In this document: positions 1 to 40,312 of the stretch, piece by piece
Numbering within the stretch: the stretch's first letter is position 1
Layout: every line of letters begins with the position of its first letter
Assembly: GCF_003130405.1 (NCBI RefSeq)
Contig: NZ_QEAS01000006.1
Coordinates: forward strand, 196,218 to 236,529
Direction: 5' to 3'
Length of the DNA: 40,312 bases
Source of the DNA: Pararcticibacter amylolyticus
GTDB lineage: Bacteria > Bacteroidota > Bacteroidia > Sphingobacteriales > Sphingobacteriaceae
Position numbers and translations under genes: made by a program
Notes under the pieces: model-generated
What the model was told of the DNA's origin: nothing
Databases searched by the model: none
Seen by the model: only the letters and a program-made list of their open reading frames with translations

Positions 1-1
1 C

Positions 2-406
2 CCCCTGGAAGTGTTTATCCTGGATCCGAATGTAAGAAATAAGATTAATGCCATGCGGATTCCCTTCCTGGCACCTCTGTTCATCAAAAAGAATCAGAAA
101 TGCGATAAGTTCAAAGGCTGCAACTGTGCTTTCTGGCGCGAGGATTTTATCGCCGTCAATGGTTACAATAATGAGATGAACGGCTGGGGACATGAGGATA
201 TCGAACTGGCTGCCCGGTTTGTAAACTACGGACTTGTACAGAAACAGGTTAAAATGAAGGCCGTTTGTTATCATTTGCATCATCCTTTAAACTCCAGGGA
301 GCATGATGAAAAGAACTTTACCAAGTATGCAAGTATCGTACAGGACGGCGCATGGTATTGTAAGAACGGATATAAACAACTGGTATTGAAAGTCAGCTCT
401 TATTAA
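2..406 (+). CDS. Glycosyltransferase, C-terminal part (5' end outside window)
   Basis: The reading frame is open to the left edge, so this is the last ~135 residues of a longer protein; the GTG at 11 is only an internal codon. The segment C-N-C-A-F-W-R-E-D-F followed by N-G-Y and G-W-G-H-E-D-I-E-L is the signature of the galactosyltransferase C-terminal region (Glyco_transf_7C) that closes GT-A fold family 2 enzymes such as chondroitin-synthase-like transferases; the G-H-E-D stretch lies in the active site. The missing N-terminal half should carry the nucleotide-sugar-binding DxD domain. The stop codon is one base before the start of the next glycosyltransferase, so the two are probably co-transcribed. 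Donor and acceptor cannot be told from the sequence. Confidence 0.85.
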   Translation, partial: PLEVFILDPNVRNKINAMRIPFLAPLFIKKNQKCDKFKGCNCAFWREDFIAVNGYNNEMNGWGHEDIELAARFVNYGLVQKQVKMKAVCYHLHHPLNSREHDEKNFTKYASIVQDGAWYCKNGYKQLVLKVSSY

Positions 407-407
407 T

Positions 408-1130
408 TTGAATACATCCGGCCAGCTTTCCCTGCCCCAAATTTCCATCATTATTGTAACCTATAATGCGGCCGGCAGCCTCCAGGACTGCCTGAACAGC
501 ATTTTTCGGCAGCGGTATCCGAATATCGCGATTATTGTAATAGACGGCGGCAGCACTGACGGCACGGTAGATATCCTTGAAAAAAACAACGCAAGGATCG
601 CTTTTTGGCGAAGCGAACCCGACGAAGGGATATACGATGCCATGAATAAAGGGCTTCGCCATGCTTCCGGCGACTGGGTGTATTTCCTGGGAGCAGATGA
701 TCTGCTGCTGGATGCATTTTCAGACTTTGTAACACAGCTCCGGGATTCTCAGACTATTTATTACGGCAGTGTCATCATGAGCGGCCGGAGATATTTGTCG
801 GAGGTAAATGCCTACCGCCATGCTAAAACAGGACTTTGCCATCAGTCTGTCATCTATCCGGCCTCGGTATTTAAGAAATATTCTTTTGATACCCGCTACA
901 AGATATCTGCAGACCATGTATTGAACATGCAGTGCTGGAAGGATCCTGACTTCAGATTTGAGTTCCGGGACTATATCATCGCAAACTTTAGTGACACCGG
1001 TGTTTCTTCACTAAATAAGGACAAGCTTTTTGAAAAAGAGCATGTGTCGCTGGTTTTAAAACACTACGGGGTAAAGATATGGCTGCGGTTTCTGTTCAGG
1101 CGATTGAAAGCAAAACTGGCGGCTTCCTGA
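408..1130 (+). CDS. Family 2 glycosyltransferase (WcaE-like)
   Basis: A 240-residue single-domain GT-A enzyme. Residues ~11-17 (I-S-I-I-I-V-T-Y-N) and I-D-G-G-S-T-D-G-T (~46-54) form the nucleotide-binding start of the GT2 fold. S-E-P-D-E-G-I-Y-D-A-M-N-K-G and F-L-G-A-D-D match the colanic-acid WcaE type, with A-D-D as the metal-binding acidic motif. The start is a TTG at 408, one base after the previous stop; an in-frame stop at 387 leaves no ATG option upstream. It probably adds one sugar to a lipid-linked or surface oligosaccharide on the cytoplasmic face of the inner membrane. A close paralogue lies at 17702-18427. It converges with the next gene, 19 bases apart. Confidence 0.88.
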   Translation: MNTSGQLSLPQISIIIVTYNAAGSLQDCLNSIFRQRYPNIAIIVIDGGSTDGTVDILEKNNARIAFWRSEPDEGIYDAMNKGLRHASGDWVYFLGADDLLLDAFSDFVTQLRDSQTIYYGSVIMSGRRYLSEVNAYRHAKTGLCHQSVIYPASVFKKYSFDTRYKISADHVLNMQCWKDPDFRFEFRDYIIANFSDTGVSSLNKDKLFEKEHVSLVLKHYGVKIWLRFLFRRLKAKLAAS

Positions 1131-1149
1131 TTGTACATCAATCCTCTAT

Positions 1150-2019
1150 TTATCTTTTACTAAACACAAATCCCTGGTGCAGGCTGAATATTATTTTCCT
1201 GGGCAACTTAAACACTTTGGCTTTCAGCCGCTCCCTTAACTTAGCGAAAGGAACCAGACGAACCAATAAAAGAAGTAACCTGCACCACATGATGTCCCTG
1301 CTATTGTTACTTTCCTTCTTCTCCCTGTTAATGATAGCCTCCACTTCTCTTAAGTAGTCTTCACGCTGCTGATTACTTTTCTGATTTTCCCTCCTGAAAC
1401 GGAATCCGCCCAGCATAAATGCTGAAGAGTAAAGCTGCTCATGCCTTAGGAACCTCATCCACAATTCAAAATCGGCAGCCAGGGAATACGAATGATCAAC
1501 GAAAGCGCCTGAACGCTCCCACAAGCCACGCCTCCAGAAAACAGATTCCTGCTGAATAAACTTTCCCCTGTTGAAAAACATCTTTCGCCTGGACCATCTT
1601 TGCTCATTGGGTTCTCCGTCGAATGCAAAGACATTCCCGTCTTCATTATAGAAGGTACTATTTCCCATAATCCACGACACGTCAGGAAAGGCCTGGAACA
1701 TCCCCGCCACTGCAAACAAAGATCTTCTATGGTACATATCATCGGAGTTCAGCCAAGCCATGATATCTCCTGTAGACCGACTGAAACCTTTGTTCAGGGC
1801 ATCGTAAAGGCCTTCGTCCTTTTCACTTACCCACCAGGCGAGGCTGGATTCATACTTCCTGATAATATCCAGGGAGTTATCCGTACTTCCGCCATCAATG
1901 ATGATATATTCCAGATTGGGATATCCCTGTGAAAGAATCGATTGAATAGTATCTTCGAGATACTGCCCCTGATTAAATGATGGTGTTACAATAGAAATCT
2001 TAGGATAGGAACCTTCCAT
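1150..2019 (-). CDS. Family 2 glycosyltransferase
   Basis: A GT-A fold transferase of 289 residues from the ATG at 2019. An open frame continues up to a TTG at 2043, but that TTG overlaps an exact TAnnTTTG promoter box (2041-2048), which makes 2019 the better start. Motifs in order: I-S-I-V-T-P-S-F-N-Q-G, I-I-I-D-G-G-S-T-D-N-S, S-E-K-D-E-G-L-Y-D-A-L-N-K-G and W-L-N-S-D-D. The central region has W-R-R-G-L-W-E and an acceptor-side F-E-L-W-M-R-F motif typical of WcaA/WcaE-like enzymes. The C-terminus is basic and hydrophobic, consistent with peripheral membrane attachment. It stands alone on the minus strand, divergent from the ABC exporter. The sugar is unknown. Confidence 0.88.
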   Translation of the reverse strand: MEGSYPKISIVTPSFNQGQYLEDTIQSILSQGYPNLEYIIIDGGSTDNSLDIIRKYESSLAWWVSEKDEGLYDALNKGFSRSTGDIMAWLNSDDMYHRRSLFAVAGMFQAFPDVSWIMGNSTFYNEDGNVFAFDGEPNEQRWSRRKMFFNRGKFIQQESVFWRRGLWERSGAFVDHSYSLAADFELWMRFLRHEQLYSSAFMLGGFRFRRENQKSNQQREDYLREVEAIINREKKESNNSRDIMWCRLLLLLVRLVPFAKLRERLKAKVFKLPRKIIFSLHQGFVFSKR

Positions 2020-2040
2020 GGTGAACGAAATAATCTGCGT

Positions 2041-2048
2041 CAAAGATA
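2041..2048 (-). promoter_or_regulatory. Bacteroidetes -7 promoter box for the 1150-2019 GT2
   Basis: Read on the minus strand the bases are TATCTTTG, an exact match to the Bacteroidetes -7 consensus TAnnTTTG. It sits 21 bases before the ATG at 2019, so transcription would begin near 2036. No matching TTG/TTTG element was found at the expected distance, so the assignment rests on this box and its position. Confidence 0.5.
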
Positions 2049-2117
2049 AATATTAAAGTGAAAGTCATTATTGACATGATCTTAATCTTATATCGCCTTC
2101 AATCGGATCATTTTTAA

Positions 2118-2125
2118 TACTTTTG
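2118..2125 (+). promoter_or_regulatory. Bacteroidetes -7 promoter box for the exporter operon
   Basis: The bases TACTTTTG match TAnnTTTG exactly, 16 bases before the ATG at 2142. This would start transcription of the ABC exporter-GT9-GT4-GT2 run near 2130. No clear -33 partner is visible. Confidence 0.5.
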
Positions 2126-2141
2126 CAAATTATTAGATTGA

Positions 2142-3962
2142 ATGAAGACATACTTCCGGTTACTATCGTTTGCGAAACCCATACAGAAATTTGCAATCCC
2201 ATATATTATAACGACGCTCCTTTCTGTACTTTTCAACACTCTGAATCTCGCTCTTATAGTACCGCTGCTGACTTTCCTTTTTGAAACAACTAAGGTTAAA
2301 GAAGTATATTCCAGGCCCGACTCCTTCTTCGATATGATGGGTAACTTCAGATATTACTCCCAGGAGATAAATAATGCTTATGGTACTTATGGTGCTTTAC
2401 AGTTTATTTGCGTCACAATTGTTATATCTGTATTATTGAGCAACATCTTCAGATATTTATCCCAACGCATTATAGAGAACCTGCGTATCCACACCTTGCT
2501 GAATATACGCAGAACCGTATTTAACAATGTGATGGACATGCACATTGGATACTTCAATAATGAACGCAAGGGAGATATACTTTCAAAGATCACCAATGAT
2601 GTGCAGGTGGTACAATTTACAGTTACGGGCACACTCCAGGTAATCGTCCGGGAACCTTTTCAGCTGCTTGCTTATCTGTTTGCATTGTTTTCCATTTCAT
2701 TAAAGCTAAGTCTCGTATCTATACTATTTATCCCCGTTTCCGCTATTTTCATCGCACGGCTCGTTAAGAGCCTTAAACAGCAGGCGAGTGGTTCGCAGGC
2801 GTCTTTTGGGGTAATGGTCAGCAACCTGGAAGAAGCGCTTACCGGGGTAAAGATCATAAAAGCATTTAACGCCTCCGCCTTCATCAAAAATAAGTTCAAC
2901 AAGGAGAATGAGAACTTTTCGGAGATAGGTCGTCAAATGGCAAAAAAGCAGCAGCTGGCATCTCCTATTTCTGAATTCTTAGGGGTATTAATGGTCGTTT
3001 TTATCGTTCTTTACGGCGGAAGCCTGGTATTGAGCGGCAGCGGAGAGTTATCGGCACCAGAATTCATAGCCTACATCGGTATTTTCTCGCAGTTAACCCG
3101 CCCGGCGAAAGCCCTTTCCGATTCATTTACAGGCATCAATATTGGTCTTGCAGCAGGGGAGCGTATACTTGAGCTGGTAGATATGAAAGCATCAATAAAG
3201 GACGCACCAGATGCGGTAGAAGTGAATGGCTTTAAAGACTCTATCGTCCTTGATCAGGTTCATTTTGCCTACGGCGAGAAGACGATACTGAACGATGTCT
3301 CTATGAAAATACCGAGAGGTAAGACTATTGCGCTGGTTGGCCCTTCAGGTGGTGGAAAGTCGACTCTCATGGACCTTATCCCCCGCTTCATCGAGCCCCA
3401 GAGCGGTAACATCTATTTTGATGGGATCGATATTAAAAAGATAAAAATGGATTCCCTGCGCGCGCAGCTTGGGTTTGTCAACCAGGAATCTATCCTTTTT
3501 AATGACACCATCTTCAACAATATTGCTTTTGGAAAACCAAATGCCACCCAGGAAGAAGTAGAAGCAGCTGCCAGGATAGCTAATGCCCATAATTTTATCA
3601 TTAATACAGACAATGGCTATCAAACGAATATCGGCGACAGGGGAATTAAGCTATCGGGAGGACAGAAGCAACGTATAAACATTGCCCGTGCTGTTCTGAA
3701 AAACCCTCCAATTATGTTATTGGATGAGGCGACATCTGCACTGGACACGGAATCTGAAAGGCTGGTGCAGGATGCTCTTAATAGTTTGATGAAAAACCGG
3801 ACTACCCTGGTGATCGCACACCGTTTAAGTACCATACAGGATGCAGACCTGATACTTGTATTAGAATCGGGCAGAATTGTTGAGAGAGGTACGCATACTG
3901 AACTAATGAATGCCGACGGAGTGTACAGGCGTCTCGTTGAAATGCAAACTTTCGGTGAATGA
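2142..3962 (+). CDS. MsbA-type ABC exporter (fused membrane and ATPase domains)
   Basis: A 606-residue half-transporter with six predicted membrane helices in residues ~1-330 followed by an ATPase domain. The ATPase domain has Walker A G-P-S-G-G-G-K-S-T at ~400, signature L-S-G-G-Q-K-Q-R at ~504, Walker B I-M-L-L-D-E-A-T-S-A-L-D at ~520 and the switch histidine in I-A-H-R-L-S-T. Length and layout are those of MsbA and of lipid-linked-oligosaccharide flippases such as PglK/WlaB. It would work as a homodimer in the inner membrane, moving a lipid or lipid-linked glycan outward with ATP. Three glycosyltransferases follow on the same strand, and no Wzx flippase is present in the window, so a role in exporting the glycan made here is reasonable. 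A cell-wide lipid A flippase (true MsbA) cannot be excluded. Confidence 0.93.
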   Translation: MKTYFRLLSFAKPIQKFAIPYIITTLLSVLFNTLNLALIVPLLTFLFETTKVKEVYSRPDSFFDMMGNFRYYSQEINNAYGTYGALQFICVTIVISVLLSNIFRYLSQRIIENLRIHTLLNIRRTVFNNVMDMHIGYFNNERKGDILSKITNDVQVVQFTVTGTLQVIVREPFQLLAYLFALFSISLKLSLVSILFIPVSAIFIARLVKSLKQQASGSQASFGVMVSNLEEALTGVKIIKAFNASAFIKNKFNKENENFSEIGRQMAKKQQLASPISEFLGVLMVVFIVLYGGSLVLSGSGELSAPEFIAYIGIFSQLTRPAKALSDSFTGINIGLAAGERILELVDMKASIKDAPDAVEVNGFKDSIVLDQVHFAYGEKTILNDVSMKIPRGKTIALVGPSGGGKSTLMDLIPRFIEPQSGNIYFDGIDIKKIKMDSLRAQLGFVNQESILFNDTIFNNIAFGKPNATQEEVEAAARIANAHNFIINTDNGYQTNIGDRGIKLSGGQKQRINIARAVLKNPPIMLLDEATSALDTESERLVQDALNSLMKNRTTLVIAHRLSTIQDADLILVLESGRIVERGTHTELMNADGVYRRLVEMQTFGE

Positions 3963-4018
3963 TGTTACGCTTTGTCTGGAATTGACGTATTGACAACAGG
4001 GGAGGTTGTTGCATTACG

Positions 4019-5167
4019 ATGTATATCAAAAACAAAAAGAAATTTAAACTCGTCAAATTTATCCTGCTAAAGGTTTCCTGGCTTTTTCAGTTTATTTCCA
4101 GGTTCAGGAAAGCTGAAAAACGGATACTGTTAGTTAAAATAGATGCTATTGGCGACTATGTTCTCTTCCGGAACTTCCTTGAAGTACTTAAAACCTCTGA
4201 AAAATATAGAACCTATGAGATTGAACTCTTAGGAAATAAAGGCTGGAGAGACCTGGCGATTGAGTATGACGGGCAGACCGTTTCGAAGTTTCATTTTATA
4301 AATGAAGATCCCTTATACGAAAAGCCCCGGGAAGTATTTAAGTTAGGCTGGATGCTCTTTAAACGCAGATACGAAGTCGTATTGCAGTCAACTTACTCGC
4401 GTTCATTGATGGGAAACGGCCTGGCGGCCCTGGCTGCGGGACGAGAATCGGTTGCCTACGACAGCGATAACGAACACGACGCCATCTATAAGCCACAAAC
4501 AGATAAACTCTATACCAGGCTCATCGATCTTCCAAAAGAAATTACGCACGAGTTTGAACGAAACCGTTATTTTTTTCACCAAATAATTGAAACGCGGGAA
4601 CTGCTTATCAAAGGTCCTGAACTTACTGTCGAAAGACATCAATCAGGAAATATATTAATCTTTGCAGGATCCAGCTATTACAAGCGTAACTGGGAAAAAG
4701 AAAAATTCCTTGAAATTATAAAACGGCTTCTGGAAGAGACGACTTCCGATATCGTACTGGCGGGAGGCCCGGGAGAAGTACCGGTCGCCTCCTACCTCAT
4801 TGGCAGTCTTCCGCCTTCAATCCGGCTAAAAGATCATACTGGCAGCACGAGCTTACCACAACTGGTTCAATTAATTGCTGATTCAAGGCTTGTTATCTCG
4901 AATGAAACCAGTGCTGTTCACATTGCCGCCGCTTGTAAAACTCCTGTGATATGTATTACCGGCGGTGGGCACTTTAACCGGTTTGCCCCATATCCGGAAA
5001 ATATAACTTCTAAGCCGTCTTGTGCTTTCAGTCCAATGCCGTGTTATTATTGCAATTGGCAGTGTAAATACTATAATGATTTTAATGAACCTTTTCCTTG
5101 CTTGTCGAGAATTAGTGTTGACAGGGTCTGGGAAGAAGTAAAAATTTTGATAAAATCGAATCCATGA
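4019..5167 (+). CDS. Family 9 glycosyltransferase (heptosyltransferase-like)
   Basis: A 382-residue GT-B protein. The N-terminal domain opens with R-I-L-L-V-K-I-D-A-I-G-D-Y (~33-45), the GT9 equivalent of the heptosyltransferase K-x-x-x-x-G-D motif. The C-terminal half has I-F-A-G-S-S-Y-Y-K-R-N-W, then V-L-A-G-G-P-G-E, then I-S-N-E-T-S-A-V-H-I-A-A, which is the GT9 donor-binding region (usually N-D-S/T-G-x-x-H). A C-terminal cluster of four cysteines around C-Y-Y-C-N-W-Q-C is unusual for the family and could bind metal. Family members transfer ADP-heptose or related sugars in LPS core synthesis. Its stop overlaps the next start as ATGA, which indicates translational coupling. Confidence 0.88.
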   Translation: MYIKNKKKFKLVKFILLKVSWLFQFISRFRKAEKRILLVKIDAIGDYVLFRNFLEVLKTSEKYRTYEIELLGNKGWRDLAIEYDGQTVSKFHFINEDPLYEKPREVFKLGWMLFKRRYEVVLQSTYSRSLMGNGLAALAAGRESVAYDSDNEHDAIYKPQTDKLYTRLIDLPKEITHEFERNRYFFHQIIETRELLIKGPELTVERHQSGNILIFAGSSYYKRNWEKEKFLEIIKRLLEETTSDIVLAGGPGEVPVASYLIGSLPPSIRLKDHTGSTSLPQLVQLIADSRLVISNETSAVHIAAACKTPVICITGGGHFNRFAPYPENITSKPSCAFSPMPCYYCNWQCKYYNDFNEPFPCLSRISVDRVWEEVKILIKSNP

Positions 5168-6312
5168 AGAGAATATTATTTTTCTTTCCCTCAAACCCAC
5201 TGGACAAAAATGAAGGCTGTAAAATCCGGGCATTAAACTTGCTTAAGTATTTTAGAGAACGGAGTTTTTGCGTCGACTATGTAGGCCTGGATTACTGGGA
5301 TAACTGGAATGAAGAAAATGTTGCCTCAATGCAATCGCAAGGGCTGGCTGAAAAGGTTTACCTCTTAAAAGAAGAGCCCGTTATGAAAAATAACACCTTT
5401 AAATATTCTTCTTTATTTCGATCAAAAAAGAGAGTAAAACAGGAATTGACAATTCCGGACCATACCCCGTCATATCTAAAAGAAGCTTTTGAGCAAATAC
5501 TGGCAAATCAGCACTACGATGCGGTGATCATTAGTTACGCATATTGGGCCAATCTGATAAAAGATAGTGCATATCTTGATAATACAAAAACGATAATAGA
5601 TACTCATGATCTTTTGACCTCTCAGCACCAGAAAGACGAAAACCTGTCTGTTGGGCTATCATTGGAAGAAGAATTGCGGCGATTGTCGTTATTTAATGAG
5701 ATATGGGTCATTTCTTCTGATGAACAGTATATTTTCAGCCAGTTTTTGAAACAGAAGGTGACATTTATTCCAATGATGTTTGATGCCCAGGAGCGGGTGT
5801 TTCAGGCTAAAGAATTCGATATTATCTACGTAGCCAGCGATAATACCAATAATATTAATTCAATTACCTGGTTCCTTAATCATGTATATCCATTACTACC
5901 GGCCGGTGTCAGGATATGCATTATAGGAAAGATCACAGAACATATACATGGTGATTACGCCGGAATAACGATGATCCCTTTTGTTTCGGATCTAACCGAT
6001 CATTACAGGAAATCCAAAATTGCCATCTGTCCTATGCTTGCTGGTACAGGGATTAAGGTAAAGGTTATTGAGGCCCTGTCTTTCGGGCTTCCGGTAGTAG
6101 GCACACAACGCGCCATAGATGGTATGCCCAATAAAATCAACAATGGGTGCCTTATTAGCGACGATCCGGTACGGTTTGCCGGATATGTCACGACACTGCT
6201 CACCGATGATACATTTTATAGCACACAAAGTAAACTTGCCAGTGAAATTTTCATGTCAGCATTTGTAACGGACAAGTGTTATGAAGATCTGGATGAATCA
6301 CTCAGATGTTAG
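5164..6312 (+). CDS. GT-B fold glycosyltransferase (family 4-like)
   Basis: A 382-residue protein whose C-terminal half carries the GT4 donor-binding pattern G-T-G-I-K-V-K-V-I-E-A-L-S-F-G-L-P-V-V-G-T, preceded by a D-I-I-Y-V-A-S strand and an I-C-I-I-G-K strand. The N-terminus (F-F-F-P-S-N-P-L-D-K-N-E-G) fits the acceptor-side Rossmann domain that normally has a glycine-rich loop. The E-x7-E motif of GT4 is only partly kept. The gene is coupled to the preceding GT9 by an ATGA overlap and overlaps or nearly abuts the following GT2. It is cytoplasmic and probably membrane-associated; the donor is unknown. Confidence 0.85.
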   Translation: MKRILFFFPSNPLDKNEGCKIRALNLLKYFRERSFCVDYVGLDYWDNWNEENVASMQSQGLAEKVYLLKEEPVMKNNTFKYSSLFRSKKRVKQELTIPDHTPSYLKEAFEQILANQHYDAVIISYAYWANLIKDSAYLDNTKTIIDTHDLLTSQHQKDENLSVGLSLEEELRRLSLFNEIWVISSDEQYIFSQFLKQKVTFIPMMFDAQERVFQAKEFDIIYVASDNTNNINSITWFLNHVYPLLPAGVRICIIGKITEHIHGDYAGITMIPFVSDLTDHYRKSKIAICPMLAGTGIKVKVIEALSFGLPVVGTQRAIDGMPNKINNGCLISDDPVRFAGYVTTLLTDDTFYSTQSKLASEIFMSAFVTDKCYEDLDESLRC

Positions 6313-7483
6313 CTTAAAAACCTTTGAAATGGAACAAAGTAAACTGTCACTTTATGGTTGGATCGAAAAGAATAACAAACAGGTTTGTACAGAGATGATT
6401 GAAAAGTACTTCCTGTTTGGCAATGGCAACTTCAACTATATCTACCATAAATCGTTTGTTAAACTTTACGCGAAGCGGCTTGTATGGGTATTACTTAGTG
6501 TTCTTACCTTCAGAAAATCATCCTACAGAAAGTTCTTCAGAATTATAACCAAACAATCGTTTGCTTTAACAGCATCATACGACAGAAACATTAGAAATAA
6601 CATGTGGAGAGAATTCTTATGGATTCTTTTAGGACACGGGCATCTGACAGCACAAGATCTTTTACCATTATTGCCCGATAGCGAGATATTAAAAAAGGAT
6701 ATTCACTTAAAATCGTCCGAATCGCCTGAGGTTTCCATTATTATACCTGTATACAATCAGTTGGCCTATACATATAACTGCTTACTCTCGTTGAGAGAAA
6801 AGATTTCTACGCATATTCAATATGAGATAATCGTCATTGATGATTGTTCAACCGACAGCACGCATACTTTTTTCATGTCAAATGCTACCGGAATAGTTTA
6901 TATCAGAAATATGGATAACATGGGATTTCTCCGCTCTTGTAACAAGGCGGCATCCCAGGCAAAAGGACGTTTCCTATGCTTCCTGAACAATGATACACAA
7001 GCGCGAAACGGTTGGCTGGAAAATCTACTGAAGACCTTCTTTACAGATCAGGCGGTAGGATGCGCCGGTAGTAAATTGATCTTTCCAAACGGACTACTGC
7101 AGGAAGCCGGAGGTATTATTTATCGTAACGGATCAACAGACCGTTATGGCAGCCTTGAGCCTGCTGACCTCCTAAGATTTAATAAAGCTAAAGAGGTAGA
7201 TTATTGCTCTGGTGCTAGTTTAATGATAAGAAAAACAGATTTTGAAAGGCTCCACTGCCTTGATGACCAATATACACCAGCCTATTATGAAGATACAGAT
7301 TTATGCATGGGGGTAAAGCACATTTTGGGAAAGAAAATCATCTATCAGCCACAGTCTCAAATAGTGCACTTTGAAAAGATTTCTTCCATACAGGAAGCTG
7401 TCTCATCTCTGCTTCATAATAACAGACATAAGTTTAAAAACAAATGGAGAATAGAATTATTGCAGCACTCTGAAATACCATAA
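6281..7483 (+). CDS. Family 2 glycosyltransferase with N-terminal extension
   Basis: A 400-residue protein with a ~150-residue N-terminal region of no recognised fold, then a complete GT-A domain: V-S-I-I-I-P-V-Y-N-Q, I-V-I-D-D-C-S-T-D, N-M-G-F-L-R-S-C-N and F-L-N-N-D-T as the DxD-like motif. Later come G-S-K-L-I-F-P-N-G-L-L-Q-E-A-G-G and Y-E-D-T-D-L-C, a combination common in O-antigen and rhamnan-type GT2 enzymes. The ATG at 6281 overlaps the previous gene by 32 bases; an ATG at 6329, 17 bases after that gene's stop, is an equally good start and would give 384 residues. It is the last gene of the exporter operon. Confidence 0.87.
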   Translation: MKIWMNHSDVSLKTFEMEQSKLSLYGWIEKNNKQVCTEMIEKYFLFGNGNFNYIYHKSFVKLYAKRLVWVLLSVLTFRKSSYRKFFRIITKQSFALTASYDRNIRNNMWREFLWILLGHGHLTAQDLLPLLPDSEILKKDIHLKSSESPEVSIIIPVYNQLAYTYNCLLSLREKISTHIQYEIIVIDDCSTDSTHTFFMSNATGIVYIRNMDNMGFLRSCNKAASQAKGRFLCFLNNDTQARNGWLENLLKTFFTDQAVGCAGSKLIFPNGLLQEAGGIIYRNGSTDRYGSLEPADLLRFNKAKEVDYCSGASLMIRKTDFERLHCLDDQYTPAYYEDTDLCMGVKHILGKKIIYQPQSQIVHFEKISSIQEAVSSLLHNNRHKFKNKWRIELLQHSEIP

Positions 7484-7610
7484 ATAATTATTTTAACGTT
7501 TTTTCCGTTGACAACATAAATAAAGGAATCACTTCAATAAATAAACGCCCATAACAGACCTCTGAGCAGAGTTATCTTAAAGAATTAAAAAATAATCATA
7601 TACTTGCCAG

Positions 7611-7623
7611 TGGGTGCCACCCA
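7611..7623. promoter_or_regulatory. 13-base palindrome upstream of the WbsX-like gene
   Basis: TGGGTGCCACCCA is a perfect odd palindrome in the 164-base gap before 7648. It lies between a TTG (7604-7606) and a weak TATATTCA element starting at 7625, which is where an operator would block transcription. The arms are too close together for an RNA hairpin, so a dimeric repressor site is the more natural reading. No regulator is identifiable. Confidence 0.3.
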
Positions 7624-7647
7624 TTATATTCATGCAAAAGTAACAAG

Positions 7648-8763
7648 ATGAAGGAAACAGTTGAGAACCATTCAATAAAAGCAATTGCGATTTATCTTCC
7701 ACAATTCCACCCAATCCCCGAGAATGACATGTGGTGGGGAAAGGGGTTTACTGAATGGACCAACGTCACCAGATCCAAACCTAAATTTAAAGGACATTAT
7801 CAACCCCATCTGCCTGCAGACTTAGGGTTTTACGACTTAAGATTACTTGAAACACATATAGACCAAGCTAACCTTGCAAAGCAATATGGCATTCATGGCT
7901 TCTGCTATTATCACTATTGGTTTAACGGCAAACTATTACTAGAGCAACCTTTGCATCTTGTACTCAAAAATAAGGAGATTGATATGCCATTCTGTCTTTG
8001 TTGGGCAAATGAAAATTGGACAAGGCGATGGGATGGCTTTGATAATCAAGTCCTCCAGCCTCAACAATATAGCATTGAAGATGACAAAGAACATATTCAA
8101 TATCTTATCAACTTTTTCCAGGACGAAAGATATATCAAAATAGATGGCAAACCCGTATTTTTAATGTATCGATCTGAATCTCACCCAGATATAAACACAG
8201 CAGTAGACATTTGGAGGGAGCAAGCTAAACTTGCCGGATTTCCAGATCTCTTTCTGATACGAGTGGAAAATTTCGAAAAAAATATTGATCCAAAACTGCA
8301 TGGATTTGATGCGGGATTAGAGTTTGCTCCTGATTTTTTTGACTTAGGATCAAGTGCAACATATATCAATCCCACCAAGGATAAATTGGAAAAGTTTCTT
8401 CACAAAAAAAAGATAGTGAGAAATGAGTACTTTGACAACACCGTTTATCTTTATTCTGCATTAATGGAAACGACCCTTGCAAAAGAAGAAAGGACGTATA
8501 AGTATTTTCGATCAGTATGTCCTTCATGGGATAATTCTGCCCGGCGTCAAAGTGGCGCGACCATTTATAAAGATTCTACTCCCGAATTATTTGAAACCTG
8601 GCTCAAAATAGCTGCGCAAATGACAGTCTCAACCTTTCGTGAGTCTGAACGCTTTATTTTCATAAATGCCTGGAACGAATGGGGAGAAGGATGTCATTTG
8701 GAACCGGATCAGAAATGGGGGCATGCATACCTGCAGGCAGTGAAAAATGTTCTAAATAGCTGA
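7648..8763 (+). CDS. WbsX-like glycan protein (GH99-like fold)
   Basis: A 371-residue protein that begins A-I-A-I-Y-L-P-Q-F-H-P-I-P-E-N-D and continues W-W-G-K-G-F-T-E-W-T-N-V, with C-Y-Y-H-Y-W-F-N-G, W-A-N-E-N-W-T-R-R-W-D and C-terminal N-A-W-N-E-W-G-E-G-C-H-L-E-P. This is the Glyco_tran_WbsX family, a GH99-like (beta/alpha)8 domain found in O-antigen and capsule loci. Residues W-N-E-W-G-E-G would line the active site if it is a hydrolase. There is no signal peptide, so it would act in the cytoplasm. Whether family members make or cleave a glycosidic bond is unsettled. Its last 12 bases overlap the convergent GT4 gene. Confidence 0.9.
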   Translation: MKETVENHSIKAIAIYLPQFHPIPENDMWWGKGFTEWTNVTRSKPKFKGHYQPHLPADLGFYDLRLLETHIDQANLAKQYGIHGFCYYHYWFNGKLLLEQPLHLVLKNKEIDMPFCLCWANENWTRRWDGFDNQVLQPQQYSIEDDKEHIQYLINFFQDERYIKIDGKPVFLMYRSESHPDINTAVDIWREQAKLAGFPDLFLIRVENFEKNIDPKLHGFDAGLEFAPDFFDLGSSATYINPTKDKLEKFLHKKKIVRNEYFDNTVYLYSALMETTLAKEERTYKYFRSVCPSWDNSARRQSGATIYKDSTPELFETWLKIAAQMTVSTFRESERFIFINAWNEWGEGCHLEPDQKWGHAYLQAVKNVLNS

Positions 8764-9921
8764 TTCTATTATCTTCTTTATCTCATAACCTGCTCTATTT
8801 ACATCAAAACGTTGTACGATCTTTTGAGCTTGTTCTCCCATGACTTTGAGCTTTGTTTTATCATGATATAAAGAGAGCATCTCTTTTGCCATCTGCCGCG
8901 TATCACCATAAGGAAGTACTATCCCTCCCCCCTCGCATATTAGTTCCGGCATACCTCCTGCCTGGTCGAAACATAGTATCGTTTTTCCCAAGGAAGCGGC
9001 TTCAAGGCATACTAAAGGAAACGGATCCTCTCTTGACATTAAAGCAAATGCATCAAAGATCTGATAATAATTATGAGGATCGTGTCTATGACCAGTAAAA
9101 ATCACATTATTTTCAAGGCTTAAGCACTTTAATTCATATTCCAGCTGAAGCTGATATTCCTTCTCATAAGATCCTCCAACCCAAATAAAACGAATCTTAC
9201 TAGTCGGATCCAGCTTTTTTATTTGATATGCTAGATGTAAAAAAAGGTCAGTTCCTTTTCGCCAGTAACAAGTTCCAGCTGCTCCGACTATAAACTCTCC
9301 GTCCTCTATTCCCAATCTTTTTTTAACAGACATTGCGTCTTCCAACACGTTATCCTGACAACGTTTTAGATCGATAAACTCATAACAAAGGCTAATTTTA
9401 TTACCAGGGATTGTAAAATTAGTAATGAGGCTCTTTTTCGTACTTTCCGACACAGCAATAAACCGATCGACATTCTGTATTATTTCCCGGTTTAAGCTAC
9501 CCGGGAAATAGTTCTTTATCGTAAACTCATTTTCATGAACATGGCAAATTACAGGACAATTAAAAAGCTGTTTTAATTCAACAATTAAATCATTGGCGGC
9601 AATTGTATTAAAATAAATCAAATCATAACTTCTTCCCCACAATGCTTTAAAATTGGATTCCTTGCGTTTTGCAAAAAGCTTTTCTTTGATTCCAGATAGT
9701 ATTCTTTTTAGTCCTTGTTTTTCTTCTTCTTCCTTTTTTAAGATAAAGACATTACCCAATTTCACAAACTCATTTTCAAGATCACCACCGGCTTTTAGTA
9801 GAATATCAAATTTCACTATCCGATTTTCTTTAATCCACTTCAACAAGTGTAAAAGCACAATTGGTGCACCTGATCTCGACGCATCATGGGAAATAAATAG
9901 AATTTTCTTATCTGACAACAT
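8752..9921 (-). CDS. Family 4 glycosyltransferase
   Basis: A 389-residue GT-B enzyme. The N-terminus L-F-I-S-H-D-A-S-R-S-G-A-P (~7-19) is the GT4 acceptor-domain loop, H-V-H-E-N-E-F sits mid-domain, and V-G-A-A-G-T-C-Y-W-R-K-G starts the donor domain. The E-x7-E-like motif is F-P-L-V-C-L-E-A-A-S-L-G-K. The protein is the last gene of a tight minus-strand operon: only 3 bases separate it from the KpsC/KpsS-like gene upstream. In that setting it could extend the chain that receives, or is received by, the ulosonic acid residue. Its 3' end overlaps the convergent WbsX gene by 12 bases, so opposing transcription could interfere there. Confidence 0.9.
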   Translation of the reverse strand: MLSDKKILFISHDASRSGAPIVLLHLLKWIKENRIVKFDILLKAGGDLENEFVKLGNVFILKKEEEEKQGLKRILSGIKEKLFAKRKESNFKALWGRSYDLIYFNTIAANDLIVELKQLFNCPVICHVHENEFTIKNYFPGSLNREIIQNVDRFIAVSESTKKSLITNFTIPGNKISLCYEFIDLKRCQDNVLEDAMSVKKRLGIEDGEFIVGAAGTCYWRKGTDLFLHLAYQIKKLDPTSKIRFIWVGGSYEKEYQLQLEYELKCLSLENNVIFTGHRHDPHNYYQIFDAFALMSREDPFPLVCLEAASLGKTILCFDQAGGMPELICEGGGIVLPYGDTRQMAKEMLSLYHDKTKLKVMGEQAQKIVQRFDVNRAGYEIKKIIESAI

Positions 9922-9924
9922 TGA

Positions 9925-11118
9925 CTACTTGATCATTAACTTTGCAGTGATTTCACGATTTCTATCTTTTGTGGAATATAGATAATCAAGCTTTAAAAAG
10001 CCAAGAAATTGTTTAAAGCTTAAAAGCTGAAGATCTGACACATTATTATAGCAAGCAACTTTTACACACTCTGCTATTTGAGATGAAGACTCAATTTCAT
10101 AAGAACATCCCTTTTTATAAAGCAATCCGGCTCCGACATTTATAAGTGGCTTATTTTTTAATAAAGCTGAAAACTCCATCTTCGATCCAGAGCAAACGAT
10201 AACATCCGCCCACCCTATAAGCTGATCTGGATTCCCATTAACAATCCACAAATTTTTCAGAACTTTTACGTTCTCAAAATACTCGTTATGTGAAGGATGA
10301 GGTTTATAAATAACTTGAAAAGCCGAATCAGCTTCTGCAAAAGCTTTTGCCGTTTGCAAAGAAGATTCATGAAATGGAAGAAGCCCATGTCTTTCCCTGT
10401 GCTCTCTCGGAAAAGCACCGGAATCGACCTCATCTATCCCTAACAATAAGACTTTAAATACTCCTTCTCTATCATTATCCACCCCTATCGGAAAAACAAC
10501 ATTATTTTGATTATAAAGACTAAGGCTGGAATTCTTTAACGTATCAAATATCTTCTCGCCTTCATAAAAATATCTTTGCATATCCTCGTCTGACTTTCCT
10601 TTAAGAGGATTACAATTGAATATTTGGGATGAAGCAAGGGTCCCCTTTTCATCAAGAATAAATGTATTGGGTAGAAAGCCCCATTCTATAGCAGATGTCG
10701 ATATCCCTAAAACTCTGGCTATATCGAAAGCTATACCAAACTGACAACAATAGGGATTCCAGCAAATAAACAAATCTGGTTCAATAGTGCTGAAAAGAGC
10801 AATAGCCTCCTTCGAAAAGATGTTATATCTCTCATTTGAATCTCTATAATCCGTACCCAACCATTTCGTCAAACGGGATACCCATTTCTTCCTGTCAACA
10901 AAGAGTTTGACTATTAATTGATAAACGAAAATGCGAACTCTGGCTTTTTTATAATAAGGAACGATATAAAAATCAGAAAGACTTTCATATTTATTCTGAC
11001 TCCAGAAGTAAACCTTGCAACCTTGTTGCTGCAGATCAAGCAATAAGTTTTTCATGCCATTCTGTTGTTCCTTGTTTAAAACGGGAATACAAGAAACAAT
11101 AATCCTTTTATCTCTCAT
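9925..11118 (-). CDS. KpsC/KpsS-like capsule transferase (Kdo-transferase-like)
   Basis: A 397-residue protein of the capsule-synthesis family. The central E-W-G-F-L-P-N-T-F-I-L-D-E-K-G (~143-157) matches the family pattern E-x-G-F-x-P-x-x-x-x-x-D-x-x-G. Y-K-P-H-P-S-H and V-C-S-G-S-K-M-E-F-S-A-L-L follow, with I-N-V-G-A-G-L-L-Y-K-K-G near the end. Characterised KpsC and KpsS are retaining beta-Kdo transferases that use CMP-Kdo on a lipid acceptor at the inner membrane. Only one such domain is present here, as in KpsS. It directly follows a CMP-sugar synthetase and a phosphatase in the same operon (6-base gap), so it is the likely user of the CMP-ulosonic acid they produce. Exact linkage is unknown. 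Confidence 0.78.
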   Translation of the reverse strand: MRDKRIIVSCIPVLNKEQQNGMKNLLLDLQQQGCKVYFWSQNKYESLSDFYIVPYYKKARVRIFVYQLIVKLFVDRKKWVSRLTKWLGTDYRDSNERYNIFSKEAIALFSTIEPDLFICWNPYCCQFGIAFDIARVLGISTSAIEWGFLPNTFILDEKGTLASSQIFNCNPLKGKSDEDMQRYFYEGEKIFDTLKNSSLSLYNQNNVVFPIGVDNDREGVFKVLLLGIDEVDSGAFPREHRERHGLLPFHESSLQTAKAFAEADSAFQVIYKPHPSHNEYFENVKVLKNLWIVNGNPDQLIGWADVIVCSGSKMEFSALLKNKPLINVGAGLLYKKGCSYEIESSSQIAECVKVACYNNVSDLQLLSFKQFLGFLKLDYLYSTKDRNREITAKLMIK

Positions 11119-11124
11119 TGTCCT

Positions 11125-11757
11125 TCAAGCATGATCTTGTATTTCATTTATACTCTTAATACGTCTGATGTCTTGTATCTCTTTTTCTGAAACAAATCTG
11201 TATGCAAGGAAACCAATTCCGTTCGCTTTTGCTGCATCATAGTCGTTAATCGAATCCCCAATTAATACAGTCTCTTCCTTCTGATAATGATACTGATCAA
11301 GTATTTCTCCTACCAGAGTAATTTTCGGTACAGGAGATCCTTGAATCGTTTTAAAATAACCAGCTAGACCTAGTTCAGCACATAAATATCTCAGTTCATT
11401 ACCATCAGAACCTGACACAATATGCATCTCGTAATTACGATAATTATCCCTGATAAATGCAACAGCGTCTTCAATTATAAGTGCCCTGTTCACCAATTCC
11501 TTCTTCATCAGCACAGAGAATTTCTCTGCAAGCTGGTTCACTTCTTCTTCGCTGATTTCCTTTTGCAGGACTTCTTCATAAAAATAACGGATCTTGTGAT
11601 ACCTCGACAGCCCTCCATTGTTCCTGTGATAACGCAGGATCGTATCTAGCTGACCAGCAGAATAACCGGCAAAAAGCATCTCAAACCCACGTTCCCTGAC
11701 TCCATTTGAATCCAGGATCACCCCATCAAAATCGAATAAAATATTCTTAATACTCAT
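11125..11757 (-). CDS. HAD-family phosphatase
   Basis: A 210-residue HAD hydrolase with motif I D-F-D-G-V-I-L-D-S at 9-17 (the first Asp is the nucleophile), motif II in V-S-G-S-D, a lysine in P-V-P-K-I and motif IV G-D-S-I-N-D-Y-D-A-A-K. A helical cap sits between motifs I and II, as in subfamily I, so it is not the small tetrameric KdsC type. It starts one base from the stop of the CMP-synthetase gene. The likely job is to remove a phosphate from a sugar-acid phosphate before CMP activation, as KdsC or NeuB-pathway phosphatases do. This role is inferred from context; the fold is clear. Confidence 0.85.
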   Translation of the reverse strand: MSIKNILFDFDGVILDSNGVRERGFEMLFAGYSAGQLDTILRYHRNNGGLSRYHKIRYFYEEVLQKEISEEEVNQLAEKFSVLMKKELVNRALIIEDAVAFIRDNYRNYEMHIVSGSDGNELRYLCAELGLAGYFKTIQGSPVPKITLVGEILDQYHYQKEETVLIGDSINDYDAAKANGIGFLAYRFVSEKEIQDIRRIKSINEIQDHA

Positions 11758-11758
11758 C

Positions 11759-12490
11759 TCAACCTAATCTAAGAGCTTCCTCTACTTTACTGACATCTTC
11801 AGGAACATCAACCGCAAGTGTATTGCCTGCTGTATAAACCATTTTGACAGGGATTTTTAAGTCCAGGAATCTCAATATTTCAATATCTTCAAACGCTTCG
11901 AATTCTGCTTTCCCTCCCCTTTCGCCAAATGCTCTCAATTGATCGTAGTTGAAAGCATAAATACATACCTGCTTCAGGTATACAGGTCGCACTGCTCCAG
12001 GAGCCTTAATTCCCGGTATGGGTAACCGTGACATATAGATAAGGTCATTTCCTGAATTTACCAGAACTTTCGGGATATTTACACTTGCTGGGTCCTCACT
12101 ATCAGCCAGTGCACACATCCCATTAATTACATAACCGGTAAATTCTTTCTTAACTGAACAAATCCGCCGGATATCTTTGGGATCAACCATGGGTTCATCA
12201 CCCTGGATATTGATATATATATCAGCTTCCCTTTTCCGGGCAACCTCCCACAAGCGATCTGTACCGGTAGGATGATCATCCGATGTAAGCAGATACTGAA
12301 ACCCCGCTTTTTCCACAACGTCCGCAATCCGCTGATCATCGGTAGCAATAATCACATTCTCAGCGCCCAGAGCAAGCGCAGCTTTTTCTGCAACGTGAAT
12401 AACCATTGCTTTACCATTCAGCTCTACCAGCGGCTTGCCAGGATATCTTGAAGACCTGTAACGGGCCGGAATAACTCCTAATACTTTCAT
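11759..12490 (-). CDS. kdsB: 3-deoxy-manno-octulosonate cytidylyltransferase-like enzyme
   Basis: A 243-residue nucleotidyltransferase matching KdsB in length and motifs. It has V-I-P-A-R-Y-R-S-S-R-Y-P-G-K-P-L at 6-21, V-I-I-A-T-D-D-Q-R-I, H-P-T-G-T-D-R and I-N-I-Q-G-D-E-P, which bind CTP, Mg and the sugar acid. KdsB joins CTP and Kdo to give CMP-Kdo and pyrophosphate. Because a second, lipid A-dedicated kdsB is expected elsewhere in the genome, this copy may serve capsule-like glycan or a Kdo relative. It overlaps the upstream aldolase by four bases (ATGA), so the two proteins are made together. The substrate could be an analogue of Kdo; the family name is firm, the exact sugar is not. Confidence 0.85.
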   Translation of the reverse strand: MKVLGVIPARYRSSRYPGKPLVELNGKAMVIHVAEKAALALGAENVIIATDDQRIADVVEKAGFQYLLTSDDHPTGTDRLWEVARKREADIYINIQGDEPMVDPKDIRRICSVKKEFTGYVINGMCALADSEDPASVNIPKVLVNSGNDLIYMSRLPIPGIKAPGAVRPVYLKQVCIYAFNYDQLRAFGERGGKAEFEAFEDIEILRFLDLKIPVKMVYTAGNTLAVDVPEDVSKVEEALRLG

Positions 12491-14022
12491 ATGATATATT
12501 GATACAAAGAAAGCTGCTCCCTGATTTCATAACGGGTAGCAGTCAATGCGGCAAAAGTACTGAAGTGCTTTGCTGCTTCATTAAACAAATAATTGTTTTC
12601 GTTAACAAGATCCTGCTCTTTTACAGAGAGCGACTGGTTCGGATACCCGTCGTATCCCAGCAAAAACACCTCCACGGCTTTCAAAAGTATTGCTGTTTGC
12701 AGCGCCACTGCTGTATGAGAGTCTGCGTACTTTGTACTAAAGCTCACATCTTCAAGCTCGAAAGACTGTTCAATTAACCCCGAGGGCACAAAAGTTCCCA
12801 TTTTCCTCGGATAAGGCGGCAGTACACAAATCCCGTCTATTCCCTCTGCAGCACTAAATACACTTTCAAGCCGTTGCCCTTCGTTTCCCACAATACAGTA
12901 ATATTGTTTATTATTTACCCCTTTGAAAACCGCAGCATTCTTCGCACTTGCATGAATAACAACTATTTCCGGATCCTTCTCCACAAACAAACGGATTGCT
13001 TCTGCATGTTCGTTGACTGAAGGACCGCCCCCTACTATAATCACTTTTTCGCATAAAGCAGGTTGCAAAACAGGCAGCTTCAAATTATCTTTTTCACCTC
13101 TCTTTTGATTTTGGAGAGCCCTTACTATACTGTTAACGGAGTAATAACGCTTGCTTACCCAATCCATTACATCTTTTTGCGGAAGAGAATTAGCTCCCGA
13201 AACCATATAAGGAAGGTTAGTCCCCCAGCCATAATCCTCCTTCAACTTCTCAAATCTTGCTACAATATTTCCTAACTTATCGAAATCCGTTTCAAGTCCG
13301 TTCTTCGCAGCGAGATAGGTGAGGAGCAATTCGGTTCTCAGATTGCCGGCCCCACGTCCCATACCCGTTATTGTGGCATCAATTATCTCACATCCCGAGT
13401 CTATTGCAGTCAGGGTATTGGCCATTGCCAGCTCCAGGTTATTATGACCGTGAAAACCCAGAGGAATACTTGTGACTCCTTTACAGAGCGATACAATCAG
13501 CTTTAACTGTTCCGGGGAAACGCCTCCGTAAGAGTCAACGAGACTAATAGCATCTGCCACATCATCTCCTTTACTGAGAGTATCGAAAAGGGCGGAGTTC
13601 TCATTAAGAGAAGATATGTACATGATATTAATCCCAACTTTAAACCCTTTTTCCCTGATTATTTCCGCCAGGGCAATAGCATTTGAAAATCGTACCGGAG
13701 CAACCGCTATGCGTATCATATCGACAAGACCTCTGCAGGGATCAAGAAGCGAATCGAGCTCGTTCAGGCTGCAATCTTTTTCATTCAGCATGACAGCGAG
13801 AGTTTTCGTTGGCGCCAGTTCTCTTACTTTCCGTAGTAATAAAACAGGTGAATAAAAATACTGTCCGTAGTACCCTTTCTGAGGGCGACTCCTATACCCG
13901 AGTTCAACAATATCGACAGGCAACCGCTCCATCGTTTCAAAATATGGTTTTGCCAAATCATCCGGGAAGTCCCATTGAGTATAATATCCTCCGTCACGAA
14001 ACGTACAATCCAGTATTTGCAT
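12487..14022 (-). CDS. DRE-TIM aldolase fused to a DUF115-like domain
   Basis: A two-domain protein of 511 residues from the ATG at 14022; an open frame reaches a GTG at 14058, but family members normally start right before I-L-D-C-T. Residues ~3-270 form an HMGL-like barrel: L-D-C-T-F-R-D-G-G-Y carries the catalytic Arg-Asp pair, and G-F-H-G-H-N-N-L-E supplies the metal-binding His-x-His, followed by G-M-G-R-G-A-G-N. Relatives (4-hydroxy-2-oxovalerate aldolase, DmpG/BphI) join or split pyruvate and an aldehyde. From ~330 a Rossmann-like domain starts with V-I-I-V-G-G-G-P-S-V and ends near L-L-G-Y-D-G-Y; this resembles DUF115/MptE-like proteins. As first gene of the five-gene operon it may build the carbon skeleton of a ulosonic acid. 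Product and domain-two role are inferred. Confidence 0.75.
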   Translation of the reverse strand: MQILDCTFRDGGYYTQWDFPDDLAKPYFETMERLPVDIVELGYRSRPQKGYYGQYFYSPVLLLRKVRELAPTKTLAVMLNEKDCSLNELDSLLDPCRGLVDMIRIAVAPVRFSNAIALAEIIREKGFKVGINIMYISSLNENSALFDTLSKGDDVADAISLVDSYGGVSPEQLKLIVSLCKGVTSIPLGFHGHNNLELAMANTLTAIDSGCEIIDATITGMGRGAGNLRTELLLTYLAAKNGLETDFDKLGNIVARFEKLKEDYGWGTNLPYMVSGANSLPQKDVMDWVSKRYYSVNSIVRALQNQKRGEKDNLKLPVLQPALCEKVIIVGGGPSVNEHAEAIRLFVEKDPEIVVIHASAKNAAVFKGVNNKQYYCIVGNEGQRLESVFSAAEGIDGICVLPPYPRKMGTFVPSGLIEQSFELEDVSFSTKYADSHTAVALQTAILLKAVEVFLLGYDGYPNQSLSVKEQDLVNENNYLFNEAAKHFSTFAALTATRYEIREQLSLYQYII

Positions 14023-14123
14023 AGCAGAAGGTTTAATGCAGATGCCGGAAATCTGCACAGAGTTTTCACATAAAACTTAGAGCACGAATATACGATAAAG
14101 TTTAGCAAAACAGTACAGGCACC

Positions 14124-15314
14124 TTATTGCTTACCGCTTACAAGTGTCCTGAATATATTCTGATAGTTATTCTTCATTACGTCCTCCTCTTTAAACGAGA
14201 CAAGATTTATATGCATTTCATTAAAACGGTTAAAGTCATATACAATGTTGATAGTCCCATCCGGACTTTGCGCAAGATCGGGATAAGAAACACCCAGTTT
14301 AACATCGATCAGCATACTGTACTTCCAGCTTTTTGCCTCGTCATCAGAAAGAAATATTTTCATATTACTTCTTTCAACACTATTGCTTAGAACGAGTGCA
14401 AGTTTACCAGACTTCAACCTTCCGAGAAAAAAGCGACTACTTGCCGTCTTGCCTACTGCTGTAAATTTTTTCACTTTATCCCAGTTCCGCAGATCCTTGC
14501 TTTTTGTAAAATATATCCCGTCAATTCCCCTGATCATTACCAGGTAACTCTTATCTTTTAGCTGAATGACCTGATGCTCATCATATAAACGCAGGTTATC
14601 ATCGAATTTTATGCTGCTTACTTTAGTAAACCCTCTTGAATTGTTATACTGATCGTTATAGGTCGATTTATAAACAAAGATTCCGCTATTGACCGTTCCT
14701 CCCATCTTCCATACGGCAATAGGATAAAGCAGGGAGGTCTTCGAGATATCCTCCGACGGTCGGTTCATCATTACTCCATCAGCAAGACGCCTGGGCATGG
14801 TGAAAGTAAAACGGTTCTCAAACCCTATTTTAGTAAACCAGACACCGCCCTTGCCGTCCCATAACGAATTCCGGGATTTCGACCACGATAAAAACACATT
14901 GCCATATTTATCTGTCCACAGTGCGGGATCAAAAAAACGAATCTCCGGTTTAGCTGGAATTACTATTAGGGCATTATGATTCCAGGTAACGCCTTTATCC
15001 GTACTAACTGAAACGGTTATATAATTACCCGGCCCCTCTCCCTTAGATCCCGTATACCATGCCACAAAGATAACCCCTTGTTGTGATACCACCACAGAGG
15101 GAATTCCCTGCCAATCCCGTTTCGTGAAGGCTTCATCGTTATTTCCGTCCAGCAGGATCTTCCCCTCAAAAGTTTCCGGAAGCTCAACCACCAGATTCGA
15201 TTTGCGGGGTGGAATAGCTGATTCTGAACCAGGCCCAATAAGGTTCTCTTCATCCTTCTTGCAGCAAATCAATAATACCAATAAGAAAAGTCCCAGTAAG
15301 TTTATCTTCTTCAA
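14124..15314 (-). CDS. Sialidase-fold (BNR/Asp-box) lipoprotein
   Basis: A lipoprotein of ~396 residues. From the TTG at 15314 the N-terminus reads as K-K-I-N-L-L-G-L-F-L-L-V-L-L-I-C-C-K-K-D, a typical Bacteroidetes lipoprotein signal; a longer TTG start at 15350 is possible. Two Asp boxes are visible: S-T-D-K-G-V-T-W, and a weaker S-D-D-E-A-K-S-W near the C-terminus, both marks of a six-bladed sialidase propeller. The first catalytic arginine motif of sialidases (R-I-P) appears as G-I-P, so ordinary neuraminidase activity is doubtful. It would sit on the outer membrane or periplasmic face. It lies 101 bases upstream of the ulosonic acid operon on the same strand, which suggests it handles the finished glycan. 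Confidence 0.72.
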   Translation of the reverse strand: MKKINLLGLFLLVLLICCKKDEENLIGPGSESAIPPRKSNLVVELPETFEGKILLDGNNDEAFTKRDWQGIPSVVVSQQGVIFVAWYTGSKGEGPGNYITVSVSTDKGVTWNHNALIVIPAKPEIRFFDPALWTDKYGNVFLSWSKSRNSLWDGKGGVWFTKIGFENRFTFTMPRRLADGVMMNRPSEDISKTSLLYPIAVWKMGGTVNSGIFVYKSTYNDQYNNSRGFTKVSSIKFDDNLRLYDEHQVIQLKDKSYLVMIRGIDGIYFTKSKDLRNWDKVKKFTAVGKTASSRFFLGRLKSGKLALVLSNSVERSNMKIFLSDDEAKSWKYSMLIDVKLGVSYPDLAQSPDGTINIVYDFNRFNEMHINLVSFKEEDVMKNNYQNIFRTLVSGKQ

Positions 15315-15350
15315 TATGAAACGACCGTTAAGTAGTATCCCCCTTTGCAA

Positions 15351-15699
15351 TTTTTGATCCTAAAAAGCGGCTTCAATTTACATCTCTTTTGCGCGGATCC
15401 ACTATAAACCATGAAAAAAATTTCCTATCAGGATCCAAAAACGTAGAAGCTTTTCCTCTGATATGCCCATTTTCAAATGTTTGCCAAAGCTTACAATATT
15501 TCGTTAATATTCTCTTCACTGGCGTTTAAAATAATATTAAATAATGATGGGTTATTTGTGCATGTCGTGCTTCCTTGTTTGATATACAGAGTCAGGATAG
15601 AGAACCCACAGTTTCATTTGATTTGTGTGTTTTTTCTTTCTATTATCGCAAACCTAAAGTATTTAGAAGGCAGGATATTATTTTCCTTCGTGCATTATT
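15351..15699. other. Intergenic region, 349 bases, no gene found
   Basis: AT-rich spacer between the divergent sialidase-fold and GT10 genes. The frame open at 15477-15743 lacks family features and overlaps the GT10 start. One exact minus-strand TAGGTTTG (-7 type, 15649-15656) is present, but it is about 300 bases from the gene it would serve. No hairpin or RNA gene is convincing. Confidence 0.5.
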
Positions 15700-16650
15700 A
15701 TGAAAAAACTGAAAAAATTTATTCATCTGTTAAAAGAATATAATAACGACAGGAAGCTATGCAAAGGGTCTCCTGTCAAGCTATTCAATTTTTGTAACAT
15801 GAAAAGACCGGAAGAGGTCTGGTTTTATAATTTCATTCATAATGAGTTTTCAGGCAAGCTGACTCCTAAGAAAGAGATTGCCGTATTCTCTGTTTATGGT
15901 ACCCGCGCTAAGATCAAATTAAACAGAAGCCCGGTAAAGATTTTTTTCACCAGTGAGAATATAGATAACTATTACGAATATAGAGACCATTGCCTCAACG
16001 ATGTCGACTTGGTTTTAGGGTTTGAAAACTTGCACAACCAGAATTACCTTCGCTTCCCTTTATGGATCTTATATTTTATACCACAATCGTGTAATCACGG
16101 GGATATCAGGAAGGCTGTTTATAATATGTCTCATTTCAATTATGAGAGCACGCCTTTCCGCAAATTCTGCTCTATGGTAAGTAGTCATGATGGAGACGGT
16201 ATCAGACCTGCCATCTATCATAGTCTCAGCGAAATCGAAAAGGTCGATAGCGGTGGGGCTTATTTAAACAACACAAGCGATCTCAAAGAGCTATGTAATG
16301 ACGACAAACGCTTGTTCCTCACCAGATATAAATTTAATATTTGTCCCGAAAACTCGGATGGAGACGGTTATGTCACCGAAAAACTCTTCGAAGCGATTAA
16401 CTCAGGCTGCATTCCCATATATATGGGAAGTAACAATAATCCTGAACCTGCTGTAATTAACAAAGATGCAGTTCTCTTCTATTCAGGTCCCGACAGCCTG
16501 GAAGCTTTAAAAAAACAGGTAGCCGAACTTCATTCAAATGAAAAACTCTACAGAGAATTTATCTCGCAGGAGAGGTTCCTGCCTACTGCAACGGAATATG
16601 TTCTGGATACAATAAGCGAACTGAAGAAACGGATTAAGGAATTGCTTTAA
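15700..16650 (+). CDS. Family 10 fucosyltransferase (alpha-1,3/4-FucT-like)
   Basis: A 316-residue GT-B protein. The decisive motif is Y-K-F-N-I-C-P-E-N-S then G-Y-V-T-E-K-L-F-E-A-I-N-S-G-C-I-P-I-Y-M-G (~208-240), the conserved GDP-fucose-binding block of GT10, shared with Helicobacter FucT and eukaryotic FucTs. Upstream, K-I-F-F-T-S-E-N matches the family's first short motif. Such enzymes move fucose from GDP-fucose to the 3- or 4-OH of GlcNAc, or other acceptors. A basic amphipathic C-terminal helix (L-K-K-R-I-K-E-L-L) could anchor it to the membrane. It converges with the GT11-like gene, so two separate fucosylation steps are encoded side by side. No GDP-fucose synthesis genes lie in the window. 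Confidence 0.9.
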   Translation: MKKLKKFIHLLKEYNNDRKLCKGSPVKLFNFCNMKRPEEVWFYNFIHNEFSGKLTPKKEIAVFSVYGTRAKIKLNRSPVKIFFTSENIDNYYEYRDHCLNDVDLVLGFENLHNQNYLRFPLWILYFIPQSCNHGDIRKAVYNMSHFNYESTPFRKFCSMVSSHDGDGIRPAIYHSLSEIEKVDSGGAYLNNTSDLKELCNDDKRLFLTRYKFNICPENSDGDGYVTEKLFEAINSGCIPIYMGSNNNPEPAVINKDAVLFYSGPDSLEALKKQVAELHSNEKLYREFISQERFLPTATEYVLDTISELKKRIKELL

Positions 16651-16709
16651 ATACAGGCAATTGATATTGCTTTGAGTACTATTTTCTGAAAATTCCTCAA
16701 AAAAGCGAC

Positions 16710-17594
16710 TTAAGATAGAGGGGTAAAGCGAGTTATATTCCGTTCATCTATAGTGCTGTCAGCACTTTCTATATGAAACAATGGCACCTTCCCAAAAAAA
16801 GCAGCCCATCCCGAATAGGTGCTTGGAGGCCCGATTATGTAATCGCAGCTTGCCAGGCTATAAAGGTCGATGATAAAATGCCTCTCCTCCCATTTGGCAT
16901 TCAAGCCACTGAAGTTTTTCAAAGGTACTTTTTCGTTTGATGCAATGAAAAAATTGCAGACCTTTCCATTCTTTTTGTAAAACGCCTCAATACTCTTCAT
17001 GTTCTTCAAATACACTTCATCCTCGTAATACCAGCTCCCATAATTAAAATCTTTATAGTCACCTCTTCGGATATGTACGCCTATCAGGATATCTGCGTTT
17101 TTTCTTGATTCTTCAATTTGCTTCCTGACCAGCTCCCGGTAATGGTTCTTCAGTGTAAAGATATTTCTTATTTCATTTGCATACAAACCAAAGCTTTCCT
17201 CGTCCCTGTATAACCATCCATTCGTAATCAAAACTTTATGACACGCCTTGGCGGTAAACAGCGGATCCCGCATATTAAAAAAAGGATCTTCAAGACTATT
17301 TTTTGAAAGGATATGAAATTCCCTGAAGAAAACAGAACTGACCCTCTTTCCTCTTTTTTCAAGGGATCTGATCAGTTGCTGAATTTTCCTGTAGATGAAA
17401 AGAAGTCCCACAGGATAATCCAGCTGGATACGCCCCTCTTCGAAATCAGGGTCTCCAAATTCAAAGAACTCCCTGTACTCCTGAAAAAATGGATAAACCA
17501 GCTTATATCCAAAGGCTTTGCTGTTTGCTATAAAATGGGAGAAATGAATTAAACGGTTAGCAAGCTGGCCAGCCCTATAATTTACAATAACCAT
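16710..17594 (-). CDS. Family 11-like fucosyltransferase (alpha-1,2-FucT fold)
   Basis: A 294-residue protein. I-G-V-H-I-R-R-G-D-Y-K-D-F (~168-180) is the H-x-R-R-x-D motif that binds GDP-fucose in alpha-1,2- and alpha-1,6-fucosyltransferases. It is followed by W-Y-Y-E-D-E-V-Y, F-F-I-A-S-N-E and D-L-Y-S-L-A-S-C-D-Y-I-I-G-P-P-S-T-Y-S, matching GT11 motifs. The N-terminal glycine-rich loop is partly changed to Y-R-A-G-Q-L-A-N-R. It is a soluble or peripheral enzyme, with no signal peptide. The gene stands alone on the minus strand, divergent from the following GT2. GT11 activity is likely; a related GDP-sugar transferase is possible. Confidence 0.83.
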   Translation of the reverse strand: MVIVNYRAGQLANRLIHFSHFIANSKAFGYKLVYPFFQEYREFFEFGDPDFEEGRIQLDYPVGLLFIYRKIQQLIRSLEKRGKRVSSVFFREFHILSKNSLEDPFFNMRDPLFTAKACHKVLITNGWLYRDEESFGLYANEIRNIFTLKNHYRELVRKQIEESRKNADILIGVHIRRGDYKDFNYGSWYYEDEVYLKNMKSIEAFYKKNGKVCNFFIASNEKVPLKNFSGLNAKWEERHFIIDLYSLASCDYIIGPPSTYSGWAAFFGKVPLFHIESADSTIDERNITRFTPLS

Positions 17595-17667
17595 CTGACA
17601 GCGAATATCGCTAAAATTTATGATACCTTATATCAGATCAGCAATCCCTCAATCAAAGCATATTTGC

Positions 17668-17675
17668 TATTTTTG
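17668..17675 (+). promoter_or_regulatory. Bacteroidetes -7 promoter box
   Basis: TATTTTTG matches TAnnTTTG and lies 26 bases before the ATG at 17702, in the spacer between two divergent glycosyltransferase genes. No -33 partner was found at about 20 bases. Confidence 0.4.
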
Positions 17676-17701
17676 TTCATTAACAACAATCTCCTCAGAT
17701 A

Positions 17702-18427
17702 ATGAAATATAACGGCCCCAATAAAAAAGGGTACCCTTTGATCAGCATTATTACCGTTACCTTTAATGCAGCCAAACACCTTCAGCGATGTATTGACAGT
17801 ATCCGGAAGCAAACCTACCCTGCGATAGAACATATCATTATTGATGGAGGAAGTACAGATGGTACAGTTAGTTTGCTTGAAGAGAATAATGACTACATAG
17901 CATTCTGGAAAAGCGAACCCGACAGGGGTATCTTCCATGCTATGAATAAGGGGCTGGAACATGTGAAAGGAGACTGGATTTATTTCCTTGGATCTGACGA
18001 CAGCCTTTATCACGAATTTTCTGAGATGGCTTCTTTACTAAAGGATCCCAGGACGATCTATTACGGTCAGTGTTCATGGGGAGAGATGATCCTGGGCGGC
18101 GAGTTTACACCATACCGCTTAACCAGGGACTGCATTTGTCACCATAGCGTGATCTACCCCAAAAGAGTTTTTGAGAAGTATCGCTATAGCGAAAAATACC
18201 CAACGGGAGGCGATCACCTGCTTAACATTCAATGCTGGAGCGATTCGGAATTCAGGAAAGAGTACCATCCAATTCTTATTGCTAACTTTGCCCAGGGAGG
18301 GGTGTCACAATTCACTCCTGATCCATTATTTGATGAAGACTTTGACGGGATCATACGTAAATATTGCAGCCTGCCGGTCTATCTCAGGTATAAATGGAAA
18401 AATTTAAAAACAAAAAACAAGCATTAA
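17702..18427 (+). CDS. Family 2 glycosyltransferase (WcaE-like, paralogue)
   Basis: A 241-residue GT-A enzyme with I-S-I-I-T-V-T-F-N-A, I-I-I-D-G-G-S-T-D-G-T, S-E-P-D-R-G-I-F-H-A-M-N-K-G and F-L-G-S-D-D. Almost every motif matches the GT2 at 408-1130, including the C-terminal L-L/V-L-N-x-Q-C-W and I-A-N-F; the two clearly share a recent ancestor. Its C-terminal end is strongly basic. The stop codon overlaps the next start as TAATG, so the HlpA-like protein is probably made by the same ribosomes. Substrate unknown. Confidence 0.88.
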   Translation: MKYNGPNKKGYPLISIITVTFNAAKHLQRCIDSIRKQTYPAIEHIIIDGGSTDGTVSLLEENNDYIAFWKSEPDRGIFHAMNKGLEHVKGDWIYFLGSDDSLYHEFSEMASLLKDPRTIYYGQCSWGEMILGGEFTPYRLTRDCICHHSVIYPKRVFEKYRYSEKYPTGGDHLLNIQCWSDSEFRKEYHPILIANFAQGGVSQFTPDPLFDEDFDGIIRKYCSLPVYLRYKWKNLKTKNKH

Positions 18428-19353
18428 TGGCCTTACATCAAGTCTCTTCCCCGGTACTTTTTTTGATTTTCAACAGACCTGACACTACTAGTCTGGTATT
18501 CGAAAAAATCAGGGAAGCCCGGCCCTCCCGCTTATATATTGCAGCTGACGGGCCAAGAAACGACAGTGAATTGCTTGTATGTAACGAAACACGAAAAATC
18601 ATTGAAAGAATTGACTGGCCATGTAAATTCGAGACGCTGTTTCGGAATAAAAACCTGGGATGCAAAAACGCCGTTTCTTCGGCCATAGACTGGTTCTTCA
18701 GCAAAGAATCAGAAGGAATCATCCTGGAAGATGATTGCCTGCCGTCAAACGAATTCTTTTTATTTTGTGATATTCTATTAGAAAGATACCGTGATGATTC
18801 CCGAATCGCTCAAATTGCAGGGTGCAACTTTCAGAAGAATAAAAATCACGCTGACGCCTCCTACTATTTTTCGAGAAACGTGGAGGTTTGGGGCTGGGCT
18901 AGTTGGAGAAGAGTATGGAATAACTATGATCCCGACCTGATAAGATATGAAGACACTGAAGCCAATAAATACCTTGCGGAAATTTTTACTGACCCCATGC
19001 TGTTTAAGGAATATAGTAAATTGTTTCAGCAACTAAAAAAAGGAGAAATAAACACTTGGGATTACCAACTTAAATTTATTTCGCTTTTTAATAATTGGTT
19101 GTGTATAATTCCTAATTCTAACTTGGTTACTAATATTGGTTTTGAATCAGATGCCACACATACCACATCGCCAAACAGTAAATTTTCAAATATCCCTCTG
19201 GAGCCATTAAGGATGCCAATAAAACACCCTATATATATTCTGCCTTCTAAAGAAGCCGACGATCATATTCAGGACTTAGAGTTCGATATCGAGAAAAAAA
19301 ACAAAAAGCTTAACAAAAGACTCAAAAGGTGGCTAAAAAAGCTCATGGGGTAA
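18427..19353 (+). CDS. HlpA-like nucleotide-sugar transferase (GT-A fold)
   Basis: A protein of 308 residues from the ATG at 18427, which overlaps the upstream stop in the arrangement TAATG; a longer frame starts at 18394. Features: P-V-L-F-L-I-F-N-R-P-D at the N-terminus, I-A-A-D-G-P-R, N-K-N-L-G-C-K, and I-I-L-E-D-D-C-L-P as the metal-binding E-D-D motif, then W-G-W-A-S-W-R-R-V-W. This is the 'hemolytic protein HlpA-like' family, a GNT-I-type GT-A fold found in many surface polysaccharide loci. The C-terminus is a lysine-rich helix that may hold it to the membrane. Its role as a transferase is inferred from fold and place; no haemolysin activity should be assumed. Confidence 0.82.
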   Translation: MALHQVSSPVLFLIFNRPDTTSLVFEKIREARPSRLYIAADGPRNDSELLVCNETRKIIERIDWPCKFETLFRNKNLGCKNAVSSAIDWFFSKESEGIILEDDCLPSNEFFLFCDILLERYRDDSRIAQIAGCNFQKNKNHADASYYFSRNVEVWGWASWRRVWNNYDPDLIRYEDTEANKYLAEIFTDPMLFKEYSKLFQQLKKGEINTWDYQLKFISLFNNWLCIIPNSNLVTNIGFESDATHTTSPNSKFSNIPLEPLRMPIKHPIYILPSKEADDHIQDLEFDIEKKNKKLNKRLKRWLKKLMG

Positions 19354-19937
19354 TTTAAGCTGACACTAGCCAAAAGAGATTTACTTTCCCTTTGAAGAGC
19401 ATTTGTTGTAGTAGTTCCAATAATATCATCTGTAAGAAACGTGCTATCCATCTTCTTAGATTATAGTACAAAGTGTTGATTTTTTGAGATAAACCGATTC
19501 GGACTATTCTTTATTTTTTATATTGTTGCCTGCTGACTTACATAGGCACTTCTTTTTATAAAGACAAACCTATAGGACGGATATGATGACGATACTAGAT
19601 TAGTTGCTGCCTACCTCTCATATTGTTAACTGAAACCCTCAGGCAGATTTAATTTCATCTTAATCCACCTTATTCTGCCATTCATCTTCACAATTCTAAC
19701 TTTCATCACTAGAATACTTTCATTCGTGTAATATTTTTTCACCTAAAAAAGAGCACTATTACCTTGTATCAAATTTGGGATATTCAGTAATTAAAGATTA
19801 AATCTTTATAAGTATGCTATCAATTCGCTCAGCTCACCGAAAAGCTCATATCATATTTGAATAAAATTTATGAATCCGAAAAAGGAATTAATATTAAAAT
19901 GTTACATACACCCAGGACTATTTACAGCGAGAAATAC
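19354..19937. other. AT-rich intergenic region of about 580 bases
   Basis: Stops occur frequently in all frames, and no transposase, tRNA or strong hairpin terminator was recognised. The only ordered element is a 17-base palindrome at 19792-19808. The region marks the start of an AT-rich island that runs to the terminator at 21514 and may have been acquired separately. Confidence 0.5.
19792..19808. repeat. 17-base perfect palindrome
   Basis: TAAAGATT, a central A, then AATCTTTA. It is 130 bases upstream of the -7 box at 19938 and may be a protein-binding site. In AT-rich sequence such a match can arise by chance. Confidence 0.3.
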
Positions 19938-19945
19938 TAGCTTTG
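19938..19945 (+). promoter_or_regulatory. Bacteroidetes -7 promoter box for the small lipoprotein
   Basis: TAGCTTTG matches TAnnTTTG, 21 bases before the ATG at 19967. It covers the TTG at 19943, so that TTG cannot be the start codon if this promoter is used. No convincing -33 element is visible. Confidence 0.5.
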
Positions 19946-19966
19946 GGTATAACTAAATTAAACTAT

Positions 19967-20269
19967 ATGAAAAATAAATCTAATTTAAAGGCAATTCTAC
20001 TTGGAATGCTGGTTTTATTTGTCCTCTCCTTTAACAGTTGTAAAAAAGATCAAGATCAAACTCTTGAATCTAAAAATCCTGAGAACATTGAAAACTTTGA
20101 TAAAATGATGAGGTTTCTCACTATCATGTGGGGAGTAGACAAAAAAGATATCAATTATGATGTGGAGAAACAAATTTTTACACTTATTCCTGCATCTTAT
20201 AGTATGACGCTACAAGAGGTACAAGATTATTATGCTGCCTCTAATGAATACAAGCTCAAATACGAATAA
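19967..20269 (+). CDS. Small lipoprotein, function unknown
   Basis: A 100-residue protein from the ATG at 19967. The N-terminus (K-N-K-S-N-L-K, then a hydrophobic stretch, then S-F-N-S-C-K-K-D) is a lipoprotein signal with the modified cysteine at about residue 25. The mature part is short, charged and rich in Lys, Asp and Glu, with no recognised domain; a Q-E-V-Q-D-Y-Y-A-A-S-N-E-Y-K-L-K-Y-E tail is probably helical. It sits 59 bases before a secreted repeat protein and may share its promoter, so the two may form a surface pair. Confidence 0.72.
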   Translation: MKNKSNLKAILLGMLVLFVLSFNSCKKDQDQTLESKNPENIENFDKMMRFLTIMWGVDKKDINYDVEKQIFTLIPASYSMTLQEVQDYYAASNEYKLKYE

Positions 20270-20328
20270 CTTATCTAAGCCGAGCTCACATGATTAACTG
20301 ACTTAAATTCTAAATCAACCTCAATTTC

Positions 20329-21498
20329 ATGAAAAAGTACTTTCTCCTTTTAGTGCTGATTGTATTAACGTCCTTTTTAAATACAAAAGCAGCAAACCTC
20401 TCAAATTTTTATGTTACCCCATCAACTGCCGATTTTAAAATTTCGGTATCAGAAACTAGCCCAAAGAATGTAACAGCTGGCTTCACTATTCAAAGAACAT
20501 ATTGGTCCTATGGCTGGGAGTATCTTGATTGGACTGTTACATTGGTATTAAATGAACCGTCACAAGAGACGGCCTTGTCAGCACCTATCCATATAACACA
20601 CTATGATTTTAATGGCGCCACTTCTCTTAGTAAAACACTGTCAGCTACCATTCCCCAGGGAAAACTTTCAGGGGTAGTCAGCCTTAAATATCAGTATAAA
20701 GTATATAATGGCAGTGGGACTCCAACTGGAGTAACAAATACTGAATATTCCAGCCGGGTATATGAATTAACCTTACCCAACCAAGGCAATGTAGATCTGA
20801 ATAATGCTAATATATTTGCTGTTGTTGGCAGCGAATTAAGGCGCATAGATAATAATACTGGTGCATATATAACCGTGGGAGGAGCTGTTTGGCCTAATAC
20901 AAATGTGATGACCTCCTTAGATGGCTTCCTGTATATCATTCAAGCCGGCAACATTCATAGGGTAAATAAATCAACTGGTTCATACAACATTGTTACTAAC
21001 AATTTCCCTAACTCTGAAGGAATAGCCGCCCTAGATGGAGAGCTCTATATTGTACAAAACAATGACTTGCATAGAATGAATAAGGATAATGGAGCCTATA
21101 CTGTTATTAGTAGTTCTTGGAATGGAACCGAAGCTATGACCGCTTTAGATGGCTATATTTATATCATTCAAAACGGATACCTGCATAAGGTAAACAAAAA
21201 TGGTTCATATTCAATATTGGGAGGACAAATATGGAATGGTACTAATGCGATGACTAATCTTGATGGATATCTTTATATTGTCCAAAATGGATATTTACAT
21301 AAAGTTGATAAAGATAGCGGAACATATTCAATTTTAGGAAGCCAGGTCTGGACAGGAACTTCAGGCGCAGCCGCCTATAACGGATCTTTATACATTGTTC
21401 AAAACCAGAGAATACACAAAGTTGATAAGGACACCGGAAGCTTTGCAATATTAGGCAACCCTGTTTGGAGTGGAACAGCTGCGGTTACAAGCTTGTAA
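20329..21498 (+). CDS. Secreted six-repeat propeller-like protein
   Basis: A 389-residue protein with a cleavable signal peptide (M-K-K-Y-F-L-L-L-V-L-I, cut near T-K-A-A). Residues ~22-155 look like a beta-sandwich, Ig-like region. From 161 to the end there are six repeats of about 38-39 residues, each with L-D-G-x-L-Y-I-V-Q-N, x-L-H-K-V-D-K-x-x-G and Y-S-I-L-G-x-x-W-x-G-T. This spacing fits a six-bladed propeller or similar closed repeat fold, often used for binding sugars or proteins outside the cell. No catalytic motif and no type IX C-terminal domain is seen. It ends at a strong terminator. The function is unknown. Confidence 0.78.
   Translation: MKKYFLLLVLIVLTSFLNTKAANLSNFYVTPSTADFKISVSETSPKNVTAGFTIQRTYWSYGWEYLDWTVTLVLNEPSQETALSAPIHITHYDFNGATSLSKTLSATIPQGKLSGVVSLKYQYKVYNGSGTPTGVTNTEYSSRVYELTLPNQGNVDLNNANIFAVVGSELRRIDNNTGAYITVGGAVWPNTNVMTSLDGFLYIIQAGNIHRVNKSTGSYNIVTNNFPNSEGIAALDGELYIVQNNDLHRMNKDNGAYTVISSSWNGTEAMTALDGYIYIIQNGYLHKVNKNGSYSILGGQIWNGTNAMTNLDGYLYIVQNGYLHKVDKDSGTYSILGSQVWTGTSGAAAYNGSLYIVQNQRIHKVDKDTGSFAILGNPVWSGTAAVTSL
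20809..21495 (+). repeat. Six tandem ~115-base coding repeats
   Basis: The repeats encode the propeller-like units of the secreted protein. Neighbouring units, especially the fourth and fifth, remain similar at DNA level, for example around G-Y-L-H-K-V, which suggests expansion by tandem duplication. Confidence 0.75.
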
Positions 21499-21513
21499 CA
21501 ATATAAGTATTGA

Positions 21514-21547
21514 AATAAAGCCGGCCATACTTGTCGGCTTTATTTTC
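21514..21547 (+). terminator. Intrinsic terminator, 10-bp stem
   Basis: AATAAAGCCG (21514-21523) pairs perfectly with CGGCTTTATT (21535-21544) around an 11-base loop, followed by T-rich sequence. It lies 15 bases after the propeller gene and also covers the stop codon of the convergent methyltransferase, so it can end transcription from both sides. Confidence 0.85.
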
Positions 21548-22337
21548 GTTCCAGAAAGAAACCCTTATCATATCCTAATGGACTTCCGTCAATTAATATT
21601 ATAGATTCACCTTCAACATAACTTGTAAATTCTGCACGAACAGCATAATATCTCTCGAAATGCCTGAGGAAGTAAGCCTCATTAAAAAACCAAGCGGGGT
21701 AAGAAGCTTCGTAAATCGACGGCCATACTCTCTGAATAGTCAACCTGTCTTTAGTTTCTTTCACGAATGCAGTTCGATCAATGATAAGAAATTTAAAACT
21801 GAAAGAAACCAACTCGTTCAAAAAAGAATGAGGGTTTGATAAATACTGGGTAACTCCTGAAAGTATAACCAGATCTATTGTATATTTCGCATTACATTCT
21901 TCTATGGAATGAAAGAAATGTAACAAATCATTTTCAAAGTACTCCCTTCCACATTCAACATAATGAGCCTGCTCCACAACATTCCAGCTTGAACATACCT
22001 GAGGACTTAAAAAGTCTTTAACCTGAAAGTAAGTACTTCCCAGTGATCCGCCGAAATCCAGAATATTCAATGGTGCCCCATTCCGAAATGCACTGTGAAG
22101 TAAATAAGTGATAAGTGGATAAGGATATGCCTTTTTATCAAAAACCACCGAGTCTCTCTCATACGCAGCCTCTCCATTCTTAACCTTTAAAAGAGCCTCC
22201 TTTGTCTTATCTAAAATATTTTTCTTATCATACCCGTCAGCTGAAGCTGACGCTTCCTCCCAGGAAGCATAATTCCCAAACCATCCATACTCTTCTTTTG
22301 GTTTATTTTTGAGTTTCCTTATTAGCTCGCTCAGCAT
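21540..22337 (-). CDS. TIGR04325-type putative methyltransferase
   Basis: A protein of 265 residues from the ATG at 22337; an ATG at 22364 would add nine residues. It has the family landmarks G-W-F-G-N-Y-A-S-W-E-E-A, S-A-D-G-Y-D, Y-E-R-D-S-V-V-F-D, then L-N-I-L-D-F-G-G-S-L-G-S-T-Y-F as the SAM-binding loop, V-V-E-Q and L-S-G-V-T-Q-Y-L. Members sit in O-antigen and other surface-glycan clusters and are thought to methylate a sugar or cap a chain, but the substrate is unproven. It is the last gene of the minus-strand operon; its stop lies in the shared terminator. Confidence 0.85.
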   Translation of the reverse strand: MLSELIRKLKNKPKEEYGWFGNYASWEEASASADGYDKKNILDKTKEALLKVKNGEAAYERDSVVFDKKAYPYPLITYLLHSAFRNGAPLNILDFGGSLGSTYFQVKDFLSPQVCSSWNVVEQAHYVECGREYFENDLLHFFHSIEECNAKYTIDLVILSGVTQYLSNPHSFLNELVSFSFKFLIIDRTAFVKETKDRLTIQRVWPSIYEASYPAWFFNEAYFLRHFERYYAVRAEFTSYVEGESIILIDGSPLGYDKGFFLERK

Positions 22338-22408
22338 TTTAATTACATTTGTTAATCTACACATCTTAAAAGATGCACAGAACTATATTTCTTGTAAATA
22401 TACTAATC

Positions 22409-23491
22409 CTAAAAGTCGTTCATTACCTCAATTACCCTCTCAATCTCTTCAACTTTATGGCCATAAGATATCGGAAGGCTCAGCGTGGTCCGGTGTATCT
22501 CTTCTGAAATAGGGTAGCAGCCTTTAAACTTCCCGGCCAAAGCTACCTGCTGATGCGGGGGTACCGGGTAATGCACTTCAGTTTTGATGCCATTCTCAAG
22601 TAAGTAGGCCCGTAACCGGTCTCGTTCAGGGTGCCTCACATTGTAGATATGATAAACATCGAAATAGTCTGGATTGACCACCGGTTTCACAAAATCAGTC
22701 TTCAGCCCTTCGTGATATAAGCCTGCCAACCTCCGTTTATGGCTTGTTATTTCATCCAGCTTCTTTAGCTTAACAGAAAGAAAACCTGCCTGAACTTCAT
22801 CAAGCCGGGAATTAGTACCGATATATTCGTTCTGGTACTTTATCCTCGAGCCGTAGTTACGAAGAGCCTTTACCTTCTCATAGAGAACCTGGTCTTCCGT
22901 TGTAATCGCTCCGGCATCACCAAGAGCTCCCAGATTCTTCGTTGGATAAAAACTGAAAGCGCCGAAATCACCAAATGTACCGGTTTGTTTCCCTTTGTAC
23001 TTCGCACCATGAGATTGTGCGCAATCCTCAATCACACGAAGGTTATATTTCCGGGCTATTTCCATTACCGGATCCATATCGCAAGCTTTCCCATACAAGT
23101 GCACCACCAGTATGGCACGGGTACGATCAGTTATCTGCTCTTCTATTTTTGCCGGGTCTATATTGTAGCTTTGGATATCAGGCTCCACCAGAATGGGAAC
23201 CAGCCCATTATGGTAAACCGCAAGGATCGTAGCGATGTAGGTGTTTGACGGAACAATAACTTCGCTGCCTTCAGGAAAGTCAAAGCACCGCAAAGCGAGG
23301 ATCAGCGCATCCAGACCGGAAGCCAGCCCTGCACAATAACCTGATCCGCAAAAAGCTGCAAACTCTCTCTCAAAAGACGAAACCTTATTCCCAAGTATAA
23401 ACCAGCCGCTTTCAAGCGTATCTGAAAAGCTGTTTCTATAGCTTTCAAAAAACGGTTCATTCACCAAACGAAGGTTTTCATATTCTATCAT
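22409..23491 (-). CDS. fdtB: DegT/DnrJ/EryC1/StrS sugar aminotransferase (FdtB-like)
   Basis: A PLP enzyme of 360 residues from the ATG at 23491; ATGs at 23503 and 23539 are also in frame. Landmarks are A-S-G-L-D-A-L near the N-terminus, [20 protein letters not shown] and [14 protein letters not shown], where K is the Schiff-base lysine. The C-terminal H-Y-P-V-P-P-H-Q-Q fits enzymes that aminate C-3. With the FdtA-like ketoisomerase encoded immediately upstream and overlapping it, the pair should convert dTDP-4-keto-6-deoxyglucose to a dTDP-3-amino-3,6-dideoxyhexose (Fuc3N, FdtA/B, or Qui3N, QdtA/B). The exact epimer cannot be read from this sequence. Confidence 0.9.
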
Positions 23492-23852
23492 TGTACGGCT
23501 CATAGATATAATCTTCAGCGTCAAAAAACTCGGAAGCAAGTACCATCAATATCGCATCTTCCGTAAAATCGTACATTTTATGCCAGTCTTCGGGTTTAAG
23601 AAGCAAACATTTATCAGGTGTATCAAGTACGAAGTTCTCCTCTTTACTGTTATCATCGTTGAAAATCGTACAGCTTCCTTTTAAGCATATGGCAGCCTGA
23701 ATTGTCTTTTTATGTCTGTGTCCCCCTCTCTCCGAATCATCTACTCCATAGATATAAAATATCCTTTTGATGTCAAATGGAATAACCTTTTCAACTACTG
23801 TCAGGTTGCCCCTCTTATCAGTGAAGGTCTTGAGATTTATTAGTTGTGCCAT
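23478..23852 (-). CDS. fdtA: dTDP-4-oxo-6-deoxyhexose 3,4-ketoisomerase (FdtA/QdtA-like cupin)
   Basis: A 124-residue single cupin. [26 protein letters not shown] and [12 protein letters not shown] are the WxcM/FdtA signature; the histidines in G-H-R-H are part of the active site. The enzyme shifts the keto group of dTDP-4-keto-6-deoxyglucose from C-4 to C-3, making the substrate of the FdtB-type aminotransferase. Its C-terminus overlaps the start of that gene, so both are translated together. FdtA and QdtA differ in the C-4 epimer produced and cannot be separated here by eye. No N-acetyltransferase partner (FdtC/QdtC) is present nearby. Confidence 0.9.
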
Positions 23853-23909
23853 TTAATTCCTTACAATTTATCTATCCGGCAATACCTCGCCAATCCCGGT
23901 ATGCGCGAA

Positions 23910-24899
23910 CTATTTTAACGTACCTCTTTTGTAGTAGTTTTTATAATGGCCTGTCAGAAAGAAGGTAAACTTACGGCCAGTATTTTTCATAATCCAATCC
24001 AGATCAAGCAGGGGCTCATGAAAAGTTACATTTTCCCCTAAGGATCTTATACTCTTTTCAGCCTCTGTAAGCATAGAAATATAGGGCTTATATATGTAGC
24101 GTACAACATCGGGAGTAAGGCTATATTGTTCAGCTGTCAAACGAACAACATCCCGCTTGCAGTATCTGAAATCATGGAAGTGATAAAAGACAAGCTCCGA
24201 CTCCTGTGCCGACGGCTGGTGATGTACTATAACTCTGCTAGCAGGCTTTATCTGATATTGAAGATTGTTCCATGGAGCTACTCCTCCTCCAGGGTTTTGC
24301 AGAACATGGACACCAGTAAAACGTTCAGTCCAGTCATCCAGATATTTCTGATCACCAAATTTCCCGTCTTCAAATCGTCTGTAGCACCATTCAATGCAGG
24401 CTTTTCGCCACCAATTCAGCACCCGCATTCCCTCTTCGGTATTTTTAAAGGTGATAAACTGGACACAGTATATTCCGCTGAGCGCGGATTGATCATGCTC
24501 AGGGCTATAGTTATGACTGGTGATAAGCACAGAATCATCACCCATTTCATCAATAAGCACCTTCGGATCACTGAAGAATAAAAGATCAGCGTCAATATAG
24601 GTACATTGGTCTAGTGCATAGGTCTTAATACAATACCAGATCGTAGAAGAAGTACATGTCCAGCAATATTCCCCTGCTGTACGGTCTGGTTTTACACTTA
24701 ATAATTCCTCGTCTTCAAATTCGCTTAGAGAAATGATAGTAGCATGTTTTAGTTCAAGATTTCTTAAATGCTTGTAGCACTCTTCATCAAAAGCAAATAT
24801 GTATAGATGAAAACTGCCGCTGCATTGCTCTAGCGAATAATACATTGCCAATCCTCTGGAAAGGTAAGCAGAGTTAAATAATGTGCAATAGTTTAGCAT
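23910..24899 (-). CDS. GT8-like glycosyltransferase
   Basis: A 329-residue GT-A protein. It opens with Y-C-T-L-F-N-S-A-Y-L-S-R-G-L-A-M-Y-Y-S-L, the way GT8 and related sugar-nucleotide transferases start. Y-I-D-A-D-L-L-F-F-S-D-P (~98-109) is the DxD metal motif, and a F-G-D-Q-K-Y-L-D-D-W segment follows at ~180, equivalent to the D-Q-D-x-L-N element. The C-terminal part has H-H-Q-P and Y-H-F-H-D-F-R, which may complete the metal site. It is third in the minus-strand operon, after GT2 and GT4. The donor is unknown. Confidence 0.8.
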   Translation of the reverse strand: MLNYCTLFNSAYLSRGLAMYYSLEQCSGSFHLYIFAFDEECYKHLRNLELKHATIISLSEFEDEELLSVKPDRTAGEYCWTCTSSTIWYCIKTYALDQCTYIDADLLFFSDPKVLIDEMGDDSVLITSHNYSPEHDQSALSGIYCVQFITFKNTEEGMRVLNWWRKACIEWCYRRFEDGKFGDQKYLDDWTERFTGVHVLQNPGGGVAPWNNLQYQIKPASRVIVHHQPSAQESELVFYHFHDFRYCKRDVVRLTAEQYSLTPDVVRYIYKPYISMLTEAEKSIRSLGENVTFHEPLLDLDWIMKNTGRKFTFFLTGHYKNYYKRGTLK

Positions 24900-24912
24900 A
24901 TTTGCAAAAGCC

Positions 24913-24920
24913 CAAATATA
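24913..24920 (-). promoter_or_regulatory. Possible internal -7 promoter box in the GT operon
   Basis: On the minus strand TATATTTG matches TAnnTTTG, 13 bases before the GT8-like ATG. It could give the last four genes their own promoter. No -33 partner is visible, and AT-rich spacers give such matches by chance. Confidence 0.3.
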
Positions 24921-24942
24921 CCGATTCGACTATAACTGTTCC

Positions 24943-25911
24943 TTATATATGAGCAATAATTCTGTTAGCAAGAGCCTCCCAGTCGAATTCTTCTATCTTC
25001 TTTCGTCCGTTCTTTGCTAAGTTTTGCAGCACCCCGGGATGTTCAATCAAATAAACGATTGCCTTTCGTATTTTGCATGACCATCGCGACACCACAATAC
25101 CTGTCTCATTATGAATAAGAAAGTCCCTGGTACCCGAACTGGTTGCTATTAATGGAATACCCGATGCCATAGCTTCTGCCCCGGTATTTGAATAACCTGC
25201 TTTTTTTTCAGCGGCAACGAAAATATCTGCCTTATGATAGAGCTCAACATTCCTCTCTACAGGATGATTTAAGACAAATTCATAGGGAACCTTCGTTCTA
25301 AAATTATCTATTTTAGCTTTCGCCTTCTCGTTCACCGGCGTATCGAACAACAGCAGTTTAAGATTATAACCTTTCTTATATAGCTGTTCACAGGCTTTAA
25401 CCACGAGCATCGTCCCTTTTTTCTTTTCGGCGAGTCTTCCAAAACACATAATGGTATACGGCTCGCCTGCCTGTTTCGGTTTAAGCTCTTTACTATAATA
25501 TGATCTAGTATTAATGCCTCCAAAAGCTTCAAACGCCTCTATCTTGTATTTCCTTCTTGCAATTTCCAACACGTTCGTTGAATTGGCAAACACCTCTACT
25601 TCCGGATGTTTCTTCAACATCCGGATATCGTCAGAAGCCCTTACAAAATAGAAAATCCTTCTTCGCACATCCGCTTTTAGCAGATCCTCCAGAAACCTGA
25701 TCTCTGTAATGAAAAGGGCATCGAGCGGATAAGCAGAAATCTGAGATAAGGTTTCTGTTTCAATATGTCCTTTATACCATGAAGAGGGAATCCCCTCGGG
25801 AGTAAAAATAATAAATTCATGTCCAAGCTTGAGAAATACACTTCCCAGTTCGTAAAAACGCTTCACGCCTCCGTAGAGATTTGTATTGGGAAGAATAACA
25901 CCTATCCTCAT
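24943..25911 (-). CDS. Family 4 glycosyltransferase
   Basis: A 322-residue GT-B protein, somewhat shorter than usual. N-terminal I-L-P-N-T-N-L-Y-G-G-V-K-R-F-Y-E-L is the GT4 acceptor-domain loop. I-M-C-F-G-R-L-A-E-K-K-K-G begins the donor domain, and A-E-K-K-A-G-Y-S-N-T-G-A-E-A-M-A-S-G-I-P-L-I-A-T carries the donor-binding glutamate. It follows the GT2 gene after 11 bases. A retaining transferase using a UDP- or GDP-sugar is expected; which sugar is unknown. Confidence 0.88.
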   Translation of the reverse strand: MRIGVILPNTNLYGGVKRFYELGSVFLKLGHEFIIFTPEGIPSSWYKGHIETETLSQISAYPLDALFITEIRFLEDLLKADVRRRIFYFVRASDDIRMLKKHPEVEVFANSTNVLEIARRKYKIEAFEAFGGINTRSYYSKELKPKQAGEPYTIMCFGRLAEKKKGTMLVVKACEQLYKKGYNLKLLLFDTPVNEKAKAKIDNFRTKVPYEFVLNHPVERNVELYHKADIFVAAEKKAGYSNTGAEAMASGIPLIATSSGTRDFLIHNETGIVVSRWSCKIRKAIVYLIEHPGVLQNLAKNGRKKIEEFDWEALANRIIAHI

Positions 25912-25922
25912 CTTCAGACCAT

Positions 25923-26831
25923 TCAGAACTGCTTAAAGTCAGGCCGGTTAAATAGAGAAACGACTTGCTTATAAACACCCTTAGTTCTTAATGCCCAACT
26001 CATTCTTGGCGCAGCCAGAAGTCCTTTAAAGTCCCTTCCCCTCTTCAAAACAGCATTTGTAAACGTGCCCGAGGTAATGCCCCACTTTGAAATAAACTGG
26101 TAGTATCCGGCATTCTTTTTAACACGTTTTACCGACACAGACCCAAAATGATAGACCCTGCTTCTGGAAACCCCTTTAAATAATCTGACCCCGGCCAGCC
26201 ATAACTTCATTGAAAAATCCGGGTCGGAATACATGCCCGGAGAAAACTCTATACTATAGCCTCCAACCAGGTTCCACAATTTCTTATGAACGATGTTGGG
26301 TGGCCATGTGGCACCGTTCCAGTCTGCTTTTTCAAATTGGGTGAACTCTGCCAGCAAACGGTTCTCGTCGAAATTCGATACGTCTGTTCCATAGTTCTTT
26401 TCAATAGAGCAAATACTGGAAGCTTTAGGTTCTATTGCCGTTGCCGACAGGAAAAACAGGGGATGTCCGATTTGCACTATTTCTTCCCAAAGGGCGAGAT
26501 CCCACTCAGGGCATACATACATATCGTCGTTAATAAAAAGGATATAGTCGGTATGAGCTAACTGGCTGGACGCATTTAACGCGTAACATACGCCTACATT
26601 CTCGCTGCTATAAGTATAATCGATTGATGACTGTTCCTTTATCCATTCAAGTGTTCCATCGTCTCCGCAGTTGATATGAACAATAATCTGGTGCTTAAAG
26701 AAAGAATTCTTCCTGATACTCTCAATACAAAGTTTTAAGTAATTGAGATTGTTCCAGGAGGGAATCAGAATAGAAAACTTATCGTCATCGTTACTCGTTC
26801 GCTTCTGAGATTCTATAGCAGTATTTAACAT
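25923..26831 (-). CDS. Family 2 glycosyltransferase
   Basis: A 302-residue GT-A enzyme, first gene of the minus-strand operon. F-S-I-L-I-P-S-W-N-N-L and I-V-H-I-N-C-G-D-D-G-T make the nucleotide-binding side (N-C-G-D-D replaces the usual D-D-x-S). N-V-G-V-C-Y-A-L-N and L-F-I-N-D-D-M-Y supply the metal motif. Later elements P-D-F-S-M-K-L-W and Y-H-F-G-S fit rhamnosyl- and other deoxyhexosyl-transferases. The minus-strand spacer upstream holds only a 7/8 match to the -7 box (26868-26875), so its promoter is not well defined. Confidence 0.87.
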   Translation of the reverse strand: MLNTAIESQKRTSNDDDKFSILIPSWNNLNYLKLCIESIRKNSFFKHQIIVHINCGDDGTLEWIKEQSSIDYTYSSENVGVCYALNASSQLAHTDYILFINDDMYVCPEWDLALWEEIVQIGHPLFFLSATAIEPKASSICSIEKNYGTDVSNFDENRLLAEFTQFEKADWNGATWPPNIVHKKLWNLVGGYSIEFSPGMYSDPDFSMKLWLAGVRLFKGVSRSRVYHFGSVSVKRVKKNAGYYQFISKWGITSGTFTNAVLKRGRDFKGLLAAPRMSWALRTKGVYKQVVSLFNRPDFKQF

Positions 26832-26985
26832 TATTGAACGGATTAAATCCTATCGTTTAAGCAAATTGAAAAATATCACCCTATTTGAGTAATACCTCGT
26901 AAAATTAAACATTTCAACTCTACATACAAGCTGGAAACGGGGGCAGAACCCGGTAATGCAAACGCCAAAAGTAACATTTTTAATA

Positions 26986-27016
26986 CAAAAAAAAGAGGGC
27001 TGCCAGGAGCCCTCTT
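26986..27016 (-). terminator. Intrinsic terminator of the rimP-nusA-infB operon
   Basis: AAGAGGGCT (26993-27001) pairs perfectly with AGCCCTCTT (27008-27016) around a 6-base loop. On the minus strand it is followed by a run of eight T. It stands 22 bases past the infB stop codon. Confidence 0.88.
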
Positions 27017-27037
27017 CTCAAAATATTTAAAATGCTT

Positions 27038-30000
27038 TTAAAGTTTTCTCTTTACTTCTACATTTTCGTATGCTTCTACAATATCGCCAACCTTAATATC
27101 ATTAAAGTTATTAATATTAAGACCACACTCGTATCCTGCTGAAACTTCTTTCACATCGTCTTTATAACGCTTAAGCGAGGCCAGTTCTCCGGTGTAAACA
27201 ACCACTCCATCACGGATGATCCGCACCTTACTATTCCGGTTGATCTTACCATCAAGGACCATACATCCGGCGATAGTGCCGACCTTACTGATCTTAAAGG
27301 TTTCCCTGATCTCAACATTCGCAGTGATCTTCTCCTCAAACTCAGGTGCAAGCATTCCTTCCATAGCAGCCTTCACTTCATTTATCGCATCGTAAATGAT
27401 AGAGTAAAGCCGGATATCAATTGCCTCCTGTTCTGCAAGTTTCCTAGCACCGCTTGACGGACGCACCTGGAAACCGATAATAATCGCATCGGATGCAGAA
27501 GCCAGCAATACGTCGGATTCTGAGATCTGACCTACAGACTTATGGATAATGTTAACCTGGATTTGTTCGGTAGAGAGCTTCAATAACGAATCAGACAATG
27601 CCTCGATAGAACCATCCACATCACCTTTAACAATGATATTCAATTCACGGAAGTTTCCGATAGCAAGACGACGGCCGATTTCATCAAGAGTGATGTGTTT
27701 CTGACTGCGCAGTCCCTGCTCCCTCTGCAACTGAAGCCTCTTGTTGGCAATTTCCCTCGCCTGCGGCTCACTTTCCATTGCATTGAACTTATCACCGGCA
27801 GTTGGAGCTCCAGACATACCCAGCACCTGGATAGGTGTCGAAGGCCCGGCTTTATCCACTTTCTGTCCTCTTTCATTGAACAAGGCCTTAACGCGTCCGC
27901 TGTAACTTCCCGCAAGGATCGGATCCCCGATACGCAGTGTTCCCGCCTGAATAAGCACTGTGGTTACAATACCGCGTCCTTTATCAAGCGCCGCTTCGAT
28001 AACAGTTCCGGTGGCTCTCTTGTTCGGATTAGCCTTCAATTCAAGAAGTTCGGCTTCTAACAGAACTTTCTCAAGGAGAAGGTCAACATTGAGACCCGTT
28101 TTACCTGAAATTTCCTGGCACTGATATTTACCGCCCCAGTCTTCAACAAGTAAGTTCATTGTTGCCAGCTGCTCACGGATCTTATCCGAATTAGCACCTG
28201 GTTTATCTATTTTAGTGAAAGCAAATACAATAGGTACTCCTGCTGCCTGAGCGTGATTAATCGCTTCACGGGTCTGAGGCATCACACTGTCGTCTGCTGC
28301 TATCACAATAATTGCAATATCGGTAACCTGGGCTCCACGGGCACGCATTGCTGTAAACGCTTCGTGACCAGGCGTATCCAGGAACGTAATCTTACGTCCT
28401 CCTTCGAGGTTCACCTCATAAGCTCCGATGTGCTGCGTAATCCCTCCTGCTTCACCTCCGATGACGTTCGTCTTCCTCACAAAGTCAAGTAACGATGTCT
28501 TACCATGGTCTACGTGTCCCATTACCGTTACTATCGGTGCACGGGGCTGCAGATCTTCCGGAGCATCTTCTTCCTCCAGACTTGCTTCTTCATCTTCCGG
28601 CTTGATAAATTCGACATTATATCCGAACTCATCGGCTACAATTGCCAACGTTTCTGCATCAAGACGCTGATTGATAGAAACGAACATACCAAGGCTCATA
28701 CAGGTTGAAATGATCTGAGTAACCGGGACGTCCATCATATTCGCCAGTTCATTAGCAGTAACAAACTCTGTTACTTTAAGAACCTTTGACTGAAGCTCCT
28801 GTTCCAATGCCGCTTCTTCCGCTGAATGTGCAATATCATCCCGCTTCTGGCGTCTGAACTTAGCTCTCTGGGCAAACTTTCCTGATTTTCCGGCACCGCT
28901 TAACCTTGCAAGAGTTGCTTTAATCTGATCCTGTATTTCTTTTTCTGATGGTTCCTCTTTCGGAGCGTCATGCCGGTTTTGCTGATTCCTGTTGCCTCTG
29001 AAATCTGGTCTTGCCTGATTTCTGCTCGCACCGCCTCTGAAATCCGGTCTTCCGGGATGGTTTCCTCCCTGTGGACTTCCGGCCGGGTTCTGCTGACGGT
29101 TTCCTCCCTGCTGCTGGCCATGCGACTGCTGACCGTGTTGCTGGCCATGCTGACCACCATGCTGGTGTTGCCCCCCGTGCTGCTGGCCTCCCTGGCCATG
29201 TCCATGCCCGGGCTGTCCCGGCAGATCTTTCCGTTTCCGCTTCCGCTTATGATCGTTAGCCGCACTAGACGATGAAGCCACAGGCTGATCCTTACGCCTT
29301 TGTGGCATAGTTGCAGACAAATCGATCTTGCCTATCACATTAGGCCCGGTCAAACGTTGTGCCCTGGCTCTTATTACTTCATCTTCTGCGGTATCTTCCA
29401 CTTTTTCCGGTTGTTCCTCTGTTTCATTATCATCGAACCCGGTCTCGCCTTCAGCCTCCGGTTCATGACTGTCATTATTGTCTAAAACCACTTCCGGCTC
29501 GTGATACTCAGGTTCTGATATCACCTCAGGCTGTCTTTCCGGCTCTGGTTCGGGTTCCGTGTGCACCTCAGCTACTGGCACTTCATGCGCAGGCTCCGGT
29601 TCAGGAACTGGCTCAACCTTTGGTTCCGGCTCAGCTACAGGCTCTGAAGGCTGCTCTTGCACAACTTCTTCCGGTTCTTCCTGCTTATTGGATTCGGGGC
29701 GATGACGTCGATTCAGCGAATCCAGATCTATCTTCCCTACTATTTTTACACCTGGCAATGCAGCTTCTTCCTGCATCTCTTCCGGTTGCTCCTCTTCCTG
29801 GCTTTTTGGCTTCTCCGCCACAGGAGGTGCAGAAGCTCCGGTGTTCTTTATAAGGATCTCATCCTGTTCAAAATCCTTAGAGCGACGAGGTTCCTGTCTT
29901 TCAGCAGGAGGAGGGGTGTCTTCCCGGCGTATTTTCCCTATTACAATTTGCCTTGCTTCCTCACGAACAATCTTATCCCCCTGATACTCCTTCAAAAGAG

Positions 30001-30145
30001 CATTATACATCTCTTCTGTGAGCTTTGTATTTGGTTTTGGATCAACCTTAAAGCCTTTCTTGCTCAAAGACTCTACCGCGGTTGATAAACCAATATTAAG
30101 CTCTTTTGCTGCTTTTAGTAAATTTATGCTTTTACCTTCTGACAT
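27038..30145 (-). CDS. infB: Translation initiation factor IF-2
   Basis: A 1035-residue GTPase that brings fMet-tRNA to the 30S subunit and promotes subunit joining. The G domain begins near residue 535: [13 protein letters not shown] (G1), G-G-I-T-Q-H-I-G (G2), D-T-P-G-H-E-A-F-T (G3) and F-T-K-I-D-K (G4), then domains II, III and IV to the end. The N-terminal ~50 residues form the small IF2N fold. Between them is a long unstructured region: acidic and proline-rich (E-P-E-P repeats, ~165-235), then basic and rich in His, Gln and Gly (~307-355). The long linker explains the size, above the ~890 residues of E. coli. It is last in the operon, 86 bases after nusA. Confidence 0.98.
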
Positions 30146-30177
30146 CTAAAAAAATTACCTATCGCTAAAAATTTTAA

Positions 30178-30185
30178 CAAAAATA
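30178..30185 (-). promoter_or_regulatory. Possible internal -7 box before infB
   Basis: Minus-strand TATTTTTG matches TAnnTTTG in the 86-base nusA-infB spacer, 32 bases from the infB ATG. There is no -33 partner, and the sequence is AT-rich, so it is only a candidate for extra infB transcription. Confidence 0.25.
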
Positions 30186-30231
30186 CGATTTTTATCCAGT
30201 AAATTAATAGCGGAACCCGAATCAGTCTAAC

Positions 30232-31467
30232 TTATTCAAATTCTGCTCTTAATATCGCCATCACTTCTTTAACCGTACTATCTTCCAGATCTGTACGCTT
30301 CACCAACTCGTCTACAGACAATTCCAGTACAGATTTTGCAGTGTCAAGACCTATACGCTTGAATTCATCAATAATCCAGCCATCAATTTCGTCTGAGAAC
30401 TCTTCCAGATCCACATCCTCATCGTCTTCGTCGGCTTCACGATATACATCGATCTCATAACCGGTAAGCTTTCCGGCCAGCTTAATGTTATGTCCGCCAC
30501 GGCCAATAGCCAGCGAAACCTGATCTGGTTTCAGATACACTGCGGCACGCTTATCTTCATCATCCAGCTTAATGGTGGTGATTTTAGCAGGGCTCAGTGC
30601 ACGTTGTATATACAGAGATACGTTGTTAGTGAAGTTAATAACGTCGATATTCTCGTTTTTGAGCTCTCTTACTATCCCGTGGATACGTGAGCCTTTCATT
30701 CCCACACAGGCACCTACCGGGTCAATCCTGTCGTCGTAAGACTCCACAGCTACCTTGGCACGCTCGCCCGGCTCACGAACAATCTTTTTAATCGTGATCA
30801 ATCCATCGAATATTTCAGGAACTTCCAGTTCGAATAAACGCTGAAGGAATTCAGGAGCATTACGTGATATAATGATCTTCGGATTACTGTTCATCATGTC
30901 CACCTTTAATACCACAGCTCTTACAGTATCCCCCTTCTTGAAATAGTCGGCAGGAATCTGCTCCGTCTTTGGAAGAAGTAACTCATTCCCGTCATCATCA
31001 AGCACTAAAGTTTCCTTTTTCCAAACCTGGTACACTTCGCCGGTCACAATCTCACCCACACGGTCCTTATACTTACGGAAGATCTCGTCTTTTTCCAGTT
31101 CGAGGATCTTTGATACAAGGGTTTGACGTGCCGCCAGAATAGCCCGGCGACCGAAGCTCTCAAGCGTAATCTGTTCAATGAAATCATCACCAACTTCCAG
31201 ATCCGGATCGATTTTCCTGGCGTCAGCAAGTTCAATCTCCAAATCATCATCTTCAGAAAACCCATCTTCCATGACTGTCCTTGTGCGCCATATTTCAAGG
31301 TCACCGTTATCCGGGTTCACAATCACGTCGCAGTTCTCGTCAGTACCATATTTTTTTCTGATCATACTGCGAAACACTTCTTCCAGCACACTGATCACCG
31401 TTGGACGGTCTATGTTTTTGAATTCCTTGAACTCCTGGAAGGAATCGATCAAATTAATATTGCTCAT
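30232..31467 (-). CDS. nusA: Transcription termination/antitermination factor NusA
   Basis: A 411-residue RNA polymerase-binding factor. The N-terminal domain (~1-125) binds polymerase, an S1 domain follows at G-E-I-V-T-G-E-V-Y-Q-V (~137-200), then two KH domains (V-K-D... around P-V-G-A-C-V-G-M-K-G-S-R-I and A-I-G-R-G-G-H-N-I-K). The acidic C-terminal stretch (D-E-D-D-E-D-V-D-L-E-E) and a helix-hairpin-helix-like end (S-V-L-E-L-S-V-D-E-L) are typical for this phylum. The start is two bases after the rimP stop. NusA stimulates pausing and hairpin-dependent termination, which is relevant to the hairpin in this operon's leader. Confidence 0.98.
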   Translation of the reverse strand: MSNINLIDSFQEFKEFKNIDRPTVISVLEEVFRSMIRKKYGTDENCDVIVNPDNGDLEIWRTRTVMEDGFSEDDDLEIELADARKIDPDLEVGDDFIEQITLESFGRRAILAARQTLVSKILELEKDEIFRKYKDRVGEIVTGEVYQVWKKETLVLDDDGNELLLPKTEQIPADYFKKGDTVRAVVLKVDMMNSNPKIIISRNAPEFLQRLFELEVPEIFDGLITIKKIVREPGERAKVAVESYDDRIDPVGACVGMKGSRIHGIVRELKNENIDVINFTNNVSLYIQRALSPAKITTIKLDDEDKRAAVYLKPDQVSLAIGRGGHNIKLAGKLTGYEIDVYREADEDDEDVDLEEFSDEIDGWIIDEFKRIGLDTAKSVLELSVDELVKRTDLEDSTVKEVMAILRAEFE

Positions 31468-31469
31468 TT

Positions 31470-31934
31470 CTATTTAAATGAAATTAAAACCTTAGTTTCC
31501 ATTATCTCACCAAAAGGAATAAAACTTTCAATCAGCACGGCTTTTTTCCCTTTCTCCTTCACCTTTTCTTCTATCGTAATACCCTCTTCAGATACCTGCA
31601 GAAGAAGCCCTTCTCTCTTTTCTCCTGCAATCAGCTTCACAGAAACATTTCGTCCCTTGTTCTTTTCGTACTGACGCTGCTGTTTTAACGGGGTATCCAC
31701 CCCCGGAGATGACACCTCCAGATTATATGCATGCTCAATTACATTCTCTTCTTCAAGATGATATCCGACATGCCTGCTAATTGCAACACAATCCGCTATT
31801 CCTACACCTGTATCTCCGTCCACCAGAACAATCAGCTTTCCGTTCGAATGCATTTTAACATCTACCAGGAACAAATCAGCCCTGTCTGCAATCTTTTCTT
31901 CGACAAGCTCACTTACCCTTTGCTCTATATTCAT
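31470..31934 (-). CDS. rimP: Ribosome maturation factor RimP
   Basis: A 154-residue protein needed for assembly of the 30S subunit. It has the two-domain RimP layout: an alpha/beta N-terminal domain with L-V-D-V-K-M-H-S-N-G-K-L-I-V-L-V-D-G-D-T-G-V-G-I-A-D-C, then the motif L-E-V-S-S-P-G-V-D-T-P-L, and a small Sm-like C-terminal barrel. It is first in the rimP-nusA-infB operon, the order conserved in most bacteria. The ATG at 31934 is preceded by a leader containing a strong hairpin. Confidence 0.96.
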   Translation of the reverse strand: MNIEQRVSELVEEKIADRADLFLVDVKMHSNGKLIVLVDGDTGVGIADCVAISRHVGYHLEEENVIEHAYNLEVSSPGVDTPLKQQRQYEKNKGRNVSVKLIAGEKREGLLLQVSEEGITIEEKVKEKGKKAVLIESFIPFGEIMETKVLISFK

Positions 31935-31950
31935 AATTTATCAGTAAAAG

Positions 31951-31981
31951 AAAAGAGGGGACAAACCTGTCCCCTCTTTTT
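31951..31981 (-). terminator. Terminator-like hairpin in the rimP leader
   Basis: AAAAGAGGGGACA (31951-31963) pairs perfectly over 13 bases with TGTCCCCTCTTTT (31968-31980), around a 4-base loop. On the minus strand the stem is followed by C-T-T-T-T-A. It lies between the predicted start of transcription (~31986) and the rimP ATG, so it is inside the leader, not between genes. It may act as an attenuator. No convergent gene nearby needs it as an ordinary terminator. Confidence 0.7.
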
Positions 31982-31990
31982 CAGTTCGAG

Positions 31991-32022
31991 CAAAGGTAAG
32001 TAAAAATATTAATTTATGCAAA
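31991..32022 (-). promoter_or_regulatory. Full Bacteroidetes promoter of rimP-nusA-infB
   Basis: Read on the minus strand: TTTG (32022-32019), 20 bases, then TACCTTTG (31998-31991). Both elements match the Bacteroidetes -33/-7 consensus exactly with the expected spacing. Transcription should begin near 31986, about 50 bases before rimP. Confidence 0.75.
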
Positions 32023-32201
32023 CGGTTGATTTACAGTGAAAGTAACTTTGCCTTCCTTCTTCCTGCTCCCGGACAGATAATATATCCACACCGGGATACC
32101 ATGACTTTTAAATTTAAACGCTCCTCCGTTCAAATTCTGATCCCAAATCACTTAACGGTAAATATCATTTTTAATTTCCAGCCGTTTTACCACATTTGTA
32201 T

Positions 32202-32534
32202 ATGCGAATCATTATAGAAATTCTTTTAACAGGCATAGCCGTTTCTGTTGCCGCATTTGTGGTTCCTGGCGTTCAGGTCGATGGCTTTATCAATGCCATT
32301 ATAGCCGGTCTTCTTATCGCACTGGCTAATGCTACAATCGGGACTTTATTAAGGCTTTTTACTCTGCCGATCAATATTATTTCGTTGGGGCTGATGTCTT
32401 TTATCATTACAGTCTTTATGGTACTTCTGGTTGATGCCTTCATGAAAAGTTTCAACACATCCGGGTTTGTTTCTGCACTGATCTTTGCCGCCGTACTTTC
32501 GGTCATTAAAATGGTTTTCAGTGCATTGAAATAA
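32202..32534 (+). CDS. Phage-holin-family (Phage_holin_4_2/DUF360) membrane protein
   Basis: A 110-residue integral membrane protein from the ATG at 32202; the longer frame begins with a TTG at 32196. Three to four hydrophobic helices cover almost all of it. The pattern N-A-I-I-A-G-L-L-I-A-L-A-N-A-T-I-G, R-L-F-T-L-P-I-N-I-I-S-L-G-L and F-I-I-T-V-F-M matches the widespread pfam04020 family. Despite the family name, there are no phage genes near it, so it is probably a chromosomal inner-membrane protein of unknown role. It converges with the M1 aminopeptidase gene 9 bases downstream. Confidence 0.85.
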   Translation: MRIIIEILLTGIAVSVAAFVVPGVQVDGFINAIIAGLLIALANATIGTLLRLFTLPINIISLGLMSFIITVFMVLLVDAFMKSFNTSGFVSALIFAAVLSVIKMVFSALK

Positions 32535-32550
32535 TCTTCCGGATTATTTC
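32528..32550. terminator. Convergent hairpin across two stop codons
   Basis: GAAATAATC (32528-32536) pairs with GATTATTTC (32542-32550) around TTCCG. The stem contains the stop codons of both convergent genes. It is AT-rich, so termination strength is likely modest. Confidence 0.45.
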
Positions 32551-34661
32551 TCACTCAGGGCTTTTTGTACACTAGGCGCTTTGTCGGAGGCGGATTTCAT
32601 CAAAATGTCGGCATTATTCCGGTCCTTAAAGAACTTCTTCAGGTTGGAAATTGCTTCCGCCCGGACATAAGAACGTGTGTCATTGATTGCCATGCTCTTC
32701 AGTTTATCATAAACTTCCGGTCTTTCACCTTCAGGCAACTTTGAGATAAAGTTCAGCGCTTTCAGCCTTAGTTCCCAGCTTCTGTCGTCAAGCGCCATCA
32801 CAATGGTTTTTCTTGCTCTCTGTTCTCCGGCAAACACCTCCAGGCCCTGCAATGCCTCAAGGCGATCCAGAAACAGGGGCGCATGGCTGTACTGGAAAAT
32901 ATATTGTGATAAGCTCTTGGTTTCTTTTTTTTCAGCCAGCAGATATTTTTCAGCATCTACATTAATGAGCTGAGGCTCCGTCTCAGAAGGCCAGCTGAAT
33001 GTTTGTACCTGTTTTTCTAATACAATCTCTTTTCTTTCTGCCTTACCCGACTTATAAATATCGATGGCAAGGGGTAAACGATACAATGGAACCTTGCTTA
33101 GATCCTGCTGCTGTGAAATAGTCACTGAAACCTTTTTTGTGGCCATATCATATTTAGAATCTATTTTCAAAACAGGATGTCCTGATGCCAGGAACCACTG
33201 ATTGAAAAACCAGTTGAGATCCTGCCCGGTCACTTCTTCAAAAGACATCCTCAAATCATTAATCTCGGCAGTCTTATATGCGTTTCTCGTCAGATAAAGA
33301 TTAAGGGCTTTGAAAAACGCCTCGTCCCCAACAGTTTTCCTCAGCATATGAAGTATCCGGCCGCCCTTCTGATAACTCACAGCATCAAACATCTGTTCCC
33401 TGTCTGCATAGTTGTAACGGATCACATCTGCATCTTTTGCTTTAACAGACCCTAAATAGGTTTGCAGATCTTTCCATCCAAATTGATCAGCGTAATCCCG
33501 GCCGTATTTATATTCATTCCACAGGTATTCACCATAAGTAGCAAAAGATTCATTGAGAGGAAGATTGGCCCACGATTCAGCAGTCACAAGGTCTCCAAAC
33601 CAATGATGAAACAACTCATGCGAAACAATGTCTTCATATGTTTCATCCAGGTATTGTTCCTTTGTGAGGTTCATCCGGTCAAAAAACACCGTGGCTGTTG
33701 TGTTCTCCATAGCTCCGCCAAGGAAATTACGCACTACTATCTGGGAATACTTTTCCCAGGGATAGTCCACCCCGGTTTTTCTTGAAAAGAACTCTATCAT
33801 TTCCGGAGTCTTGCCAAAAATAAGACGGGCGTTTGGAGCATACTCAGGCTCCATATAATAACTCACCTCTTTATCTCTCCATTTGTCCTTCACAACCGTG
33901 AAGTTACCCGCGGCAACCATTGTCAGGTAAGTTGAATGCGGCAACTCCTGGCGCCAGGTATCCGTCCGGGTACCGTCACCGTTATCAGAAGAGAAATCCA
34001 GAATACCATTGGAAAGCGTTACCATACGGGAAGGGACTGTAAGACTGATCTCCTGAGTCATCTTTTCCTGCGGCCCGTCAATAGTAGGAAACCATGCCGA
34101 ATTACACTCTGTCTCTCCCTGTGTCCAGAACTCCTGGGGCATATCCTTTTCTTTCCCGTCGGCATTTACGAAGTAGAAGCCGCGATCTCCTGAAGAAGCG
34201 ATATCCTCACCTACCTTTAGCTTCGAAGGCATGGCTACATATTGAATATACACTGTATATTTTTGATCACGGGTATACGTTTTATCTAAAATGATCTTTA
34301 GCTTCTTTCTGTCATAAGTATACTTAAGAGGCAGCAGATCATCTTTCTTTACAAGTGCCACTTGTTCTATCTTAAATCCTTTTGCACTCAGGACAAGGGA
34401 GTCAGAAGGATAAAACCATGGCTTCGCCTGGATAAATGCTTTTCCGATTACATGAGAACTGTCCCAGTCAAATTTCAGGTCAAGCTTTGTGTGAATAATA
34501 TCGGTTAACCTGGTGTAACTACCCCTGTAAATATTTGCACCCGGGCGGACCGAACTTACTGTTATCGGATCCATCACTACCTTTTGCGTCGAAGAGCACG
34601 ACAGCAGAAACAAAACTGTCGCCGCAAAGAAGCAGTACTGATGTAGATATCTCATGCGCAT
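32544..34661 (-). CDS. M1-family metallo-aminopeptidase lipoprotein
   Basis: A 705-residue zinc aminopeptidase. G-G-A-M-E-N-T-T (substrate-binding GAMEN) is followed at ~347 by H-E-L-F-H-H-W-F-G-D and then N-E-S-F-A, so the zinc ligands are the two His of H-E-x-x-H and the Glu of N-E-S-F. The N-terminus F-F-A-A-T-V-L-F-L-L-S-C-S-S-T is a lipoprotein signal, so it acts in the periplasm or at the outer membrane. The N-terminal beta domain (~60-250) is complete. The last ~120 residues contain HEAT-like helical repeats (R-A-R-K-T-I-V-M-A-L and R-S-Y-V-R-A-E-A-I). It trims N-terminal residues from peptides. It is not obviously linked to neighbouring genes. Confidence 0.93.
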   Translation of the reverse strand: MRMRYLHQYCFFAATVLFLLSCSSTQKVVMDPITVSSVRPGANIYRGSYTRLTDIIHTKLDLKFDWDSSHVIGKAFIQAKPWFYPSDSLVLSAKGFKIEQVALVKKDDLLPLKYTYDRKKLKIILDKTYTRDQKYTVYIQYVAMPSKLKVGEDIASSGDRGFYFVNADGKEKDMPQEFWTQGETECNSAWFPTIDGPQEKMTQEISLTVPSRMVTLSNGILDFSSDNGDGTRTDTWRQELPHSTYLTMVAAGNFTVVKDKWRDKEVSYYMEPEYAPNARLIFGKTPEMIEFFSRKTGVDYPWEKYSQIVVRNFLGGAMENTTATVFFDRMNLTKEQYLDETYEDIVSHELFHHWFGDLVTAESWANLPLNESFATYGEYLWNEYKYGRDYADQFGWKDLQTYLGSVKAKDADVIRYNYADREQMFDAVSYQKGGRILHMLRKTVGDEAFFKALNLYLTRNAYKTAEINDLRMSFEEVTGQDLNWFFNQWFLASGHPVLKIDSKYDMATKKVSVTISQQQDLSKVPLYRLPLAIDIYKSGKAERKEIVLEKQVQTFSWPSETEPQLINVDAEKYLLAEKKETKSLSQYIFQYSHAPLFLDRLEALQGLEVFAGEQRARKTIVMALDDRSWELRLKALNFISKLPEGERPEVYDKLKSMAINDTRSYVRAEAISNLKKFFKDRNNADILMKSASDKAPSVQKALSEK

Positions 34662-34710
34662 TTTTGAAATTTATATTTAGACAGCAGAAAGAAATGCATG
34701 CTCATAGATG

Positions 34711-35976
34711 TTAAGACTCTTTAATAAGGTCATTAACCAGCTTCTCAAATTCTTCAACAAATTCAGTGTAATGTCCGCCTGTTCCGGGACCACTGAAACC
34801 TGTATGAATCTTGCGCACTTCACCTTTCTTGTCGATAATAATAGTGGTGGGGAATGCTTTAAATTCGTTTAATGCAGGCATGCTTGTAAGAGCATCTTTA
34901 GGAGTATAGCCGGTGAGCAGCAAAGGATAAGAAATATCAAATCGCTCCTTTAACGCTTCCACACTTTTTTTTGACCTGGCCGGATCAGTGGTCCGCTCGT
35001 ATGCAAGTCCAACCACTTCCACTCCCTTATCTTTATATTTCCTATAAAAAGGAGCGAGATAAGCTGTTTCATCCATACAGTTAGGACACCATGAACCGAG
35101 GAACTGAACAATGACCACTTTATTGCTAAATCGGGGAGCATCAGCAGAGACTTGCTTTCCCTCCAGGTCGGGGAAGCTAAAACTGATTTTCTTCTGTCCT
35201 TTTTTCAGGGTGGTGAGAGAGTATGCATCAGGAAGCATGGCCTTATCATCCTTCGTTGCGGTCCAGTTATCTACAGACGACAGCCCTGCATAAAACTTCC
35301 CGTCGCTTATGGTATTGTTCTTTACCTTGCCGGTAAATAAAAAGGCATGTGAACCATCAAAAGTAGAGAGGAAAAGCCGGTCGCCCGAAACAGCGCCTTC
35401 AAGATAACGGTAATCACCGGTGGTTGTTAAAAAGGTGCCTGTCACTCTTGACGAATCCTGGGAGAATTCGCCGACAGCAATCGTAGTATCCTTGCCATCA
35501 GGACTGGTAAAAGTTGCAGACCATTTTCCTGTAACGTTTCCTTCGGGCTTCTCCTGTGAAGGGGCAAATCGCCAGTTAACCCCATGTTCCGCTGTAAAGT
35601 CCATAGAAACATCTTTATCAGCTAAATGCCGGATCCATCTTCCGCTCATCCCCGCAGAGGTAAAGCCTGCCCGTATTTCAGAATCAAACAATGGAAGTTT
35701 TATATTTACAGAATCACCTTTTTGCTCTATTTCGTCCACTCTGAATCGTTCTCCGGCATTTACAAGCCATATAGCCTTCCTGCCGCTGGTGTCACTAACA
35801 ATAAAATTAAAAGGGATCTCTGTGCCCGACTCCGTTTTTAAAGTAGCTCTCCAGGTTCCGCTTTCTAGTCCGTTAACAGTTCTGCCACACGCAGAGAACA
35901 GCAATACCGAAGCAACAAGAGCACCGGCAAAAACCAGGAGCTTGCCGCAGTATCCTTTTTTAGAAAAAAGAGGCAT
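34711..35976 (-). CDS. TlpA-like thioredoxin-fold lipoprotein
   Basis: A protein of 421 residues from the ATG at 35976, chosen because it begins a neat lipoprotein signal (M-P-L-F-S-K-K-G, hydrophobic core, L-L-F-S-A-C). The open frame continues to an ATG at 36111, but a -7 promoter box lies between (36075-36082). Residues ~40-250 form a beta-rich domain with two similar halves (G-T-W-R-A-T-L, and later G-K-W-S-A-T-F). The C-terminal ~150 residues are a TlpA/ResA domain: F-L-G-S-W-C-P-N-C at about residue 298 is the redox CxxC, with F-P-T-T-I-I-I-D the cis-Pro strand. It probably reduces or isomerises disulfides outside the cytoplasm. Confidence 0.9.
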   Translation of the reverse strand: MPLFSKKGYCGKLLVFAGALVASVLLFSACGRTVNGLESGTWRATLKTESGTEIPFNFIVSDTSGRKAIWLVNAGERFRVDEIEQKGDSVNIKLPLFDSEIRAGFTSAGMSGRWIRHLADKDVSMDFTAEHGVNWRFAPSQEKPEGNVTGKWSATFTSPDGKDTTIAVGEFSQDSSRVTGTFLTTTGDYRYLEGAVSGDRLFLSTFDGSHAFLFTGKVKNNTISDGKFYAGLSSVDNWTATKDDKAMLPDAYSLTTLKKGQKKISFSFPDLEGKQVSADAPRFSNKVVIVQFLGSWCPNCMDETAYLAPFYRKYKDKGVEVVGLAYERTTDPARSKKSVEALKERFDISYPLLLTGYTPKDALTSMPALNEFKAFPTTIIIDKKGEVRKIHTGFSGPGTGGHYTEFVEEFEKLVNDLIKES

Positions 35977-36074
35977 TATTCTGAGACATCTGAGAATAGA
36001 TCTGTTAAAATACTGTTTTGATTGCATCAAAGTTTTCATCATAAAAGGATAAGAACCGGGGATTAAACATAAAC

Positions 36075-36082
36075 CAAAAGTA
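36075..36082 (-). promoter_or_regulatory. -7 promoter box for the TlpA-like gene
   Basis: Minus-strand TACTTTTG matches TAnnTTTG exactly. It lies downstream of the ATG at 36111, which would exclude that codon and support a start at 36039 or 35976. No -33 element at about 20 bases was seen. Confidence 0.45.
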
Positions 36083-36141
36083 AATGTTAATGGCACAATG
36101 TAAAGATACACCCCTTGATAATTCTTCCTTAGCGGCTGAAA

Positions 36142-36639
36142 CTAAAGGCTGGTTTCTCTGATTTTACGTTCAATTGCCGTTGTTGAATAACCTTCAATAT
36201 AAGTAATTGTTTTTACCTCTCCGCCGTTTGCAAGCACTACATCTGCCCCTACGATTCTGTCGATAGTGTAATCAGCCCCTTTCACCAGCACATCCGGTTT
36301 TATAGCAGAAATCAGGTTTAAAGGTGTAGGCTCTGAAAAATACACCACTGCATCGACAAAGAAAAGAGAAGCAAGGATCGAAGCACGCGAATGTTGATCT
36401 GTGATAGGGCGTGCCGGGCCTTTCAGATCAGAAACAGATTTATCTGTATTCAGGCCAATAATGAGCTTTTGTCCCATACTGGCAGCTTTCGCTAAGTAAT
36501 CAATATGACCGAGATGCAGAAGATCAAAACATCCGTTAGTGAAAACAATCTTCTTTTCCTGGAACTTCCATATATGGACGAGAGGTAAAAGATCTTCGAG
36601 GGACTTCACCTTGCCGTTAACAATATCTAATTTATCCAT
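36142..36639 (-). CDS. rfaE2: D-glycero-beta-D-manno-heptose 1-phosphate adenylyltransferase
   Basis: A 165-residue nucleotidyltransferase equal to the C-terminal half of HldE. V-F-T-N-G-C-F-D-L-L-H-L-G-H-I-D-Y-L (~30-47) is the cytidylyltransferase-fold H-x-G-H motif, then I-I-G-L-N-T-D-K-S-V and L-V-K-G-A-D-Y, ending with E-G-Y-S-T-T-A-I-E-R-K-I. It joins ATP and heptose 1-phosphate to give ADP-heptose for the LPS inner core. The kinase half is not adjacent, as is usual in the phylum. The product is the donor that GT9 enzymes such as the one at 4019-5167 typically use. It lies 39 bases after panD on the same strand. Confidence 0.93.
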   Translation of the reverse strand: MDKLDIVNGKVKSLEDLLPLVHIWKFQEKKIVFTNGCFDLLHLGHIDYLAKAASMGQKLIIGLNTDKSVSDLKGPARPITDQHSRASILASLFFVDAVVYFSEPTPLNLISAIKPDVLVKGADYTIDRIVGADVVLANGGEVKTITYIEGYSTTAIERKIRETSL

Positions 36640-36678
36640 GACAATACAAATAAAGGCGTCAATTCAAACGGTTAGCTG

Positions 36679-37029
36679 TTACCTGATCAGGTGATTGTCA
36701 TCATCCGGAAAAACCAAAATTGGCTGATATTTCTTCGCTTCTTCCATCGGAAGCGACCCATATGACATAATAATCACTATGTCTCCCACCTGTGCAAGCC
36801 TCGCGCATGACCCGTTAAGACAAACAATCCCCGAGCCACGCTCCCCCTTAATTACGTATGTTTCAAAACGAGCTCCATTATTATTATTCACAACCTGAAC
36901 TTTCTCATTTGGAATAATATTAGCAGCATCTATTAAGTCTTCATCAATCGTGATACTCCCCACATAATTCAGCTCTGCCTGAGTCACTTTCACCCGGTGT
37001 ATCTTCGACTTCAAAACCTGGATAATCAT
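36679..37029 (-). CDS. panD: Aspartate 1-decarboxylase proenzyme
   Basis: A 116-residue proenzyme with normal length. It makes beta-alanine from aspartate for pantothenate synthesis. The self-cleavage site is in L-N-Y-V-G-S-I-T: cleavage between G24 and S25 forms the pyruvoyl cofactor from S25. Downstream [15 protein letters not shown] and [10 protein letters not shown] complete the active-site fold. Its product is a substrate of PanC, encoded upstream on the same strand, 140 bases away. Confidence 0.97.
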
Positions 37030-37169
37030 AGTACAAAATTACAAAAACAGTTATAAGTTATATTGCCCCCGTTGTAACTTAAGGGTAATATTATATAAGA
37101 TGACATTATTCTTTACGATTAAAGAGACATGAACTGACGGCAGAACGGAAAACTGTAGTCTGCCCCCCA

Positions 37170-38009
37170 CTAGTTCAATATCATATTATCAATGAGTCTG
37201 GTTTCACCCGACCGGGCCGCAACCAGAGCTATAATGCTTTCAATCTCTTTCGATTCTGCTGGCTTTAGGGTCGCCGCATCGTATATCTCAAAATAATCCA
37301 GATCGATACCTTCGCTGGCATTCAAAAACGCTACAGCCTCTTCCTTAAGACTTGCAAGATCTTTCTCCTGAAAATGATCTTTAGTCGTCTGAAGCGCCGC
37401 CGATAACGCCAGTGCATTTCTTCTTTCAACTTCCGAAAGATGTATATTCCGGGAGCTTAAAGCCAGCCCGTCACTTTCGCGTTTGATAGGACACATCACA
37501 ATATTTACCGGGATCTCCAGCATCTCTGTCATTTTTCGCAAGATTAGAACCTGCTGAAAATCTTTCTGTCCGAAAAAGGCAATATCCGGCTTCACTATGT
37601 CAAAAAACTTCTTAACTACCTGCGTTACGCCCTGGTAATGCCCTGGCCGGGACTTTCCTTCCAGGATATGCTCAAGGTAACCCAGATCAATATGCCATGA
37701 TTCTCCCTGCTGATACATTTCATGAACAGGCGGAAGAAATAAGATATCACAGTTTACGCTTTTTAATTTTTCAATATCTGCCTCTACGGGCCGGGGATAT
37801 TTTTCAAGATCAGAAGGATCATTGAATTGAGTGGGATTCACAAAAATACTGCAGACAACTACATCAGATTGCTCGCGGGCGATGTTAATCAGTGACAGAT
37901 GGCCGTCATGCAGGGCACCCATTGTGGGGACAAAGCCGATTACTTTCTTTTGCTTTTTCAGCTCATCAAGCGACGCGGATAATGCTGACTTTGTTACGAA
38001 TATTTCCAA
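37170..38009 (-). CDS. panC: Pantothenate synthetase
   Basis: Joins pantoate and beta-alanine with ATP to form pantothenate. The start is taken as the TTG at 38009, giving 279 residues, the normal PanC length, with the usual N-terminus E-I-F-V-T-K. The open frame extends to an ATG at 38081, but an exact -7 promoter box (38071-38078) covers the codons just after that ATG, which makes it non-coding leader. Motifs: F-V-P-T-M-G-A-L-H-D-G-H-L-S-L (ATP site), F-V-N-P-T-Q-F, K-S-R-P-G-H-Y-Q-G-V and F-G-Q-K-D-F-Q-Q, then S-S-R-N-I-H-L. It probably forms a transcription unit with panD downstream. Confidence 0.95.
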   Translation of the reverse strand: MEIFVTKSALSASLDELKKQKKVIGFVPTMGALHDGHLSLINIAREQSDVVVCSIFVNPTQFNDPSDLEKYPRPVEADIEKLKSVNCDILFLPPVHEMYQQGESWHIDLGYLEHILEGKSRPGHYQGVTQVVKKFFDIVKPDIAFFGQKDFQQVLILRKMTEMLEIPVNIVMCPIKRESDGLALSSRNIHLSEVERRNALALSAALQTTKDHFQEKDLASLKEEAVAFLNASEGIDLDYFEIYDAATLKPAESKEIESIIALVAARSGETRLIDNMILN

Positions 38010-38070
38010 TTTCTTATTTAGATACCGGCTCAGAATATGACTTTCAAAGCCGCACGTGTATAAATTTATG

Positions 38071-38078
38071 CAAACGTA
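38071..38078 (-). promoter_or_regulatory. -7 promoter box for panC
   Basis: Minus-strand TACGTTTG matches TAnnTTTG. It supports transcription starting near 38066 and translation of panC from the TTG at 38009. The -33 element is not evident. Confidence 0.5.
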
Positions 38079-38305
38079 CATAAAATTGTTTAATCTCTGT
38101 TTTTGCTGATCATTTTCAGAAGGATCACTGCACTTGCCAGGCTCCGCACACTAAAAAAATATTAATAAACCGTGACAAAAATCATTTGTCTCAACAAACC
38201 GCTAAACGATTGTTTAAAATAAGATTTAATACTTTTTCAGAAATCTAAAACCGCAGCTTAAACTGTTAAAATTTAAAAAATCGAACACACCTCTTGCGTA
38301 AATCA

Positions 38306-38336
38306 TTGATATATCATAATATAATGTGTATATTTG
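38306..38336 (+). promoter_or_regulatory. Full Bacteroidetes promoter of the GT5-like gene
   Basis: TTG (38306-38308), 20 bases, then TATATTTG (38329-38336), an exact -7 box with ideal spacing. It lies 39 bases before the ATG at 38376. It is divergent from the panC promoter in the 366-base spacer between the two start codons; the rest of that spacer shows nothing else clear. Confidence 0.75.
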
Positions 38337-38375
38337 CAGTCCCAAATTCTATTCTTAAACATTTAACATTTGGAG

Positions 38376-39200
38376 ATGGCAAAAACGAAGTTACTGTTTA
38401 TTACCCACGAGATGTCGCCTTTCCTCGAGTTAACAAAAATTTCTGAAATCACGAGACAACTTCCTCAGGCTATGCAGGATAAGGGTTTTGAAATCCGAAT
38501 TCTGATGCCGCGTTTCGGCAACATCAACGAGCGCCGCAACCGCCTGCATGAAGTGATCCGTCTTTCAGGGATGAACATTATCATCGATGATAACGATAAC
38601 CCGCTGATTATTAAAGTCGCGTCAATACCTTCAGCACGTATGCAGGTATATTTTCTCGACAATGAAGAATATTTTCAGCGCAAGCATGTTTTCAGGGACA
38701 ATAATAATAAGTTTTTTGAAGACAACGATGAACGTACTATTTTCTTTTGCAAAGGCGCACTGGAAACTGTTAAAAAACTGGGATGGTCGCCTGACGTGGT
38801 TCACTGCCATGGCTGGATGAGTTCATTGGTTCCTGTTTATCTGAAAACAACCTACAAGGATGATCCTACGTTTAAAAACGCGAAGGTTGTTTATTCGGTA
38901 TATGAAAATTGCTTTGCTGAAAACCTGAATGCTGATTTCGCCAGAAAAGCGATCATGAACGGCATGAGCGCAAAGCATACAGAAATGTTTAAAGGTTCTG
39001 ACTGTGATTCTTTACACATCGGAGCCATTACCTATTCTGATGCCGTAGTTTTCGGAAACGAAGAGATCAGTGAAGAGGTCGTTAATTTTACAAAGGCAAG
39101 CGAAAAGCCCCTTCTTGAATTCGAAGGCACCGCCGACTATGAGAACTATTACTCGCTCTATGAAGAAATATCAAGCGAAGACCTGGTTTCATTAGCGTAG
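38376..39200 (+). CDS. Stand-alone GT5 (glycogen synthase) N-terminal domain protein
   Basis: A 274-residue protein from the ATG at 38376 (the TTG at 38370 is six bases upstream). It matches the N-terminal Rossmann domain of glycogen/starch synthase: L-L-F-I-T-H-E-M-S-P-F, I-R-I-L-M-P-R-F-G, F-C-K-G-A-L-E-T-V and D-V-V-H-C-H-G-W. It stops there, without the C-terminal donor-binding domain of full ~480-residue GlgA. The ADP-glucose-binding K-T-G-G-L motif is changed to K-I-S-E-I. So it probably does not make glycogen on its own; a binding or regulatory role is more likely. It has its own promoter and terminator. Similar short proteins are known in the phylum. Confidence 0.85.
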   Translation: MAKTKLLFITHEMSPFLELTKISEITRQLPQAMQDKGFEIRILMPRFGNINERRNRLHEVIRLSGMNIIIDDNDNPLIIKVASIPSARMQVYFLDNEEYFQRKHVFRDNNNKFFEDNDERTIFFCKGALETVKKLGWSPDVVHCHGWMSSLVPVYLKTTYKDDPTFKNAKVVYSVYENCFAENLNADFARKAIMNGMSAKHTEMFKGSDCDSLHIGAITYSDAVVFGNEEISEEVVNFTKASEKPLLEFEGTADYENYYSLYEEISSEDLVSLA

Positions 39201-39218
39201 CAATTGGCCCTGTTCAAT

Positions 39219-39258
39219 AAAAAAGACGCTGTCTGTTGAAGGCAGCGTCTTTTTTATT
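39219..39258 (+). terminator. Intrinsic terminator, 13-bp stem
   Basis: AAAAAAGACGCTG (39219-39231) pairs perfectly with CAGCGTCTTTTTT (39243-39255) around an 11-base loop, followed by T-rich sequence. It lies 18 bases after the GT5-like gene and, because of the A and T runs on both sides, also serves the convergent kelch gene. Confidence 0.9.
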
Positions 39259-39337
39259 TTCAGAAAGAATTATCAAACGGAATGGAACAGGTTATTTTTG
39301 TTAGCTAACCTGCCCGGCATACACCTGACAATCATTT

Positions 39338-40312
39338 TTAATCATCATCTGAAGCAGAAAGATCAAAACGCCAGGTATCATAGAGTCGTGTAGAACCAGA
39401 TATGCCTGTCGTCACATACCCATAATTCTTGATTGCGAATCCAACGGCCGCTTCCCGTGAAGAACCTTCAAACTTATCTACTTCTTTCCACAGGTCACGA
39501 TCAGGATTATACTGCCAGGTAGTACTTAAGGATGAAGAAAGATTTCCGGTAGTTACATAACCATAGCCATCTAAACTGAAGGTAGCAGCGCTCTTTCTGG
39601 AGATATTGTAGTTATAATCATCATTGTTTTTTATATCATCGCTCTCCTCCGAATCGCCATCCGGGTTAAGAGAATGAAGCTTTGTCCATGTGTTGCCGTC
39701 CAGACGATAAAATGAAATATCAGCCTGGCTGTTATTATATCCTCCGCCTACATAAGCCTTATTGTTAATGACAAAAGCAAATGGGAACTGCCTCTTGCTC
39801 TTAATACTCGCAACCTGTGTCCAGGTACCAGGATCGCTGTCGCCTGCACCCGGAGTATATTCCCAGAAGTCATTCAAATCGTTACTTCCATCATATCCGC
39901 ACCCTACATAACCCTTTCCGTTCAGTGTAAAAGCGACAGCACCCCAGCGTGCAGCAGCCGCCGCCGGGAGGCTTGCTACCTGTCTCCACGAATTATTCCT
40001 GGGATTATATTCGTAAAAATCTTTCAAAGCCACACTCCCGTCGTTAGTACCGGTACCCACATATCCTTTTCCGTTAATAGAAAAACCTACTCCGTAAGCG
40101 CGCTCAGCACCGTCAGGCAATGAAGAAATCAAATACCAGTCATCCGCATCTGCATTATACTTCCTGAAATCTCCGACCCGTTTGGCAGTCGTTGAAGTGC
40201 CGGAATTTGTTACCCCACTCCCCACATAAGCAGTATCATTTATCACAAAACCCACCGCACCGTTCCGGGCAACTCCCACATAATCTGCCATTCTCTGCCA
40301 GTCACCTGCTAA
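39338..40312 (-). CDS. Kelch-repeat (galactose-oxidase-like propeller) protein, 5' end outside window
   Basis: The frame stays open to the right edge (upstream codons read L-A-G-D-W-Q-R before the ATG at 40291), so at least the N-terminus is missing. Repeats of about 50 residues alternate a strand with G-K-G-Y-V-G-x-G and a segment with D-F-x-E-Y-x-P-x-x-x-x-W-x-x-V-A, the kelch blade pattern; five to six blades are visible. The last residues are an acidic D-D-D tail. Such proteins in Bacteroidetes are usually secreted or lipid-anchored and bind ligands; the signal sequence, if any, is outside the window. Confidence 0.85.
   Translation of the reverse strand, partial: LAGDWQRMADYVGVARNGAVGFVINDTAYVGSGVTNSGTSTTAKRVGDFRKYNADADDWYLISSLPDGAERAYGVGFSINGKGYVGTGTNDGSVALKDFYEYNPRNNSWRQVASLPAAAAARWGAVAFTLNGKGYVGCGYDGSNDLNDFWEYTPGAGDSDPGTWTQVASIKSKRQFPFAFVINNKAYVGGGYNNSQADISFYRLDGNTWTKLHSLNPDGDSEESDDIKNNDDYNYNISRKSAATFSLDGYGYVTTGNLSSSLSTTWQYNPDRDLWKEVDKFEGSSREAAVGFAIKNYGYVTTGISGSTRLYDTWRFDLSASDDD

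Follow-up and report, generated by a model that had tools for sequence, protein, structure and literature searches.

Synthesis of CMP-activated ulosonic acids proceeds, to our knowledge, through PEP condensations of the KdsA or NeuB type. The stretch of 40,312 nucleotides from Pararcticibacter amylolyticus that we analyzed (the window) carries a KdsB-like CMP-sugar synthetase in a tight run with an aldolase of the pyruvate type, and this raises the question of whether an ulosonic acid other than Kdo could be built there by an aldolase.

Gene organization and conserved core of the module

Five tightly packed ORFs lie on the minus strand between positions 8752 and 14022 in the ORF list of the window (Table 1), with spacings in gene order of -4, +1, +6 and +3 bases; these coordinates and the Pfam matches confirm the sequence-only reading, which had described five genes separated by overlaps or gaps of 1–6 bases. 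A GTG at 14058 is listed as an alternative start of the aldolase fusion and would give a protein of 523 aa. At the other end of the run, the gene for the GT4, an enzyme that probably builds or extends the acceptor, overlaps a convergent WbsX family gene by 12 bases. The BNR-repeat protein upstream of the run, whose lipoprotein-like signal was read by eye, is presumably of the sialidase-fold type and possibly a hydrolase acting on the same sugar as the module; homologues adjoin the module in loci L042 (41%), L050 and L051.

Table 1. Features of the window, with the basis for each assignment.
Feature	Position	Strand	Basis or remark
WbsX family gene, convergent	7648..8763	+	53% identity to the L198 neighbour of the same family
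GT4 glycosyltransferase, last of run	8752..9921	-	Pfam Glycos_transf_1 4e-26
KpsC/S-like (PF05159-type) transferase, predicted	9925..11118	-	Capsule_synth-like, profile comparison
KPHP motif of transferase, residues 272-275	10294..10305	-	present in window and all three relatives
HAD phosphatase	11125..11757	-	Pfam HAD_2 1.3e-16
KdsB-like CMP-sugar synthetase, separate subfamily	11759..12490	-	Pfam CTP_transf_3 1.7e-35
Altered Kdo-pocket motif KQVCIYAFN, residues 173-181	11948..11974	-	alignment
Aldolase fusion	12487..14022	-	511 aa from internal ATG
C-terminal domain, residues 312-511, Maf/CstII-like (GT42-like) fold	12490..13089	-	model and fold comparison
Aldolase domain, approximately residues 1-309	13096..14022	-	alignment to 1nvm
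BNR-repeat protein, lipoprotein-like signal	14124..15350	-	directly upstream, same strand as aldolase fusion

A CMP-synthetase was found within 3 kb of the aldolase and on its strand in 77 of 79 aldolase loci, the window counted in, as against 37 of 486 control genes (lying over 4 kb off, with the synthetase belonging to the module excluded), and the linkage is therefore above chance. The two remaining loci are a sequence ending 234 bases downstream (L067) and a true miss (L128). HAD homologues accompany the aldolase in 51/79 loci and are missing from 28, among them L050 and L051, which carry the closest relatives of the window aldolase and no HAD within 3 kb; in seven of the 79 a KDG/KDGal-kinase-like gene is present with HAD absent (two of these seven were scanned). 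The conserved unit is thus formed by the first two or three genes, aldolase and CMP-synthetase with the HAD in 51 loci. That these first genes belong together was borne out by the synthetase linkage; the five-gene order put forward earlier as the unit was not, and the last two genes, for the transferase and the GT4, resemble a transferase cassette of their own. Mapped onto the aldolase tree, the synthetase must switch between KdsB-like and NeuA-like types 16 times, and no fewer than 11 of these switches are required by branches whose SH-aLRT is ≥95. Other neighbours of module loci include GT29, Capsule_synth and MptE-like proteins (one or two members scanned per cluster), and polyST in L044. 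The gene set is widespread, apparently without a name.

An unusual aldolase with a C-terminal Maf/CstII-like domain

The fusion matches Pfam HMGL-like (6.6e-20), and the full-length protein is kept in relatives at 44–58% identity, with a length of 508–555 aa in 79/79, so that the C-terminal domain is included throughout. Residues R9, D10, H191 and H193 (RD and HxH), which we take to be the metal site, are invariant in all 79. Tyr13, equally present in 79/79, occupies the position where the HOA aldolase 1nvm has the His following RDG, a residue with a functional role in HOA aldolases; the case for pyruvate chemistry is therefore one of homology only.

The best family matches are to 4-hydroxy-2-oxovalerate aldolases (1.9e-28), as would be expected if this were a catabolic 4-hydroxy-2-oxo acid aldolase lying in the cluster incidentally, a possibility already raised against the proposed pathway in the sequence-only reading. 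However, the scores are far under the cut-offs of those families (99.5 vs 229 and 81 vs 286 bits), the fused C-terminal domain and the linkage to CMP-synthetases would be out of place in such an enzyme, and no ORF of the module loci encoded an acetaldehyde dehydrogenase, a gene that turned up next to the distant relatives L046, L047 and L049 alone. Because of the missing dehydrogenase and the replacement of the HOA His by Tyr, the aldolase is, judged by its sequence, not of the ordinary catabolic kind, and we consider an incidental catabolic role very improbable. The fusion matches the structure 3dxi (E 3.1e-108), a solved "putative aldolase" of the same family whose molecule name carries no assigned function. 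Its printed sequence corresponds to the N-terminal portion of the L104 protein from Phocaeicola vulgatus, a module member, and with 320 aa the chain must lack the C-terminal domain that the 510-aa gene product carries.

The C-terminal domain was modelled with a pLDDT of 95.3. Its fold matches that of Maf (5mu5, E 1.4e-5); fold comparison gave a Z of 14.7 for Maf, with 189 of 200 residues aligned, 12.0 for SteA, 11.0 for MptE-type HPPK and 9.8 for CstII, and its profile matches an MptE-like family. In the model, this fold resembles the CMP-sugar domain of Maf/CstII transferases, and it is also common to the non-transferases SteA and HPPK. The domain probably binds the CMP-sugar, and may be an additional transferase or else sense or channel the product. 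Neither this domain nor the KDG-kinase-like gene had been named when the sequence was first read.

Other possible sources of the skeleton

An aldolase of the HpcH/HpaI family occurs in the same run in nine of the 79 module loci, so either aldolase could form the bond there, and in L074, L199 and L205 HpcH/HpaI is paired with a CMP-synthetase with no aldolase fusion adjacent. An RraA-like domain is fused to a CMP-synthetase in L200. It is conceivable that a CMP-ulosonic acid is made while its skeleton comes from elsewhere (HpcH/HpaI, NeuB, or dephosphorylated KDPG or DAHP), the fusion coming in at a subsequent step, for instance as an editing aldolase whose extra domain binds a CMP-sugar: the HpcH/HpaI pairings, the kinase-like gene of seven loci, the Maf/CstII-like domain and the presence of NeuB on another contig (C1) of the window's genome would all suit such a scheme. 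Yet the other 70/79 loci, window included, have no member of that particular HpcH/HpaI cluster on the strand within 3 kb, and NeuB was not found in genomes G112, G123, G054 and G424, so we hold this scheme to be rather unlikely while giving it some weight, and retain the fusion as the preferred source of the skeleton.

A CMP-synthetase subfamily with an altered Kdo pocket

The window's KdsB-like enzyme scores 143 bits against TIGR00466, under the cut-off of 155.2; it passes NCBIfam PRK13368 (268 vs a cut-off of 255) and the subfamily model PRK05450.1-5, and among solved structures it comes closest to the CMP-Kdo synthetase 1gq9. It departs from the Kdo-pocket motif RHIGxYxYR of CMP-Kdo synthetase, which reads RHIGVYAYR in P. 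aeruginosa KdsB and has been named a substrate-binding motif (PMC7717453). The pocket His is kept in 34/34 canonical enzymes and replaced in 37/37 KdsB-likes, by Gln in 34 of them. In contrast to the pocket, the CTP- and Mg-binding residues R10, R15, K19, D98 and D228 are present in all 37 and D232 in 36, their roles being assigned by equivalent motifs (PMC3149649). KdsB-likes and canonical KdsB form separate groups (support 99/96). Membership of a CMP-ulosonate synthetase family is well supported by these sequence comparisons, and the substrate is predicted.

Could this enzyme simply be a spare CMP-Kdo synthetase fed by a genomic KdsA, next to an ordinary PF05159-type Kdo transferase and an unrelated aldolase? 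The earlier statement that KdsA is absent holds for the locus, since a search at E 1e-5 of the ORFs in window positions 3000-18000 and in loci L036-L129 detected no KdsA-like one. It does not hold for the genome: KdsA is encoded on contig C2 (388 bits, cut-off 314) and canonical KdsB on contig C73 (223 bits), and supply from there is thus possible in this strain. Together with the PRK13368 score and the relationship to 1gq9, these genes are what a spare synthetase would call for. The replaced pocket His, the exchange with NeuA-like enzymes while the aldolase stays the same, the aldolase adjoining 36/37 KdsB-likes examined, and the occurrence of the subfamily in genomes where KdsA was not found (G123 and G424) all argue against it, and we regard a spare CMP-Kdo synthetase as quite unlikely.

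KdsA was not found in four of nine module genomes. Among 49 genomes reached through the loci it is present in 40 (38 scoring above the cut-off, G412 marginally under it and G406 in two pieces), and no convincing KdsA was seen in nine, four of which are probably incomplete and two of which repeat genomes of the nine-genome set. Four of these nine keep a KdsB over the cut-off, so that KdsA was probably just not assembled there. The one-contig, 99% complete G112 gave no match to KdsA, KdsB or NeuB, and in G123 and the Vogelbacteria MAG G424 neither KdsA nor NeuB was found, the only KdsB being the module's own KdsB-like. Since relatives carry the module with no KdsA found, independence from KdsA is indicated.

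Transferase and HAD phosphatase

The fourth gene product scores 18.1 bits against Capsule_synth (PF05159), under the curated cut-off of 20; a 42% relative passes with 26.6 bits, and the profile of the window transferase matches a PF05159-bearing family with a probability of 95.9. This relative and the profile comparison constitute its likeness to KpsC/KpsS-type enzymes, from which it is predicted by sequence to move a CMP-activated sugar. A single-sequence model reached a pLDDT of 31.8, too low to be of use, and no significant match to a solved member of the KpsC/KpsS, WbbB, KpsS1 or KrkA type was obtained; these retaining transferases are classed as GT107, GT99, GT118 and GT140 (PMC12887879). 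Outside this genome, three relatives occur in 395 genomes and all three adjoin a CMP-synthetase; in L198 the transferase is followed by a GT4 with 29% identity to that of the window, and a WbsX family neighbour is also present. The HAD protein scores 21.4 bits against the KdsC model, far under 107. A scheme of phosphatase followed by CMP activation leaves the 28 HAD-less loci, seven of them with the KDG/KDGal-kinase-like gene, unexplained.

Proposed pathway and comparison with known systems

We think it likely that these genes serve to produce a CMP-activated ulosonic acid (2-keto-3-deoxy sugar acid) other than Kdo and to transfer it, the acid being built by an aldolase without a PEP-using synthase. 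The metal-dependent DRE-TIM aldolase domain would condense pyruvate with a sugar aldehyde that probably carries a phosphate, and so arrive at the ulosonic acid skeleton for which KdsA or NeuB would draw on PEP; the HAD enzyme would remove the phosphate; the KdsB-like enzyme, or a NeuA/PseF-like one in other genomes, would activate the acid with CTP; and a CMP-sugar-type transferase would place the sugar on a surface glycan. In the window this last role would fall to the PF05159-type protein, with the GT4 after it, and there are GT29, polysialyltransferase-like, Capsule_synth and MptE-like proteins as candidates in other loci. Of the new ulosonic acid pathway first suggested, a CMP-activated 2-keto-3-deoxy acid is very probably the product and probably not Kdo, whereas the five-gene order falls away; the nature of the sugar and of the aldehyde, like pyruvate as donor and the step at which the phosphate is lost, are predictions.

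More tentatively, and with slightly less than even confidence, we propose that Bacteria, above all Bacteroidota, possess a widespread and general route to CMP-ulosonic acids that bypasses KdsA and NeuB, in which CMP-synthetases have been coupled to pyruvate aldolases from three or more families unrelated to each other (DRE-TIM, HpcH/HpaI and, in one genome, RraA-like). The Maf/CstII-like domain to which the aldolase of the main form is fused would handle the CMP-sugar, and the products would form an undescribed class of acidic surface sugars. If an aldolase does this work here, many Bacteroidota make acidic surface sugars that a KdsB- or NeuA-like gene, taken alone, would lead one to read as Kdo or sialic acid. 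The family of 3dxi would gain a function, the presence of CMP-synthetases where a genome has neither KdsA nor NeuB would be accounted for, and aldolases for the synthesis of unusual 2-keto-3-deoxy sugars would become available.

With the Kdo pathway (KdsD, KdsA, KdsC, KdsB and Kdo transferases) the module shares a KdsB-superfamily CMP-synthetase, a HAD phosphatase and a KpsC/S-like transferase, but it has a pyruvate-type aldolase for KdsA in the locus and an altered Kdo-pocket motif, and occurs also where no KdsA was found. Many module loci share a NeuA/PseF-like CMP-synthetase with the sialic, legionaminic, pseudaminic and Kdn pathways, and sialyltransferase-type proteins (GT29, polyST, MptE-like) lie near some of them as in NeuB/NeuA pathways; unlike these, the module appears to need no NeuB, to judge from the four genomes named above. 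The nearest characterized relatives of the aldolase, the DRE-TIM 4-hydroxy-2-oxovalerate aldolases (1nvm), share its profile, RD and HxH, whereas the window enzyme differs by the His to Tyr change, the fused C-terminal domain, the sugar cluster and the lack of an acetaldehyde dehydrogenase. Finally, the Maf flagellin transferases and CstII have in common with the fusion the fold of its C-terminal domain, which in the window, unlike in those enzymes, is joined to an aldolase.

A clustered gene run within a glycosyltransferase-rich region

The sequence-only reading had described five tightly packed genes at 8752-14022, and this was borne out by five minus-strand ORFs with spacings of -4, +1, +6 and +3 bases. 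The run sits in a glycosyltransferase-rich region encoding GT2, GT4-type, GT9, GT10, GT11 and WbsX proteins as well as an ABC transporter protein. The window corresponds to C106:196218-236529 of a 6.3 Mb genome assembly that is 97.7% complete. A PADLOC search for anti-phage defence gave no match for the aldolase fusion or the PF05159-type transferase. Homologues of the BNR-repeat protein occur near the module at three other loci (L042:11893-13146, L050:103-1323 and L051:7517-8740), and this protein may cleave the module's sugar.

Features neighbouring the gene run in the window
Feature	Position	Strand	Remark
BNR-repeat protein, lipoprotein-like N-terminus (by eye)	14124-15350	-	upstream of aldolase
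GT10 (fucosyltransferase-like) and GT11	15700-17594	+ (GT10), - (GT11)	near module
DegT-type aminotransferase	22409-23539		

The aldolase fusion is linked to a CMP-synthetase

Full-length aldolase fusions were found in 9 of the 395 genomes of a phylum sample, the window genome included, with two copies in genome G112. The non-window fusions share 46-52% identity with that of the window, and a HAD homologue lies nearby in all nine non-window fusion loci of this sample. A search of the genome collection returned at least 554 relatives of the fusion, the best 80 of which were analysed; by title most of these come from Bacteroidota, with Balneola, Rhodohalobacter and two MAGs (Akkermansiaceae and Candidatus Vogelbacteria) also represented. 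The nine loci L036-L044 overlap in part with this best-80 set (L036 and L056, L043 and L120). A CMP-synthetase gene on the aldolase's strand, no more than 3 kb away, was present in 77 of 79 loci from the best 80 (window included), these and the following figures being counts of loci that are partly close kin (71 rows at <90% identity). By comparison, 37 of 486 control genes (at least 150 aa, more than 4 kb from the aldolase) had another CMP-synthetase within 3 kb, and since they were drawn from the same loci, this control measures the local background and not the genome at large. Loci L090 and L118 were excluded from the 79, since ORF selection had replaced their aldolase with a longer ORF overlapping it on the opposite strand; in each, a CMP-synthetase lies directly downstream of the aldolase.

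The composition around this pair varies. Among the 79 loci, the synthetase was KdsB-like alone in 31, NeuA-like alone in 44 and of both types in 2, while a HAD protein was present in 51 and a PfkB kinase in 7, never together, with neither in 21. The five-gene order previously proposed as a unit did not hold, no relative of the window transferase being detected among the ORFs of loci L036-L129 (phmmer, E 0.1). CMP-sugar transferase-family proteins do occur in some module loci (GT29, Capsule_synth, MptE-like and polyST, with one or two members scanned per cluster); no Pfam match was obtained for the polyST-cluster member L084:6081-7139 or for L104:12327-13112. Two of the seven PfkB kinases (L104:11267-12319 and those of L058, L100, L108, L114, L119 and L123, where HAD is absent) were scanned and resembled KDG/KDGal kinases, with scores under the curated cut-offs. 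The kinase in these HAD-less loci may point to a 3-deoxy-hexulosonic acid with six carbons, or else to a different way of handling phosphate.

The fusion combines a DRE-TIM aldolase with a Maf/CstII-like domain

The N-terminal half of the fusion is an HMGL-like (DRE-TIM) domain. The solved chain 3dxi belongs to its family, and the sequence printed for that chain matches that of the module member from Phocaeicola vulgatus (L104). Arg9, Asp10, His191 and His193 are invariant in all 79 sequences from the best 80 of at least 554 relatives. Among the matches listed, the closest relatives of the window aldolase belong to Mucilaginibacter MAGs (58 and 56% identity), which suggests a host probably within or close to Sphingobacteriaceae. 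The best curated relatives are 4-hydroxy-2-oxovalerate aldolases, which would fit a catabolic enzyme; the scores fall far under the cut-offs of those families, and, in contrast to the 4-hydroxy-2-oxovalerate aldolase 1nvm, which carries the His of RDGSH, the module aldolases have Tyr at this position (79 of 79). A catabolic role was set aside, as the partner acetaldehyde dehydrogenase was seen only next to three distant relatives.

The C-terminal domain (200 residues) gave no significant match against PDB sequences, fold comparison alone being informative. Its structure was predicted with confidence (pLDDT 95.3), and Foldseek returned the Maf glycosyltransferase 5mu5 as top match (E 1.4e-5) and sole match below 0.001. 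A second fold comparison also ranked Maf first (Z 14.7 over 189 residues), followed by SteA (12.0), MptE-type HPPK (11.0) and CstII (9.8). The Pfam MptE-like family scored under the cut-off for the window protein, and 27 of 60 fusion members matched it at 0.01; a profile of the domain matched MptE-like proteins from some module loci with a probability of 93.8 (E 1.8e-7). The central domain of Maf (pfam01973) resembles CstII, and Maf enzymes can accept CMP-nonulosonic acids and CMP-Kdo (PMC11339370). Together, the predicted fold, the Maf literature and the MptE-like profile match suggest that the C-terminal domain probably handles the CMP form of a sugar, within the same protein that probably makes that sugar.

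The KdsB-like enzyme and the question of Kdo

The window genome encodes elsewhere a KdsA (388 bits) and a canonical KdsB (223 bits), so that a supply of Kdo is possible in principle. Three results nevertheless speak against Kdo as the substrate of the KdsB-like enzyme: its motif and grouping, module genomes without KdsA, and the interchange of synthetases.

The KdsB-like enzymes form a group apart from 34 canonical KdsBs with 99/96 support. At the position of RHIGVYAYR, termed a substrate-binding motif in Pseudomonas aeruginosa KdsB (PMC7717453), the window enzyme reads KQVCIYAFN. All 34 canonical enzymes retain the His of this motif, whereas all 37 KdsB-like ones have another residue there (Gln in 34, Ala in 3). 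The Gly is likewise present in every canonical enzyme, and 33 of the 37 KdsB-like ones have Cys instead; five CMP-Kdo synthetases with printed alignments all show HxG. The CTP and metal residues R10, R15, K19 and D98, whose roles come from the Aquifex enzyme (PMC3149649), are retained. The canonical set (29 loci beyond the window's own and five from module genomes) leans to high scores, since all members exceed the cut-off; from the KdsB-like set the fragment L112:19081-19521 was excluded, and its member L074:16645 adjoins an HpcH aldolase, not the fusion.

The earlier statement that KdsA is missing is right for the locus but does not extend to the window genome; in the module genomes G112, G123, G054, G203 and G424, no KdsA was found. 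From the best-80 loci 50 were selected so as to include the KdsB-like ones, and the genomes of 49 (all but L089) were searched. KdsA was present in 40 (38 over the cut-off, G412 just below it and G406 split), matched weakly in G403, G411, G413 and G423, and gave no match in G422, G424, G429, G430 and G443. KdsA absence as proof in every genome is thereby weakened, most module genomes having the gene. G403, G413, G422 and G429 carry a KdsB that passes the cut-off, which makes it probable that KdsA is simply missing from their assemblies; G411, which has NeuB, and G423 are MAGs of unknown completeness lacking a KdsB over the cut-off, and G430 and G443 look like repeats of G054 and G203. The argument for KdsA independence hence rests on G112 (a single contig), G123, G054, G203 and G424. 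In G123 and G424 the module's own KdsB-like gene is the only KdsB-type match. No KdsB match was found in G022 and G104, of the same genus as G112 and G123, which makes the absence probably genuine. NeuB gave no match in G112, G123, G054 and G424, and G203 has two NeuB genes. In the window genome, a NeuB gene and a weak CMP-synthetase-like match lie about 2 kb apart (C1:52270-55306), a proximity that may reflect a separate nonulosonic acid pathway.

On the aldolase tree, built by a quick method, the synthetase type switches between KdsB-like and NeuA-like 16 times, at least 11 of these changes being forced by branches with SH-aLRT >=95 (four rows without a single synthetase type excluded). This interchange would be most easily explained if both act on the product of the aldolase.

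Transferase, HAD protein and other aldolase pairings

Relatives of the window transferase were found in three other genomes of the 395 (42, 29 and 23% identity), the one in G236 being weak (23%, E 3.2e-8). All three directly adjoin a NeuA-like CMP-synthetase (a 24-base gap, 8-base and 1-base overlaps) and share the KPHP motif with the window protein. At L198 the genes that come after the transferase are of the two families seen in the window, GT4 (29%) and WbsX (53%), and at L200 a flagellin gene is found about 2-4 kb away from the transferase/synthetase pair. KpsC, KpsS and WbbB are Kdo transferases and KpsS1 is a pseudaminic acid transferase (PMC12887879), so sugars of this kind are established substrates within the wider group. 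The transferase alone had no match among PDB sequences, its three-member profile matched KpsC 6mgd best (E 0.48, not significant), and its single-sequence structure model reached a pLDDT of 31.8. The HAD protein had no relative among PDB sequences at E 0.001.

An HpcH/HpaI pyruvate-type aldolase lies in the same run at nine loci from the best 80 (L055, L056, L059, L061, L069, L071, L082, L083 and L092), and pairs with a CMP-synthetase, no fusion being adjacent, at L074, L199 and L205. At L200:7489-8787, adjoining the weak transferase relative, a NeuA-like CMP-synthetase carries a fused RraA-like domain (Pfam family labelled Aldolase/RraA). This fusion was discarded as a recurrent form, being found in G236 only among the 395 genomes; the stand-alone RraA-like loci L202, L203 and L206 have no CMP-synthetase within ~3.4 kb. 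L048:6504-8549 encodes a protein of 681 aa whose aldolase domain is a distant one, next to a CTP-transferase-like gene and in a locus with what is by eye a NeuB-like gene, possibly a second, independent aldolase/CMP-sugar pairing. L204:1495-3663 has a NeuA-like synthetase beside genes that by eye are YhcH-like and dehydroquinate-synthase-like, possibly another CMP-sugar pathway.

A proposed route to a CMP-ulosonic acid

From the observed families, linkage, conservation, motif change and genome context we infer each chemical step of the following scheme. The aldolase would join pyruvate to a sugar aldehyde, probably a phosphate, and the HAD protein would then remove the phosphate. The KdsB-like enzyme would form the CMP-sugar, the PF05159-type protein would transfer the activated sugar, and the GT4 would build or extend the acceptor. 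This scheme leaves unaccounted the kinase replacing HAD (7 loci), the second, HpcH/HpaI aldolase (9) and the loci with neither HAD nor kinase (21).

In titles and abstract openings of open PMC papers we found no description of the aldolase and CMP-synthetase module, so earlier publication is possible. The separate protein families are already known; what would be new is a CMP-ulosonic acid biosynthesis with a carbon-carbon bond-forming enzyme different from the PEP-using synthases KdsA and NeuB.
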